This document shows positions 1-64,000 of a stretch of 64,000 nucleotides of DNA, piece after piece. The DNA is from Rhizomicrobium sp. Its GTDB lineage: Bacteria > Pseudomonadota > Alphaproteobacteria > Micropepsales > Micropepsaceae. The position numbers and the translations under genes are program-made. The DNA is taken from the NCBI GenBank assembly GCA_037200985.1, contig JBBCGJ010000001.1, positions 4,316,756 through 4,380,755 on the forward strand. The letters are read 5' to 3'. The first letter of the stretch is position 1, and each line of letters starts with the position of its first letter. A model generated the notes under the pieces. That model worked only from the letters and a program-made list of their open reading frames with translations, had not been told where the DNA came from and searched no databases.

Positions 1-59
1 GCCGGAAGGGCGGCCAGGAAAGCCCATGCCAGGAGAGAAGCGCGGAAGAGCTTTGCCAT
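1..59 (-). CDS. N-terminal signal peptide of a gene running off the left edge
   Basis: On the minus strand an ATG at 59 opens a frame that reads MAKLFRASLLAWAFLAALP up to the window edge. This is a short basic N-terminus followed by a hydrophobic stretch, typical of a Sec signal peptide, so the product is probably exported. It is divergent from the LysR gene at 133. By context (alkanesulfonate monooxygenase nearby) it could be a periplasmic sulfonate-binding protein of an ABC transporter, but that is inference; only 19 residues are visible. Confidence 0.55.
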   Translation of the reverse strand, partial: MAKLFRASLLAWAFLAALP

Positions 60-70
60 ATCGATCACCA

Positions 71-93
71 TACACTATTAAACCACTAGAGAT
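71..93. promoter_or_regulatory. imperfect 7-9-7 dyad upstream of the LysR gene
   Basis: TACACTA, a 9-base spacer and TAGAGAT form an imperfect dyad with a CTA-N9-TAG core, which contains the T-N11-A pattern typical of LysR binding sites. The right arm is identical to that of the perfect dyad at 2076-2098 in front of the ssuD-like gene, and the spacing is the same. It lies in the divergent region between the gene ending at the left edge and the LysR gene. Binding by that LysR protein is inferred. Confidence 0.35.
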
Positions 94-132
94 TAAGATA
101 TAAGTCCCCCTCTCGCAAGCGAAGTAAGCCTC

Positions 133-981
133 ATGGTCACCAATCTGCCGACAGAACTTTTGCGGAGCTTCGCCGCCATCGTCGACACCGGCTCGATGGC
201 GAAGGCGACGGAGCGCGTCTTCGTCACGCAGTCGGCGCTCAGCCTGCAGATCAAGCGTCTCGAGGAACTCCTGCAGCGGCCGCTGTTCCTGCGCGAGGGC
301 GCCCGCAAGCTCGTCCTGACGCCGGCGGGCACCGAGTTGCTCGCCTATGCGCGGCAGATCCTCGACATCAACGATCAGGCGGTGGTGTCGCTGCGGGGCG
401 AAGCCGTGCACGGTCCGGTCCGCGTCGGCATGGTGCAGGATTTCGCGGAAGTGCTTCTCTCCGGCGTCCTCCGGCAATTCACCCTGCTTCATCCCGAGGC
501 GCAGCTCGAAGTTCGCGCCGCCGGCACGGCCGAGCTGCAGGAGCATTTGCGGGAGGGCAGGCTCGACGTCGCGTTGTGCGTTTCGCCGATCGAGGAGCGC
601 GAAGTCATCCGGCGTGCCCGGACGCTGTGGATCGGCGATCCCGAGCTCTCCAAGCAGGACGTCCTACCGCTCGCCGTCCTCACCGAACCTTGCGCCTTCC
701 GCAACATCGCATTGAAGACGCTCGAGAAGGCGGACATCCCCTATCGAATCGTGGTGCAGACGCCGCATCTGACCGGCTTGCGCGCGGCCGTCGCGGGCGG
801 TCTCGGCATAACCTGCCGGACCTCGCTCTTCACCGGCGGCGCCGGCCTGGGCGAGATCGAATCCAACCGGCTGCCGTCTCTTCCCGAAATCGCCTATGCC
901 CTCTACGCCCGCAATGCGGAGAGCCCCTCGATCGCACGTCTGGGGGCCTTGGTGCGCAAGGCGGTCGAAGACCTGCCTTAG
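133..981 (+). CDS. LysR-family transcriptional regulator
   Basis: This 282-residue protein has a LysR layout: an N-terminal winged helix-turn-helix (about residues 5-63, including VTQSALSLQIKRLEE) and a C-terminal effector-binding fold with RVGMVQDF near residue 96. The start is the ATG at 133, giving the usual LysR N-terminus shortly before the HTH. It is convergent with the ssuD-like gene, and the two stop codons overlap by four bases. Regulators of this family near ssuD/tauD genes (Cbl, CysB and relatives) usually control sulfonate use. A sulfur-related role is therefore plausible but inferred from context, and the effector is unknown. Confidence 0.85.
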   Translation: MVTNLPTELLRSFAAIVDTGSMAKATERVFVTQSALSLQIKRLEELLQRPLFLREGARKLVLTPAGTELLAYARQILDINDQAVVSLRGEAVHGPVRVGMVQDFAEVLLSGVLRQFTLLHPEAQLEVRAAGTAELQEHLREGRLDVALCVSPIEEREVIRRARTLWIGDPELSKQDVLPLAVLTEPCAFRNIALKTLEKADIPYRIVVQTPHLTGLRAAVAGGLGITCRTSLFTGGAGLGEIESNRLPSLPEIAYALYARNAESPSIARLGALVRKAVEDLP

Positions 982-2066
982 CCGGCCTTTTTCAGCGCCT
1001 CGCGCTCGCGCACCAGCTTGCGCACGACCGGAATGAGGTTCGTGCCGTAATCGACCGCATCGTCATAAGGATCGAAGCCGCGGATGAGGAAGGTGGTGAC
1101 GCCGAGATCGTAATATTCGAGCAGCGCCTCGGCCACCTGTTCCGGCGTGCCGACCAGCGACGTCGAATTGCCTTGTGCGCCGGTCAGCGCCGCAACGCCC
1201 GTCCACAGCCGCTTGTCGAGACGGCTGCCCTGCGAGGCGGCGGCCAAAAGCCGCTTGGAGCCTTCGTTCGCCGGACGGTGGCCCGAGATCGGCAGGCCGC
1301 GCGCGGCGCGGATGTCCCTCACCTGTTCGAGGATGCGGTCCGCGCGCGCCCAGGCCGCTTCTTCCGTGGCGGCGAGGATCGGACGCAGCGACAGGCTGAA
1401 CCGCGGATTGCGGCCATGCGGCGCCGCCGCCGCGCGCACCCGCGCGATGGTCTCGCGCACCTGGGCCTGGGTCTCGCCCCACAGCGCATAGACGTCGGCA
1501 TGCTTGCCGGCGACCGGGATCGCGGCCTCCGACGAGCCGCCGAAATAGACCGGGATGTGCGGTGTCTGCACATTCTTGACGGACGAGAAGGCGCCTTCGA
1601 CCTGATAGAACTTGCCGCGATAGTCGAACGGCTTGTCGCTCGTCCATTCCAGCCGCACGATGTCGAGATATTCCGAGGTGCGGGCATAGCGCTCGTCCTT
1701 GGTCGTGTGGTCGCCGTCGCGCGCCATCTCCGCATCGTCGCCGCCGGTGATGATGTGCACGGCTGCGCGTCCCTTGCTGAGCTGGTCCAGCGTCGCGAAT
1801 TGCCGCGCCGCGATGGTCGGCGCGGTGAAGCCGGGGCGGTGTGCGATCATCAGGCCCAGGCGCGAGGTGACCGAGGCGGCGTGGGCGCCGACCAGGATGC
1901 TTTCCGGCGACGAGGATCCGAACGCGACCAGGACGCGGTCGAAGCCGCCTTCCTCATGCGCCCGCGCGACCTTCTCGATGTAATCGAGCTGGATTGTCGG
2001 GCCGCTCGCCGGCCGTGTTTCGGAGACTTCCTGCGTATTCACGAAGCCGATGAATTCGACGCTCAC
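978..2066 (-). CDS. ssuD: LLM-class FMN-dependent monooxygenase, SsuD-like alkanesulfonate monooxygenase
   Basis: The 362-residue protein has the luciferase-like monooxygenase fold. Features resembling SsuD/MsuD are an early EGGFDRVLVAFGSSSPES segment, IAHRPG near residue 95, GRAAVHIITGGDD near 120 and PVYFGGSSEAA near 170. SsuD uses reduced FMN and O2 to release sulfite from alkanesulfonates, yielding an aldehyde; it needs an FMN reductase, which is not seen here. The start is a GTG at 2066. A 90-base gap separates it from the upstream rhodanese gene and holds a perfect dyad, so it may have its own promoter. The substrate could equally be a dibenzothiophene-type or other sulfur compound. The family is secure, the exact substrate is not. 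Confidence 0.8.
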   Translation of the reverse strand: MSVEFIGFVNTQEVSETRPASGPTIQLDYIEKVARAHEEGGFDRVLVAFGSSSPESILVGAHAASVTSRLGLMIAHRPGFTAPTIAARQFATLDQLSKGRAAVHIITGGDDAEMARDGDHTTKDERYARTSEYLDIVRLEWTSDKPFDYRGKFYQVEGAFSSVKNVQTPHIPVYFGGSSEAAIPVAGKHADVYALWGETQAQVRETIARVRAAAAPHGRNPRFSLSLRPILAATEEAAWARADRILEQVRDIRAARGLPISGHRPANEGSKRLLAAASQGSRLDKRLWTGVAALTGAQGNSTSLVGTPEQVAEALLEYYDLGVTTFLIRGFDPYDDAVDYGTNLIPVVRKLVREREALKKAG

Positions 2067-2075
2067 GGGGCACCT

Positions 2076-2098
2076 ATCTCTAGTGGACAGGTAGAGAT
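2076..2098. promoter_or_regulatory. perfect 7-9-7 inverted repeat in front of the ssuD-like gene
   Basis: ATCTCTA, nine bases, then TAGAGAT is a perfect inverted repeat, just upstream of the GTG start at 2066 and overlapping the expected ribosome-binding region. It has the CTA-N9-TAG (T-N11-A) core of a LysR-type site and shares its right arm with the dyad at 71-93. It is a good candidate operator for the LysR protein encoded at 133-981. Confidence 0.5.
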
Positions 2099-2156
2099 TA
2101 GCCGTTTGGTCCGCCCCTGGGAACCGAGTTCGGGAAATGTCGCCGATGAGAAAAAG

Positions 2157-3728
2157 TCAAAGGACGCGGAAACCGTGGGTTCCGTCGCGCCCAAGCTGCT
2201 CGACAAGGCCGAATTCCCAGTCGAGATAAGCCTGCATGGCCGCCACCGGGTTGTCCGTTCCCTCATAAGGGCGGCGATAGCGGTCGGTCGGCGCCGACGC
2301 CGCCCGCGCGATGCCGCTTTCGACGGCGAGGCCGGCCGCGATCCAGGCGGCGTTGCCGCCATCGAGGACCTGGAATGCGAGCCCTTCCTCCGCCAGATCG
2401 CCGGCGGCATAGCGGGTAAGGGCGCCGTCGGCCGAGGTGAGCACCGCGATGGCGCCGCGCGGCGCGGCTTCGAGCGCGTCGCGCAACTGGGCGCGGATCG
2501 CGAACCAGGCGCCGGGAATATGCGCCTTGGCGAAGGCGGCGCTGGGCGAAAGGTCGAACAGCGTCGCATGTCCGCCGCGCAGAAGCCCGTCCAGCTCGGC
2601 CGGCGTCAGCGTCTTGACCTGCGGCAGCGGCGGACGTCGCGGCTTCCAGGATCCGGTCTCCGTTGCCGACGCGGCGACATCGTCGTCCAGCACGAAGACC
2701 TCCCAGTTCATCTGGGCCAGCCACGATGCCGTCATATCGGCGCGCACGCCGGTGTCGTCGCTGAGCACGACGCGCGCCCCGCGCACCGGCGCGAAGGCGT
2801 CGGTCTCCTGGACCAATTGCCCGCCGGGCGCGCTGCGAAATCCCGCCAGATGGCCGGCGGCGTATTCCTCCGGCGTGCGCACGTCGAAGCGATAGGTCGT
2901 CCGCGCCTGATCGTAGAGCAGGGTGGGCAGTTCGTTCAGCGCAATGCGCTTCACGCCGGCCCGATCGGCCAGCGCGCGCGCCCGGCTCGCGGTGGCGGGA
3001 TCCCGCGGCGGCTCGGATGCACGGCGGTTGGCGCCATGTTCGAGGTCCTGCCCCGCCAGCGTCCACCCGATCGTGCCGTTGCGCAGGGCAAAGACCCTGT
3101 TCGCGACGCCCGCGTTCACCAGCGACTGCGTCCCGATCAGGCTCCGCGTGCGGCCCGCGCAATTGACGATCACCGTCGTGGTGGCGCGCGGCGCCAGCGC
3201 GCCGACGCGATAGACGAGCTCGCCGCCCGGCACGCTGACGCTGCCGGGGATGTTCATCGTCTGGTATTCGTCGTACCGGCGCGCATCCAGAATGACGACA
3301 TCGGCCTGCGCATTGATCAGCGCCTTCACCTCCTGGGCGGACAGGAACGGCGTATGCCGCACGGATTCGACCAGCTCGCCGAAGGCCTTGCTCGGCGTGT
3401 TCACGTCGCGGAAGATCTCCCCGCCGGCGGCGCGCCAGCCGTCCAGGCCGCCATCCAAGGCCGACACATCGGTATAGCCGAGCGCGCCCAGCATCGTCGC
3501 CGCACGCGCGACGAGGCCCTCGCCGTCATCATACAGAACGACCGGCACATCCTTGCGCGGGATGCGGTCGAGGATCTCGAGTTCGAGCGTGCTCAGCGGC
3601 AGCGAGGCGGCGAACAGCGGATGCGCCTCGGCGAAGACGCCCTCCTCGCGCAGATCGACCAGCGTGATTTCGCGGTTCGCCTTCAGGTGCTCGCGGACCC
3701 ATTCGGTGGTCCGGACGGGGAGTTTCAA
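2157..3728 (-). CDS. four-domain rhodanese-like sulfurtransferase with one active-site cysteine
   Basis: The 523-residue protein contains four successive rhodanese-like domains, recognisable by repeated LDGGLDGW/RTPEEYAAGHL/IPGA-type elements (roughly 8-105, 128-228, 262-352 and 373-468). Only the second has an active-site loop with cysteine (CAGRTR, Cys190). The corresponding loops of domains 1, 3 and 4 read YDDGEG, SDDTGVR and TSADGA, and I see no other cysteine in the protein. Rhodaneses move sulfane sulfur from thiosulfate or persulfides to a thiophilic acceptor. The start is a TTG overlapping the stop of the upstream dioxygenase gene (TTGA), so translation is probably coupled. The context suggests handling of sulfur released from cysteine or a related thiol. 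Confidence 0.85.
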   Translation of the reverse strand: MKLPVRTTEWVREHLKANREITLVDLREEGVFAEAHPLFAASLPLSTLELEILDRIPRKDVPVVLYDDGEGLVARAATMLGALGYTDVSALDGGLDGWRAAGGEIFRDVNTPSKAFGELVESVRHTPFLSAQEVKALINAQADVVILDARRYDEYQTMNIPGSVSVPGGELVYRVGALAPRATTTVIVNCAGRTRSLIGTQSLVNAGVANRVFALRNGTIGWTLAGQDLEHGANRRASEPPRDPATASRARALADRAGVKRIALNELPTLLYDQARTTYRFDVRTPEEYAAGHLAGFRSAPGGQLVQETDAFAPVRGARVVLSDDTGVRADMTASWLAQMNWEVFVLDDDVAASATETGSWKPRRPPLPQVKTLTPAELDGLLRGGHATLFDLSPSAAFAKAHIPGAWFAIRAQLRDALEAAPRGAIAVLTSADGALTRYAAGDLAEEGLAFQVLDGGNAAWIAAGLAVESGIARAASAPTDRYRRPYEGTDNPVAAMQAYLDWEFGLVEQLGRDGTHGFRVL

Positions 3729-4351
3729 CGCAGCTGTCCTTCCTTCGATCGGTCCCAGATGTTCGGAAGAGATGCATTGGAATATCCGGAAATGAAAGGC
3801 TTTTCCGCGCCGTCCGGCTGGAATGTGGCGCGGCGGACCGCGCCGATATTGGCGCCATAGACATGGATGCTGATCGAGACGCGATCGTCATAGGCGTTTC
3901 GCACCCGGTGGATGTCGCCGGTCTGCGGCGAAACGGCATCGATGGCACCGGTTCTCAGCACCGCTTCGTCGCCATCGATATGCAGACCGCCGCCATCGCG
4001 CACATAGCGCTGCGCCAATTCGGCACCGCGCAGCACGCCGACCAGGCCCCAGACCGTGTGATTGTGGATGGGCGTGGCTTGCCCGGGTCCCCACACGAAG
4101 CTCACCAGCGAGAACCGCTCCTCGGAATCGCAGTGCAGAAGATATTGCCGGTAACGTTCCGGATCGGGCTGCGCGAACGCATCGGGCAGCCAGTCGTCCT
4201 TCGCCACCAGATGGGCCAGGATCGCCGATCCTTCGGCGAGGGTCTCCTGCACCGATTTGGACAAGCGGGAGAGACGCGAGAACGCACCCACCACTTGGCG
4301 CAGGCGCGCGGTGCCCGACTGTGCTTCGATGGATGAAAGATGCGCTGTCAC
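3725..4351 (-). CDS. cysteine dioxygenase-type thiol dioxygenase
   Basis: This 208-residue cupin has the iron-binding pattern of bacterial cysteine dioxygenases: IHNHTVWG gives His96 and His98, and GDIHRV gives His148. These enzymes use Fe(II) and O2 to oxidise a thiol to a sulfinate (cysteine to cysteine sulfinate, or 3-mercaptopropionate in the MDO branch). The start is a GTG whose first base is the last base of the upstream receptor's TAG stop, so it is tightly coupled to that gene, and its own stop overlaps the rhodanese start. The same frame stays open further upstream, but that stretch is only the receptor gene read in another frame. Family assignment is strong; cysteine versus mercaptopropionate specificity is not decided. 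Confidence 0.85.
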   Translation of the reverse strand: MTAHLSSIEAQSGTARLRQVVGAFSRLSRLSKSVQETLAEGSAILAHLVAKDDWLPDAFAQPDPERYRQYLLHCDSEERFSLVSFVWGPGQATPIHNHTVWGLVGVLRGAELAQRYVRDGGGLHIDGDEAVLRTGAIDAVSPQTGDIHRVRNAYDDRVSISIHVYGANIGAVRRATFQPDGAEKPFISGYSNASLPNIWDRSKEGQLR

Positions 4352-6885
4352 TAGATTGCTCCGAGCTTGATGCCCACTCTCGTATAATAGAATCCGCCGC
4401 TGATGCCGAAGGGCGAGAAATTGCCGTATTCGCCCATGCCCGAATTGGCATCGATCGGTCCGATCTTGTCGGGATAAACGTCGAACAGATCGTCGGCGCC
4501 CACGGTGAGCGAGAAGGTATCGGTCAGGTCGTAGGTCAGCGCGAGGTTCGTGATCCATTTGGCACTGTAAGTCCGGTCGCTCGACAGCGCCGGATTGACA
4601 GCCGGATCGACCGTGCCGCGCTCGGTGTAGGACCCGTAGCGCGTGACCTGCAGATGGACGTCGAACGGCTCGAGCGACCAGTCGCCCGTCAGGATCACCT
4701 TGCTCTTCGGCGTAGCCACGGTCAGGTCGCCTTCGCGCTGATATCCGACCAGCGCGATGCCGTGGCCCTGCAGCACGGACGGCGTGGGGTTGACGCGCGT
4801 GATCTCCGTCTCGACCCAGGAATAGGCCGCGCTCAGATTGAGCGCGCCGGCCGCGTCCAGGTCCCATCCGTAATCGCCCACGAAGTCGATGCCGTGCGTG
4901 CGGGTCGACACCGCATTGGTGAAATATTGCACGATCGTGTTCGCCGGATAGCCCAGCGGGGTCAGGATCGAATTGACGAAGGCCTCCTGCGCGCTGCCGG
5001 GCAGGCCGCCGATATTGCCGCTCAGCAGGATGCGGTTGTGGACGTTGATCTGATAAGCGTCGACCGACAAATTGAGGTTGTCGATCGGCTGCGCGGTGAA
5101 GCCGACGCTGTAATCCTGCGAGGTCTCGGGCGTCAGCGGCTGGGCCCCCAAGGCAAGGGCGCCGGCCTTGAACACCGGCAGAACCTGCACGCGATAGATG
5201 TCGTTGATGTGCGTGATCGGATTGAACTGGCCGCTGAAGGTCGGCGTGGAGAAGATCTCCTGCGCCAGCGAGGGCGCGCGGAAGCCGTTGCTGATCGTAC
5301 CGCGGAAGGCATAGCCCGGAAGGAACTCGTATCGTGTGGTGATCTTTCCGCTGGTCGAATCCCCGACTGTGCCGGTGAAGTGCTCGAAGCGGCCCGCCAG
5401 GCCGACATACCAATTGTCGGTGATGCTGGTATCGAGATCGACATAGGCGGCATAATTATCGCGGCTGATCGAGCCAGCATCCGCCGGCGTCGCGGCGGCG
5501 TAGGACGACAGGCCGGGGATCGGGTTCAATCCCGCATTCGGCTGGCCGGCCGGAATGATGTAATTCCCGATGGCATAGGACAGCGGATCGCCGGCGCCGA
5601 TCGAGAACCATTCGAAGCGATGTTCGAGACCGAACGAGACATCGAGCGGCTTGGCGAGCCCGATCTCGAACGGACGCGTGACGTCGACCGTGTTGGTCCA
5701 TTGCTCGAAATCGTGCTTGCTCAGATGGAACGACGTCGGACTCGCCGGTCCGAGCGTCGCGTTGATGGTGTGCCGGGCGTCCAAGTTCGCATAGTCCTGC
5801 GCGAAGCTCGAACTCAGATCCCACACCCAGCCGTCGAGATCGCCTTTCGCGCCCCAGGTCGTCTGGTAGTCCCATTCGTTGATGATGCGGTAGGCCTGGA
5901 ACCCGTTCGGAAAGATCTCCGGCAACGAATTCAGATTGGACGGCAGGAAGCTGCCGGTGTTCTTCTGCGTGTAGCGATGGCTCACCGTCGTATCGGAGTA
6001 CAGAGTCACGTCGGAGCCAAGCGGCACGCCGGCGTTGTAAGAGAGGCTGTAGAGCTTGTCGTTCGCGCCGCCATAGGGATGTCCGAAAGCCTTGCGATCG
6101 ATCGTCGCCTCGCGCGGATCGGGAACGCCGCCGGCCAGCAGGTTATAGAGATAGGGGGTTGTCGCCGCCTCGTTGCGGTACCATGGCGCCGAACTGCGGG
6201 CATCGGCGGCGAAATGGATGTAGCCTTCGCCGAACAGCGGCAGGCCGTAATCGGCCGCCTCGTGCAGGCTCAGTCCGTCGCCCCCGAAATTGAGACCGGC
6301 GGTGGTGTCGGAGACGCCGCCGTCGGTTCCGTCCTTCAGGATGATGTTGATCACGCCGGCGATGGCATCCGAGCCGTATTGCGCCGCGGCGCCGTCGCGC
6401 AGCACTTCGACATGGTCGATGGCCGCGACCGGGATGAGGTCCAGGTCCACCGGCACGCCGCCATTGCCGACGCGGGCGAGGTTGTTGATGAGCGCCGTGG
6501 TATGGCGCCGCTTGCCGTTGATCAGGTAGAGCACCTGGTCGCCGTTGAGGCCGCGTAAGGTCGTCGCGCGGACGGCCCAGGACGTGCCGCCGCCATTGAC
6601 GCCCGGCAGGTTGAAGGACGGGATCAGGGTCTGGAACACCTCCTTGAGCGCGCCGCGACCGTTTTCCTGCAATTGCTTGCCGCCGATGACGTCGATCGGA
6701 ACCGGGCTATCCGCCACCGTGCGGTGCTGCGTACCGCGCACGCCGGTCACCACCACTGTCTCCACGGACGACACATTGTCCGCGGCCGCGTTGCTTGCGA
6801 GGACCTGCGCCTGGGCCTGCGCCAGCCCGGCGAGCGATCCGCCGAGAAGCAACACCGTTCGAAACGCTACGCACCTGGCCGACAT
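4351..6885 (-). CDS. TonB-dependent outer-membrane receptor (sulfur cluster)
   Basis: The start chosen is the ATG at 6885, which gives MSARCVAFRTVLLLGGSLAG followed by AQAQAQ, a convincing signal peptide; an ATG at 6945 would add 20 residues in front of it. The mature 844-residue precursor has a TonB-box-like VETVVVTG segment, a plug domain (VLYLINGKRR, VEVLRDGAAAQYGSDAIAGVINIILK) and a long beta-barrel ending in FYYTRVGIKLGAI, an aromatic-rich outer-membrane C-terminus. It imports a ligand across the outer membrane using TonB energy. Being translationally linked to a thiol dioxygenase and a rhodanese, it probably takes up an organosulfur compound; that is inference, and siderophore-type ligands remain possible. 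Confidence 0.9.
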   Translation of the reverse strand: MSARCVAFRTVLLLGGSLAGLAQAQAQVLASNAAADNVSSVETVVVTGVRGTQHRTVADSPVPIDVIGGKQLQENGRGALKEVFQTLIPSFNLPGVNGGGTSWAVRATTLRGLNGDQVLYLINGKRRHTTALINNLARVGNGGVPVDLDLIPVAAIDHVEVLRDGAAAQYGSDAIAGVINIILKDGTDGGVSDTTAGLNFGGDGLSLHEAADYGLPLFGEGYIHFAADARSSAPWYRNEAATTPYLYNLLAGGVPDPREATIDRKAFGHPYGGANDKLYSLSYNAGVPLGSDVTLYSDTTVSHRYTQKNTGSFLPSNLNSLPEIFPNGFQAYRIINEWDYQTTWGAKGDLDGWVWDLSSSFAQDYANLDARHTINATLGPASPTSFHLSKHDFEQWTNTVDVTRPFEIGLAKPLDVSFGLEHRFEWFSIGAGDPLSYAIGNYIIPAGQPNAGLNPIPGLSSYAAATPADAGSISRDNYAAYVDLDTSITDNWYVGLAGRFEHFTGTVGDSTSGKITTRYEFLPGYAFRGTISNGFRAPSLAQEIFSTPTFSGQFNPITHINDIYRVQVLPVFKAGALALGAQPLTPETSQDYSVGFTAQPIDNLNLSVDAYQINVHNRILLSGNIGGLPGSAQEAFVNSILTPLGYPANTIVQYFTNAVSTRTHGIDFVGDYGWDLDAAGALNLSAAYSWVETEITRVNPTPSVLQGHGIALVGYQREGDLTVATPKSKVILTGDWSLEPFDVHLQVTRYGSYTERGTVDPAVNPALSSDRTYSAKWITNLALTYDLTDTFSLTVGADDLFDVYPDKIGPIDANSGMGEYGNFSPFGISGGFYYTRVGIKLGAI

Positions 6886-6939
6886 GAAGAACCCCGCTCT
6901 CACCCCAGGGACGCCGCGTCCGCGACGATCCTGAAACTC

Positions 6940-6962
6940 TATCAAATTAGTATAGTTTGATA
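6940..6962. promoter_or_regulatory. perfect 7-9-7 inverted repeat between the receptor and tauD-like genes
   Basis: TATCAAA, nine bases, TTTGATA is a perfect dyad in the divergent region between the receptor (start 6885) and the TauD-like gene (start 7140). It has the same 7-9-7 geometry as the site at 2076-2098, but different arm sequences. It is a likely operator for the divergent pair, but the binding protein is unknown. Confidence 0.45.
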
Positions 6963-7139
6963 CCGGCGGGTTCCGAAGCCGTAAATCGAGAGTTTCTCAT
7001 ATCCAGATTGAGCCGGCCGAAACGGCGCGACACTCGACACTTGGGCGAAACTCACGCCCGCGATGAGAACTTCTGATTGGCGCCGGTTTGGGGCCGCACG
7101 CTTAATCGGGCGGTATTGCCGTTCCGAAAAGGAGAACCC

Positions 7140-7991
7140 ATGAGTTCGGCCGCCCGCAAAATCGAAACGGCGCACAGTTCGCTCGCCGTCACCAAGCTCA
7201 GTCCCGTGATCGGCGCGGAGGTCGGCGGCATCGACCTGCGCGATCCGCTGTCGCCGGAATTGCGCGATGAATTGCGTCGCCTGCTTCTCGAACACAAGGT
7301 CCTGTTCTTCCGCGACCAGGACATCGACAACGAACAGCATCTCGCCTTCGCGCGGAACTTCGGCAAGCTCTACGACCATCCGTCGGGCGGGCTCGAAAAG
7401 CACCGCACCATCCAGCCGATCGACTCCCGCGAATTCGCCAAGCGCGGCTACAGCGTCCGCGAGACGCATTGGCACACCGATACGAGCTGGCGGATCGATC
7501 CGTCCTTCGGCGCCGTCCTGCGCGCGGTGAACATCCCCGATGTCGGCGGCGACACGATCTGGGCGAATGGCGGCGCGATCCTGCGCGGCCTTCCCGACGA
7601 TCTGCGCGAGAAGATCGATAGCCTCTATGTCATCCACGACTTCCAGTCGGCGCTCAAGGCGGCCGGCGAGCGCTATCCCCTCGTCGCGCATCCGATCATC
7701 CGCACCCATCCCGAAACGGGCGAGGATATCTTCTGGGTGAATTGGAGCCTCAAGCCCCGCATCGTCGATCTCGACCGTGCCGAGAGCGATGCGCTGCTGG
7801 CGCGTCTCTATGACGAGGTGAAGCGCCCCGAATATCAGGTCCGGTTCCGCTGGCGCAAAGGCTCGGTCGCATTCTGGGATAATCGCGCCGTGCTCCACTA
7901 CGCGGTGCGCGACTATGGCGATTTCCCGCGCGTGATGGAGCGTGTGCTAATCGCCAGCGACGACATCCCCTATCGCGTCCGCAAGGAATGA
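7140..7991 (+). CDS. TauD/TfdA-family Fe(II)/2-oxoglutarate dioxygenase
   Basis: The 283-residue protein carries the facial triad of the family: HTD (His112, Asp114) and the distal His253 in AVLHYA, with Arg264/Arg268 in RVMERV available for 2-oxoglutarate. The start ATG at 7140 follows AAAGGAGAA, a clear ribosome-binding site. TauD hydroxylates taurine next to the sulfonate so that sulfite leaves; other members act on alkyl sulfates, 2,4-D and other acids. Lying divergent from a TonB receptor, thiol dioxygenase and SsuD-like gene, a sulfonate or sulfate ester substrate is most likely. A strong hairpin follows the stop codon. Confidence 0.88.
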   Translation: MSSAARKIETAHSSLAVTKLSPVIGAEVGGIDLRDPLSPELRDELRRLLLEHKVLFFRDQDIDNEQHLAFARNFGKLYDHPSGGLEKHRTIQPIDSREFAKRGYSVRETHWHTDTSWRIDPSFGAVLRAVNIPDVGGDTIWANGGAILRGLPDDLREKIDSLYVIHDFQSALKAAGERYPLVAHPIIRTHPETGEDIFWVNWSLKPRIVDLDRAESDALLARLYDEVKRPEYQVRFRWRKGSVAFWDNRAVLHYAVRDYGDFPRVMERVLIASDDIPYRVRKE

Positions 7992-7997
7992 CCGACA

Positions 7998-8025
7998 GGA
8001 ACGGGCAGCCGGGGGTGCCCGTTCC
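7998..8025 (+). terminator. hairpin after the tauD-like gene
   Basis: GGAACGGGCA and TGCCCGTTCC form a perfect 10-bp stem with an 8-base loop, starting seven bases after the stop at 7991. There is no T-tract, so it is a terminator-like or mRNA-stabilising hairpin rather than a textbook intrinsic terminator. Confidence 0.55.
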
Positions 8026-8167
8026 GCCGCCGGCTTGGGATGTGCGCGGCCGCGATGCGTTTGCCAGGCGCGACGGTCCCGGCGCCTATCGGCGATCCAT
8101 CGTTGTTCCCAGCCCCCAATTCATCAGCCGCGCTATGGCGGCGGGACGTGGCAATGCTCTAATGATA

Positions 8168-8184
8168 GACGTTAGCATAACGTC
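8168..8184. promoter_or_regulatory. perfect palindrome GACGTTA-GCA-TAACGTC
   Basis: A 7-3-7 perfect inverted repeat lies about 70 bases upstream of the YdhS-like gene. It looks like an operator for a dimeric repressor. No regulator is encoded next to it, so the binding protein is unknown. Confidence 0.4.
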
Positions 8185-8201
8185 GTCCGCGATCGTCGCT
8201 T

Positions 8202-8217
8202 GCCATATATCTATGGC
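8202..8217. promoter_or_regulatory. perfect palindrome GCCATA-TATC-TATGGC
   Basis: A second, sequence-unrelated perfect dyad (6-4-6) lies 17 bases after the first one and 34 bases before the ATG at 8252. It falls where a promoter or operator would be expected. Confidence 0.35.
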
Positions 8218-8251
8218 GACCGGCGGCGGATGGATACCGATGTGATTGTAC

Positions 8252-9679
8252 ATGACGTCCGCATCCGATCTTAAGATCGTCATTGTCGGTGGCGGGTTCA
8301 GCGGCACGCTCTTCGCCCTCAAAGCGCACGCGGCGTTGCCGCGGGCCCGCATCGCGATCGTGGAGAAGTCCGACAGGATTGGAAAAGGGCTCGCCTATGG
8401 CCTATGTGCGCCGTCGCATCTGCTGAACGTCCCGGTGAGTCGGATGGAAGTCGGCCTCGAACCGGGATTCCAGGCTTGGCTGGCGGGCGGCGCGGCGAAT
8501 CTCGCGGCCGCCCTTGCGGAAAGCGGCGGCGATCTGCCTTCGGCGTTCGTGGAGCGCGCGCTGTTCGGCGCCTATTTGCACGAGCGGCTGGAGGCGGCGC
8601 TGCGGGACACGGAGCGGCTTGCGGTCGTGAGCGCCGAGGTGGTGGGGATCGAGGAGGTTTCGTCCCGCTCCGTTGTGCTCGGCAACGGCCGCCGCCTCGC
8701 CGCCGACATCGTCGTTCTGGCGACCGGCAATCTGACGCCGCGGCCGCTGGGCGTCGCCGTGAGATGGCCCGAGGACATCCCAAGCGATCCCTGGGCGCCG
8801 AGCCTTTTCGACGGCATGGATCCAAAGGCTCCGCTCTTGTTGGTAGGGACAGGCCTTACCGCTGTCGATGTCGCTCTCAAACTGACGGACAACGGGCACG
8901 CCGGTCGGCTGACTGCTGTCTCCCGCCACGGACTGATCCCGCAAGCGCATGTCGCCGGCGGTCATTGGCCGCCCTTTCTGGATCGCAAATCCCTCTCGCC
9001 TCTTGATGCGCTGCGAGCGGTGCGGGCCGCAGCGGCGGATGCCGCGGCGCAGGGTATTGCGTGGCAACGCGTTATCGATGCCGTCCGCCCGTCGGTCGCG
9101 GGCATCTGGCATCGCTGGTCGCCGGCCGAGCGCCGGCAGTTCTTGCGCCATGTGCGTCCCCGCTGGGATGTCGTGCGCCATCGCATGGCGCCGCGGATCG
9201 CCGCCCGTCTGCACGAATTGATGCGAGGCGGCCGGTTGCACGTGCTCGCAGGACGCATGCGCGCTGCCGTTCCCGGCACGCGCGGCATCGACGTCACGAT
9301 CGACAAGCGCGGCGGTGGCCGCGAAGATGTCCGCGTGGCGCGGATCGTCAACTGCACCGGCCCACGCAGTGACTATGCCACCATCGACTATCCGTTGTTT
9401 GCGGATTTGCGGCGGCGGAAGCTGATCGTTCCGGACCCGCTCGCCCTCGGCATAGAGACCGAGGACTGCGCCGTCGTCGACTCGCGGGGCGGCGCTTCGG
9501 ATTGGCACTTTGCACTTGGGTCCCTGACTCGGCCGGCGTGGTGGGAGATCACGGCCGTACCGGAGATCAACGTCCAGATCGGGCGCCTCGTCGGGAAGCT
9601 TTCCGCGTCCCGGCAGAGCCGCGCCGCGCGGCGCGCGCTCCTTGCCGAGGAATTCGTCGACCTTGGCGCCGGGATTTAA
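8252..9679 (+). CDS. YdhS-like FAD/NAD(P)-binding protein
   Basis: This 475-residue protein begins with a Rossmann FAD-binding motif (IVIVGGGFSGTLFALK) and has a second dinucleotide motif, LLVGTGLTAVDVALK, near residue 195. ATGNLTPRPLG and NCTGPRSDY are typical of the COG4529/YdhS group of uncharacterised NAD(P)/FAD-binding proteins, related to flavin monooxygenases. The ATG at 8252 is preferred over a TTG two codons earlier because it sits directly before the conserved N-terminus. The substrate is unknown. It stands alone, with two palindromes in its promoter region. Confidence 0.75.
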   Translation: MTSASDLKIVIVGGGFSGTLFALKAHAALPRARIAIVEKSDRIGKGLAYGLCAPSHLLNVPVSRMEVGLEPGFQAWLAGGAANLAAALAESGGDLPSAFVERALFGAYLHERLEAALRDTERLAVVSAEVVGIEEVSSRSVVLGNGRRLAADIVVLATGNLTPRPLGVAVRWPEDIPSDPWAPSLFDGMDPKAPLLLVGTGLTAVDVALKLTDNGHAGRLTAVSRHGLIPQAHVAGGHWPPFLDRKSLSPLDALRAVRAAAADAAAQGIAWQRVIDAVRPSVAGIWHRWSPAERRQFLRHVRPRWDVVRHRMAPRIAARLHELMRGGRLHVLAGRMRAAVPGTRGIDVTIDKRGGGREDVRVARIVNCTGPRSDYATIDYPLFADLRRRKLIVPDPLALGIETEDCAVVDSRGGASDWHFALGSLTRPAWWEITAVPEINVQIGRLVGKLSASRQSRAARRALLAEEFVDLGAGI

Positions 9680-9811
9680 GTTGGGTTCGCATGTCCGTCA
9701 GTCTATTGCAGACGGCGCAACGAGCGCCGAAGCTTGGCAGGGCGCGGAACACATCTCATACCGGTGGATTTCCGTAGCGACGGGAATTTCACCTCTGCGC
9801 GGCGCACGCGA

Positions 9812-10009
9812 ATGCCATCGTCGGTTATCCGGACTTTCTCTTACGACGCCGCGAAGCGACGCTTGAGGGTCGTGTTCACGACCGGGCGGCGATACGAATA
9901 CCATAATGTCCCGGCGGAGGTTTTCGAGGCTATGAAGGCGGCCTCCTCCAAGGGGGAATATTTCAACGCCTATATCCGCGATCGCTTCGCCTTCACGCGC
10001 GACGCGTGA
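9812..10009 (+). CDS. small KTSC-domain protein
   Basis: The 65-residue product (MPSSVIRTFSYDAAKRRL...) matches the short KTSC fold: an SSVI start, RRYEYHNVPAEVFEAM and a GEYFNAYIRDRF end. KTSC domains occur alone or attached to lysyl-tRNA synthetases; their molecular role is not established, with nucleic-acid binding suggested. The ATG at 9812 is chosen because the conserved domain begins there; the same frame is open upstream to 9734 without similarity to the family. Confidence 0.7.
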   Translation: MPSSVIRTFSYDAAKRRLRVVFTTGRRYEYHNVPAEVFEAMKAASSKGEYFNAYIRDRFAFTRDA

Positions 10010-10117
10010 GGGTCATCAAAACAGCATCCGTTCCGTTTATGCCGACGTCGTGAATATCGGCCGGGAGCGCTCGAAGGCTCGCAAATCGCGATTCCGTGGC
10101 CGGCTTTCAAAAAATCG

Positions 10118-10142
10118 GGAACCAAGGGTTCCGCATCGCGTT
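10118..10142 (+). promoter_or_regulatory. EcfG (general stress sigma) promoter-like sequence upstream of the giant kinase gene
   Basis: GGAAC, 16 bases, then CGTT matches the consensus of alphaproteobacterial EcfG promoters (GGAAC-N16/17-CGTT). It lies 131 bases before the ATG at 10274 in an intergenic region that otherwise contains no gene. The function is inferred from the motif and position. Confidence 0.55.
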
Positions 10143-10273
10143 GGTTCTGCTGGCGTCGGCAGATTTCGCCAGGGGGCGGCCATGGATACGGACGATGTGA
10201 AGGGCGTTGAGGCTTATGCCGACGCCGCGAATTTCTGCTCGCCTGCGGCTCTTCTCTCAGGAGCACCACGATA

Positions 10274-16585
<6,312 letters not shown>

Positions 16586-16594
16586 GACACCGCA

Positions 16595-18430
16595 ATGAGC
16601 AACGTCAACGTCCTTCTCGTCGACGATCAGGCGTCCAAGCTCCTGAGCTACGAGGTGATGCTCAAGGACCTCGACGTGAACCTCATCACGGCGACCTCCG
16701 CCAGCGCGGCGCTGGCGGTGCTGCTCAAGACCGATGTCGCGGTCGTGCTCATAGACGTCTGCATGCCCGATCTCGACGGTTTCGAACTGGCGTCGATGAT
16801 CCGCAACCATCCGCGGTTCCAGGAGACCGCGCTCATCTTCGTCTCGGCGATCAACATCACGGAAAGCGATCATCTGCGCGGCTACGACGCGGGCGCGGTG
16901 GACTATGTTTCGGTGCCGGTGATCCCGCAGATCCTGCGCGCCAAGGTGAAAGTGTTCGCCGATCTCTACCGAAAGACGCGTCAACTCGCGGAACTGAACC
17001 GCGACCTCGAGCAGCGGGTCGCCGAACGGACCGCGGAGCTGGAAGCGTCCACGCTGGAACTGGTCCAAAGCGAACAGCGCCGTTCGCTGGCCTTGGCCGC
17101 CGCCCAAATGGGTTCGTGGGAATATGACGCGTCGACCGCCCGCTGGTCGTGGGACAACGGCCAGGCCAGGATTTTCGGCGTCAGCCAACCCGCCGCAGAA
17201 TTCAACATCGCGACGCTGAAGCCCGTCGTTCACCCCGAGGATTTCGGGCAGCTGATGGCGCTGGCGGCCTCGATGACGCCCGACTCCGCAACGCGTCATG
17301 CGGAAATCCGTATCGTCCGGCCGAGCGGCGAGGAGCGCTGGTGCTTCGTGGTCGCCGCCGCGACGTTCTCCATGGACGGCCGGCTGATGCAGATCGGCGG
17401 CGTCACGCTGGACATCACCGAACGCAAAGCGACCGAGCAGCGACAGGAGCTTCTGGCGCGGGAGGTCGACCACCGCGCCCGCAACGCGCTGGCCGTCGTG
17501 CAGTCCATCGTGCGCCTGACCAAGGCCGATGACATCGCGGGCTACAGCAAGGCCGTCGAGGGCCGCGTTCGCGCGCTCGCGCACGTCCACGACCTGCTTT
17601 CGCAGGCGCGCTGGGAAGGCGCCGATATCCGCAGGTTGATCGCGGAAGAAATGGCGCCATACACGTCGGCGGATGCGTCGCGCGTGACGCTCGACGGCCC
17701 ATCCATGTTGGTCGATTCCAGCCGCGCACAGACCATCAGCCTGGCGCTGCACGAACTCGCCACCAACGCGGCGAAGTATGGCGCGCTGTCCGAGCCGGAG
17801 GGCAAGGTCGCCATCGCCTGGTCGGTCGAAAACGGGGCGCTCGGGATCGCCTGGCGCGAAAGCGACGGGCCCGCGGTCCTGCCGCCCGTACGCAGCGGCT
17901 TCGGCAGCAAGATCATCAACGCCTCCGTCGCGGCCCAGCGCGGCGGCGGGGCAAGCTTCGACTGGAAGCCGCAAGGCCTCCGTTGCGCCCTCACCATTCC
18001 CCTGTTCTCCGCGGAGGCCCCCGACGCCATGAAACAGCCCGATGCGCCGAAACTCGCGGCGAATGGATCGTCGACGCTTCGTATTCTCGTGCTGGAAGAC
18101 GAACCGCTGATCGGCATGGCGACCAGCGACCTGATCGAAGAACTCGGACATTCCGTCGTCGGTCCCTACTTCAACCTGTCGGCGACGCGCGATGCGCTGA
18201 CCGGCAAGCTCGATGCCGCCATTCTCGACGTGAATCTCGGCAAGGACGAGGCCTATCCGATTGCCGAAGAGCTCGCGTGTCGCGGTATCCCGTTCGTGTT
18301 CATGACAGGCTATGGGCCCGAAAGCCTCGACAAGCGTTTCCGGAACTATCCGGTTCTGCAAAAGCCCGTCGTTCGCGATGCGCTCGCCGCTGCCATCGAG
18401 GGGTTCTCGCAGCTGTCGGAGCCCATCTAA
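16595..18430 (+). CDS. receiver-PAS-HWE histidine kinase-receiver protein
   Basis: The 611-residue protein has an N-terminal receiver (VLLVDDQASK, phospho-acceptor Asp54), a coiled linker (about 130-165), a PAS domain (about 165-285), an HWE-family kinase core with REVDHRARNALAVV (His293) and HELATNAAKYGALS, and a C-terminal receiver (LVLEDEP, Asp545 in LDVNLGKD, KP near residue 590). HWE kinases are common in alphaproteobacteria and often feed the PhyR/EcfG stress pathway. It begins nine bases after the giant kinase stop, so the two are surely co-transcribed; phosphate exchange between them is plausible. The C-terminal receiver lacks an output domain. Confidence 0.9.
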   Translation: MSNVNVLLVDDQASKLLSYEVMLKDLDVNLITATSASAALAVLLKTDVAVVLIDVCMPDLDGFELASMIRNHPRFQETALIFVSAINITESDHLRGYDAGAVDYVSVPVIPQILRAKVKVFADLYRKTRQLAELNRDLEQRVAERTAELEASTLELVQSEQRRSLALAAAQMGSWEYDASTARWSWDNGQARIFGVSQPAAEFNIATLKPVVHPEDFGQLMALAASMTPDSATRHAEIRIVRPSGEERWCFVVAAATFSMDGRLMQIGGVTLDITERKATEQRQELLAREVDHRARNALAVVQSIVRLTKADDIAGYSKAVEGRVRALAHVHDLLSQARWEGADIRRLIAEEMAPYTSADASRVTLDGPSMLVDSSRAQTISLALHELATNAAKYGALSEPEGKVAIAWSVENGALGIAWRESDGPAVLPPVRSGFGSKIINASVAAQRGGGASFDWKPQGLRCALTIPLFSAEAPDAMKQPDAPKLAANGSSTLRILVLEDEPLIGMATSDLIEELGHSVVGPYFNLSATRDALTGKLDAAILDVNLGKDEAYPIAEELACRGIPFVFMTGYGPESLDKRFRNYPVLQKPVVRDALAAAIEGFSQLSEPI

Positions 18431-18475
18431 GAGGCCGGCGTTTCGACACTTGTGGCCTGGGCTTCGTCGGCCGCC

Positions 18476-19888
18476 TCAGGCGGTGACGCCTTGGTAGAGT
18501 TGTCCGTAATTTCGCGCTGAATGTCCCCAGCCGAAGCGCTGCGACATCGCACGCTCCCGCATTCGGTTGAGGCGCGTCTTCACACGGAAGGTCGCGAATG
18601 CCCGCGAAATTCCCTCGAGCAGGGATTCCGTTGAGGGCTCGGAGAACAGGAAGCCGGTTTCACCGTCGACGATGGTTTCCGAAAGGCCGCCGGTCTGGCG
18701 GCCGATGGGCAGCGAGCCGAAACGCTGCGCATACATCTGGCTGAGGCCGCAGGGTTCGAACCGCGACGGCATCAAGGTGAAATCGCTTCCCGCGAAAATC
18801 CGCCGGGCCTCGCCGTCATCGAACCGGATGGCGGCGGCGATATTGTCCGGATTGCGCCGCCCGACGTCCTTCAGCGCCGCTTCGAATTTGGCTTCACCCT
18901 TGCCGGTGACGATGATCTGACCGCCCGCTTTGACGATCCTCTCGGCTGCCGCGAGGACCAGGTCCACCCCCTTTTGATGAACCAGGCGCGCGACCAGCCC
19001 GAAAAGCGGCCCGCGCGACAGCGCCAATCCGAATTCCTTGCGGACGTGATCGGCGTTGGCGTTCTTTCCGTCCCATTCGCCCGGTGCGAAGGGCGGCGCC
19101 AGCGCCGCGCAAGTTCGCGGATCCCAGCTCTCGTCGATCCCGTTCAGGATGCCGCTCAGCTGCCGAGCGTCGGCTCGGCGCCGCAACAGGCCTTCCAGGC
19201 CGCAGCCATGCTCGGCCGTCGTGATCTCCCGGGCATAGGTCGCGCTAACGGTGGTGAGATGCGAGGCGTAGATCAGGCCCGCTTTCAAGAACGAGGCCTT
19301 GCCGTAGAACTCCAGGCCATCGATATGGAAAGCGCTGTCCGGCGCGCCGATCCGACCCAGCGCGCCGCGATCGAACAGTCCCTGATAGGCAAGGTTATGA
19401 ATGGTCAGGACGGTCGGAACGTCCGCGCCGCTCCAGGCGAGGTAAGCGGGGACGAGCGCCGATTGCCAATCGTTGCAATGGACAACATCCGCGCGCCAGG
19501 ACGGGTCGAGCAGTCCCGATGCAAGCTGTGCCGCCGCCGAAGCGAAACGGGCAAACCGGATATCGTTGTCCGGCCAATCGCGCTGCTGGGCGTCGCCGTA
19601 TGGCCCGCCGTCGCGTTCGTACAGTTCAGGACATATCACGACATAGACCGGCAGGCCGTCGCCGGTCCTGGCCAGTCCCAGGACGCAGGCGGGAAGTCTG
19701 GCGCTCGCGGCACATGTTGCCACGATCTCCAGCGAGGCAAGACGGCTGAGCACCTCGCGATAGCCGGGAATGATCACGCGAACGTCGCCGAACGGCTTCA
19801 AGGCTCGCGGCAGCGCCGCCGACACGGCCGCAAGGCCGCCGACACTCACGAAGTCGTCCATCTCCGGCGTGGCAAACAGAACGCGCAT
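18476..19888 (-). CDS. glgA: glycogen synthase (GT5, ADP-glucose type) with altered KXGGL motif
   Basis: This 470-residue GT5 glycosyltransferase starts at the ATG at 19888 (MRVLFATPEM), exactly co-linear with E. coli GlgA; an upstream start at 19915 would add nine residues. It retains HNLAYQG, a basic loop LVARLVHQKGVDLVL and the C-terminal FEPCGLSQMYAQRFG/TGGLSETI motifs that bind the nucleotide sugar. The N-terminal KTGGL motif is SVGGL: Ser15 replaces the ADP-glucose-binding Lys15. GlgA elongates alpha-1,4-glucan from ADP-glucose; here activity or donor preference may differ. No glgC is seen in the window. Its 3' end is convergent with the kinase pair, with a small CCGCC-TCA-GGCGG hairpin over the stop codon. 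Confidence 0.88.
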   Translation of the reverse strand: MRVLFATPEMDDFVSVGGLAAVSAALPRALKPFGDVRVIIPGYREVLSRLASLEIVATCAASARLPACVLGLARTGDGLPVYVVICPELYERDGGPYGDAQQRDWPDNDIRFARFASAAAQLASGLLDPSWRADVVHCNDWQSALVPAYLAWSGADVPTVLTIHNLAYQGLFDRGALGRIGAPDSAFHIDGLEFYGKASFLKAGLIYASHLTTVSATYAREITTAEHGCGLEGLLRRRADARQLSGILNGIDESWDPRTCAALAPPFAPGEWDGKNANADHVRKEFGLALSRGPLFGLVARLVHQKGVDLVLAAAERIVKAGGQIIVTGKGEAKFEAALKDVGRRNPDNIAAAIRFDDGEARRIFAGSDFTLMPSRFEPCGLSQMYAQRFGSLPIGRQTGGLSETIVDGETGFLFSEPSTESLLEGISRAFATFRVKTRLNRMRERAMSQRFGWGHSARNYGQLYQGVTA

Positions 19889-20031
19889 GGTTTTCCGGGA
19901 GCCTCGGTTGCGCATTGAAAAACGCGCGGTTCCGCCAACCGTTCACCGTCGCAATCGTGAAACCGTCATCGAAGTATTGAATCGCACCGAGATATTTGCC
20001 GCACCCTTGGCGGGACGGTTGTTTTCAGGCG

Positions 20032-21111
20032 CTACTTTGCCTTCGTTTTGTGCGGCGCGCGGTTGACAAAAGAGGCATTGCCCAGCCCGGTTCCCAGGGT
20101 GAGCACCCCCCACTGTTTCACATCCGTCATATTCAAGGTCTCGCTCAGGCCCTGCACGACGGCGTCGTTGTGAAGGGCCACCTGCGTATCGTCCTCCCCG
20201 ATGTGCGGTATCGCTTCGGCGATGCGCTGAGGAAGATTGAATCGCGCGCTGGCCCAATTGCCCGGCAGGTTTTGCGTGCCGCGGTCGATCGAACCGTCCG
20301 GCTCGACGATGCCCGGGCAGCCGATGCCGATGAAGGGCGCCAGTCTGAGTTTGGCCTTTTCGGCGCGCCGGATGACGTCGTTGAGCATGTCCACGAGCGA
20401 GCCCACCGCCGCGTCCCGCGTGACGTCGTCCTCGGCGTGGCACCAGATTTCGCGTTCGGCCACGGCGGCGTTGGCAAAGCCCGGCGCTTTCTTCAGGTCG
20501 AACGTCACAAGGCCGACACGCATATTGGTGCCGCCGATATCGACCCCGACAAGGGCATCGTGCCCTTTGAAAACCCATTCCGGCGCGAGCTGGACCGTGC
20601 CCAGGAGGCCGGCATCGTCCGGATCGCTGGCGATGGGCACGATTTCGACGTCGATCTTCTCGGCCTTGAGCAGCGCGGAGAGCCGGCCGATCGCCAACTC
20701 GCCGATGCGGTGACCGCGCATGCCGCCGCCCACGGCGATGCGCTCCACATCCTGCCAACTCTTGTCCTTGAGAAGCCGCCGCACGACGAACGCGAATTCC
20801 TGCGAGAATTCCTCTACGACGGTATGGATCAGGCCCGCGGTCTCGGCATCGCCTTTCTCGAGGGCCTTATCGAGTTCTTTTTTTCCGATCTCGGCGCTCG
20901 GCCGCTCGCCGAACGGATCGCGGCCTTCCTTGATCAGGGGCTTGCGCACCTTGTCGAGAAGTCCCGCCAAGGCTTTCTTGCTCGCGCGGTCGCCGAGGAA
21001 GCCCCCATTGTCCTTGAGTTCGATGTTGTACGAAGCGATGTCGACCTTGGGCAGGCGCAGGCTGCCGTGTCCGCACAACAGAGGCGCCTTCGCGGTTTCG
21101 CCCTCGCTCAT
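20032..21111 (-). CDS. ROK-family sugar kinase with circularly permuted motif order
   Basis: The 359-residue protein contains ROK/glucokinase motifs in unusual order. The usual C-terminal half comes first: IAVGGG at 125-130, DDAGLLG at 165-171. The usual N-terminal half follows: VDIGGTNMRVG from 190, GIGCPG 262-267, catalytic-type HNDA from 314, LGTGLG 339-344. The zinc motif CxCGxxGCxE is absent. ROK kinases phosphorylate glucose or related sugars with ATP; in this cluster glucose would come from MalQ, TreZ or trehalose turnover. Its ATG overlaps the otsB stop by four bases, so the two are translationally coupled. It could be a sugar-binding regulator instead, but no DNA-binding domain is seen. 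Confidence 0.8.
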   Translation of the reverse strand: MSEGETAKAPLLCGHGSLRLPKVDIASYNIELKDNGGFLGDRASKKALAGLLDKVRKPLIKEGRDPFGERPSAEIGKKELDKALEKGDAETAGLIHTVVEEFSQEFAFVVRRLLKDKSWQDVERIAVGGGMRGHRIGELAIGRLSALLKAEKIDVEIVPIASDPDDAGLLGTVQLAPEWVFKGHDALVGVDIGGTNMRVGLVTFDLKKAPGFANAAVAEREIWCHAEDDVTRDAAVGSLVDMLNDVIRRAEKAKLRLAPFIGIGCPGIVEPDGSIDRGTQNLPGNWASARFNLPQRIAEAIPHIGEDDTQVALHNDAVVQGLSETLNMTDVKQWGVLTLGTGLGNASFVNRAPHKTKAK

Positions 21112-21887
21112 GGACCGTCAACGAACGCCGTTGGGCCGAGTTCCTTTTGTCCGTCGATGGAGGGCGCCAGCAATGTGTGCAGCCACCGTCTGAAGTCCGC
21201 CGGGCTGTCGACCCGATAGGCCGCGCCCGGAAAGGTCCGGCCGACCGAGATGCCGATGCCGCCGAGGCTTTCGAGAACCGCGAAGGCGTAGCCGTCGGTC
21301 ACGTCGTCGCCGGCGAACAGCGGTATGCGGCCCAAGAACGGCAGCCTGGCCATGAAGGCACGCAATGCGGAGCCCTTGTCGGTGCCGGCGGGCTTGAGCT
21401 CCAGGACTTTCTTGCCGTGCAGGAGCGAGAAGCCGGCGGCTGTGGCCTCCGCTTCGACTTCGGCGACCCTCGCCGCCGGCAGCGTGGGTTCTTCAAGAAG
21501 GCGATAATGCAGCGCCAGCGTGACCTCCTTGTCCTCGATGAACATGCCGGGCCGATCCGCGAGCGCCGTGAACTTGGCGCGCAATTGCGCCGGAATGGGT
21601 CGCGTGAGGTGTCCGCTCGGCACATCGGGATCGGGCCGGACCTGCGTGCCATGCGCGCCTGCGGCGGGAAGCTTGAGCGGCGCGAACAATTTATCGATGC
21701 CCTCGAGCGTGCGCCCGCTCACGAGCGCCAGCGCCCCGCCGCAGCGCGTTCGAAGCCGCGCAAGATCGTCCACAAGCTCGAGCGGCACGCGGACGGTATC
21801 CGGCGTCAGCGCGATGTCGAGCAACGTGCCGTCGATATCCAGGAACAGCGCAGTGCGATCCAGATCCGGAGCGGGCAGGCAGATCAT
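21108..21887 (-). CDS. otsB: trehalose-6-phosphate phosphatase
   Basis: This 259-residue HAD phosphatase has FLDIDGTLLD (nucleophile and acid aspartates), LVSGRT (motif II), the family's GAHG cap-region element and FAGDDVTDGYAF (motif IV, Mg binding). OtsB removes phosphate from trehalose-6-phosphate, the last step of the OtsAB route. No otsA is in the window, so trehalose-6-phosphate must come from a gene elsewhere. The ATG at 21887 overlaps the stop of the mscS-type gene (ATGA) and its own stop overlaps the ROK kinase start, forming a tight three-gene unit. The same frame is open much further upstream, but that part is the channel gene in another frame. Confidence 0.92.
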   Translation of the reverse strand: MICLPAPDLDRTALFLDIDGTLLDIALTPDTVRVPLELVDDLARLRTRCGGALALVSGRTLEGIDKLFAPLKLPAAGAHGTQVRPDPDVPSGHLTRPIPAQLRAKFTALADRPGMFIEDKEVTLALHYRLLEEPTLPAARVAEVEAEATAAGFSLLHGKKVLELKPAGTDKGSALRAFMARLPFLGRIPLFAGDDVTDGYAFAVLESLGGIGISVGRTFPGAAYRVDSPADFRRWLHTLLAPSIDGQKELGPTAFVDGP

Positions 21888-22987
21888 ATGGTCGCGGCCT
21901 TGCGCTGCTGCCGCGCGTCGATCTCCACGAGGGCCTGCCGCCGCGCGGTCGGGAGCGCCCAGGGGATTTCCTTCTGCAGATAGGCGATCAACTTCTCGCG
22001 CACCTCCGACCGCAAATCGAAGGTCATCGCGGAATTTCCGGCGCTTACCAGCGCGCGCAACTCGATCACATTGTCCCGGGCATCGGTGACCTGCAGGTTG
22101 ACGACCTGTTTGTCCCACAATTTGGATTCCTTGACGATCTCCTCGAGCTTGCGGCGCACCTGATCGACCGGCACGGTATAGTCGGCATAGATCATCACCG
22201 TGCCTATGAGCGAGGCGGAGGTGCGCGTCCAGTTCTGGAACGGCTTGTCGAAGAAATAGCTGAGCGGCACGATCATGCGCCGCCAGTCCCACAGCTTGAG
22301 AACGACATAGGTCGAGGTGATTTCCTCGACCGTCCCGTACTCGCCCTCGACGATAAGGACGTCGTCCAGGCGGATCGGCTGGGAGATGGCGAGCTGGACG
22401 CCCGCCATGAGGTTCTCCAGAACCGGCCGCGCGGCGAGACCCGCCGCGATCCCGGCGATCCCCGCCGATGCGAACAGGCTGACGCCGAACTCGCGCACGG
22501 AGTCGAACGACATCAGCGCGAAGCCGAGCGTGATCACGACCAGAACCGAATCGAGCGCGCGCTTGAGCAGGCGCATCTGGGTCACCGCCTTGCGCGCGAG
22601 AAGATTGTCGGAGACGTCGAGCTTGAAGCGGCCGATATAGCGGTCGATCGCCAGATTGACGCCCACAATTACCAGCCAGCCCAGAAACACGACGAAGGCC
22701 GCCAGCAGCACGCGATTGGCGCCGTCGGCGACAAGCGGACGCAGCGGCGCCACGGACACCGCCATGCTGAAGGCGATCATGATGAAGGCGAAGCGGCTGA
22801 TGCCGCGCGTGCGGCCGATGATGTCGTGCAGGAACGGATAGCGGACGTCGAGGAAGCGCCTGAATACGGCCCATAGCAGGGAATGGACGGCGATTGCTGC
22901 CGCGATCGCCGCAACCAGCAGCGCTAGCACGATCAGGGGTCGCGGCGCCCAGGGAAACATGTCGAGCAGAAGTCTGTTTTCGGTCAT
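21884..22987 (-). CDS. MscS-family mechanosensitive channel
   Basis: The 367-residue membrane protein (from ATG 22987; an ATG at 23011 would add eight residues) has several N-terminal hydrophobic helices. They are followed by the pore-lining and beta-domain signature of Msc[22 protein letters not shown], then [19 protein letters not shown] and [16 protein letters not shown]. Such channels open under membrane tension and release solutes on hypo-osmotic shock. It heads the minus-strand mscS-otsB-ROK unit, so a channel that dumps compatible solutes is encoded with trehalose enzymes. The glgE operon starts divergently within about 130 bases. Confidence 0.88.
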
Positions 22988-23049
22988 CGATCCGCGTTTC
23001 GTTGGTCCCACGCCCAGGCATTAAGCCACAACGCTCCAATGCGTTCCGG

Positions 23050-23075
23050 GGAACTTTTCGCGCTGCAACCACGTT
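23050..23075 (+). promoter_or_regulatory. EcfG promoter-like sequence in front of glgE
   Basis: GGAAC, 17 bases, then CGTT matches the EcfG consensus. It ends 41 bases before the ATG at 23117, an ordinary promoter distance. It also argues against the in-frame start at 23039, which would lie upstream of the promoter. It would place the eight-gene trehalose/glucan run under general stress control. Confidence 0.6.
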
Positions 23076-23116
23076 GCGTTCATGTCGAAATATCTTGCAC
23101 AGTCAGGGCGTTGCCG

Positions 23117-25999
23117 ATGTCGCCACCGCGGATCTGCGATCTGGGAGCAGCCGCAGCAGGTGCGGCCATCGTGGCGCGCGCCAAGGCGTTGCGCTTCGAC
23201 CACCTCGCCGTCGACGGTGTGTCGGCGTTGCCGGGCGAAGGACTCCGGCTGCTGGCCAATGTCGACCTGGCGGAATTTCGATCGGACGATACGCTGGTCG
23301 AAACCCATCCCGATTGGTTTGCCTTTCGTCCGTCGACGGATTCGACCGGCGTGGCCGATCCGCGGCATCATGTCCGGGCGCAGGGACACGCCATCGCGCG
23401 GTTCTACATCGCGTGCGATGGATTCCGTACGCATTGGCATGACCGGCTGGCGCAGCTTGTCGCGCAAGGGGCGTCCGGTTTCAGACTGCGCCGACCGGAC
23501 CGCGTACCCCCGGCACTCCTGCGCGGATTGATCGCCGATCTTCGGTCGCACGCGCCGCGCACGCGCTTCATAGCCGACATTGCGGGACTGGCGCGCGAGG
23601 CGCTCGCCGCGCTCGCTGGTTGCGGTTTCGACTATTGCCTGTCGTCGCTCGCCTGGTGGGATTTCCGCGCCGCCTGGCTGACGGAAGAGTATGAGGCAGC
23701 GTCCCGCGTCGCGCCTGTCCTGGCGCGGGTGGGCGCGGACGGCGTTCCGCCTGGCGAGCGGCGCGCGCGCTATGCCGTTGCCGCAGTCGCCGGCTCCGGC
23801 ATCTGGATGCCGGCGGAGTTCTCGGCCGGCGGCGAAATCGACGGTTGCATCGCTGCGGCGAACGCCCTTGTGGAGTCTGATCCAGTCATCGCCGGTCACG
23901 GCGCGCTGGTCCATCGCGGCAACGCCTTGATCCGGACGGCCGAGTCCGATCAGCGCCTTGCGCGGGACGCAGTGATCGCCGTCGTCAATTCCAGCGACAT
24001 CGTTTGTCCGGCGCCATCTTCGCCTGAAGATTGGGATGTACCTGTGATGACGGCACTGGCGCCGCATGAAGTGTGCCTCCTGCACGCCCGTCGCCGCGAC
24101 CCGATCCGTTCCGAAGTCCCGCAGCTCGATGCCGCAGAACCGCGGATCGTCATCGCGAACGTCTCCCCCGCCGTCGACGACGGGAAATTTGCTGTCAAGC
24201 GCATCGTGGGCGAGACGGTCGCGGTCGAGGCCGACATCTTCGCCGACGGTCATCCGTTGATCGCGGCGGACATTGTCCACGGCGAGCGCCGCGTTCCGAT
24301 GCGACCCATCGGCAATGACCGCTGGCGCGGGACCTTCGTGCTCGACCGAATCGGCCGGCACGCATTTGCGCTGGAGGCGTGGATCGATCGCTATGGCGGC
24401 TTTGCACGCGATCTGGCCAGGAAACAGGAGGCCGGCCACGATATCGCGCTCGATATCCGCGAGGGCGACGCGATGGTCCGCGAGGTCCTTGGCCTGCCCG
24501 CTAGCGATTCCGCCATTTTGCTCGCCCCAGAGACCATCGAAGCGATGCATCGCCTGGAGGAGCGGAAATTCCTCGTCCGTAGTCCCGCTTACCCGATCGA
24601 TGCCGACCGGTCGGGCGCGGGCTTCGCAAGCTGGTACGAGTTGTTTCCGCGTTCACAGACCGACGATCCCACTCGGCACGGCACGTTCCGCGCCGTGATC
24701 GCGCGCTTGCCTGTGATCCGAGCTATGGGCTTCGACGTTCTTTACATGCCTCCGATCCATCCGATCGGCCGGACGAACCGCAAGGGCCGCAACAACGCCT
24801 TGACCGCCGCGCCCGGCGACCCGGGCAGCGTCTACGCCATCGGCTCGGCAGAAGGCGGCCACGATGCGATTCATCCAGAACTCGGCACGTTCGACGATTT
24901 CCGCGCCCTGATCGCAGCAGCGCGTGCGGAGGGTCTGGAGATCGCGCTCGATTTCGCCGTGCAATGCTCTCCCGACCATCCCTGGCTCAAGGAGCATCCC
25001 GGCTGGTTTGACTGGCGCGCCGACGGTTCGATCAAGTACGCCGAAAATCCGCCCAAGCTTTACGAAGACATTGTCAATGTCGATTTCTATGCCCAGGACG
25101 CGATTCCCGGGCTTTGGAACGCGTTGCGCGACATTGTCCGGTTCTGGGCAAACGAAGGCGTACGCATCTTCCGCGTCGACAATCCGCACACCAAGCCGTT
25201 CGCGTTCTGGCAATGGCTGATCGCGAGCGTGCGCGCTAGCGACCCAGACATCATTTTCCTTGCAGAAGCCTTCACGCGGCCGAAGGTCATGGCGCATCTC
25301 GCCAAGATCGGCTTCACTCAATCCTATACCTACTTCACCTGGCGCAACACCAAGGACGAGCTCACGGACTATCTGGGCGAGCTGAACGAACCGCCCGCCC
25401 GCGATTTCTTCCGGCCGCATTTCTTCGTCAACACGCCGGACATCAATCCGTATTTCCTGCAGACTTCCGGTCGGCCGGGATTTCTTATCCGCGCCGCGCT
25501 GGCGGCGACGCTGTCGGGACTGTGGGGCATTTATTCCGGATTCGAACTATGCGAGGCGGCGGCGCTGCCGGGCCGCGAGGAGTACCGCGACTCGGAAAAA
25601 TATCAGATCAGGCCGCGCGACTGGAACGCGCCGGGTAACATCGCCGCCGAGATCGCGACGCTCAATCGGTTGCGCAAGGCCCATTCTGCACTGCAGACTC
25701 ATCTCGGCGTCACGTTCTACAACGCGTTCAATCCGAACGTGCTTTATTACGGCAAGCATGTTGCCGGGGAGACGAGCCGTATCCTGGTCGCCGTAAATCT
25801 CGACCCGCACGGGCCGCAGGAATGCGATTTCGAAATTCCGCTCTGGGAATGGGGGCTGCCGGATAGCGGCGCGCTGTTCGTCGAAGACCTGCTCGACGGC
25901 CATCACTTCGTCTGGCACGGCAAGATTCAGCATCTGCGCCTGGAACCGGATGCGCCTTACCGTCTCTGGCGCGTCTGCCCGGCGGAGGACCAGCGATGA
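23117..25999 (+). CDS. glgE: alpha-1,4-glucan:maltose-1-phosphate maltosyltransferase with an N-terminal amylase-like extension
   Basis: GlgE (GH13_3) transfers maltose from maltose-1-phosphate to the non-reducing end of alpha-glucan. The C-terminal two thirds show the family hallmarks: [25 protein letters not shown] (nucleophile Asp codon at 25178), [12 protein letters not shown] (acid Glu codon at 25265) and [12 protein letters not shown]. The protein is about 960 residues, against roughly 660-700 for actinobacterial GlgE. The extra N-terminal 330 residues look like a degenerate TIM barrel ([31 protein letters not shown]) lacking an obvious catalytic triad. The ATG at 23117 is chosen because an EcfG-like promoter lies between it and the earlier start at 23039. 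Its stop overlaps treS by four bases. Confidence 0.93.
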
Positions 26000-28900
26000 A
26001 TGTCCGCGAAGACGTCCATCTTCCGCGCGCCGACGAGACGATCCAGCACGAGCGCGCGCATGATCCCCTCTGGTACAAGGACGCTGTCATCTATCAGCTC
26101 CACGTCAAGTCGTTCGCCGACGCGAACAATGACGGCGTCGGCGATTTCGCGGGCCTGATCGGCAAGCTCGACTATCTGGCCGAGCTCGGCGTCACCGCGA
26201 TCTGGCTCCTGCCGTTCTATCCTTCTCCCCGGCGCGACGACGGCTACGACATCGCGGATTATCGCGGCGTTCATCCCGATTACGGTTCGATTGAAGACGT
26301 GCGCCGCTTTATCGAGCTGGCGCATGCGAAGGGTATGCGCATCATCACCGAGCTCGTGCTGAACCACACCTCCGATCAGCACCCCTGGTTCCAGCGCGCG
26401 CGCAAGGCGCCGCCAGGTTCACCCGACCGCGACTTCTACGTCTGGTCCGACACCGACAAGCGCTATGCCGGTACGCGCATCATTTTCCTCGATACCGAGA
26501 AGTCGAACTGGACCTGGGATGAGGAGGCGCAGGCCTATTACTGGCACCGTTTCTACGCGCACCAGCCCGACCTCAATTTCGACAATCCGGCGGTCATGGA
26601 GGAGGCGCTGTCGGTGATGCGCTTCTGGCTCGACATGGGCGTCGACGGCCTGCGCCTCGATGCCGTGCCCTATCTGGTCGAGCGCGAAGGCACCAACAAC
26701 GAGAACCTGCCGGAGACGCACGCCGTCCTGAAGCGCTTCCGCGCGGAAATCGACGCGCATTATCCCGGCCGCATGCTGCTCGCCGAGGCCAACCAGTGGC
26801 CGGAGGACGTGCAGGCATATTTCGGCGACGGCGACGAGTGCCACATGCTGTTCCATTTTCCCCTGATGCCGCGCATGTACATGGCGATCGCACAGGAGGA
26901 CCGCTTCCCCATCATGGACATCATGCGCCAGACGCCGGACGCACCGCCGAACTGCCAATGGGCGACGTTCCTGCGCAATCACGACGAACTGACGCTGGAG
27001 ATGGTCACCGACAAGGAGCGCGACTATCTCTGGAAGACCTATGCCGCCGACAAGCGGGCGCGTCTCAATCTCGGTATCCGGCGCCGGCTCGCGCCGTTGC
27101 TCGAACATGACCGCCGGCGCATCGAGCTGATGAACTCGCTGCTGCTCACCATCATGGGCACGCCTATCCTCTATTACGGCGACGAGATCGGCATGGGCGA
27201 CAACATCCATCTGGGCGACCGGGACGGCGTGCGCACGCCGATGCAATGGAGCCCGGACCGCAATGGCGGCTTCAGCCGCGCCGATCCGGCGTCGCTGGTG
27301 CTGCCGGCGATCATGAACCCGCTCTACGGGTTTGAAGCCGTCAATGTCGAGGCTCAATGGCGCAGCCCCTATTCGCTGCTCAACTGGGTGCGCCGCATGC
27401 TGGTGGTGCGCGGCCGCTGGAAGGCGTTCGGGCGCGGCACGATCCGTTTCCTCCGGCCGCAGAACCGCAAGGTCCTCGTCTATCTGCGCGAATTCGATGG
27501 CGAGGTCGTGCTTTGCGTCGCCAATGTCTCGCGCACGGCCCAGGCCGTCGAGCTGGACCTGAGCGAGTTCGCCGGCCGTACGCCGGTCGAGCTGTCGGGC
27601 GAGGTCGCGTTTCCGAAGATCGGGCAGCTCACCTATCTGCTCACGCTTCAGCCCTTTGGATTCTATTGGTTCGCGCTGAGCGCGGAGACCAGCCAGCCGG
27701 CCTGGAGCACCGCCACCGCCGATAACATCGCGGAGTACCACACCTTCATCATCCGGGCCGGCTTGAACGACATCATCGATGGGCGGCAGCGGAACGTCCT
27801 GGAGAAGGAGGTGCTGCCGGGATATGTCGCGCAACGGCGCTGGTATCAGGCCAAGAGCACCGGCGTGCCCGCGGTGCGGATCGCGGACACGCAAGACTTT
27901 GACAAGGAGCTCCTGTTCGGCGTCCTCGAGGTGAACGGCGAGCACTACGCGCTGCCGCTCGCGATCGCATGGGAGGACGCGCCGTCGCATCCGTTCGAAG
28001 CGGCGCTCGCCCTGGCGCGCGTCCGGCGCGGCGCACGGATCGGGCTTCTGACCGACGGCTTCGCCACGGCCAAGTTCGCGCGGGCCTTGTTGCGCGGGCT
28101 TGCCGAGGGCTGTGGGCCGGGCGCTTTGACCTGCAGCCGCGCGCCGGCCTTTGCCGGCATCGCGCCGGACGCGGAGATCGAGTGGCCGGGCGCCGAGCAG
28201 AGCAACTCGACGTTGATCGTCGGCCGCCGCGCCGTGATCAAGCTGTTTCGTCGCCTGGTCGACGGTATCCATCCAGAGGCAGAGATGGTGCGCGCGTTGA
28301 CGGAGCGCGGCTTCACCGGCATCGCAGCGCTTATGGGCGAGGTACGCTATAAGAGTGCCGCGGCCGCGGTGGTGCAGCGCTTCGTCGAGAACCAGGGCGA
28401 TGCGTTCCAATGGTCGCTGGAGCAGGTCGGCCGCCTGATCGACGACAAGGCGGTGACCGATGGCGAGAACGGCAACGACCTCGAAGCCTACCGCAATTTC
28501 ATCGCGGTTGTCGGCCGCCGGCTGGGCGAAATGCACACCATACTGGCGCAGCCCTCGGACGATCCCGATTTCATGCCGCAGAAGGCGACCGCCGAGACGA
28601 TAGCGTCCTGGCGCGCGCGCCTGGGCGCACAGCTCGATGCCGCCTTCGCATTGCGCGATCTCGGCGATCGCGCCGCGCTCGACGCTGCGGCGGGCAAGGC
28701 CTTGTCCGCGGGGGAGGGGCTGCTCCTCACGCGAATCCACGGCGACCTGCATCTCGGGCAAGTGCTGGTGGCGGCGGGCGACGCGATCATCATCGACTTC
28801 GAGGGCGAGCCGGCCAAGCCGCTCGCCGAGCGCCGCGCGAAGAATTCTCCGCTGCGGGATGTGGCCGGCATGTTGCGCTCGTTCGACTATGTCGGCGGCG

Positions 28901-29172
28901 TTGTGGAGCGCAACGACCGGCTGGTGAACACCAGCCAGAGCGCCGACCGTGCCAGGACGCTGCTCGCGGAGTTCGGCCGTGTCGCGCGCGGCGCGTTCCT
29001 GGATGGTTACGCGAAAGGCCGCGGTCGGCCGCTGGACGCGCGCGAGGAAAAGCTCCTTGCCGTCTTCACGCTCGAAAAGGCCGCCTATGAGATCGTCTAC
29101 GAGGCCAACAACCGCCCGGACTGGATCGACCTTCCCACCGCGGGTTTTTCCGGACTGGCGGCGGCGCTATGA
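25996..29172 (+). CDS. treS: trehalose synthase-maltokinase fusion
   Basis: The 1058-residue protein joins two enzymes. Residues about 15-560 are TreS (GH13_16), which isomerises trehalose and maltose: [53 protein letters not shown]. From about 590 to the end is maltokinase (Pep2/Mak), with [11 protein letters not shown], the kinase loop [12 protein letters not shown] and IIDFEGEP, which phosphorylates maltose to maltose-1-phosphate, the GlgE donor. Fusion of the two channels trehalose into the GlgE route and is known in several proteobacteria. Both ends overlap neighbours by four bases. Confidence 0.95.
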
Positions 29173-31289
29173 ACATGCAGGACACCAACGAGGCCGCCCA
29201 AGCGCAGATGGTGGCACAAGGCCGCCATCCCGATCCTTTCGCGTTCCTCGGACCCCACAATGGCATCGTCCGCACATTCCAACCCGCCGCGCAGCGCGTC
29301 GACCTCCTGCTTGGCGCGAACGCGGTGTCGCTGACGGCCATCGGCAACACCGGCGTGTTCGTCGGGCGCGGCGAGCCGCCCTACAGACTCCGCATCCATT
29401 GGCGCGACACGGTTCAGGAAACCGAGGACCCTTATGCGTTCGCGCCGATCCTGGGCGACGTCGACCTGCATCTTTTCTCCGAAGGCGCGCATTGGAATCT
29501 CGCCGGGCGCTTCGGCGCATCGGTCGACCGCATCGAGGACATCGCGGGCGTGCGCTTCGCGGTATGGGCGCCGAATGCGCGGCGCGTCTCGGTGGTCGGC
29601 GATTTCAACGGTTGGGATGGCCGGCGCCATCCGATGCGGCTGCGCCACGACGCCGGCGTGTGGGAGATTTTCATCCCGCGGCTTATGGCGGGCGAACGCT
29701 ACAAATACGAAATCGTCGGTCCGGACGGCACGCTGCTCCCGCTCAAGGCCGATCCTTTGGCGCGCGCGACCGAACATCCGCCCGCGAATGCCTCCGTCGT
29801 CCCCGAGCCCTGGCGTTTCCATTGGACCGACGGCGACTGGATGGCCGGGCGCGCCAAGGCCCAGGCGCCGGACGCGCCGATCTCGATCTATGAGGTCCAC
29901 GCCGCGTCCTGGCTGCGCCCCGAGCACGGCGAGACGATGGATTGGCGCGGTTTGGCCGAGCACCTTATCCCCTATGTCGGCGCGCTCGGCTTCACCCATG
30001 TCGAGCTGCTGCCGATCATGGAGCACCCGTTCGGCGGCTCCTGGGGCTACCAGCCCCTGTCGCAATTCGCGCCCAGCGCGCGCTACGGCACGGCGGAAGC
30101 CTTCGCCGGCTTCGTCGACGCATGCCACCGCGCCGGCATCGGCGTGATCCTGGACTGGGTGCCGGCGCATTTCCCCTCAGACGCGCATGGCCTCGCGCAT
30201 TTCGACGGCACGGCGCTCTACGAGCATGCCGATCCGCGCGAAGGGCTCCACAAGGATTGGAACACGCTCATCTACAATCTCGGCCGCCGCGAGGTACAAG
30301 GCTTCCTGATCGCCAGCGGGCTGTTCTGGCTGGAGCACTTCCATATCGACGGCCTGCGCGTCGACGCCGTGGCGTCGATGCTTTATCGCGATTATTCGCG
30401 CAACGCCGGCGAGTGGATTCCCAACCGCTATGGTGGCCGCGAGAACCTCGAAGCGGTCGACTTTCTCAAGCGCCTGAACGGCTTGGCGCGCGAGCGTCAT
30501 CCGGGCGCGATCACCATCGCCGAGGAATCGACGGCCTGGCCGGGCGTGACCGCGCCGGAAGGCCTGGGATTTTCCTACAAATGGAACATGGGCTGGATGC
30601 ACGACACGCTGTCCTATCTCTCTTACGAGCCGGTGCATCGCCGCTGGCATCATAACGACATGACCTTCGGTCTCGTCTACGCCTGGTCGGAGCGCTTCGT
30701 CCTGCCGCTGTCCCATGACGAGGTTGTTCACGGCAAGGGTTCGCTCTATGCCCGCATGCCGGGCGACGCCTGGCAGAAGCTCGCGACCCTGCGCGCCTAT
30801 TTCGCCTTCCTGTGGACCCATCCGGGACGCAAGCTGCTTTTCATGGGCGGCGAGCTCGCAATCCCGCGCGAATGGGACCACGACGGCGAGATCGACTGGG
30901 ATTTGCTCAAGGATCATGGGCATGCCGGCGTCCAGCAGCTTGTCGGCGACCTGAACCGGCTCTATGCGCGCGAGCCCGCCCTGCACGCCCTGGACGACGA
31001 TCCGAGCGGCTTCCGCTGGGCGATCGGCGACGACAGCGCGAACAGCGTCTTCGCTTACGAGCGCGTCGCGCCCGACGGACGCTCGCTTCTCGTGGTCGTC
31101 AACATGACGCCGGTGCCGCGCTGCGGCTATCGCGTTCCGGTGTCGCGCGATGGCGCCTGGCACGAGTTGCTCAACACGGATTCGCAAATCTATGGCGGCG
31201 GCAATATCGGCAATGGCGGGCAGGCCGAAGCCCGCGATGGCGCGTTGATACTTACCCTGCCGCCGCTTGCAACATTGGTTCTTGGATGA
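29169..31289 (+). CDS. glgB: 1,4-alpha-glucan branching enzyme
   Basis: This 706-residue protein has an N-terminal beta-sandwich (CBM48 type: [20 protein letters not shown] near 130) and a GH13_9 barrel. The motifs are [12 protein letters not shown] (nucleophile), [13 protein letters not shown] (acid) and [14 protein letters not shown], and length is close to E. coli GlgB (728). It cuts alpha-1,4 chains and rejoins them as alpha-1,6 branches, which the GlgE route needs to make branched glucan. It is embedded in the run of four-base overlaps between treS and glgX. Confidence 0.96.
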
Positions 31290-33337
31290 AATTGGAAGCT
31301 GGACTGCCTTACCCGCTCGGCGCCACGCATGACGGAAATGGCGTGAACTTCGCCGTCTTCTCGGCGCACGCATCGGTGGTCGAGCTTTGCGTCTTCGATC
31401 GCGACGGTCATGAAGAGCGTGTAGCGCTGCCCCGCCGCATCGACGAGGTCTGGCACGGCTATCTTGCCGGCGCTGCGCCGGGACTCGTCTATGGCTACCG
31501 CGTCCATGGTCCTTACGCGCCCGAAGACGGCCACCGCTTCAATCCAAACAAGCTGCTCCTCGATCCCTACGCCAAGGCGATTTCGGGCGCGGTGAAATGG
31601 GACGATGCACTGCTAGGCTACACGCCCGGGGGCGAAGACGCCGATCTTACTTTCGACAAACGCGACAGCGCGGCCTTCATGCCCAAGGCCGTGGTGACGA
31701 AGGACACGTTCGACTGGGGCGACGACCGTCCGCCGCGCGTCGGTTGGGCTGATACGGTGATCTACGAAGCCCATGTCAAGGGCATGACCAAGCTGCTTGG
31801 CGCCGTGCCGAATGATATCCGCGGGACATATGCGGCGCTGGGAAGTGCGTCGGTGATCGATCATCTGCGCCGGATCGGCATCACGGCGGTCGAACTCCTG
31901 CCCGTGCACGCTTTCGCGCAGGATCGCGGGCTGGTCGAAAAGGGCCTGAGCAATTACTGGGGTTACAACACGCTCTCCTTCTTCACGCCGGAGCCGCGCT
32001 ACGGCACGGCGGACGAATTGCGCGCCGCGATCCGCGCGCTGCACAAGGCCGGCATCGAGGTCATCCTCGACGTCGTCTACAACCACACCTGCGAAGGCAG
32101 CGAGCTCGGCCCGACGCTGTCGTGGCGCGGGTTCGATCATGCGAGCTACTACCGCCTGCCCGACGACGACCGCCGCCATACGGTGAACGACACCGGCACC
32201 GGCAACACCGTCAATATGTCCCACGCCCGCGTGCTGCAGATGGCGATGGACTCGCTGCGCTATTTCACGCAGTCGTTGCATGTCGACGGCTTCCGCTTCG
32301 ATCTCGGCGCGACGCTCGGCCGCGAGCGTTCCGGCTTCGACCCCGACAGCGGCTTTTTCGACGCGCTCCGCCAGGATCCGGTGCTCGCCCGCGTCAAGCT
32401 GATCTCCGAGCCGTGGGACATCGGACCCGGCGGCTATCAGCTCGGCAACCATCCGCCCGGCTTCTCCGAATGGAACGACCGATATCGCGACACAGTGCGT
32501 CGGTACTGGCGCGGCGATGCCGGCCAGCGCCCGGAGCTGGCGGAGCGGCTGTCCGGCTCCTCCGATCTTTTTTCGCTGCGCCGCCCGTCCGCCTCGATCA
32601 ACTACATCGCCAGCCATGACGGTGCGACGCTGGCCGATCTCACCCTGTACGAAGGCAAGCATAACGAGGCCAATGGCGAGGAGAACCGCGACGGCATATC
32701 GGACAACCTCGCGCGCAATTGGGGCGTGGAAGGGCCGAGCGACGACATGAAGATCGGCGCGATGCGCGCGCGCATGCGCCGTTCCCTGCTTGCCACGCTG
32801 TTCTGGGCGCGCGGCGTGCCGATGCTGCTGGCCGGCGACGAGTTCGGCCGCACGCAGAAGGGCAACAACAACGCCTATTGCCAGGACAACGAGATCTCCT
32901 GGCTCGACTGGTCCGCGGCCGACGATACGCTGATCGCCTGGACGGCGCGGCTGACGGCGCTGCGCTGCGAATTCGCCGGCCTGCACGAGGACAGGTTTCG
33001 GCACGGACAGGAGGTCGTTCAGGGTTTTCGCGATCTTGATTGGCTGGACGAGCGCGGTGAAATCCTCTCTGACAAGGATTGGCAGAACGCGGAAGGCCGC
33101 GCGTTGGCCATGCGCCGCACGTCGCGTCGCGCCGACGGAAAGGTCGAAATCATCGCACTGCTGATGAACAGTGCCGAGGATGCGCTCGATTTCGCGCTGC
33201 CCGGAGCGCCGGATTGGCGGCTGATCTTCGACAGCGCGGCCCCCGAACGAAAGCCCGGCGCGCTCGGCGGAACGTCCTGCAAGGTTGAAAGCCACGCCTG
33301 CGTGATGGTTGCCGCTCTCCTGAAGGCACCGGCATGA
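31286..33337 (+). CDS. glgX: glycogen debranching enzyme (isoamylase type)
   Basis: The 683-residue GH13_11 enzyme starts at the ATG at 31286, which overlaps the glgB stop (ATGA) and gives the typical GlgX N-terminus ([20 protein letters not shown]). Catalytic motifs are [28 protein letters not shown] and [14 protein letters not shown], and the GlgX signature [18 protein letters not shown] is present. It hydrolyses alpha-1,6 branches of limit dextrins, releasing maltooligosaccharides that TreY, MalQ and GlgP can use. The same frame is open upstream inside glgB, but that part resembles nothing. Confidence 0.95.
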
Positions 33338-34941
33338 CACATTTCCGGCTCTGGGCGCCGGCCCACCCGCGCGTCGATCTCGAGCTGAGCGGCAGGATCG
33401 TGCCGATGCGACCGGCGTCGGACGGCTGGCATGCGGCCGACGTGCCGGCGCCCGCGGGCGCACGCTACCGCTTCCGGATCGGCGACGTTGCGGTGCCCGA
33501 TCCGGCGTCGCGCCGGCAGGACGATGAATGGTCCGTCGTCACCGACCCGGACGCCTATCGCTGGCAGGATGCCGCCTGGCGCGGCCGCCCCTGGGAGGAG
33601 ACCGTCCTGTACGAGCTTCATGCCGGCCTAATGGGCGGGTTCGAGGGTATCGAGGATCGCCTGCCGGCGCTCGCTGAGCTCGGCGTCACCGCGGTCGAGC
33701 TGATGCCGATCGCGCAGTTTCCGGGCAACCGCAATTGGGGCTACGACGGCGCGCTGCCTTACGCGCCCGCGGCGGTCTACGGCACGCCGGACGATCTGAA
33801 GCGTCTGGTCGACCGGGCCCATGGCCTCGAGCTGATGGTGTTCCTCGACGTCGTCTACAACCACTTCGGGCCGGACGGCAATTATTTGCCGCTCTACGCG
33901 CCGGGCTTCTTCCGCGAAGATCGTCACACGCCCTGGGGCGCCGGCATTGATTTCCGCAAGGAGCAGGTGCGGCGCTTCTTCATCGACAATGCGCTGTACT
34001 GGGTACGCGAGTTTCACATCGACGGTCTTCGGCTCGACGCTGTGCATGCCATCGGCGATGACGGGTTCGTCGCCGATCTGGCGCATGCGGTGCGCGACGG
34101 CGCGGCCGGACGGCAGGTGCATCTCGTGATCGAGAACGAGCACAACGATGCCAGGCTCCTGGCCGAAGGCGGGTTCGCGCAATGGAATGACGATTTCCAT
34201 CACGCCGTCCATGTGCTGCTGACCGGCGAAAGCGAGGGCTACTATGGCCCCTATGCGGACGCGCCCGCGCGAGGCTTGGCGACCTCGCTCGCCGGCGGGT
34301 TCATCTGCGACCGCAGCGGGCCGGGTCCGCGGCTTTCCCCCACCGCTTTCGTGAATTTCCTGCAGAACCACGACCATGTCGGCAACCGTGCCTTCGGCGA
34401 GCGCCTGACGGTGCTGGCGGACGAGACGGCGCTGCAAGCCGCCATCGGCCTGCTCCTGCTCGCTCCGCCGATCCCGCTGATCTTTTTCGGTGAGGAGGCG
34501 GGTGCGCGCGAATCGTTCCTCTACTTCTGCGACCATGCCGATGACAAGCTCGCGGACGCCGTGCGCGAAGGCCGCCGCAACGAGTTCGCCAAATTTTCCG
34601 AATTCCGCGATCCCGCGCAGCGCGCGCGGATTCCGGATCCCAACGCGCCGGAGACCTTCGCGCGCTCGCGCCCGCGCCTCGACGGCGGCGCCGAATGGCG
34701 GGCTCTTTATAAGGAGCTATTGGCTCTGCGCCGCGCGCATATCGTGCCGCGGCTCAAGGACTGCATTGCGGAAGGCGCGGACGTCGTAGGGCCGAAGGCC
34801 GTGCTTGCGTCCTGGCGCCTGGGCGACGGCACGCGCCTGACCATCCTGGCCAATCTCGGCCGCGAAGACGTGTCCTGTTCGCTTCCGGAGGCTACGCCCA
34901 TCTGGGATCGCGCCGGGACCCGTTGCTGGATCGAGACATGA
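33334..34941 (+). CDS. treZ: malto-oligosyltrehalose trehalohydrolase
   Basis: TreZ (GH13_10) releases trehalose from maltooligosyltrehalose made by TreY. This 535-residue copy has a short N-terminal CBM48-like domain (about 1-85), then [50 protein letters not shown] and LQNHDHVGNRAFGERL, which are TreZ-type motifs. It is slightly shorter than many TreZ proteins. It overlaps glgX and malQ by four bases each. Confidence 0.94.
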   Translation: MTHFRLWAPAHPRVDLELSGRIVPMRPASDGWHAADVPAPAGARYRFRIGDVAVPDPASRRQDDEWSVVTDPDAYRWQDAAWRGRPWEETVLYELHAGLMGGFEGIEDRLPALAELGVTAVELMPIAQFPGNRNWGYDGALPYAPAAVYGTPDDLKRLVDRAHGLELMVFLDVVYNHFGPDGNYLPLYAPGFFREDRHTPWGAGIDFRKEQVRRFFIDNALYWVREFHIDGLRLDAVHAIGDDGFVADLAHAVRDGAAGRQVHLVIENEHNDARLLAEGGFAQWNDDFHHAVHVLLTGESEGYYGPYADAPARGLATSLAGGFICDRSGPGPRLSPTAFVNFLQNHDHVGNRAFGERLTVLADETALQAAIGLLLLAPPIPLIFFGEEAGARESFLYFCDHADDKLADAVREGRRNEFAKFSEFRDPAQRARIPDPNAPETFARSRPRLDGGAEWRALYKELLALRRAHIVPRLKDCIAEGADVVGPKAVLASWRLGDGTRLTILANLGREDVSCSLPEATPIWDRAGTRCWIET

Positions 34942-36623
34942 TGAGCGAGGCCGCCCTGTATGACCGCGCGCGCAAGGCCGGCCTTGCGCCGGATTGGATT
35001 GATGCGGCGGGGCATTCCAAGACCGTCTCTCCCGATACGTTACGTGCGGTACTCGCTGCCTTGAGCGGCTACGAAGCCGGCGAGGCGCAGGCGGGCGAGA
35101 TCGGAACGTGTTTTTCGGTCGGCGAAGCCGCGCCGGGGCGACGCGTGGCCGGCCTGGCCGTCCAGCTTTATGCCCTTCGTGGCAGCGACGGTTTCGGCGA
35201 TCTCGGCGCGCTGTCGCGGTTTGCCTGCGAGGCAGCGCCGCTCGGTATCGATGCGATTGCGGTCAGCCCGATCCATGCGCCGTTTCTGGCCGCCGTGGAC
35301 GAGATCAGTCCTTACGCGCCGTCGAGCCGCCTGTTTCTCAACCCGCTCTATGCGACGGAAGACGTGCCTGACGACGGGCGCGACGGCCTTGTCGATTGGC
35401 CGGCAGCGTCGCGCGCCAAGCTCGCAAGGCTGCGCGCGGCTCACGCGCAGGCGCCGCTCACGCCAGCGGACGGCCGGCTTCGCGACCACGCGCGGTTCGA
35501 CGCGCTCGACGCACATTTCCGCGATCAGCGTCTCTATCGCTGGCAGGACTGGCCGGTTGCCTATCGCGATCCGCGCAGCGACGCGGTTGAGGCGTTCGCG
35601 CGCGATCACCAGAATGAAATAGACTTCTACGTCTTCCTGCAAAGACGGACCGACGACAGCTTGGCCGCGGCGCAGGCGGCGGCGCGCGATGCCGGCATGG
35701 CGATCGGCCTGATCGCCGACATCGCCGTGGGCATGAGTCCGCATGGCAGCCACGCCTGGAGCGCGCCGGACGATGTGTTGCGCGGGCTCACCGTCGGCGC
35801 GCCGCCCGACATCTTCAATCCGCAAGGGCAGAGCTGGGGCCTCACCGCACTGTCGCCGGCGGCGCCGCGCGCGGCTTTCGTCGACACCTGGGACGCCGCG
35901 ATGCGCCATGCCGGCGGCGTCAGGATCGATCACGCAATGGGGCTCTACCGTCTCTGGGTGATTCCGGACGGCGCGGGTTCGCAGGACGGCGTCTATCTGC
36001 ATTATCCGATGCGGGCGCTGATGGGGCTGCTCGCCGAACGGTCCCGGCACCATCGCGCCATCGTCATCGGTGAAGACCTGGGAACGGTGCCCGAAGGTTT
36101 TCGTGAAGCGATGCGCTGCGCCGGCATGCTCGGCATGGAGGTGCTCTGGTTCCAGCGCGACGGCCGGCACTTCCGTCCTTCGGAACGCTGGTCGGCGCGC
36201 GCCGCGGCGCTCACCACGACACACGATCTTCCCACCGTCGCGGGCTGGTGGCGCGGCCGCGACATCGATTGGTTGGAGAAGCTCGGTCGCAAATCCGAGT
36301 ATGGCGACATCGCGGCCGAGCGCTGGGCGCGGGGCGAGGATCGTTCGCATCTGTGGTCGGCGATCGGCCACGGTTCGGAACCTTCGCCGGAGGACGCAGG
36401 CCGGATCGTCGAGGCCGCCCTGGCCTTCGTCGGTCGTACGCCCTGCGAGATCGCGATTGTGCCCGTCGAGGACGTGTTGGGCTTGGTCGAGCAGCCCAAC
36501 ATCCCCGGCACCATCGACGAGCACCCCAATTGGCGCCGGCGCCTGCCGCCGAGCGACGCTTTCGCAAGTCCCGCTGCGCGCACCCATCTCGCGGCGCTCA
36601 CGCGCGAACGGTCGCGCTCATGA
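34938..36623 (+). CDS. malQ: 4-alpha-glucanotransferase (amylomaltase)
   Basis: The 561-residue GH77 enzyme shows VQLYALRGSDGFGDLGAL, GGVRIDHAMGLYRLWVIP (nucleophile), VIGEDLGTVPEGF (acid) and TTTHDLPTVAGWWRG. Amylomaltase transfers glucan segments between maltooligosaccharides and releases glucose. The ATG at 34938 is chosen because it gives the ATGA overlap with treZ; an adjacent ATG at 34941 would remove one residue. Glucose it frees is a possible substrate for the ROK kinase across the cluster. Confidence 0.93.
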   Translation: MMSEAALYDRARKAGLAPDWIDAAGHSKTVSPDTLRAVLAALSGYEAGEAQAGEIGTCFSVGEAAPGRRVAGLAVQLYALRGSDGFGDLGALSRFACEAAPLGIDAIAVSPIHAPFLAAVDEISPYAPSSRLFLNPLYATEDVPDDGRDGLVDWPAASRAKLARLRAAHAQAPLTPADGRLRDHARFDALDAHFRDQRLYRWQDWPVAYRDPRSDAVEAFARDHQNEIDFYVFLQRRTDDSLAAAQAAARDAGMAIGLIADIAVGMSPHGSHAWSAPDDVLRGLTVGAPPDIFNPQGQSWGLTALSPAAPRAAFVDTWDAAMRHAGGVRIDHAMGLYRLWVIPDGAGSQDGVYLHYPMRALMGLLAERSRHHRAIVIGEDLGTVPEGFREAMRCAGMLGMEVLWFQRDGRHFRPSERWSARAAALTTTHDLPTVAGWWRGRDIDWLEKLGRKSEYGDIAAERWARGEDRSHLWSAIGHGSEPSPEDAGRIVEAALAFVGRTPCEIAIVPVEDVLGLVEQPNIPGTIDEHPNWRRRLPPSDAFASPAARTHLAALTRERSRS

Positions 36624-39025
36624 CGCCGCGCGCCACCTATCGCATGCAATTCCACAAGGGCTTCACCTTCGCGGACGCGGCGGCGCTCGCGCCCTATCTG
36701 GCCTCGTTGGGCATCAGCCATCTCTATTCCTCGCCGATTCTCGCCGCGCGCGCCGGCTCGACGCACGGCTACGACGTGATCGACCACGCGCGCGTCAACC
36801 CGGAGCTCGGTGCCGAGGATGGATTCCGCGCGCTGGCGGCGGCCCTGCGGGCGCACGAGATCGGCATCGTGCTCGATATCGTGCCGAATCATATGGCGGT
36901 CGGCGGCGCCGACAATCCCTGCTGGCTCGACCTTCTAGAGAAGGGTCGCGACAGCGTCTTCGCCAACATGTTCGACATCGACTGGGAACCGGCGCAACCC
37001 AATCTGCGCGACAAGGTGCTGGTGCCGCTCCTGGGCGCAAAGCCGCGCGACGTGATCGCAGCAGGCGAAATCTCGCTCATCAAGGACGAACGCCTCGGCA
37101 AATACGCCTTCGCCTATGGCGAGCATCGTTTTCCGCTGCGCAAGGAGGATTATGAAGAGGTCGAAACCGATCTCGCCGCGGCCAACAAGCCCGAGCGGCT
37201 GGGCGCCCTGCTTGAACGGCAGAACTTCCGTCTCGCCTTCTGGCGCGACGCCGGCGAGCGCATCAACTGGCGGCGCTTCTTCGACATCACCGAGCTCGCG
37301 GCGTTGCGTGTCGAAGACGACGGCGTGTTCGAGATTATCCACGGCACCGTTTTCCGGCTCTATGCCGAGGGCCTGATCGACGGCGTGCGCGTCGACCACG
37401 TCGACGGCCTCGCCGATCCCAAGGCCTATTGCCAGCGCCTGCGCGCGCGCCTCGAAGCGCTCAACGCGCAGCGCGAGCGCAAGGATGCGCCTTATATCGT
37501 GGTCGAGAAGATACTAGCCTCGAACGAAACCCTGCCCGAGGACTGGGGAATCGACGGCACGACGGGCTACGATTTCATGGACCAGGTCTCGGCGCTGCAG
37601 CATGACGATGCGAATGCCGCGCGCTTCGGGGCGCTATGGGCCGAGATCAGCGGACGTTCGCCCGACTTCGCGCCGGAGGAACGCGCCGCGCGCCGCGAGG
37701 TGATGGAGAACGCCTTTGCCAACCAGCTGCGCGCTACGGCCGCGGCCTTCCAGGCGTTCGCGCCCGATACCGGCCGAGGCGATTTCGAAACCGCGCTCGC
37801 ATGTCTGCTGGAAAGTTTCCACGCCTATCGCACCTATGCCGGCACGCCCAGCCCGTCCTTCGATGCCGCTTACGAAGATGCGCGGCCTGTGGCGCCGCGG
37901 CGCGCGCTCGATGCGATCGCGCGGGCCCTGCGCTCGGGCGACGAGGCAGCGCGCGACGCGGCGCGGCGTTTCAACCAGCTCGCCGCGCCGGTGGCGGCCA
38001 AGGCCGTCGAGGACACCGCCTTCTATCGCTACGGCCGGCTGCTCTCGCGCAACGATGTCGGTTTCGCGCCGGATTGTTTCGGGTGGTCTCCGGAGATCTT
38101 CCTCGCCAAAGCGCAGGAACGCCAGCGGGCGTTTCCGAGGGCGATGCTCGCGACGGCGACTCACGACCACAAGCGCGGCGAGGACGTGCGCGCGCGACTG
38201 GCGGCGCTCAGCGAGATTCCCGACATGTGGGAGAACGAGGCGCGCGCCTGGTTCGCGATGAACGCAGCCCTGCGACCGCCGAAGGTGATGCCGGGCGACG
38301 AATACCAGCTCTATCAGACGCTCGTCGGCGCATGGCCTATCGAGGCCGGTCGCGTGCTCGCTTGGCGCGAGAAGTCCTTGCGCGAAGCCAAGCTCGAGAC
38401 CTCATGGTTCGCGCCCGATGCAGCGTTCGAAGAGCAGAACGCCGCGTTCGTGCGGGCTATCCTCGATCCCGGCCACGGCTTCACCCAAAGGATCGATGGC
38501 TTCGTCGCCAAGCTTGCGCCGGCGGGCATCTGCAACAGCCTGGTGCAATGCGCGCTGCGCTATACGTTGCCGGGCGTCCCCGATCTTTACCAAGGCTCCG
38601 AGCTTTGGGATTTCAGCCTGGTCGATCCCGACAACCGCCGGCCCGTCGACTACGGGCTGCGCAACGAGATGCTGCCCCGTACGATGTCGTTGGACGGCTG
38701 GAAATCCGGCGCTTCGAAGCTGGCCTTGATCCGACGGCTGCTGGCATTGCGCAAGGAACGGCCGGATGCGTTCGAAGCGGACATCGAGCCCGTGCCGGCA
38801 CCCAGCCGCGTCTTGGCGTTTCGACGCGGCCCGCTCCTTGTGGCCGTTCCGCTTCTGTCGGCGCAAGCCTGCATGGAACGCGGCATCCCGTTGCCGGCGG
38901 CGTCCGGCGCCCTTCGGGCCGAAGGACGCTGGCACAACGCGCTCGATTCCGCCCTGCCACGCGTGGGCGCGCTCGATTGCGCCGAACTGTTCTCCGACTT
39001 CCCCGTCGCGGTGCTGGTGGCGTGA
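36620..39025 (+). CDS. treY: maltooligosyl trehalose synthase
   Basis: TreY (GH13_26) converts the reducing end of maltooligosaccharides to a trehalosyl unit. The 801-residue protein begins TYRMQFHKGFTFADA, with LGISHLYSSPI, DIVPNHMAVG, DGVRVDHVDGLADP (nucleophile), IVVEKILASNETLPEDW (acid), TTGYDFMDQV, ATATHDHKRGEDVRARLA and VPDLYQGSELWDFSLVDPDN, all characteristic of the family. It overlaps malQ (ATGA) and the DUF72 gene (GTGA). Confidence 0.95.
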   Translation: MTPRATYRMQFHKGFTFADAAALAPYLASLGISHLYSSPILAARAGSTHGYDVIDHARVNPELGAEDGFRALAAALRAHEIGIVLDIVPNHMAVGGADNPCWLDLLEKGRDSVFANMFDIDWEPAQPNLRDKVLVPLLGAKPRDVIAAGEISLIKDERLGKYAFAYGEHRFPLRKEDYEEVETDLAAANKPERLGALLERQNFRLAFWRDAGERINWRRFFDITELAALRVEDDGVFEIIHGTVFRLYAEGLIDGVRVDHVDGLADPKAYCQRLRARLEALNAQRERKDAPYIVVEKILASNETLPEDWGIDGTTGYDFMDQVSALQHDDANAARFGALWAEISGRSPDFAPEERAARREVMENAFANQLRATAAAFQAFAPDTGRGDFETALACLLESFHAYRTYAGTPSPSFDAAYEDARPVAPRRALDAIARALRSGDEAARDAARRFNQLAAPVAAKAVEDTAFYRYGRLLSRNDVGFAPDCFGWSPEIFLAKAQERQRAFPRAMLATATHDHKRGEDVRARLAALSEIPDMWENEARAWFAMNAALRPPKVMPGDEYQLYQTLVGAWPIEAGRVLAWREKSLREAKLETSWFAPDAAFEEQNAAFVRAILDPGHGFTQRIDGFVAKLAPAGICNSLVQCALRYTLPGVPDLYQGSELWDFSLVDPDNRRPVDYGLRNEMLPRTMSLDGWKSGASKLALIRRLLALRKERPDAFEADIEPVPAPSRVLAFRRGPLLVAVPLLSAQACMERGIPLPAASGALRAEGRWHNALDSALPRVGALDCAELFSDFPVAVLVA

Positions 39026-39957
39026 CGGTGCGCGTCGGCATCTCCGGCTGGCGCTATGCGCGATGGCGCGGCGTATTCTATCCCAAGGGTCTGCGCCAGA
39101 AGGACGAGTTGGCTTTCGCGGCGCGCACCTTTCCGACCATTGAGATCAACGGTACGTTCTATTCGCTGCAGAGCCCGGCGCTCTTCGGCCGCTGGGCGGA
39201 AGAGACGCCGGACGATTTCGTCTTTGCGCTCAAGGGCCCGCGCTACGTCACGCATATGCTCAAGCTGAAGGATACGAAGCCCGCGCTCGCCAATTTCTTC
39301 GCCTCGGGCTTGCTCCGGCTGGAACGGAAGCTCGGACCTATCCTCTGGCAGCTTCCTCCCACTCTGGCATTCGATGCGGAACGGCTCGCCGCCTTCTTTG
39401 CTCTCCTGCCGCGCGACACCGATGCCGCTGCCCGGTTGGCACGGGCCCACAACGACAAACTCAAAGCCAAGGCCTGGCTGCGGACGCGCGAGAACCGCAG
39501 GCTCCGGCACGCGCTCGAAGTGCGGCACGAGAGCTTCAAGACGCGCGCCTTCATCGGGCTGCTGCGCAAGTATGACATCGCGCTGGTCTGCGCCGACACA
39601 GTGGAATGGCCGCTCCTCATGGATGTCACGTCCGACTTCGTCTATTGCCGCCTGCACGGATCGGAAGAGCTATACGCCAGCGGATACAACGATAACGCAT
39701 TGGCGATCTGGGCGAATCGGATCGGAGCTTGGGCCGGCGGCGGCGACGCGGAGGGTCCGCACGCCGGCAAGGGCCGGGCGCCACGTCGCAAATCCAGAGA
39801 CGTCTATGTCTATTTCGACAACGACGCCATGGTACGGGCGCCGTTCGATGCGGGGAATCTCATCCAGAAGCTGGAACCGCCTTCGCGTCCCAGACCTGCT
39901 CGGCGTATTGGCGCACAAGACGATCCATCGAGAACGGACTCATCCGCGCGACGTTGA
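39022..39957 (+). CDS. DUF72-family protein, last gene of the trehalose/glucan run
   Basis: The 311-residue protein has the DUF72 (YecE-like) barrel signature: VGISGWRYARWRGVFYP, EINGTFYSLQSP, FALKGPRYVTHMLKL, LGPILWQLPP, RHESF and VYCRLHGSEELYASGYND, ending VYVYFDNDA. The biochemical function of DUF72 proteins is not established. The start is a GTG overlapping the treY stop, so it is translated as part of the operon, which implies a role linked to trehalose or glucan metabolism. Its 3' end runs 98 bases into the convergent glgP gene; the last about 30 residues (PSRPRPARR...) lie beyond the conserved domain. Confidence 0.85.
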   Translation: MTVRVGISGWRYARWRGVFYPKGLRQKDELAFAARTFPTIEINGTFYSLQSPALFGRWAEETPDDFVFALKGPRYVTHMLKLKDTKPALANFFASGLLRLERKLGPILWQLPPTLAFDAERLAAFFALLPRDTDAAARLARAHNDKLKAKAWLRTRENRRLRHALEVRHESFKTRAFIGLLRKYDIALVCADTVEWPLLMDVTSDFVYCRLHGSEELYASGYNDNALAIWANRIGAWAGGGDAEGPHAGKGRAPRRKSRDVYVYFDNDAMVRAPFDAGNLIQKLEPPSRPRPARRIGAQDDPSRTDSSARR

Positions 39958-42316
39958 GGATCGCCTTCGTCGTCCATGCCGTCTTGTCGCGCCAGGCTTC
40001 GTCGACCGTCGCCTGCGCCCGTACATAGGCGTCGTAATCGGCCAGCACCATGAAAGGATCGCCGCCGGCCAGGAGTGCGCCGACGACTGGCACGAACAGG
40101 CCGCGGTCATGGGGCGTGAAATAGCCGTCGCGGATCATGTCGAGACTCTCGCGGACTTCGGCGTTGTCGCGATAGATCGCTCTCGGATCGTAGCCCGCGG
40201 CGTGCAGTGCCTGAAGTTCTTCGAAGCTATGGCCGAACATCCAGATGTTCTCGGGTCCGACCGCGTCGCGGATTTCGGTGTTCGCGCCGTCCAGGGTGGC
40301 GATGGAGAGCGCGCCGTTCAGCGCAAGCTTCATGTTGCCGGTTCCCGACGCCTCGGTGCCCGCGGCCGATATCTGCTCGGACAGATCGCCCGCGCTCACG
40401 AGCTGCTCGGCGATCTGGACGCCGTAATTCGGTACGAACACGATCTTCAGAAGGCCGCGCGTCCTGGGATCGTGGTTCACGATGTCGGCGACTGCGTTGA
40501 TCAGATGGATGATCCGCTTGGCCATGACATAGCCGGGCGCGGCCTTGCCGGCGAAGATCACGGTGCGTGGAACCTCGTCGGCGCCGGCGCGGATGCGATT
40601 GTAGCGGCCGATCACCTGCAGGATGTTGAGAAGCTGCCGCTTGTATTCGTGGATGCGCTTGACGTGAAGGTCGAACAGCGATGCCGGATCGATCGCGATC
40701 CCATGCCGCGCGCCGAGCATCTGCGCGACTCTCGTTTTGTTCGTTCGTTTCACGGACGCGAAGTCCGCGCGGAAGGCCTCGTCGCCGGCGCAGGGCTCAA
40801 GCTCGCGCAGCCGGTCGAAATTGGTGAGCCATTCGCCCTCGATGCGGGTTCCGATCAGCGCCGTCAGCGCGGGATTGGCATCGGCCAGCCAGCGCCGCTG
40901 GGAGATGCCGTTGGTCAGGCTGATGATCCGTCCCGGCCAGAGCCGGTCGAAGTCGCGGAACAGCGTCTGCCGCATGATGCTGGTATGGGTATGCGACACC
41001 CCATTCACCCGATGACTGCCGATGATCGCCAGATGGGCCATGCGCACGCTCTTGGGGCCGTTCTCGTCGATGATCGACATCCGGCGCAACAGGTCCGTAT
41101 CGCCCGGATTGCGATGCATCACGTCGCGCAGGAACCGCGCGTTGATCTCATAGATGATCTGCAGGTGCCGCGGCAGCAGGGTTTCGAACAGCGGCACCGG
41201 CCAGAGCTCCAGCGCCTCGGAGAGCAATGTGTGATTGGTGAAGGCGAAAACGGCGCCGGTGATGGTCCAGGCCTTGTCCCAGACAACGCGATGAACGTCG
41301 ACCAACAGACGCATCAGCTCGGCGATCGCAAGTACGGGATGGGTGTCGTTTAGCTGGATGGCGACGTGATCGGCGAGATCCTCGATCGCCATGCCGCGCC
41401 GCAGATGCCGGTGCAGGATGTCCTGAAGCGAGGCGCAGACGAGGAAGAATTCCTGCTTCAGCCGCAGCTCGCGGCCGATATTGATCGAATCGTTGGGATA
41501 GAGGACGCGCGACAACGTCTCCGACTGGGCCTTCTCCTCGACCGCCTCGGCGTAGTCGCCGCGATTGAACCACGCGAAGTTGAAGTCCGACGTCGCCTTT
41601 GCCGACCACAGCCGGACCATGCCGGTCGTCTCAGCGTCCGCCCCGATGACAGGCATGTCGTAGGCCATGGCGTTGACGGTATCCGTCTCGCTCCAATGGA
41701 CGTCGAGTTCGCCCTTCCAATTGGTCACCTGCGTCACGCGGCCATGGAACGGAACCGCATAGGTGAAATCGGGCCGCGGGAATTCCCACGGATTGATCTC
41801 CTTCAGCCAGTTCTCCGGATGCTCGACCTGCTCGCCGTTCTCGATCTCCTGGCGGAACATGCCGTATTCGTAGCGGATGCAATAGCCGAGCCCCGCATAG
41901 CCGAGCGCCGCCATCGACTCGAGCAGGCACGCGGCCAGCCGGCCGAGGCCACCATTGCCGAGCGCCGGCTCGACCTCGATCTCCCACAACGTGTCGAGAT
42001 CGACGCCGCAATCGCCGAGCGCGCCGCGGCAGAGTTCCAGAAGACCCTGACTATTCAGGCATGTGCGCAGGAGCTTCCCGGGTAGGAGCTCCATCGACAG
42101 GTAGTACGTCCACTTCGTGCTATGCTCGAAGTTGCGGCGCCACGTTTCCACGCGCGCCATGCTGAGGCGTCCGCGCAGATAATAGGCGAGCGCATAAAAC
42201 CAGTCCTTCTTCGTCGCGGTGTCCGGATCGCGTCCCAGGAGCTGAACGACATTGGCGAGCAGCGCGTCTCGGATGTCCGTTTGCGTGGGTATGGATGGCT
42301 CGGCCAGGGACGTCAT
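39860..42316 (-). CDS. glgP: glycogen/maltodextrin phosphorylase
   Basis: The 818-residue GT35 enzyme has LAACLLESMAALGYAGLGYC, ITLTNGISQRRWL-type sequence, VKRIHEYKRQLLN, KAAPGYVMAKRIIHLIN and the pyridoxal-phosphate lysine motif EASGTGNMKLALNGAL. It phosphorolyses alpha-1,4-glucan to glucose-1-phosphate, the catabolic exit of the cluster. It is transcribed toward the DUF72 gene and their 3' ends overlap, which may couple the two operons by transcriptional interference. The 239 bases upstream, to the cupin gene, must hold its promoter; I found no EcfG motif there. Confidence 0.95.
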   Translation of the reverse strand: MTSLAEPSIPTQTDIRDALLANVVQLLGRDPDTATKKDWFYALAYYLRGRLSMARVETWRRNFEHSTKWTYYLSMELLPGKLLRTCLNSQGLLELCRGALGDCGVDLDTLWEIEVEPALGNGGLGRLAACLLESMAALGYAGLGYCIRYEYGMFRQEIENGEQVEHPENWLKEINPWEFPRPDFTYAVPFHGRVTQVTNWKGELDVHWSETDTVNAMAYDMPVIGADAETTGMVRLWSAKATSDFNFAWFNRGDYAEAVEEKAQSETLSRVLYPNDSINIGRELRLKQEFFLVCASLQDILHRHLRRGMAIEDLADHVAIQLNDTHPVLAIAELMRLLVDVHRVVWDKAWTITGAVFAFTNHTLLSEALELWPVPLFETLLPRHLQIIYEINARFLRDVMHRNPGDTDLLRRMSIIDENGPKSVRMAHLAIIGSHRVNGVSHTHTSIMRQTLFRDFDRLWPGRIISLTNGISQRRWLADANPALTALIGTRIEGEWLTNFDRLRELEPCAGDEAFRADFASVKRTNKTRVAQMLGARHGIAIDPASLFDLHVKRIHEYKRQLLNILQVIGRYNRIRAGADEVPRTVIFAGKAAPGYVMAKRIIHLINAVADIVNHDPRTRGLLKIVFVPNYGVQIAEQLVSAGDLSEQISAAGTEASGTGNMKLALNGALSIATLDGANTEIRDAVGPENIWMFGHSFEELQALHAAGYDPRAIYRDNAEVRESLDMIRDGYFTPHDRGLFVPVVGALLAGGDPFMVLADYDAYVRAQATVDEAWRDKTAWTTKAILNVARMSPFSMDRLVRQYAEQVWDAKAVPASG

Positions 42317-42555
42317 CGCTACGGCTTCAATACAAAGTACAGCCTAAATATGCTTTTGTGGAGCGACAACCATGTTTCGGTGAGTGCCGGGTCCTCAGCG
42401 CTAACGCACAACGACACGTTTTGCTGCAATCCAATCGGGGTTTTTGGTCGCAGTCCAGGCCAGAGACCGCGCCGATAGTTAAGTTCGTGATTTGAAAACT
42501 CTTCGACACGCGGTTCGTTGCCCTTGCGCGTTAGTGCTTGCACGGGAGAGCGGTT

Positions 42556-43149
42556 ATGCTGGAAAGCGTCAAGAGCGTCGCGGAACGGATCACCGGACTG
42601 GGGCGTCCGGCGCGCGCGGATCTCGCCGCGTTGGTGACGCCGCGCAAGGCGAACACGTTCCGCCTGCGGGATGACGGCGAGACGCCGAACAACCGGAAAT
42701 TTCCCCTGGTGCTCTACCGCTCCCCCGTGAAGTTCGCCGGGGGCTACGATCCCGCCGCCATCTTCGAAGCTCTGTTCGAATCGAACGGCTCGGGCGATGG
42801 CTGGCGCGACGGCATGTATGACTGGCTACACTGGCACACCGGAACGCATGAAGTGCTCGGCATCGCGCGCGGCTGGCTCAAGGTACGGTTCGGCGGCGCT
42901 CGCGGCCGAGCGCTCCAGGTAAAGGCCGGCGATGTGCTCGTCCTGCCCGCCGGCATCGGCCACCGCCGCCTGTTGAAAAGCAGGGACCTTCTCGTCGTCG
43001 GCGCCTATCCGTCCGGCGGCACCTATGACGAGAAGACGCCGCGAGACGACGCGCATGACGCAAGCGTGCGTGCGATCGCCCTGGTGCGCGCACCCAAACA
43101 GGATCCCGTCTATGGCCGCCGTGGCCCGCTTCCGCGGCTGTGGCACTGA
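42556..43149 (+). CDS. YjlB-like cupin protein
   Basis: This 197-residue protein has a single cupin domain: HWHTGTHEVLGIARGWLKV (about 93-115) and VKAGDVLVLPAGIGHRRL (about 123-140) supply the metal-binding histidines and glutamate. It resembles the uncharacterised YjlB group (COG4297). The ATG at 42556 is preceded by GGGAGAG, a good ribosome-binding site, and is preferred over a start at 42538. Function unknown. It stands alone, convergent with the next gene at five bases. Confidence 0.7.
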   Translation: MLESVKSVAERITGLGRPARADLAALVTPRKANTFRLRDDGETPNNRKFPLVLYRSPVKFAGGYDPAAIFEALFESNGSGDGWRDGMYDWLHWHTGTHEVLGIARGWLKVRFGGARGRALQVKAGDVLVLPAGIGHRRLLKSRDLLVVGAYPSGGTYDEKTPRDDAHDASVRAIALVRAPKQDPVYGRRGPLPRLWH

Positions 43150-43154
43150 ATGTT

Positions 43155-44066
43155 CTAGGCGGGCGGAAAGTCGGGCGCGTTCAGCACGCGATGGGTGCAG
43201 ATGAGCACGCCGATCAAGATGATCGCATAGTGCTTCGCGAAAGCTTCGCTCAGGAGCGGCGTGATTGAGTCGATCCCGTTTGTGTTGTGGATGTATCCCC
43301 CCGCCTGCTGCAATTCGCGCATCAGGGAGAGGATGTGGCCGCGCGAGGTGTGCAGCCTCGTCGCGAGAAGGGCGAGGTTGGGCTGCAGCGTCCCCGGTGC
43401 CGGAAAGGCTCCGCCTTTGTCGGCTGCCTGATGCAGACAATAGAGAAGGAGCATGCCGCTGCGCCTTGCGGCGGTCTTCTGGATGATCGCCAGCTCGGCG
43501 CGGGTGCGCGGCGCGGCGCCCATCAGGATATCGCCGGTCGTGGCGCACACCAGGCGAAAGACCTCCGGCTCGTCGAACCGGGCCAGCAGGCGCCCGACCT
43601 CGGGCTCGATCTTCGACGCCGCGTCGAATTCTATGCGCAGGCGCGCCTTGAACGCGGCAAGCATCGTCCTGGTCGGCACGTAGCGCCGCACCGGTCCGCT
43701 TTGCTGCACATCGGCCGGTTCGACATAGCCGATGACGCGCAGATGCATCAGGATCGCCGTGGCGCGTCCAGAACTCAACGACCCGGCGGCGCTGCTCAGA
43801 TCCCTCAGGCGGCGATGGGTGAGGCCGCCGGTCGCGTCGAGATAGAGCGCGAGCACCCCCAGCACGAATCGGCCGGAGTCGTCGAACAGCCGATGTTGGG
43901 TCGGGTTGCGATCCAGCAGCGAGAGTGCCTCACCGGCGACGAAGCGCATCGCCTCGCTGAAGCGCGGGCCGGCCCGCAACTCGGCGATCATGTCCTCGCT
44001 AACGTCGTCACCCGCCTGAATCTCCCACCGGGCCAGGCCAGATGGAACCAAGACCGAATCGGCCAT
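43155..44066 (-). CDS. uncharacterised protein with two possible winged-helix segments
   Basis: I do not recognise this roughly 303-residue protein. Two stretches look like DNA-binding winged helices: LTHRRLRDLSSAAGSLSSGR with VIGYVEP (about 85-125) and ALLATRLHTSRGHILSLMRE with LQQAGGYIHN (about 235-265). It ends with a hydrophobic segment, YAIILIGVLICTH. The ATG at 44066 is the likely native start. The frame continues to 44102, but those extra residues are encoded by the end of the inserted IS element. The insertion lies about 12 bases before the start codon, leaving AAGG as a possible ribosome-binding site but replacing the original promoter region. Confidence 0.5.
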   Translation of the reverse strand: MADSVLVPSGLARWEIQAGDDVSEDMIAELRAGPRFSEAMRFVAGEALSLLDRNPTQHRLFDDSGRFVLGVLALYLDATGGLTHRRLRDLSSAAGSLSSGRATAILMHLRVIGYVEPADVQQSGPVRRYVPTRTMLAAFKARLRIEFDAASKIEPEVGRLLARFDEPEVFRLVCATTGDILMGAAPRTRAELAIIQKTAARRSGMLLLYCLHQAADKGGAFPAPGTLQPNLALLATRLHTSRGHILSLMRELQQAGGYIHNTNGIDSITPLLSEAFAKHYAIILIGVLICTHRVLNAPDFPPA

Positions 44067-44079
44067 CGAACGCCTTATA

Positions 44080-45241
44080 CCAACGGCCTCAGTGGTTGAC
44101 ACATTTGGCCCATGATCTTTGGGTTATCGAGGCGATATTGTCTGGGTTTCTGAGGAAGCTTCGCCAAGCGTCGCAACAAGCATCGAGGATGGCGTCGTAG
44201 TCTTTGAAGACGCGGTTTGCGAGATGGTTCTGGCGCAGGAACTGCCAGACATTCTCGACCGGGTTGAGTTCGGGGGCGTATGCCGGCAACGTCAGCAGCG
44301 AGATGTTGGACGGCAGGTGGGTGATGGCTTTCTCGTGATAGCCAGCGCCGTCCATGACCAGGACAGCATGGGCGCCTGGCCTGACGGCCCGGCTGATCTC
44401 CTTGAGGTGCGCCGTCATCGCCCTGGTATTGGCGCAAGGAAGAACCAGACCGGCGGCACAGGCGCGCTCGGGACAGACCGCGCCGAAGAGGTAGGCCCAC
44501 TTGTAGCGCTGATCGCGCGGCGCGGTGGGGCGTGTCCCGCGCCGCGCCCACATTCTGGTCAAGCTTCCCTTCTGGCCGATCCGGGCTTCATCCTGGAACC
44601 AGATCTCGACCGGCTTGGTTTTGGCGGCATCCGGCAAGGCGCGATCGACAAGCTGCGCGAAGTTTTTTTGAACGCCTCTTGGGCATCGGCGTCTGCTTTG
44701 GGATGGCGCGGGCGAACCGACATATGGCTGAAGTTGAGACGATCCAGCACCTTGCCCACGGTGCGCTCGTGAAGCGCAACGCCAAAGCGCGCGGCGATCA
44801 CGTCGCGAAGATCGACGCGGCGCCAGCGCACCATACCGTCGTTCGCAAGATCGGGACCTTGCTCCACAATCTGGACAAGTTCAGCCTCCTGCTGCTCCGT
44901 CAGCCGGGGCGTTGGGCCTGGAGCCTTGCGGTCGACAAGACCATCGATGCCTGACGCATTATAGCGATGCACCCAGTCGCGCAGCGTCTGGCGATCCATG
45001 CCGCACGCCGTTGCCGCGTCCGTGCGAGACGTGCCTTCCAGCACCAGTGCCAGCGCCAGCAACCGGCGAGCCTGATCGGCGTGCCGCGTCTTGGCCGCCT
45101 CCCGCCGCAAATCCGAAGCACTGTGTTCCGAACGCAAAATCTTGATCGCCATCGCCGATCCCCTTCGCGAATCACCTCGCAAAGCGAATCACAGACAGCG
45201 GCCGCGTTGAATCCTCACGAGTCAGAAACTAAGGCCGTTGG
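44080..45241. mobile_element. IS630-family insertion sequence, complete
   Basis: The 1162-bp element is bounded by inverted repeats CCAACGGCCTCAGT at the left and CCAACGGCCTTAGT (read inward) at the right, one mismatch in 14. It is flanked on both sides by TA (44078-44079 and 45242-45243), the target duplicated by IS630/Tc1-mariner elements. It carries a transposase in two overlapping frames on the minus strand. Intact ends suggest recent movement. It sits between two divergent genes, a possible regulator and a methyltransferase. Confidence 0.92.
44089..45152 (-). CDS. IS630 transposase made by programmed -1 frameshifting
   Basis: The first frame (45152 down to 44559) encodes the N-terminal helix-turn-helix part: DAATACGMDRQTLRDWVHRY and a second HTH around GVALHERTVGKVLDRL. 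The second frame (about 44660 down to 44089) encodes the catalytic DDE part: IWFQDEARIG, LVMDGAGYHEK and YAPELNPVENVW supply the two aspartates and the glutamate. The frames meet at a run of seven A residues (minus strand; T7 at 44663-44669). A -1 slip there joins them into one protein of about 350 residues, a known mode in this family. The stop codon lies inside the left terminal repeat. Confidence 0.88.
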
Positions 45242-45445
45242 TATTACACGTATTGACGGTGCCGATATTCGGTACTGCGCGCCATTCGTCAACGTGTACG
45301 GATTTTCACGATCCGCAGGCCAGAAGGCCCGCTTGGTATGCTCAGGTCTCGGCCTCGCGGGCGAGGGCGCGTTCACCTGCGAATCGCGAGTCGGCGGATC
45401 GCGCGCGCCCCTGGATCGGCAATTGGCATTTCTGTCTATGACGGC

Positions 45446-46590
45446 ATGCCGTCGAATCCAGAGCGCTATTTCCGCTTTTACGACAACCGCCAGAAATATC
45501 TGATGTTCGTCAACACGTGCAGCGAGAAGCGCGAGATCGCGAACCGCGTGACGCTCGAGCTGGCGAACATCCATCCGCGGCCGCCGGCCGTACGGATGTT
45601 CGACGCCGGGGTCGGCGACGGCACGTGCTCGCCCGCGTGCTGCGCAGCATGCATCGGCGCTTCGAGCATATGCCGCTCTACGTCGTCGGCAAGGAGATCA
45701 GTCTCGAAGATGTGCGCCTGGCGCTGGAGAAGATGCCCGACCGTTTCCACGAGCATTCCGCGACGGTGCTGATCCTGACCAATCTCTATTATTCGGGGGC
45801 GCCTTCTCTGCTCCCGTCGTCGGTCACCGCCGCGACAAGCCTGGTGTGGCATGAATTGCCGCTGCGCGGCAGCACGGCGGCCGAGTTCGAGGAACAAATC
45901 AGCGATCTCGAGCCCTTCCTGGCGCAGAACTGGCGCGCCGCCGTCAGCAAGAAGAGCGGCAGTCCGGTCTACGAGAAGCCCGTCGTCCTGGTGATCTATC
46001 TGGAAGACTGCCGCTTCCTGCTGGATCAGGTGATCCCGCGCCGCGGCTCGATCCATGCCGACTACGATCTGGTGATCGCGTCCCAGCCCTATCGGGCGCG
46101 GGCCACCGCGGAGTTCAAGGCCAGGAAGGTGATCGCGCCGCTCGCGCAGAGTCTGGCACCCGGTGGCCGGCTCATTGGCATCCATTCGGCCGGCGCCGAT
46201 CCCGGCATGGAGATCATCCAGAAGGTCTGGCCGGACGAGCAGTCCTTTACCACAACCCGTCACGACATCCTGCGTGAAACCAAGGCCGCGCTGGGGAGCA
46301 GGGCGCGGCACTTCAACTTCAACGCCTTGCCGGACGACCGCTCGCACTTCCAGTACGAGATGTACACGCTGCCGAACGAGATCGACGCCGAGGCGACCTC
46401 GATCGGCACTTCGACCCTGTTCGCGGCCTGGAACGACGCGGCCTATGTCGCGCAAATCGAGGACGACCGGCTGACCCAGGCGATGCGCGACTCGCGCTAT
46501 CTCGATGCCACCCGCGACGTCCTCAAGACGCGTAACGGCCTGTGGTTCCGCGACGAATCCTACGTCATCTCGCGCAAGCGCGAGATGTGA
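45446..46590 (+). pseudogene. SAM-dependent methyltransferase gene with a frameshift
   Basis: The frame opened by the ATG at 45446 reads MPSNPERYFRFYDNR and later FDAGVGDGT, a class I SAM-binding motif, then runs into nonsense and stops at 45772. From about 45625 the homologous sequence continues in another frame, LARVLRSMHRRF onward, and stays open to 46590. One missing base near 45622 (GGCACGTGCTC where GGCACGGTGCTC would restore the frame) explains the break. It is either a recent mutation or a sequencing error, since the rest is intact. The full protein would be about 381 residues, with further elements LVIASQPYRARA and LAPGGRLIGIHSAG. Substrate unknown. Confidence 0.75.
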
Positions 46591-46598
46591 TTCCAGGA

Positions 46599-46700
46599 CT
46601 GTCATGGCCCGCGAAAGCGGGCCATCCAGTTGGATCGAGCCGAGTGCCACAAGCGAAGAGAAGCATCACCTGGATGGCCCGCCGTTGCAGGCCATGACAG
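46599..46700. repeat. inverted pair of 31-bp REP-like palindromes
   Basis: CTGTCATGGCC...GGCCATCCAG (46599-46629) and its near reverse complement CTGGATGGCC...GGCCATGACAG (46670-46700) face each other across 40 bases. Each is itself partly palindromic. They follow the methyltransferase stop directly and resemble the REP elements found between genes in several alphaproteobacteria. Confidence 0.75.
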
Positions 46701-46737
46701 GTTTTGGCGCGTGACACGCGGTCCAAACGACCGCCGC

Positions 46738-47106
46738 TTACCGTCCCGCCACGATCACGCCGGTGAACTTGCCCGTCGCATCCTCGCCGGCGAAGGTGTC
46801 GCCGATCTTGTAGTCCTTGATCGGGAAGCAGGCCGGCTTGGTGCCCGCCGGCTGCGGCGGATCGGTGGTCGTGAAGCAGCTGCCGCCGTCGCCGTCCGCC
46901 CAGATGCCCTTCAGCGTGCTGCCGTTCGGCAGGGTGATCGAATAGGTGTGGTCGGGATTCACGTAGACCTTAACCACGCTGCCATCGGCATAGGTCGAAA
47001 CGATCGTCCCGCTATAGGCGCCGGTCCAGGTGTCGCCCGCTAGCGCGGGCGTGGCAACCGCGGCGCAGAGCGCGGCGGAAATCAGAAGCTTTGTCGCGAA
47101 ACCCAT
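46738..47106 (-). CDS. small secreted protein, paralogue of 56739-57104
   Basis: The 122-residue precursor starts with a clear signal peptide (KLLISAALCAAVATPALA, cleavage before GDTW). The mature part has YADGSVVKVYVNPDHTYSI and a CFTTTDPPQ...KPAC pair of cysteines that could form a disulfide. The protein at 56739-57104 has the same length and pattern (YADGDVTKIYVAQDGTFSV, CYTQTDP...KPVC). I do not know the function; an exported ligand-binding or protective role is only a guess. Confidence 0.75.
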   Translation of the reverse strand: MGFATKLLISAALCAAVATPALAGDTWTGAYSGTIVSTYADGSVVKVYVNPDHTYSITLPNGSTLKGIWADGDGGSCFTTTDPPQPAGTKPACFPIKDYKIGDTFAGEDATGKFTGVIVAGR

Positions 47107-47127
47107 GTCGTTCCCCCCGTTTTGCGT

Positions 47128-47559
47128 TCAATCCAGCTTGATCGGTTGTCCCAGAAGATCCTCGGCGCGGTCTACCTTGATCAGCACCGCCCAGCCTTTT
47201 TTTTCCTTGTCCCAGTCCTTCTCCGGCGCGATCAGCCGCTCCCAGACCTTTTCGTAGACGGGACCCGACTTGTGCACCGTGGCGGTGCCATAAAGCCGTA
47301 CGATGCCGCCGATCGGCAGCACGTCGCGCGCCCCGAGATTGAAATAGAACACCGTGACCTTGGTGCCGTCGCCCAGGAGCGCCGTCGTCGTGCCGCGGCC
47401 GCGCTCCCAGAGCGAGATGTGGTCGTCGTCATAGACCTGCGTCGAACCGCGGGGCGTGATCTGGGCGAAGCCGCTGTCGAGCACCGTGCCGATCAGGCAG
47501 ACATTCTGCGGGAACGCGCCGTCGATCAGCGGCTGGACTTTCTTCGGAATGGCCCCCAT
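47128..47559 (-). CDS. pyridoxamine 5'-phosphate oxidase-fold protein
   Basis: The 143-residue protein (GFAQITPRGSTQVYDDDHISLWERG, TKVTVFYFN, GIVRLYGTATVHKSGPVYEKVW) has the split-barrel fold of small FMN- or F420-binding PPOX-family proteins. Its substrate is unknown. The ATG at 47559 shares one base with the stop of the VOC gene (TGATG), so it is coupled to that gene and probably belongs to the same catabolic operon. Confidence 0.7.
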   Translation of the reverse strand: MGAIPKKVQPLIDGAFPQNVCLIGTVLDSGFAQITPRGSTQVYDDDHISLWERGRGTTTALLGDGTKVTVFYFNLGARDVLPIGGIVRLYGTATVHKSGPVYEKVWERLIAPEKDWDKEKKGWAVLIKVDRAEDLLGQPIKLD

Positions 47560-48107
47560 CAATGGTGCTCCGCGCGGTAGGTATTGTTGGTGGTGTGGTC
47601 GCCGGCAAGCCATTTGCGCAGCTCTTCGTGCGCCTTGGCGCGGCGCTCGGCGTTGATCTCGTCGGCTTTCGGCGCGTCCAGCGTGAATTCCACGGTCAAC
47701 CCGTTCGGATCCGTCACGTAGACCGACCGGCAATAGCCGTGTTCGAGGACATAGGTCTGCGGTTCTTTGTAGCCCGCCGCCTTGATGCGCTCCTCGATTC
47801 CTTTTTGGGTCTCGGCGTCGACATTGAGCGCGATGTGGTGGAACGGGGAGAACGGCATCTTAGGGCCGAACTCCTTCTGGTCCTCCGGCCGCGCGAACTG
47901 GAAGAAGGCGAGCGCGCCGCCGTCGCCAAGCGCGAAAAAGCAGTGGCAATAGGTCCGAAGCGCGCCGAACAGTTCGTCGGCTTCGCTCCAGGTCGCGACC
48001 AGCGGCAGGCCGATCACGTCCTCGTAGAACTTGCGTGTGGCCTCCATGTCGTTGGTGACATAGGCGTTGTGGTGAAGACGGCTGGGAAGCGTTGCTTGCT
48101 TGGCCAT
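47559..48107 (-). CDS. VOC-family (glyoxalase/extradiol dioxygenase-like) protein
   Basis: The 182-residue protein has the two betaalphabetabetabeta modules of the VOC superfamily: RLHHNAYVTNDMEATRKFYEDVIGL, FHHIALNV and SVYVTDPNGLTVEFTLD. His13, a His in FHHIA and the Glu in VEF are the expected metal ligands. Members include glyoxalase I, fosfomycin resistance enzymes, extradiol dioxygenases and methylmalonyl-CoA epimerases; which applies here is unclear. Start ATG 48107. It is followed without gap by the PPOX-fold gene and preceded by a MetE-like gene 32 bases away. Confidence 0.8.
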   Translation of the reverse strand: MAKQATLPSRLHHNAYVTNDMEATRKFYEDVIGLPLVATWSEADELFGALRTYCHCFFALGDGGALAFFQFARPEDQKEFGPKMPFSPFHHIALNVDAETQKGIEERIKAAGYKEPQTYVLEHGYCRSVYVTDPNGLTVEFTLDAPKADEINAERRAKAHEELRKWLAGDHTTNNTYRAEHH

Positions 48108-48139
48108 GGCTTTGCCTTTCGTTTCCTTCGGTCCCTTGA

Positions 48140-49282
48140 TCACCAGAACTGTCTTGACGCGATGCGCGCGCCTTCCGCGAGCGCGGCAAGCTTCAGCCAG
48201 ACGACGTCGGGATCGACGCCGCCCTGTCCGACATGGATCGAGAAGCCGCAATCGACGCCCGCCATCACATTCTCGCGCCCCACGAGATTTGCGTAACGGG
48301 CGATGCGCTGGGCGACCAGCTCGGGATGCTCGATATAGTTCGACTGGCATTCGATGACGCCCGGGACCAGGACCTTGCCCTCAGGCGGCTTGATACTCTC
48401 GAACATCTTCCACTCATGCGCGTGACGCGGGTTGGCCGCCTCGAACAGGATGGCGGTCGGCTTGGCGTAAGTAAGTACGTCGATGATGTCCGCAAAGGGC
48501 ACGTCGCAATGATGCGGGCCCGGATAATTGCCCCAGCACATGTGCATGCGAAGCTGCTCGGCCGGGATATTGCGTACCGCGTGGTTCAGCGCCTCAATAT
48601 GCAGGCGCATCCGCTTGCGGAACTCTTCCAGGCTGAGATCTGCATATTGCACATGCCTGCCCATCGCGAGGTCGGGGCAGTCGAGCTGCAGCGTCATCCC
48701 CGCATTGGCGATGGTCTCGTATTCGTAGCGCATCGCTTCGGCGATGGCGTAGAGGTATTCCTCGTGGCTCTTGTAGTAGTCGTTGCGGAAGAACAGCGAA
48801 ATTACGCCGGGCGACGCCGCACTCGAAAACAGCCCCTCGATCTTCGCGCCTTTCGCGTACGTCGTCAGATTTTCGACATCCACCTTCGGCGACTTCAGAT
48901 CGCGCACCGAGATCGGCCCGTTGCAGCCCGGCGTCTTGCGGGTTTTGCGCCCCGGATCGCCGAACACGCGCGCCTGGCTCTTGGGAAAGCCGACGAGGTC
49001 CTGGAACACGAAGCTGTTGCTGGTGCCGTCGAACCCGTTCAGCCGGTCCTTCACATAGGTCGCGTAGCTCGGCTTCGACATTTCGCCGTCGTTTACAATG
49101 TCGATTCCGGCCTCGCTCTGGCGGCGCACCATCTCGCCGATGGCGCCGGTGACGCGCGCGTCCAGCGCCGCGGCATCCACCGGAATGCCTTCCTCGCGGG
49201 CGACCATCATCGCGATGAGATCGTCCGGGCGGGGCAGACTTCCCGTATGGGTCGTCAGGAAGCGTTCGGTGCTGCGGAGCAT
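48140..49282 (-). CDS. MetE-like zinc-dependent methyl- or alkyltransferase, copy 1
   Basis: This 380-residue protein matches the C-terminal catalytic half of cobalamin-independent methionine synthase (MetE, about 750 residues). It begins TTHTGSLPRP, has IVNDGEMSKPSY, and places zinc ligands in MHMCWGN (His247, Cys249) and VDCGFS (Cys345). Stand-alone enzymes of this fold transfer methyl or alkyl groups to thiols; epoxyalkane:coenzyme M transferase is one relative. In a catabolic, IclR-linked cluster it is more likely a degradative alkyl/methyl transferase or C-S lyase than a methionine synthase. A perfect operator-like palindrome lies seven bases upstream of its start. Confidence 0.75.
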   Translation of the reverse strand: MLRSTERFLTTHTGSLPRPDDLIAMMVAREEGIPVDAAALDARVTGAIGEMVRRQSEAGIDIVNDGEMSKPSYATYVKDRLNGFDGTSNSFVFQDLVGFPKSQARVFGDPGRKTRKTPGCNGPISVRDLKSPKVDVENLTTYAKGAKIEGLFSSAASPGVISLFFRNDYYKSHEEYLYAIAEAMRYEYETIANAGMTLQLDCPDLAMGRHVQYADLSLEEFRKRMRLHIEALNHAVRNIPAEQLRMHMCWGNYPGPHHCDVPFADIIDVLTYAKPTAILFEAANPRHAHEWKMFESIKPPEGKVLVPGVIECQSNYIEHPELVAQRIARYANLVGRENVMAGVDCGFSIHVGQGGVDPDVVWLKLAALAEGARIASRQFW

Positions 49283-49288
49283 GGGATG

Positions 49289-49305
49289 TTTTCGGATATC
49301 GAAAA
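49289..49305. promoter_or_regulatory. IclR-type operator candidate 1: TTTTCG-GATAT-CGAAAA
   Basis: A perfect 6-5-6 palindrome stands just upstream of the MetE-like gene ending at 48140. The same arms, TTTTCG and CGAAAA with a five-base spacer, recur perfectly at 54871-54887 upstream of the iclR gene, and in weaker form at 50212 and 51491-51525. Confidence 0.65.
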
Positions 49306-49361
49306 GTTCTTCGATTTTACGCTATCGCGGCTCAGGCGAAATTGCAAAACACGATCGTACG

Positions 49362-50147
49362 CTATTTGGATTTTACACCGTCATAGGTGATCGCGTCGGC
49401 CGCCGCATTCGACATGATGAAGCCGATCGGCCGCTGCGCCTCTTCCTGAAGATGGGCGAGCAGGCCCGCTGTCCGCGCCAGGATCGAGATGCTCTTGAGC
49501 GCCGTCAGTGGAAACCCAATCTCCAGCAGGATGGCCGGGATGACGCCGTTGATGTTGATGGGAAGGGGGCGGCCCAGCGCCTCCGGCAGAACGGCCTTCA
49601 CCGTCTGCAGCATATCGAGATAGGGGCCTGTCAATCCGCGCTGCTTTGCAAGCGCAAGCAGCACATTGGCGCGCGGATCGCCCTCGGAATGCTGCGGATG
49701 GCCGAAACCGGGAATCGGGGATTTCGTCTTGCGCATCGCCCGGATGCGCTCGGCCGCGACCTCGGCGGCGTTGCCGCCCTTCGACGCCTCGACCAGATCG
49801 TTCAGGAAATAGCCCGCCGTTTCGGCGCTGCCGAGCACCACCGAACCCGAGCCAAGCAGGCCGGCGGCGACCGCGCCCTGGATCGCTTCCGGCGCCGCGG
49901 CGAAGGTCATGCGCGCCGCCTGCACGCTGGGCACCAGCCCGTGCTCGGCAATCGATACCAGCAGGGCATTCACGAAGAAGCGCTGGTCGGCGTTCGGCTC
50001 CTTGCCCATCAGGAGCAGGAAGAAATAGTCGATGAAGTCGATCTTGCCGATCAACTCCCTGCACAGGTCCTTGCCGCGGATGGTGATGGAAGCGGTGTCC
50101 GCCGTGGAGATGGCCGTGAAGGGGGCGTCCTGTTTGCCGATACGCAT
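49362..50147 (-). CDS. citryl-CoA lyase-like protein (short citrate synthase fold)
   Basis: The 261-residue protein has the citrate-synthase fold without its N-terminal part. AEHGLVPSVQAAR and IPGFGHPQHSEGDPRA carry the two active-site histidine regions, and IGFPL...TAGLLAHLQEE is the C-terminal part. Short members of this family include citryl-CoA lyase, which splits citryl-CoA to acetyl-CoA and oxaloacetate. Being divergent from a CaiB/BaiF CoA-transferase, it may cleave a CoA-activated hydroxy-acid in a catabolic pathway. Condensation in the reverse direction is also possible. Confidence 0.72.
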   Translation of the reverse strand: MRIGKQDAPFTAISTADTASITIRGKDLCRELIGKIDFIDYFFLLLMGKEPNADQRFFVNALLVSIAEHGLVPSVQAARMTFAAAPEAIQGAVAAGLLGSGSVVLGSAETAGYFLNDLVEASKGGNAAEVAAERIRAMRKTKSPIPGFGHPQHSEGDPRANVLLALAKQRGLTGPYLDMLQTVKAVLPEALGRPLPININGVIPAILLEIGFPLTALKSISILARTAGLLAHLQEEAQRPIGFIMSNAAADAITYDGVKSK

Positions 50148-50211
50148 GATATGACTCCGTTTCTCGCTGAACCGTTCCGGCGCCGCCGCAACTTACCAAA
50201 TATCGAAATTG

Positions 50212-50228
50212 ACTTCGACATGCGGAAA
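50212..50228. promoter_or_regulatory. IclR-type operator candidate 2 (divergent promoter region)
   Basis: ACTTCG-ACATG-CGGAAA is an imperfect version of TTTTCG-N5-CGAAAA. It lies between the citryl-CoA lyase-like and CoA-transferase genes. An upstream half-site CGAAAT precedes it in the same arrangement as at 51491-51525, both sharing CGAAATTGACTTCG. Confidence 0.5.
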
Positions 50229-50294
50229 TCCATAGTCTATCGCCGTCTTTCCCGATAGCGGCTGCGCCGGCCGCGCCAGTCGCCCGGAGTGGCC

Positions 50295-51464
50295 ATGACC
50301 AAGGTTCTCGAAGATGTCCGCGTCCTGGAAATGGGCACGTTCATCACCGGCCCCGCGGCCGGCATGATCCTCGCCGACATGGGCGCCGATGTCATCAAGC
50401 TCGAGCGGCCCAAGACGGGCGATCCCTTCCGCGCCTTCAAGGGCGGCCTCTACAGCCCGCATTTCCAGACCTACAACCGCAACAAGCGCAGCCTGACCGT
50501 CGACACCAAGAACCCCGCCGATCTCAAGCTGCTGGACGAGCTGGTCGCCAATGCCGATGTGTTCATCCAGAATTTCCGCCCCGGCGTCGCGGACGAGCTG
50601 AATGTCGGCTGCGAGCGCCTGCAGGAGATCAATCCGGCGCTGATCTATTGCGGCATCTCCGGTTTCGGCCATGACGGGCCGGATGCCGAGCGGCCGGCCT
50701 ATGACACCGTCGCGCAGGCGGCCAGCGGCTGGCTGAGGCTGCTGATCAATCCCGGCAATCCGCGCGTCGTCGGCCCGGCCATCGCGGACGCGGTGACGGG
50801 TTTCTATGCGGCGTTCGGCATCCTGGGCGCGCTGCACGAGCGCGACCGGACGGGAAAAGGCCGTCGCATCGACATTTCAATGCTCGAAGCCATGTGCCAT
50901 TTCAATCTCGACGACTTCACGCACTACTTCTCGCAGGGCGAGATCATGGGCCCGTTCAGCCGGCCCAGCGTGTCGCAGTCCTATGTCTTCGAATGCGCCG
51001 ACGGCAAATGGGTCGCGATGCACATGTCCTCGCCCGAGAAGTTCTGGCAGGGCTTGGCGAACGCGATCGAGCGGCCCAGGCTGTTCGAGGATCCGCGCTT
51101 CGCTGACCGCCCCGCGCGCATCAAGCACCAGGACGACCTGATCGCGCTGATGACGCCCATTTTCAAGACCAAGACCCGCGCCGAATGGTGCGCCCGCCTC
51201 GACGGCGAGGGTGTGCCGTTCTCGCCGGTCTACGATTCGAGCGAGGCGCTGCAGGATCGCCAGGCGAAGTATCTCGGCATCGAGGTCGAGGGGCAGCATC
51301 CCACCATGGGCCGTTTCCGCACGGTTCGTTTTCCGGTGAATTTCGACGGACGTCATGCCACCGCGGTGGTCCCGCCACCTACGCTGGGCGAGCACGACGA
51401 GGCCATTCGCGGCCTCGCCGGCCAGATGTGGCGCCGCCATCCGACCTCGGATGCTGCCGAATAG
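50295..51464 (+). CDS. CaiB/BaiF-family (class III) CoA-transferase
   Basis: The 389-residue protein is a typical class III CoA-transferase: VLEDVRVLEMGTFITGPAAG, LADMGADVIKLERP, SLTVDTKNP, NFRPGVADELN, ISGFGHDGP and the active-site region GKGRRIDISMLEA. These enzymes move CoA between acids through an aspartyl-CoA intermediate. The ATG at 50295 is preferred over a GTG at 50289 because GGAG sits at the right distance. The gene is divergent from the citryl-CoA lyase-like gene, and the two could act in sequence: activation, then cleavage. Confidence 0.9.
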   Translation: MTKVLEDVRVLEMGTFITGPAAGMILADMGADVIKLERPKTGDPFRAFKGGLYSPHFQTYNRNKRSLTVDTKNPADLKLLDELVANADVFIQNFRPGVADELNVGCERLQEINPALIYCGISGFGHDGPDAERPAYDTVAQAASGWLRLLINPGNPRVVGPAIADAVTGFYAAFGILGALHERDRTGKGRRIDISMLEAMCHFNLDDFTHYFSQGEIMGPFSRPSVSQSYVFECADGKWVAMHMSSPEKFWQGLANAIERPRLFEDPRFADRPARIKHQDDLIALMTPIFKTKTRAEWCARLDGEGVPFSPVYDSSEALQDRQAKYLGIEVEGQHPTMGRFRTVRFPVNFDGRHATAVVPPPTLGEHDEAIRGLAGQMWRRHPTSDAAE

Positions 51465-51490
51465 CATCACTACCAGGCAAAGCGTCGTAA

Positions 51491-51525
51491 ATTCGAATAG
51501 CGAAATTGACTTCGCAAAACGAAAT
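51491..51525. promoter_or_regulatory. IclR-type operator candidates 3 and 4 (tandem pair)
   Basis: ATTCG-AATAG-CGAAAT (51491-51506) and ACTTCG-CAAAA-CGAAAT (51509-51525) are two copies of the TTCG-N5-CGAA core placed about two helical turns apart, upstream of the TonB-dependent receptor gene. Such tandem placement fits an IclR-family tetramer binding two dyads. Confidence 0.55.
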
Positions 51526-51673
51526 ACCTAGCCTTTTGTACTGAGGAGGAATCCGCGCGCATCCGAAGCCCGAACTGACGGGCATCGCCCCGAGCCTAAA
51601 GGGCCTCGGCGAAAGGCTGTGTGAGGATCGAATTGGCCGGCGGCGCGCCGCGGCCAAAAAGCGGGGAAGGCAC

Positions 51674-53947
51674 ATGACTAGGATTCATCGCCGTCGTTCG
51701 GCCAACTATGCCAAGGCGCTCGCGTGCAGCACGGCGCTCGCCGCGGTGTTCGTCGGCGTGGCACCGGCTTTCGCGGACGACGCCATCGAGACCGTCGTCG
51801 TCACCGCGCGCCAGCGCTCGGAAGACATCCACGACCTGCCGGCGCAGGACACGGCGTTCACAGCCGGCGATATCCTCGCCCGGGGCATCACGTCCCCGGC
51901 CGACTTCCTAAGCGCGGTCCCGAACGTAACCTTCATTCCGACGCAGAACGCCGGAACGAGTTTTATCGTCATGCGCGGCATCTCCCAGGCGCGCAACAGC
52001 GAGCCCTCCGCCGCGATCGTGGTCGACGGCGTGGAGATGACCCAGCCGGCGCAGTTCAACCAGGAACTGCTCGACATCCAGCAGATCGAGGTTCTGAAGG
52101 GCCCGCAGGGCGCGCTCTACGGCCGCAACGCCATCGGCGGCGCGATCATCATCACCACCGCGCAGCCGACCGATACCTGGGAGGAGCGCTTCACGGCCGG
52201 CTATGAGAGCGGCCCCGGCTTCAAGCTGCAGGGCGTCGTCAGCGGCCCGCTCACCGATACGCTGAAGATCCGCGTCGCTGCCTCCTATTTCAACACTGAC
52301 GGCCATCTGCGGAACATCGACACGGTCGACCCATCGGCGCGCCGCGACGCCGATCCGGTCAAGGACTTCAACGGCCGCGTCGCGCTCCTCTACACGCCGA
52401 CCGACAACTTCACGGCCGATCTGCGATTCTCGACCGATATCCTGAACACGCGCGGCCTCTACTACGTCGTGCCGGCCTTCGGCTCGCCGGACTTCAACAA
52501 TCCGAATTTTACGGCCCAGCCGATCGATCTGAACAATTCGGGCTTCGACGACCGCCAGATCTACGATACGTCGTTGAAGATGACCTACGACACCGGCGGC
52601 GGCGAGATTTCTTCGATCACCGGCTACAACACGACGCGCGAAATCCTCACCGGCGACGGCTACCCCTTCAATCCGTTCGGGCACTCGATGGTCGGCTTCG
52701 ACTATGGCCAGTCCCAGCTCCTGAACGAAAAGACCTTCTCGCAGGAATTGCGCTTCACGTCGCCGTCCACCGGCCGCTTCCGCTACATGGGCGGCGGACA
52801 GATCTTCGCGACCCAGCGCTTCATCTCGACCGGCAATACGTTTGACGGTCCGACCGATTCCGGCGTGCAGCCGATCTACCGCATACCGAATCCGCAATTC
52901 GGCCTGTCGTCTTTCGCCCCGCAATCGCAGGTCAGCTTCCTCGCCGACAGCCAGAACCAGTTCGCCTGGGCTTTCTATTTCGACACCTCGACGGAGATCA
53001 CGGACGATCTCGAATTGTCGCTGAACGCGCGCTACGACAGCGACCACCGGAAGAACACGACGCTCACGCCGCAGGAATTCCTCGACGCCAACCCGATCAC
53101 CGGTCGCGCTGCGATCGCGGCGACGACGGGCCAGAAGCGCTCCCATACCTGGGATGCGTTCCAGCCCCAGGCGATCCTGCGCTACACGGTCGACGACAAC
53201 GTGAACGTCTACGCCAGCTATGGCCGCGGTTTTCGCAGCGGCGGCTTCAACCAGACGGGCGTCGCCACGGCAGCCGCGCTGGCGGGCTTCGACAATGTCG
53301 GCGACATGTTCAACGCCGAAACCGCCACCACCTACGAAGTCGGCGCCAAGACCCGCTGGTTCGACAACCGGCTGAGCGTCAACGGCGCCGTCTACAGGAC
53401 GCAGGACCATAACGACTATTATTTCGTGTTCCTGGCCTCCAACTCGACGCAGAATCTCGGCAACATCTCGGGCGTGCGCTTCACCGGCGTCGATCTCGAC
53501 GCCACGGCACAGATCACCGACGAGTTCAGCGCCAATGTCGGCTTCGGCTATACCGACAGCGACATCACGAAATTCCCCGGCGCGTCGAGCGCCCTGGTCG
53601 TGGGCTCGAAGGCGCCGCTGGTGTCAGACTACACCCTCAATGTCGGGCTGCAATATGAGCATCCCCTGTGGGAAGGCGTGAAGGGCATGATCCGCTTCGA
53701 CGACAACCTGGTCGGTCCGACCACCTTCGTCATCCCGGTGCCGGCGGCGGGCGAGCCGACGCCGGTCGCGCGCGATCCGCTCAACCTCGCCAGCCTGCGC
53801 ATCGGGATCGAGGCCGAGGATTGGCGCGTCACAGCCTGGTCCAAGAACCTGTTCGACAAGCGCTACAACACCGAATACTCGACCGGCGGCTTCCTCTTCA
53901 AAGGCCAGCCGTTGACCTGGGGTATCGATTTTACGAAGAAATTCTGA
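51674..53947 (+). CDS. TonB-dependent outer-membrane receptor (catabolic cluster)
   Basis: The 757-residue precursor has a signal peptide (KALACSTALAAVFVGVAPAFA), a TonB-box-like IETVVVTARQR, a plug domain with SPADFLSAVPNVTF, VVDGVEMTQPAQF and VEVLKGPQGALYGRNAIGGAI, and a beta-barrel closing with WGIDFTKKF. It resembles the FecA/CirA-like receptors expanded in heterotroph alphaproteobacteria, many of which take up organic substrates rather than siderophores. Downstream of a CoA-transferase and tandem operator candidates, it probably imports the compound degraded by this cluster. Confidence 0.93.
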   Translation: MTRIHRRRSANYAKALACSTALAAVFVGVAPAFADDAIETVVVTARQRSEDIHDLPAQDTAFTAGDILARGITSPADFLSAVPNVTFIPTQNAGTSFIVMRGISQARNSEPSAAIVVDGVEMTQPAQFNQELLDIQQIEVLKGPQGALYGRNAIGGAIIITTAQPTDTWEERFTAGYESGPGFKLQGVVSGPLTDTLKIRVAASYFNTDGHLRNIDTVDPSARRDADPVKDFNGRVALLYTPTDNFTADLRFSTDILNTRGLYYVVPAFGSPDFNNPNFTAQPIDLNNSGFDDRQIYDTSLKMTYDTGGGEISSITGYNTTREILTGDGYPFNPFGHSMVGFDYGQSQLLNEKTFSQELRFTSPSTGRFRYMGGGQIFATQRFISTGNTFDGPTDSGVQPIYRIPNPQFGLSSFAPQSQVSFLADSQNQFAWAFYFDTSTEITDDLELSLNARYDSDHRKNTTLTPQEFLDANPITGRAAIAATTGQKRSHTWDAFQPQAILRYTVDDNVNVYASYGRGFRSGGFNQTGVATAAALAGFDNVGDMFNAETATTYEVGAKTRWFDNRLSVNGAVYRTQDHNDYYFVFLASNSTQNLGNISGVRFTGVDLDATAQITDEFSANVGFGYTDSDITKFPGASSALVVGSKAPLVSDYTLNVGLQYEHPLWEGVKGMIRFDDNLVGPTTFVIPVPAAGEPTPVARDPLNLASLRIGIEAEDWRVTAWSKNLFDKRYNTEYSTGGFLFKGQPLTWGIDFTKKF

Positions 53948-53952
53948 TCGCG

Positions 53953-53979
53953 GCGGGGGCGGTGGCCAAGCCGCCCCGC
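53953..53979. terminator. GC-rich hairpin between convergent receptor and iclR genes
   Basis: GCGGGGGCGG and CCGCCCCGC pair with one bulge over an eight-base loop in the 32-base gap between the two stop codons. It may act as a bidirectional terminator, although there is no T-tract. Confidence 0.45.
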
Positions 53980-54852
53980 TCAATCGGGATGGACCGAACG
54001 CAACAGATAGGGCTGGCGGCGGATCGCCGTCTCGATCGTGCGCGCGGCGCTCTGCAGGATCGGCAGCCGCGTCCGGATCAGCTCCTCGAGCGCCACGCGC
54101 GATGTCGAGGTCGAGCAGTTGATCGCCGCGAGCGAGCGGCCGGCGGCATCCAGGATCGGCACGGCGATCGAGATCAGCCCGTAGTCGAGTTCGTCCTGTG
54201 TCGCGGAATAGCCGCTCCGCCGCACCTCCGCGAACAGCTTGCGGAGTTCGGCCCGCGACGTGACCGTGTGCTCGGTGAAAGGCGTGAACGTGCCGGTGTC
54301 CAGATAGTGATTGCGGACGTCCTCATGCTCAAAGGCCAGCATCGCGCGTCCCAGGGACGTCGCATAGGCGGGATAGCGCGTGCCGATCCCGGCGGCCAGC
54401 CGGACCATGCGATTGGTCGACACATGCACCAGATAGAGGATGTCGGACCCGCTGAGCACCGCCAGGGAAGAACTGTCGCCCGTCTCGTCGCGCACCGCCT
54501 GGAGGTGCGGGCGCACCAACTCGCCCAGGCTCATCGAATCCAGATAGGCGGAGGCAAAGCTCATCACCTCGGGCCGGAGCAGGAAATGGCGGTGGTGCTT
54601 GGCGACATAGCCGAGCTTGACCAGGGTGTTGAGGCAGCGCCGCGCCGCTGCCGGCGACAGCTTGGTGATTTCCGCCACCTCGCTCAGGGTCATCTGCGGA
54701 TTGTCGCGCCCGAACGCGCGCAGGACGGACAAGCCTCTCTCCAGCGTCGAGAGATATTCGGTGTCGGTATGGGGTTCTGTGTCGGAATCCATCGTCGCAT
54801 TGAAAAGGCGTCGGGCGCGCCCACTAGAAGCCGGTGCACCGTTTTTGTCCAT
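53980..54852 (-). CDS. IclR-family transcriptional regulator
   Basis: The 290-residue protein has the N-terminal IclR winged helix (STLERGLSVLRAFG, MTLSEVAEITKLSPAAARRCL, LVKLGYV) and the C-terminal ligand domain (RMVRLAAGIGTRYPAYATSLG, GYSATQDELDYGLISIAVPI, AAINCSTSTSR). This is the pattern of the PobR/PcaR branch that controls aromatic or organic-acid catabolism. The ATG at 54852 is chosen; another at 54792 would remove 20 poorly conserved residues. A perfect palindrome 19 bases upstream recurs across the cluster, so autoregulation and control of the neighbouring genes are likely. The effector is presumably the substrate of the pathway. Confidence 0.9.
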   Translation of the reverse strand: MDKNGAPASSGRARRLFNATMDSDTEPHTDTEYLSTLERGLSVLRAFGRDNPQMTLSEVAEITKLSPAAARRCLNTLVKLGYVAKHHRHFLLRPEVMSFASAYLDSMSLGELVRPHLQAVRDETGDSSSLAVLSGSDILYLVHVSTNRMVRLAAGIGTRYPAYATSLGRAMLAFEHEDVRNHYLDTGTFTPFTEHTVTSRAELRKLFAEVRRSGYSATQDELDYGLISIAVPILDAAGRSLAAINCSTSTSRVALEELIRTRLPILQSAARTIETAIRRQPYLLRSVHPD

Positions 54853-54870
54853 GACGGGCGGTCGCGCCGT

Positions 54871-54887
54871 TTTTCGCACTTCGAAAA
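54871..54887. promoter_or_regulatory. IclR-type operator candidate 5: TTTTCG-CACTT-CGAAAA
   Basis: A perfect 6-5-6 palindrome lies between the iclR gene (start 54852) and the divergent MetE-like gene (start 54962). Its arms are identical to those of the site at 49289-49305, about 5.6 kb away in front of the other MetE-like gene. Confidence 0.7.
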
Positions 54888-54961
54888 TTCCACCGACTAT
54901 AGAAAATGTGTAAGCTCCCATGCCTTCCCGGGCAAGCCACCAAGCAAAAAGGGCCGCAGTC

Positions 54962-55993
54962 ATGCTTCCGCTTTTCCCGACGAGCCTTGTCGGTTCCTAC
55001 GCACAGCCGGACTGGCTGCTGGACCGCTCCAAGCTGGCCAAGCGTTTTCCGCCGCGCGTGCGCGCCGGCGAGTTGTGGCGGATCGATCCGCAATGGCTCG
55101 AAGAGGCGCAGGACGACGCGACGCGGCTCGCGATCCTGGACCAGGAGCGTGCCGGCCTCGACATCATCACCGACGGCGAAATCCGCCGCGAGAGCTATTC
55201 CAACCGTTTCGCGACCGAGCTTGACGGCGTCGATCTGGACAATCCGGGCACCGCGCTGGACCGAAGCGGCCATCCCAATCCGGTTCCGCGCGTCGTCGGC
55301 AAGATCCGCCGCCGCGGCCCGGTCGAGGTGCGGGATCTGAAATTCCTCAAATCGCAGACCGCCAAACCGGTGAAGATGACCGTGCCCGGCCCCTTCACGA
55401 TGGCGCAGCAGGCGCAGAACGATTTCTACAAGAGCGAGGAGGAGATGGCGCTGGACTACGCCGCCGCCGTGAACGAGGAGATCAAGGACCTCTTCGCCGC
55501 CGGCGCCGATGTGGTGCAGATCGACGAGCCCTATATGCAGGCGCGGCCCGACAAGGCGCGGCAGTTCGGCGTTGCGGCGCTGAACCGCGCGCTCGACGGC
55601 GTGACGGGCACGACGGCGGTGCACATCTGCTTCGGCTATGCCGCGATCATCCATGAGCGGCCGACCGGCTATTCCTTCCTGCCCGAGTTCGAGCACACCA
55701 CGGCCAAGCAGATCTCCGTCGAGACCGCGCAATCCCATCTCGACTGTTCCGTGCTGAAGACCCTGCCCGACAAGACGATCATCCTGGGCACGCTCGACCT
55801 GTCGACGCACGAGATCGAGACGCCCGAGATCGTGGCCGAACGCATCGAGCGCGCTCTGCCTTACGTCGATGCGAAGCGCATTGTGGTCGCGCCGGATTGC
55901 GGTCTCAAATACCTGCCGCGCGCGGTCGCGTTCGGCAAGATGAAGGCGATGGCGGACGGCGCTCGGATCGTCCGGCAGAAGATCGCGGGATAG
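54962..55993 (+). CDS. MetE-like zinc-dependent methyl- or alkyltransferase, copy 2
   Basis: The 343-residue protein is a second stand-alone MetE C-terminal-type enzyme: LFPTSLVGSYAQP, IITDGEIRRESYSN, KMTVPGPFTMAQQ, VVQIDEPYMQ. The zinc site is probably His221/Cys223 (VHICFGY), Glu254 and Cys313 (PDCGLK). It differs clearly from copy 1, so the two probably have different substrates or sequential roles. The ATG at 54962 follows AAAAGGG; an ATG at 54920 would add 14 residues unlike the family. It is divergent from iclR with a perfect operator-like palindrome between them, and an alpha/beta hydrolase follows 17 bases after. Confidence 0.78.
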   Translation: MLPLFPTSLVGSYAQPDWLLDRSKLAKRFPPRVRAGELWRIDPQWLEEAQDDATRLAILDQERAGLDIITDGEIRRESYSNRFATELDGVDLDNPGTALDRSGHPNPVPRVVGKIRRRGPVEVRDLKFLKSQTAKPVKMTVPGPFTMAQQAQNDFYKSEEEMALDYAAAVNEEIKDLFAAGADVVQIDEPYMQARPDKARQFGVAALNRALDGVTGTTAVHICFGYAAIIHERPTGYSFLPEFEHTTAKQISVETAQSHLDCSVLKTLPDKTIILGTLDLSTHEIETPEIVAERIERALPYVDAKRIVVAPDCGLKYLPRAVAFGKMKAMADGARIVRQKIAG

Positions 55994-56010
55994 TCGCACC
56001 GATCCCGTCG

Positions 56011-56721
56011 ATGAAACCGGACCTCCTGCTATTGCCGGGGATGCTGAGCGACGCGGCGTTCTGGGGCGCCCAGACGGCCGCGCTCGCCGAGATCCGCGTG
56101 ACGCGTGTGCCTCACTACGGCCTCGCCGACACCATCGAGACGATGGCCGAGGGGGTCCTGCGCGACGCGCCGGATATCTTCGACCTCGCCGGTCATTCGA
56201 TGGGCGGACGGGTGGCGCAGGAGATCGTACGCCGCGCGCCCGGCCGGGTGCGGCGCCTGGCGCTCTTCGCCACCGACTATCGCGGTCCTGCCGACGCCCC
56301 GGCGCGCGACGCCGAGGCCGCGCAGCACGACGCCATGCTCGCGCGGGCCCGCGCAATCGGGATCGCGGCCTGGGCGGCCGAATGGGCGAGAGGCATGGTC
56401 GCGCCCCAACGCCTCGGCGATGCGCCGCTGCTGTCCGCCGTGGCGGCGATGATCGCGCGCCATTCGCTGGATCAGCTCGCCGCGCATGTCCGGGCTGGCC
56501 TTACGCGTCCGGACTTCTCCGGCCTGCTGCCCCGCATCGGATGTCCGACGCTGGTCTGCGCCGGCCGCGAGGACAGCCTGCGTACCGTCGACACGCATCG
56601 CGCCATGGCGGCGCTCATCCCGGGTGCACGGCTAGTCGTTCTCGAACGCTGCGGCCACATGGTCGCGATGGAGCAGCCGGACGCCGTGACGGCCGCCCTG
56701 CGCGAATGGCTGTCGCATTAG
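56011..56721 (+). CDS. alpha/beta hydrolase
   Basis: The 236-residue protein has the alpha/beta-hydrolase triad: Ser in AGHSMGGR (about residue 67), Asp in GREDSLRTV and His in CGHMVAMEQP. The fold is of the small esterase/MenH-like group. It follows the second MetE-like gene by 17 bases and should be co-transcribed with it, so it may hydrolyse an ester or thioester made or consumed in the pathway. The ATG at 56011 is chosen because the conserved N-terminus (DLLLLPGMLSD) begins there. Confidence 0.8.
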   Translation: MKPDLLLLPGMLSDAAFWGAQTAALAEIRVTRVPHYGLADTIETMAEGVLRDAPDIFDLAGHSMGGRVAQEIVRRAPGRVRRLALFATDYRGPADAPARDAEAAQHDAMLARARAIGIAAWAAEWARGMVAPQRLGDAPLLSAVAAMIARHSLDQLAAHVRAGLTRPDFSGLLPRIGCPTLVCAGREDSLRTVDTHRAMAALIPGARLVVLERCGHMVAMEQPDAVTAALREWLSH

Positions 56722-56738
56722 AACGTGCCGCGCGCGAC

Positions 56739-57104
56739 CTACTGCTTCCCCGCCACGAGGGTCGCCGTGCACGTTCCGCCGAACGGATCGGTCACCGACC
56801 AGGAATCGCCGACAGCCCTCGGCTGCGAGGAATTGCAGACCGGCTTCATGTTCGCGTCGGGCGCGGGGTCGGTTTGCGTGTAGCAGATCGTCGATCCGTC
56901 GTCCTTCCAGGTCCCCGTGCTTTGCGGATGACCGGTCGGAGTCACGCTGAACGTGCCGTCCTGGGCGACATAGATTTTCGTCACGTCGCCATCGGCGTAT
57001 TTGCAGGACACGGTGTTGCCGAAATAGCCGGAGAGGTCTCCAGCCTGCGCGCCGGATGCCAATGCGAGAAATGCGGCAGCCGCCAGCGCCAATGTCGTTT
57101 TCAT
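56739..57104 (-). CDS. small secreted protein, paralogue of 46738-47106
   Basis: The 121-residue precursor has a signal peptide (TTLALAAAAFLALASGAQA) and a mature region with YADGDVTKIYVAQDGTFSV and four cysteines (SCKY, ICYTQ, PVCN, GTCT). It shares length, spacing and core motifs with the protein at 46738-47106. The two lie almost exactly 10 kb apart, on the same strand, at either end of the IclR-linked region. Function unknown. The start ATG at 57104 follows GGAGGGAAAC, a strong ribosome-binding site. Confidence 0.78.
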   Translation of the reverse strand: MKTTLALAAAAFLALASGAQAGDLSGYFGNTVSCKYADGDVTKIYVAQDGTFSVTPTGHPQSTGTWKDDGSTICYTQTDPAPDANMKPVCNSSQPRAVGDSWSVTDPFGGTCTATLVAGKQ

Positions 57105-57489
57105 GTTTCCCTCCCTGATGACGGCCGCTCGACGGACCGCCGAAGCCAAATCTTACCGCCTCGCCTTTTACCTTTTAATACGGCGCCCGGCGGTTTCGCG
57201 GGCGCACCGACTCTGTGCTGCCGGAGATATCGCGACGGCTCCGCGTTTGGTGCATCGCACAAGAATCGCCAAGTCGAACGCCGCGAATTCATCCCAAGAG
57301 ACAGGAATACTGGTATTATTTCTACTAGTTACTGGACATCCTGAAACATAGCGCTCCCAATTGCGGGGACCGGCCGTGCTTCGCGGAAAGGCTGCGAAGA
57401 AATTCACGCTGTTGCGTTCTGCCGATTGTATGCAGTCCAAATTAATTGCTATCCTGCCGCAAAATAAAAATCATATCGGGAGGTCTTGC
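57105..57489. other. 385-base gap without a gene
   Basis: Nothing coding is visible between the small secreted protein and the AraC-type gene. The right half (57290-57480) is noticeably AT-richer than its surroundings and must hold the promoters for the divergent genes. It ends with GGGAGG (57478-57483), the ribosome-binding site of the AraC gene. I found no copy of the TTTTCG-N5-CGAAAA palindrome here. Confidence 0.5.
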
Positions 57490-58485
57490 GTGCTCACATA
57501 CTCGACGCATGGTTTGCCGTCGCCGGCGAAGGTTTCCTACTGGAACGACATCATCAGCGACGTCTTCGCGCCGCTGGAAACCCGCCCCGCGGTCGGCAGC
57601 GAGTTCGACGCCGAAGTGCATTGCGCGAATTTCGGACGCCTGAGACTGGCCAACGCGACGTCGCGCGCCGCTACGGTGCGCCGGTCCAGGGGACAGGCGG
57701 CGAAGCTCGACGAGCATCGCTACTTTCTCCACGTCCAGATGCGCGGCCGGCTGATGATCCGGCAGGACGGCCACGACGCGTCGCTGGACGAGGGCGATCT
57801 GGTGCTCAGCGACAGCACGCTGCCCTATACGCTCACCTATGACGACGATTGCAGCACGCTGGTCTTGATCGTCGACGAGGACGAATTGAAGCGCCATCTT
57901 CCGACGCCCGAGGCGATGGTCGGCGTGAAGCTGTCGGGCAGCCAGGGCCTCTCGCGCACCACCTCGCTCATGCTGCGCAGCGTCTGGGACCAGGTTCAGG
58001 AAGGCATTCCGGACGAGCTCGGCTCGCGCATCGCCGACAGCCTGCTCGACATGTTCGCGACGTCCTGCGCGCAGATCAAGGGCGGCGCGGTCGCCGAGGC
58101 GGCCGTCATCGGCGCCCGCCGCGTCCAGATCAAGCGCTATATCGAGGCCAATCTGCGCAATCCGGAGCTCAGCGTGCGCTCCGTCGCGGCCGCGTTCGGC
58201 ATCTCGCCGCGCTACCTGCACATCATGTTCTCCCGCGACGTCGAGACCGTGTCCGACTATGTCCTGCGCCGCCGCCTCGAAGAGTGCGGCCGCCAGCTCG
58301 CCGATGTCCTGTGGCGCCAGCGTACCATCACCGAGATCGCTTTCGGATGGGGCTTCAACAACGCCACCCACTTCGCGCGCGTGTTTCGCAACCACTACGG
58401 CACCAACCCGCGCGACTATCGCAACAGCCGCATCCGATCCGATGCGAGCCACACCGACCGGTCGCCGCGGCTCGTTGAGGCCTGA
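57490..58485 (+). CDS. AraC-family transcriptional regulator
   Basis: The 331-residue protein has an N-terminal AraC-binding cupin-like domain (HVQMRGRLMIRQDG, LDEGDLVLSDSTLPYTL) of the FeaR/NphR type and a C-terminal double helix-turn-helix (VAAAFGISPRYLHIMFSRD, ITEIAFGWGFNNATHFARVFRNHYG, then TNPRDYR). The GTG at 57490 is the start because GGGAGG precedes it by six bases and the family N-terminus begins there; an ATG at 57361 would add 43 unrelated residues. It probably controls the adjacent oxidoreductase gene, which starts 12 bases after its stop. Confidence 0.87.
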   Translation: MLTYSTHGLPSPAKVSYWNDIISDVFAPLETRPAVGSEFDAEVHCANFGRLRLANATSRAATVRRSRGQAAKLDEHRYFLHVQMRGRLMIRQDGHDASLDEGDLVLSDSTLPYTLTYDDDCSTLVLIVDEDELKRHLPTPEAMVGVKLSGSQGLSRTTSLMLRSVWDQVQEGIPDELGSRIADSLLDMFATSCAQIKGGAVAEAAVIGARRVQIKRYIEANLRNPELSVRSVAAAFGISPRYLHIMFSRDVETVSDYVLRRRLEECGRQLADVLWRQRTITEIAFGWGFNNATHFARVFRNHYGTNPRDYRNSRIRSDASHTDRSPRLVEA

Positions 58486-58497
58486 TCGGCAAGCATC

Positions 58498-59514
58498 ATG
58501 CGTGTATATGAAGTCGCTCACGGGGCGAAGGATCTGTCGGGCCTGACCCTGGTCGAGAGGGCCGATCCCGTGCCCGGGCCGCGTCAGGTTCTGGTGCGCA
58601 TTCGCGCGGCGTCGCTGAATTTCCGCGACCTTGCCGTGGTCCAGGGCGTCTACCCCGGCCCGCCCGCCGCCAAGCCCGTCATTCCCTTGTCCGACGGGGC
58701 CGGCGAGGTCCTGGCGGTAGGAGAGGGCGTCACCCGCTTCAAGCCCGGCGACCGCGTCGCGCCGACCTTTTTCCAGGTCTGGATCGAGGGCAAGCCGCGG
58801 CCCAGCCGCGCGCTCGGCGCCGCGCCGGTCGACGGCGTGCTGGCGGAGCAGATCGTGCTGCACGAGGACGGCCTCGTCGCGCTGCCGTCCTGGATGAGCT
58901 TCGAGGAAGGTGCGTCGCTCGCCTGCGCCGCGGTGACGGCGTGGCACGGCCTGATGGTCGCCGGCAATCCGATCCGGCCGGGCGACAGCGTGCTGGTGCT
59001 CGGCACGGGCGGCGTGTCGATGTTCGCGCTGCAATTCGCCCGCGCCGCCGGGGCTCGGGTCATCGCAACCTCTTCGCATGACGAGAAGCTCGAGCGTGCC
59101 AGGGCCCATGGCGCCTCCGACGTCATCAACTACAAGACCCATCCCGACTGGGACAGGGAAGTGATGCGGCTCACCGGCGGCAAAGGCGTCGATTGCGTGA
59201 TCGAGGTCGGCGGCAACGGCACGCTGGCGCGCTCGATGGCAAGCATCGGCTATGGCGGCAAGGTCTCGCTGATCGGCGTGCTGACGAACGCGCAGGGCGG
59301 CGACACGTCGCCGCACGGCTTGATGTTCCGCGGCGCCAGCCTGCACGGCATCTTCGTCGGCAACCGCGTGATGTTCGAGGACATGCTGGCCGCGATGACG
59401 GTGAACGCGATCAAGCCGATCATCGACAAGACTTTCGCCTTCGAGGACGCGGATTCGGCCTACAAATACCAGATGGAAGCCAGGCATTTCGGCAAGGTCG
59501 TGATCCGGGTCTGA
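58498..59514 (+). CDS. zinc-independent MDR-family alcohol dehydrogenase/quinone oxidoreductase
   Basis: The 338-residue medium-chain dehydrogenase/reductase has VRIRAASLNFRDLAVVQG, PLSDGAGEVLAVGEGV, FKPGDRV, the nucleotide-binding VLVLGTGGVSMFALQFARAAG, HGASDVINY and DCVIEVGGNGTL. The conserved zinc-ligand pattern GHE of true alcohol dehydrogenases is absent, so it is more like an NADPH:quinone reductase or enoyl reductase. It is 12 bases downstream of the AraC gene and closes with a hairpin. Confidence 0.83.
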   Translation: MRVYEVAHGAKDLSGLTLVERADPVPGPRQVLVRIRAASLNFRDLAVVQGVYPGPPAAKPVIPLSDGAGEVLAVGEGVTRFKPGDRVAPTFFQVWIEGKPRPSRALGAAPVDGVLAEQIVLHEDGLVALPSWMSFEEGASLACAAVTAWHGLMVAGNPIRPGDSVLVLGTGGVSMFALQFARAAGARVIATSSHDEKLERARAHGASDVINYKTHPDWDREVMRLTGGKGVDCVIEVGGNGTLARSMASIGYGGKVSLIGVLTNAQGGDTSPHGLMFRGASLHGIFVGNRVMFEDMLAAMTVNAIKPIIDKTFAFEDADSAYKYQMEARHFGKVVIRV

Positions 59515-59517
59515 ACC

Positions 59518-59543
59518 ATTCGAAGCCGAAAGGCGGTTCGAAT
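59518..59543 (+). terminator. hairpin after the MDR oxidoreductase gene
   Basis: ATTCGAA and TTCGAAT arms, extended by GCC/GGC around a GAAA loop with a small bulge, form a hairpin three bases after the stop codon. It is a plausible terminator without a T-tract. Confidence 0.5.
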
Positions 59544-59882
59544 CGCGCGGAAGGAGCCGAAGTCATTGAACGGCCGTGCAAATGCGCGTGGACAGGCGCT
59601 TCTCCGGCGGCGGAGCGTTGCGATCCGGATACAGGTGTCGGGATTTGCGTGATTTGGTGCGTAGACCGACTCGGTTCAAGGGGCGGCCGCGAATAAATCC
59701 GTAGACGGAGTTATCCTCCATCGACGCGCGCCAAGGATTTGACATGTAAGTCTTTTGTCAGTCCCGAGTGGGGATGGGCGCAGGGGTGGCCGTGCTGTAT
59801 TACCGCGAACGATACTCTGTTGCGTAAGATTTATTTGAATCCTCCTCTCCGGTTCGGGGCGCCGTTGGCGAACGGGGAGTGG
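59544..59882. other. 339-base gap without a gene
   Basis: No convincing coding sequence is seen between the hairpin after the oxidoreductase and the DUF3800 gene. The right part becomes AT-richer, matching the DUF3800 gene rather than the flanks. No tRNA or attachment-site duplication is visible. Confidence 0.4.
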
Positions 59883-60623
59883 CTAGTGGATCCTGCGTTG
59901 CCGACAAGAGATGCAGTTGCAGCCTGACCCAACTGGCGCATAGTGAAGAAGTCCATGAATGACCCCTCCAACGGCATCGAATTTTGGGGCAAGGATATCG
60001 ATGTATGTCGCGTCACCCTTTTCGAAGTAGCGGCGAAGCGCATATGCCACCAAATCTGAAAATTGGATCATCCGCGATGCGCGCGAATCGACAAATAACG
60101 GGACTTCAGACAAATTGTGAAGCTTGCCCCAGCGATGTCCGGCTTTTCTGAAGCCCAGGGCCAGGGCTTGAAGGGAGGTTTCGTATGACGACTTGTCCAA
60201 AACGAGCAGCCCGCGCTGAATATCTCCTGCCCTAAACAGCCGAGTTAGGGACAAATCGAACCTATTGCAGATTTGTTCGAACGCGTATTCCATCGGATCA
60301 TTTGGCGAGATTGCGGCCTTATGAATAGCCGCCCCGAAGAGCCTCACGTGTGCAGAACGGGCGAGAAGATTTAAGGCTTCGATATAGATTTCGCGCCGAC
60401 GGTCCTTCTTGAGATCGCGCCACTGTTTGCGACCTGCAAATATGTCGACCCCGCGAAATTCCACATTTTCATATTCAGAAGGAAACACATCTTTTGCGAG
60501 ATTTTCGAGCGCGCGCGAGAGCCAATGAGGCATACGCTCAAAGACGCTAACGCCGGCGAGGATAATGTGTCTGTCGTCGGGGTTCTTTACTGACCCGGAA
60601 TCGTCGAGATAAAGGATGTGCAT
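59883..60623 (-). CDS. DUF3800-domain protein, probably acquired
   Basis: The 246-residue protein begins MHILYLDDSGS, the signature of DUF3800, a family with an RNase H-like fold and conserved acidic residues (YLDDSG; LLVLDKSSY; VPLFVDSRASRMIQFSDLVAYAL). It ends with GCNCISCRQRRIH, a CxCxxC cluster that could bind a metal. The role of the family is not established; members often occur in genomic islands. Codon use and base composition are clearly more AT-rich than neighbours, and it stands alone between two intergenic stretches, which suggests horizontal transfer. Confidence 0.8.
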   Translation of the reverse strand: MHILYLDDSGSVKNPDDRHIILAGVSVFERMPHWLSRALENLAKDVFPSEYENVEFRGVDIFAGRKQWRDLKKDRRREIYIEALNLLARSAHVRLFGAAIHKAAISPNDPMEYAFEQICNRFDLSLTRLFRAGDIQRGLLVLDKSSYETSLQALALGFRKAGHRWGKLHNLSEVPLFVDSRASRMIQFSDLVAYALRRYFEKGDATYIDILAPKFDAVGGVIHGLLHYAPVGSGCNCISCRQRRIH

Positions 60624-60896
60624 GGGGCTGTCATGAAAAAGAAAAGGCGGCCGGGTGAAACACGAGGTTTCAACGAGTTGCTACGGCAGCTCTCCCAACC
60701 GCACTTGCTATATAACGGCTAACTATTAAAAAAGCAACCGTGCTCGCATTAAGCCATTGATAATCCAGACGTTTGTGCTGACGGCAACGTCAAGCCCTTG
60801 AAAATTCATAGCCAATGGACCTTTCGATCTTGCGTTAACGCTATCCAAATCATCACAGCGGGGACCTGACCATTGCCTCCCGCTGTGCGGGAAAGG

Positions 60897-61703
60897 TTAT
60901 CCCAGCCAGTATGCCACCGCCCGCATCTCGATGCTCGCGCGCGGCTCGACGCCGTTCGGGCAGGAGGGATCGTCGAACGCCGAATGCGGGACGTGATGCG
61001 GCGCGGCCGGGTCGCCGTCATTGGTCTTGAAGATCAGAGCCTCGTCGCGCGTCATGCCGGCGAAATAGCACCAGCGATGGCGCGGATTGTGCCGCACCAG
61101 CAATCCTTCGAACGACCATTCCGGCGCGCCGCCCGGCGCGTCGAACACCGCATCGGCCGCGACGAGATCGTCCGGCGACAGGCTGCGCGGGTCGCACAGC
61201 GCCAGCGGCACGTCCTGCGGCGGCGGGGTGATCGCCCGCCACACATTGTAATGCGCGAAGCGGCGAACGCGTGCACCCGCCGGCCGCGAGCGCTCGGCGA
61301 ATTCGCGCGCCGTCGGATCGCTGACGTCGATATGGATGAACCGCGCCGGCCGGGAATTGAACAGCTTGCCCGACAACGGCGAGCGCTCGCCGAAGCGCAG
61401 GATGCCCCTGCCGGTGACGACCACATGGTCCGCGCCGGTCTCGCGCCGCAGCAGGTCTTCGATCTCCGCGCCGTGGAGGCGCGCCACCGCCGCCTCGTCG
61501 CGGAAATCGGCGACGGCGCTGCGATGCGGCACGAGCGCGAAGCCTTCCGATGCCAGCGACGCGCCGGTGCCGCGCAAATCCTCGATCGCGACCTCGCGCG
61601 GATCGAGAACGAGATTGTCGCGGGCATGATCCTGCGCGTGATAGCGCGGCCGCTCCGCCATCGCGGCCAGGTAGTTGATGCGCGCGCGCACCGTTCGCGG
61701 CAT
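60897..61703 (-). CDS. CmcJ/NvfI-family oxidoreductase
   Basis: The 268-residue protein has the pattern of the CmcJ/NvfI/AsaB hydroxylase-desaturase family. It shows an ARINYLA start, the FIHIDVSD and FAHYNVWRAITPPPQDVPLALCD region, WSFEGLLVRHNPRHRWCYF, TRDEALIFKTND and PHSAFDDP. Members act in fungal and bacterial secondary metabolism and are thought to be iron/2-oxoglutarate-type oxygenases. The ATG overlaps the stop of the upstream esterase gene (TGATG), so the two are coupled. Substrate unknown; together they look like a two-step conversion of an ester. Confidence 0.75.
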   Translation of the reverse strand: MPRTVRARINYLAAMAERPRYHAQDHARDNLVLDPREVAIEDLRGTGASLASEGFALVPHRSAVADFRDEAAVARLHGAEIEDLLRRETGADHVVVTGRGILRFGERSPLSGKLFNSRPARFIHIDVSDPTAREFAERSRPAGARVRRFAHYNVWRAITPPPQDVPLALCDPRSLSPDDLVAADAVFDAPGGAPEWSFEGLLVRHNPRHRWCYFAGMTRDEALIFKTNDGDPAAPHHVPHSAFDDPSCPNGVEPRASIEMRAVAYWLG

Positions 61704-62662
61704 CACGCCGTCCTTGCCAGCTCTCGCTTCAGGAACGCGTCGATCCGCGCATTGGCCTCGGTGGCGATCGTGTAGGGGAACATGTTGAAGCCGTGGATGC
61801 CGCCGGGATAGACCGCCAGCTCCGCTTCGTTCCCCGCCGCGATCCAGCGCGCATAGACGAACAGCGAATCGTCCAGGAAGGCGTCCAGCGTGCCGACGGT
61901 GAAGAGGGCCGGCGGCAGGGTCTTGAGGTTGGCGTAGAGCGCCGACATGTCGGGGTCGCGCCGCACGGCGGGATTGGGCGCGTAGCGCTCGGTGCAGAAC
62001 TGGATGTCCCTGGTCTGCAGGAAGAAGCTTTCCTCGCCGATCCATTTCTGGCTCGGCGTCATGGTGGTGTCGTAATTGCCGTAGGACAGGTTGGCCGCCT
62101 TGAAGCCGGTGAAGCCGTGCTTGTCGCGCATCCGCACCAGGGTCGGCACGGCGAGCGTCGCGCCGGCCGACTCGCCGCCGATCGACAGCCAGTCCGAGCC
62201 GAACTCGGCCTTGGCATGCCTGGCAAGCCACAGCGCCGCGGTCTCGCAATCGTCCCAACCTTCCGGATAGGGATGCACCGGCGCCAGCCGGTACTCGACG
62301 CTGACGCAGGCGAGCCCCGTCGCGGTCATGATCCGCTCCAGCATCGGGTCCTGGTCGGCGGCCGATCCCATGATCAGCCCGCCGCCATGCAGGTGCATAT
62401 AGACGCCCTTGGGATTGTCCGGCGCCACGACGTGCAGCGACACCGGCGCCCGGCCCTTTATCTCCGCGGTCAGCGTCCGGGCGCGGGGCGAAACCGGAGA
62501 CGCGAACATCCGCTCGGGCGGCTTGCCGTCCGGCGCCGGCGGGCGCTCCCACGGCTTGGGCTGGCCCTTCATCTGCGCCGCGAGCGTCTCGTTGAAGGCG
62601 CGCGTCTCGGCGGAGACGGCGTCGGGCCTGAACAAGGCGGGGTCGAAGGGGTTCACGCGCAT
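61703..62662 (-). CDS. HSL-type alpha/beta hydrolase (esterase/lipase)
   Basis: The 319-residue protein has the hormone-sensitive-lipase hallmarks: HLHGGGL oxyanion motif, GGESAGA nucleophile elbow, GTLDAFLDD (Asp) and GIHGFNMF (His). The ATG at 62662 is preceded by CAGGAG at a good distance. The frame is open to 62887, but that extra part is translation of an intergenic tandem repeat and should not be included. It is coupled to the CmcJ-like gene and may provide or remove an ester group. Confidence 0.87.
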   Translation of the reverse strand: MRVNPFDPALFRPDAVSAETRAFNETLAAQMKGQPKPWERPPAPDGKPPERMFASPVSPRARTLTAEIKGRAPVSLHVVAPDNPKGVYMHLHGGGLIMGSAADQDPMLERIMTATGLACVSVEYRLAPVHPYPEGWDDCETAALWLARHAKAEFGSDWLSIGGESAGATLAVPTLVRMRDKHGFTGFKAANLSYGNYDTTMTPSQKWIGEESFFLQTRDIQFCTERYAPNPAVRRDPDMSALYANLKTLPPALFTVGTLDAFLDDSLFVYARWIAAGNEAELAVYPGGIHGFNMFPYTIATEANARIDAFLKRELARTA

Positions 62663-62679
62663 AACTCGCTCCTGTTTTT

Positions 62680-62968
62680 CCTCCCCCGCGTTTACGGGGG
62701 AGGGGGACCGCGAAGCGGTGGAGGGGGCACGACGGGGCGGGCCCCCTCCGCTTCGTTCGCTTCGCTCACTCAGCACCTCCCCCGCAACAGCGGGGGAGGA
62801 AATCCCCGTAACAGCGGGGGAGGGACTGCGAAGCGGTGGAGGGGGCACGACGGGGCGGGCCCCCTCCGCTTCGTTCGCTTCGCTCACTCAGCACCTCCCC
62901 CGCAACAGCGGGGGAGGAAATCCCGCAAGAGCGGGGGGACGAAATCCCCGCAACAGCGGGGGAGGAAA
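62680..62968. repeat. 118-bp tandem repeat built of GC-rich palindromes
   Basis: A unit of about 118 bp containing GCGAAGCGGTGGAGGGGG, GGGCGGGCCCCCTCCGCTTC and the hairpin CCTCCCCCGC-AACA-GCGGGGGAGG occurs twice in tandem, with further copies of the small AACAGCGGGGGAGG element at both ends. It fills the 314-base gap between the LLM gene and the esterase gene. It is an intergenic repeat family; several hairpins could end transcription or stabilise RNA. Confidence 0.85.
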
Positions 62969-62976
62969 GCTGGAAT

Positions 62977-64000
62977 TTACGCCGCCCTCGACAGCGGCTC
63001 GCCGATGGTGAGCGGCTCCGCGGTCCAGCTTTTCAGTTCGGGCAGGCAATGCCGGGCGAAAGTGGTGAGGTTTCCCGCTACCTCCTCATACGTCATGCCC
63101 CCGGTCCACAGATGCGGGAAGAAGCCCTGCGGCTTGCGCTGCGCCTTCACCTCCTCCAGCCGGCTCAGCACGTCCTTCGGCGTGCCATAGACCGATTGCT
63201 GGATGACGCCTTCCACCGCGCCCTCGATATCCTCCGGCTTCAGGCGCAGCGCCTTGTACGCCTCATAACCCTTGACCGAGCCGTGATGCTCCGACGCCAT
63301 CTCGTAATGCTCGATCGCCGAGCGGAAGGTGTTCGCGGCATAGACCCGCGCCATCTCGTAAGCCTTGTCCCTGCTCTCATCGACGAAGACGAGGTTGGAG
63401 ACGAACGGCCCCGGCGGCGGCACGTCCGGATGGAATTCCTTCCACGCCTTCAGCCACGGGTCCTCCGCCTGGTCGGCCTGCACCGGCACATGGCCCGCCT
63501 GGATCTTGCCGCCGCCGAAGGGCGGGCGGTTGGTGTTCGTCGTCATCGGCTGGTTCAGGAACAGCCGCGGCAGGCCGAGCTTGGCCGTGGCGCGCAGCGA
63601 ATCCGGCGTGCCGCCCGCGACGAAGGCGCGGCCCTTGAGCGAGCGCAAAGGCCGCGGCCTGATCTCGCGGCGGGGCTGCTTGAAGATCTCGCCGCCCTCG
63701 ATGAAGCCGGTCTCCAGCGCGTTGATGACCAGCGAGACGATCTCGTCGAACAGCTCGCGTGCTTTCGATTGGTCGATGCGCAGGCCCTCATATTCCAGCC
63801 GCGCCAGGCCGCGGCCGAGGCCGACCACCAGCCGCCCGCCGGAGAGATGGTCGAGCCAGGAAAGCTGCTCCGCGAGCCGCACCGGATCGTGCCACGGCGC
63901 CACGATCACCGCGGTGCCCAGCCGCATATGCCTGGTCTTGGCGGCCAGCCAGGACAGCGTCATCAAGGGCGCCGGGCTGACCGAATAGTCGTCGAAATGA
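62977..64000 (-). CDS. LLM-class flavin-dependent oxidoreductase, N-terminus beyond the window
   Basis: Reading from the right edge, the frame begins HFDDYSVSPAPLMTLSWLAA, which lies inside the fold, so the true start is past 64000. The visible 340 residues continue with RLGTAVIVAPWHDPVRLAEQLSWLDHLSGGRL and GLGRG, both typical of luciferase-like monooxygenases, and end near TIGEPLSRAA. The substrate is unknown. It lies on the same strand as the esterase and CmcJ-like genes but is separated from them by the tandem repeat. Confidence 0.85.
   Translation of the reverse strand, partial: HFDDYSVSPAPLMTLSWLAAKTRHMRLGTAVIVAPWHDPVRLAEQLSWLDHLSGGRLVVGLGRGLARLEYEGLRIDQSKARELFDEIVSLVINALETGFIEGGEIFKQPRREIRPRPLRSLKGRAFVAGGTPDSLRATAKLGLPRLFLNQPMTTNTNRPPFGGGKIQAGHVPVQADQAEDPWLKAWKEFHPDVPPPGPFVSNLVFVDESRDKAYEMARVYAANTFRSAIEHYEMASEHHGSVKGYEAYKALRLKPEDIEGAVEGVIQQSVYGTPKDVLSRLEEVKAQRKPQGFFPHLWTGGMTYEEVAGNLTTFARHCLPELKSWTAEPLTIGEPLSRAA

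What the first reader, a model, noticed from the sequence alone, without database searches (positions are those of the whole stretch)
20032..21111. ROK kinase with circularly permuted order of motifs
In ROK kinases the order is DIGGT, catalytic Asp, GTGxG, then a GGG-containing C-terminal half. Here IAVGGG (125-130) and DDAGLLG come first, followed by VDIGGTN (190 on), HNDA and LGTGLG at the end. The CxCGxxGCxE zinc motif is missing. This is what a circular permutation of the two lobes would give.
Basis: partly seen in the sequence, partly recalled or inferred. Interest (0 to 1): 0.72.

Follow-up and report, generated by a model that had tools for sequence, protein, structure and literature searches.

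The report
Circularly permuted ROK-type sugar kinase
A stress-linked bacterial gene next to trehalose-making genes encodes a sugar-kinase-like enzyme whose usual chain order has been cut inside one half and rejoined at the old ends, a shuffled arrangement that is conserved across many bacteria and that I found described in no paper.

Summary
The minus-strand ORF 20032-21111 (359 aa) has IAVGGG at 125-130, then VDIGGTN at 190, HND at 314 and GTGLG at 340, with no zinc motif. The order is conserved: all 37 aligned family members (relatives 45-82% identical, including non-alphaproteobacteria) share it. Profile-profile tests show a circular permutation, not a fusion or duplication. As it stands, only DIGGT-to-GTG aligns with ordinary ROK kinases (score 58.8); rotated near residue 181, one alignment covers the ROK profile end to end (94.2). 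The N-terminal half alone matches the ROK C-terminal lobe (48.7; shuffled at most 18.6). The break lies inside lobe 2, between the GTGxG hairpin and the ExGH strand; ExGH and the zinc knuckle are gone, replaced by about 72 residues of no detectable ancestry. The tree gives one origin on a long stem. Fourteen of 37 genes carry an EcfG (general stress response) promoter motif 33-78 nt upstream, against 4 of 382 neighbouring genes; otsB adjoins it in several lineages. Best reading: a catalytically competent, permuted, zinc-less ROK-derived hexose kinase used in stress and trehalose turnover. Fold and substrate are unproven; AlphaFold2 with two sequences failed.

The parts
20032..21111 (-). permuted ROK-type kinase CDS (359 aa, stop included)
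20896..21111 (-). residues 1-72: new N-terminal segment with HGxxxLPxVxVDxYN...GFxGDRAS; stands where ordinary ROK has ExGH and the zinc knuckle; no detectable homology
   Evidence: conservation; no match above shuffles
20578..20895 (-). residues 73-178: homologous to ROK positions about 202-300 (C-terminal part of lobe 2 plus terminal helix)
20722..20730 (-). GGG (128-130), adenosine-side glycine motif, invariant
20554..20577 (-). residues 179-186: linker joining the ancestral C-terminus to the ancestral N-terminus
   Evidence: optimal rotation lies near residue 181
20056..20553 (-). residues 187-352: homologous to ROK positions about 4-148 (lobe 1 and the first hairpin of lobe 2)
20527..20541 (-). 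DIGGT (191-195), phosphate-1 loop
20164..20172 (-). HND (314-316), predicted catalytic Asp316, invariant
20080..20094 (-). GTGLG (340-344), phosphate-2 loop, invariant
21120..21144 (-). EcfG-type promoter motif GGAAC-N16-CGTT, 33 nt upstream of the start codon, inside the 3' end of otsB
21108..21887 (-). otsB trehalose-phosphatase; its stop codon overlaps the kinase start (ATGA)
   Evidence: start codon read
21884..23011 (-). MscS-like mechanosensitive channel, first gene of the apparent three-gene operon (named from its sequence, not from a family search)
   Evidence: homologue in the same place in L001 and L074
18476..19915 (-). glgA glycogen/starch synthase, downstream on the same strand
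23050..23075 (+). second EcfG-type motif, upstream of the divergent glgE-treS-glgB-glgX-treZ-malQ-treY run

Best explanation
The gene encodes a circularly permuted, zinc-less phosphotransferase of the actin-like fold, descended from a ROK sugar kinase. The ancestral termini were joined by a short linker (about residues 179-186), and new termini were opened inside lobe 2, between the GTGxG hairpin and the strand that normally carries ExGH. SHOWN at sequence level: the permutation, its conservation, its single origin, and retention of phosphate-1 (DIGGT), catalytic ND, phosphate-2 (GTGLG) and adenosine-side GGG. INFERRED: the chain refolds to the normal ROK shape, binds ATP (or polyphosphate) and a hexose in the cleft, Asp316 activates the sugar 6-OH, and the product is a hexose 6-phosphate, most likely glucose 6-phosphate. 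INFERRED from promoter motifs and neighbours: it is made in the EcfG general stress response and helps trehalose/glycogen turnover by recapturing free hexose.
For: Rotated profile aligns end to end with ordinary ROKs (290 columns, score 94.2, E 1.3e-12) against 58.8 unrotated; the score peaks for a cut near residue 181. The N-half alone matches ROK 202-300 (score 48.7, E 1.6e-6; 40 column shuffles at most 18.6, reversed 19.1; repeated). Repeated with a separate tool run on A3 and A4. Catalytic motifs invariant in 37 family members. One clade, support 100/100. The rotated model found only permuted genes, each matched in two halves that join at the same point, in 190 genomes. EcfG motif 14/37 against 4/382; NepR in the host genome. 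otsB adjacent in the window, L001, Rhizobium L041, Shinella L042 and L091; full trehalose/glycogen cluster. Literature: GGAAC-N16-CGTT is the R. etli EcfG1 motif (PMC3892343); trehalose synthesis is EcfG-controlled in Bradyrhizobium (PMC8092242).
Against: ExGH, the sugar-contact motif of ROK, is absent, so sugar binding must be rebuilt, perhaps by the unrecognised first 72 residues. The AlphaFold2 model is unusable (pLDDT 47.5, pTM 0.44) and its fold hits are only generic actin-like folds at TM about 0.2. The host already has an ordinary Glk and an ordinary ROK, so a second glucokinase is not obviously needed. In most other genomes the neighbours are unrelated to trehalose. The EcfG motif is missing in 23 of 37, including all the chromosomal Bradyrhizobium-like copies tested.
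Confidence: 0.72

Rival explanations
1. The permuted protein keeps the nucleotide site but phosphorylates something other than glucose (another sugar, a disaccharide such as trehalose or maltose, or a non-sugar), or uses polyphosphate as donor.
For: ExGH is gone and about 72 new residues stand in its place. Unusual invariant residues (QNLPGNW 280-286, H314, W223, R232) are not ROK consensus. The DIGGT-GTG part is closer to PPGK-like proteins (E 1.2e-15; tree 92/68).
Against: Neighbourhood with otsB, treS and glgA points to glucose-type sugars. The PPGK model is far below cut-off (19.4 against 250 bits), and tree support for the PPGK side is weak.
Confidence: 0.4
2. It is a non-catalytic sensor or regulator derived from a ROK kinase (as Mlc/NagC-type ROK repressors are), reading sugar or nucleotide levels under stress.
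For: Some ROK proteins are repressors; loss of ExGH and zinc could mean loss of catalysis (zinc matters for Mlc, PMC5458393).
Against: No DNA-binding domain was found by Pfam. The catalytic Asp and all phosphate loops are invariant across 37 diverse members, which suggests catalysis is under selection.
Confidence: 0.13
3. Two incomplete pieces from different families fused by chance, or a tandem duplication with lost ends, rather than a true circular permutation.
For: The first 72 residues have no detectable ROK ancestry. Duplication followed by trimming is a usual route to a permutant, so a duplicated intermediate may once have existed.
Against: Residues 73-178 match the ROK C-lobe specifically and no motif is repeated. 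Together the two halves make one complete ROK apart from the ExGH/zinc stretch.
Confidence: 0.05

Closest known systems
ROK family sugar kinases (Pfam PF00480; e.g. the ordinary ROK of the same genome at G000:C1:1099939)
   Same: DxGxT, GxxxPG, catalytic ND, GTGxG, GGG motifs; full-length profile homology after rotation
   Different: motif order permuted; ExGH and CxCGxxGCx(E/D) absent; about 72 unrecognised residues at the cut site
Polyphosphate/ATP glucokinases (PPGK; PDB 1woq; alphaproteobacterial PPGK-like L100-L102)
   Same: zinc-less; NDAxxQGL and TLGTGLGxA motifs resemble the permuted family; best profile score for the DIGGT-GTG part; nearest group in the tree, weakly supported
   Different: not permuted; keep an E/DLAH or ELGH motif; C-terminal part does not align with residues 73-178; NCBIfam PPGK cut-off far from met (19.4 of 250 bits)
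Zinc-less N-acetylmannosamine kinase of Fusobacterium nucleatum (PMC5458393)
   Same: ROK kinase without zinc site that keeps the other catalytic features; its original N- and C-termini lie in the same domain
   Different: normal order, keeps ExGH
Glucokinase Glk (PF02685)
   Same: actin-like hexose kinase; possibly the same reaction
   Different: no significant match (E 0.17; 11.3 against 22.1 bits); an ordinary Glk is encoded separately in this genome

Membership tests
ROK family (motif definition as in PMC5458393) | DxGxT nucleotide/phosphate motif | tested here: met
   D191-T195; D191, G193, G194 invariant in 37 sequences
ROK family (motif definition as in PMC5458393) | strictly conserved catalytic Asp in the ND loop | tested here: met
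   N315-D316 invariant
ROK family (motif definition as in PMC5458393) | ExGH sugar-contact motif | tested here: not met
   no ExGH in the protein; the region at that place has no detectable match to it
ROK family (motif definition as in PMC5458393) | CxCGxxGCx(E/D) zinc motif | tested here: not met
   three Cys only, none in such a motif; zinc-less ROKs exist (PMC5458393, PMC6406325)
ROK family (Pfam PF00480) | score above the curated cut-off | tested here: met
   39.3 against 22.9 bits, but over profile 2-145 of 294 only; 29 of 30 members match at E 0.01
ROK family (Pfam PF00480) | co-linear, full-length domain | tested here: not met
   only half aligns as it stands; full length aligns after rotation in profile-profile comparison
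Polyphosphate glucokinase (NF045942) | curated score cut-off | tested here: not met
   19.4 against 250 bits
Polyphosphate glucokinase (NF045942) | polyphosphate as phosphoryl donor | not testable with these tools
   needs enzyme assay
ROK glucokinase (TIGR00744) | curated score cut-off | tested here: not met
   24.1 against 260.35 bits
Glk glucokinase (PF02685) | curated score cut-off | tested here: not met
   11.3 against 22.1 bits
ROK fold (two-lobed actin-like kinase) | same three-dimensional fold with moved termini | tested here: inconclusive
   AlphaFold2 from 2 sequences: pLDDT 47.5, pTM 0.44; only generic actin-like hits
EcfG general stress response regulon | GGAAC-N16/17-CGTT promoter motif upstream | tested here: met
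   window site 33 nt upstream; 14 of 37 family members against 4 of 382 other genes
EcfG general stress response regulon | transcription lost in an ecfG mutant | not testable with these tools
   needs expression data

The most novel reading that the evidence does not exclude
This is the first recognised natural circular permutant among actin-fold sugar kinases: an ancient, single-origin family in Pseudomonadota, cut inside the catalytic second lobe, that rebuilt its sugar site without ExGH or zinc and was recruited to the alphaproteobacterial general stress response, with a substrate or donor unlike canonical ROKs.
Probability: 0.35. Interest if true: 0.75.

Novelty: new variant of a known kind. 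Interest (0 to 1): 0.6.

Why it matters
Natural circular permutants of enzymes are uncommon, and I found none reported for ROK kinases (open-access papers only). This one is conserved in many rhizobia and other bacteria, where it is annotated simply as 'ROK family protein' or 'glucokinase', although only half of it fits the model and the sugar-contact and zinc motifs are missing. It offers a direct test of whether the actin-like kinase fold tolerates new ends inside a lobe, and it adds a probable enzyme to the general stress response that rhizobia need for trehalose-based stress tolerance and symbiosis.

Tried and rejected
I tried to enrich that alignment with ROK pieces from viral contigs, but the aligner put DIGGT and GTG fragments in the wrong places, so no second job was run. 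Simple rotation did not lengthen the Pfam hit, nor did an HMM of the rotated family reach the ROK C-lobe in PDB sequences; only profile-profile comparison shows the second half. By eye, GFLGDRAS resembles GCxExxxS of ordinary ROKs and YVGDRTR of PPGK-like proteins; this is not above shuffles and is not claimed. A duplicated or unpermuted intermediate was sought and not found. The long open frames around L010, L013 and L034 read as frames of neighbouring DNA, not fusions. Viral contigs hold no relative.

Full report
WHAT IS THERE. The ORF lies on the minus strand, 20032-21111, 359 aa. Pfam ROK matches residues 188-354 against profile 2-145 of 294 (39.3 bits, cut-off 22.9); the first 182 residues match no Pfam family on their own.

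IT IS A FAMILY, NOT AN ODDITY. Full-length relatives with the same order were found in a MAG (82%, L001), in the same genus (L003, L004, L006), in 16 of 385 sampled genomes of the class (the window's own included; two further weak matches are partial), in about 22 of 398 of the phylum, including genomes outside the class (the remaining 15 weak matches are partial, at E-values of about 1e-6 to 1e-3), in 12 of 13 genomes of one genus outside the class, and on 204 of 206 matching plasmid records, nearly all Rhizobium and Sinorhizobium. In 37 aligned sequences 56 residues are invariant: GGG 128-130, D191, G193, G194, N315, D316, G340-G344, most of the block Q280-W286, and F38/G40/D41 near the new N-terminus. 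Some genomes hold two copies (G610, G594).

IT IS A CIRCULAR PERMUTATION. I compared the family profile with 31 ordinary alphaproteobacterial ROKs (hhalign). As it stands: 139 columns, score 58.8, ROK 5-148 only. Rotated at 183/184: 290 columns, ROK 5-300 of 307, score 94.2, E 1.3e-12. The N-half alone hits ROK 202-300 (score 48.7, E 1.6e-6); the C-half alone hits ROK 4-147 (58.3). Controls: 40 column shuffles of the N-half score at most 18.6, reversed 19.1; among the cut points tried the score peaks for a cut before residue 181 (94.3; 94.2 at 184) and falls away on both sides. The result repeats with a smaller, separately aligned set (rotated 88.1; unrotated 63.7). Neither half carries a repeated motif, so a tandem duplicate or a two-family fusion is disfavoured.

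WHERE THE CUT IS. The protein ends just after GTGLGNA-F-NR, and residues 73-178 pick up at ROK position 202. In ordinary ROKs the part between (about 149-201) holds ExGH and the CxCGxxGC zinc knuckle. Here that place is filled by residues 1-72, which are conserved within the family (HG..LP.V..D.YN.EL...GF.GDRAS) but match neither ordinary ROK nor PPGK profiles above shuffles. In the F. nucleatum kinase, domain 1 is made of residues 1-118 plus 272 to the C-terminus (PMC5458393), so the ancestral ends lie in one domain and joining them is plausible; the new ends lie inside the other domain. The statement 'permutation of the two lobes' is therefore refined: the cut is within lobe 2.

ORIGIN. A tree of the DIGGT-GTG part (64 rows) puts all permuted proteins in one clade (100/100) on a long stem (2.63 changes per site), nearer the zinc-less PPGK-like proteins than the ordinary alphaproteobacterial ROKs, but weakly (92/68). 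The DIGGT-GTG profile also scores best against PPGK-like proteins (103.8, E 1.2e-15), whereas residues 73-178 resemble only ordinary ROKs. The rotated model found no co-linear sister in 190 genomes: every hit is a permuted gene matched in two halves that join at model position about 168-173.

SURROUNDINGS. In the window the gene is third in an apparent operon (MscS-like channel, otsB, kinase) with stop/start overlaps (ATGA), followed by glgA. Divergently run glgE, treS-maltokinase, glgB, glgX, treZ, malQ, treY, and beyond them glgP on the other strand (glgE is named from its length, place and homology, since no NCBIfam model for it rang). otsB is also next to the kinase in L001, Rhizobium (L041), Shinella (L042) and G645 (L091); in S. 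meliloti it lies beside osmoprotectant (NAGGN) genes; elsewhere the neighbours vary.

REGULATION. A GGAAC-N15-18-[CG]GTT motif sits 33-78 nt before the start in 14 of 37 family members, against 4 of 382 other genes in the same regions (Fisher p 3e-13, not corrected for kinship; one of the four is a glgE homologue). This is the EcfG consensus (GGAAC-N16-CGTT in R. etli, PMC3892343). The three aligned members from outside the class (L036-L038) lack it, as expected for a sigma factor confined to Alphaproteobacteria. The host genome encodes NepR. Trehalose synthesis is known to be EcfG-controlled in Bradyrhizobium (PMC8092242). In the window itself the motif is inside the 3' end of otsB, so it could be a chance match there (5 sites in 64 kb against 2 expected); the family-wide enrichment is the stronger evidence.

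MECHANISM. Retention of phosphate-1, phosphate-2, adenosine-side and catalytic Asp motifs argues for an active phosphotransferase (inference from established ROK/ASKHA chemistry). With ExGH gone, the sugar pocket must use other residues; invariant N281, W286, H314 and the N-terminal segment are candidates (inference). Glucose is the simplest acceptor given the trehalose/glycogen setting, but the host has another glucokinase, so I give glucose specificity only modest weight (about 0.35), some hexose kinase activity about 0.7, and the permutation itself about 0.93.

LIMITS. No usable structure: AlphaFold2 with two sequences gave pLDDT 47.5; its Foldseek hits are hexokinase, ParM and DnaK at TM about 0.2, compatible with an actin-like fold but not proof. 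The literature search covered open-access papers only; none describes a permuted ROK. Phyla other than Pseudomonadota were sampled only through the plasmid, viral and species-genome collections, the last by a scan that reaches close relatives only.

Noticed in passing
10274-16585 (+): A 2103-aa hybrid histidine kinase with a long run of near-identical HAMP-type repeats followed by GAF-like, kinase and receiver regions (read from the sequence); an EcfG-type motif lies at 10118-10142 just upstream.
   Followed up: no
23039-42316: Near-complete trehalose/glycogen island: glgE, treS-maltokinase, glgB, glgX, treZ, malQ, treY on + and glgP on -; the true glgE start is probably near 23117, downstream of the EcfG-type motif at 23050-23075.
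   Followed up: partly
7998-8025: Overlapping EcfG-like motifs on both strands (a near-palindromic GGAACGGGC...GCCCGTT); could be a hairpin rather than promoters.
   Followed up: no
L100, L101, L102: Alphaproteobacterial zinc-less PPGK-like ROK proteins well under the NCBIfam polyphosphate glucokinase cut-off (107-121 against 250 bits), with an E/DLAH motif in place of ExGH.
   Followed up: partly
L133, L134, L136: Short ROK proteins (about 225-245 aa) encoded directly after zwf on plasmids of Deinococcus, Pantoea and Agrobacterium, with ELAH/EIAH in place of ExGH: a likely glucokinase-zwf pair.
   Followed up: no
L088 (G594:C151): A second short fragment (matching residues 5-44 of the permuted kinase) lies about 4 kb from a full copy, perhaps a decayed duplicate.
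   Followed up: no
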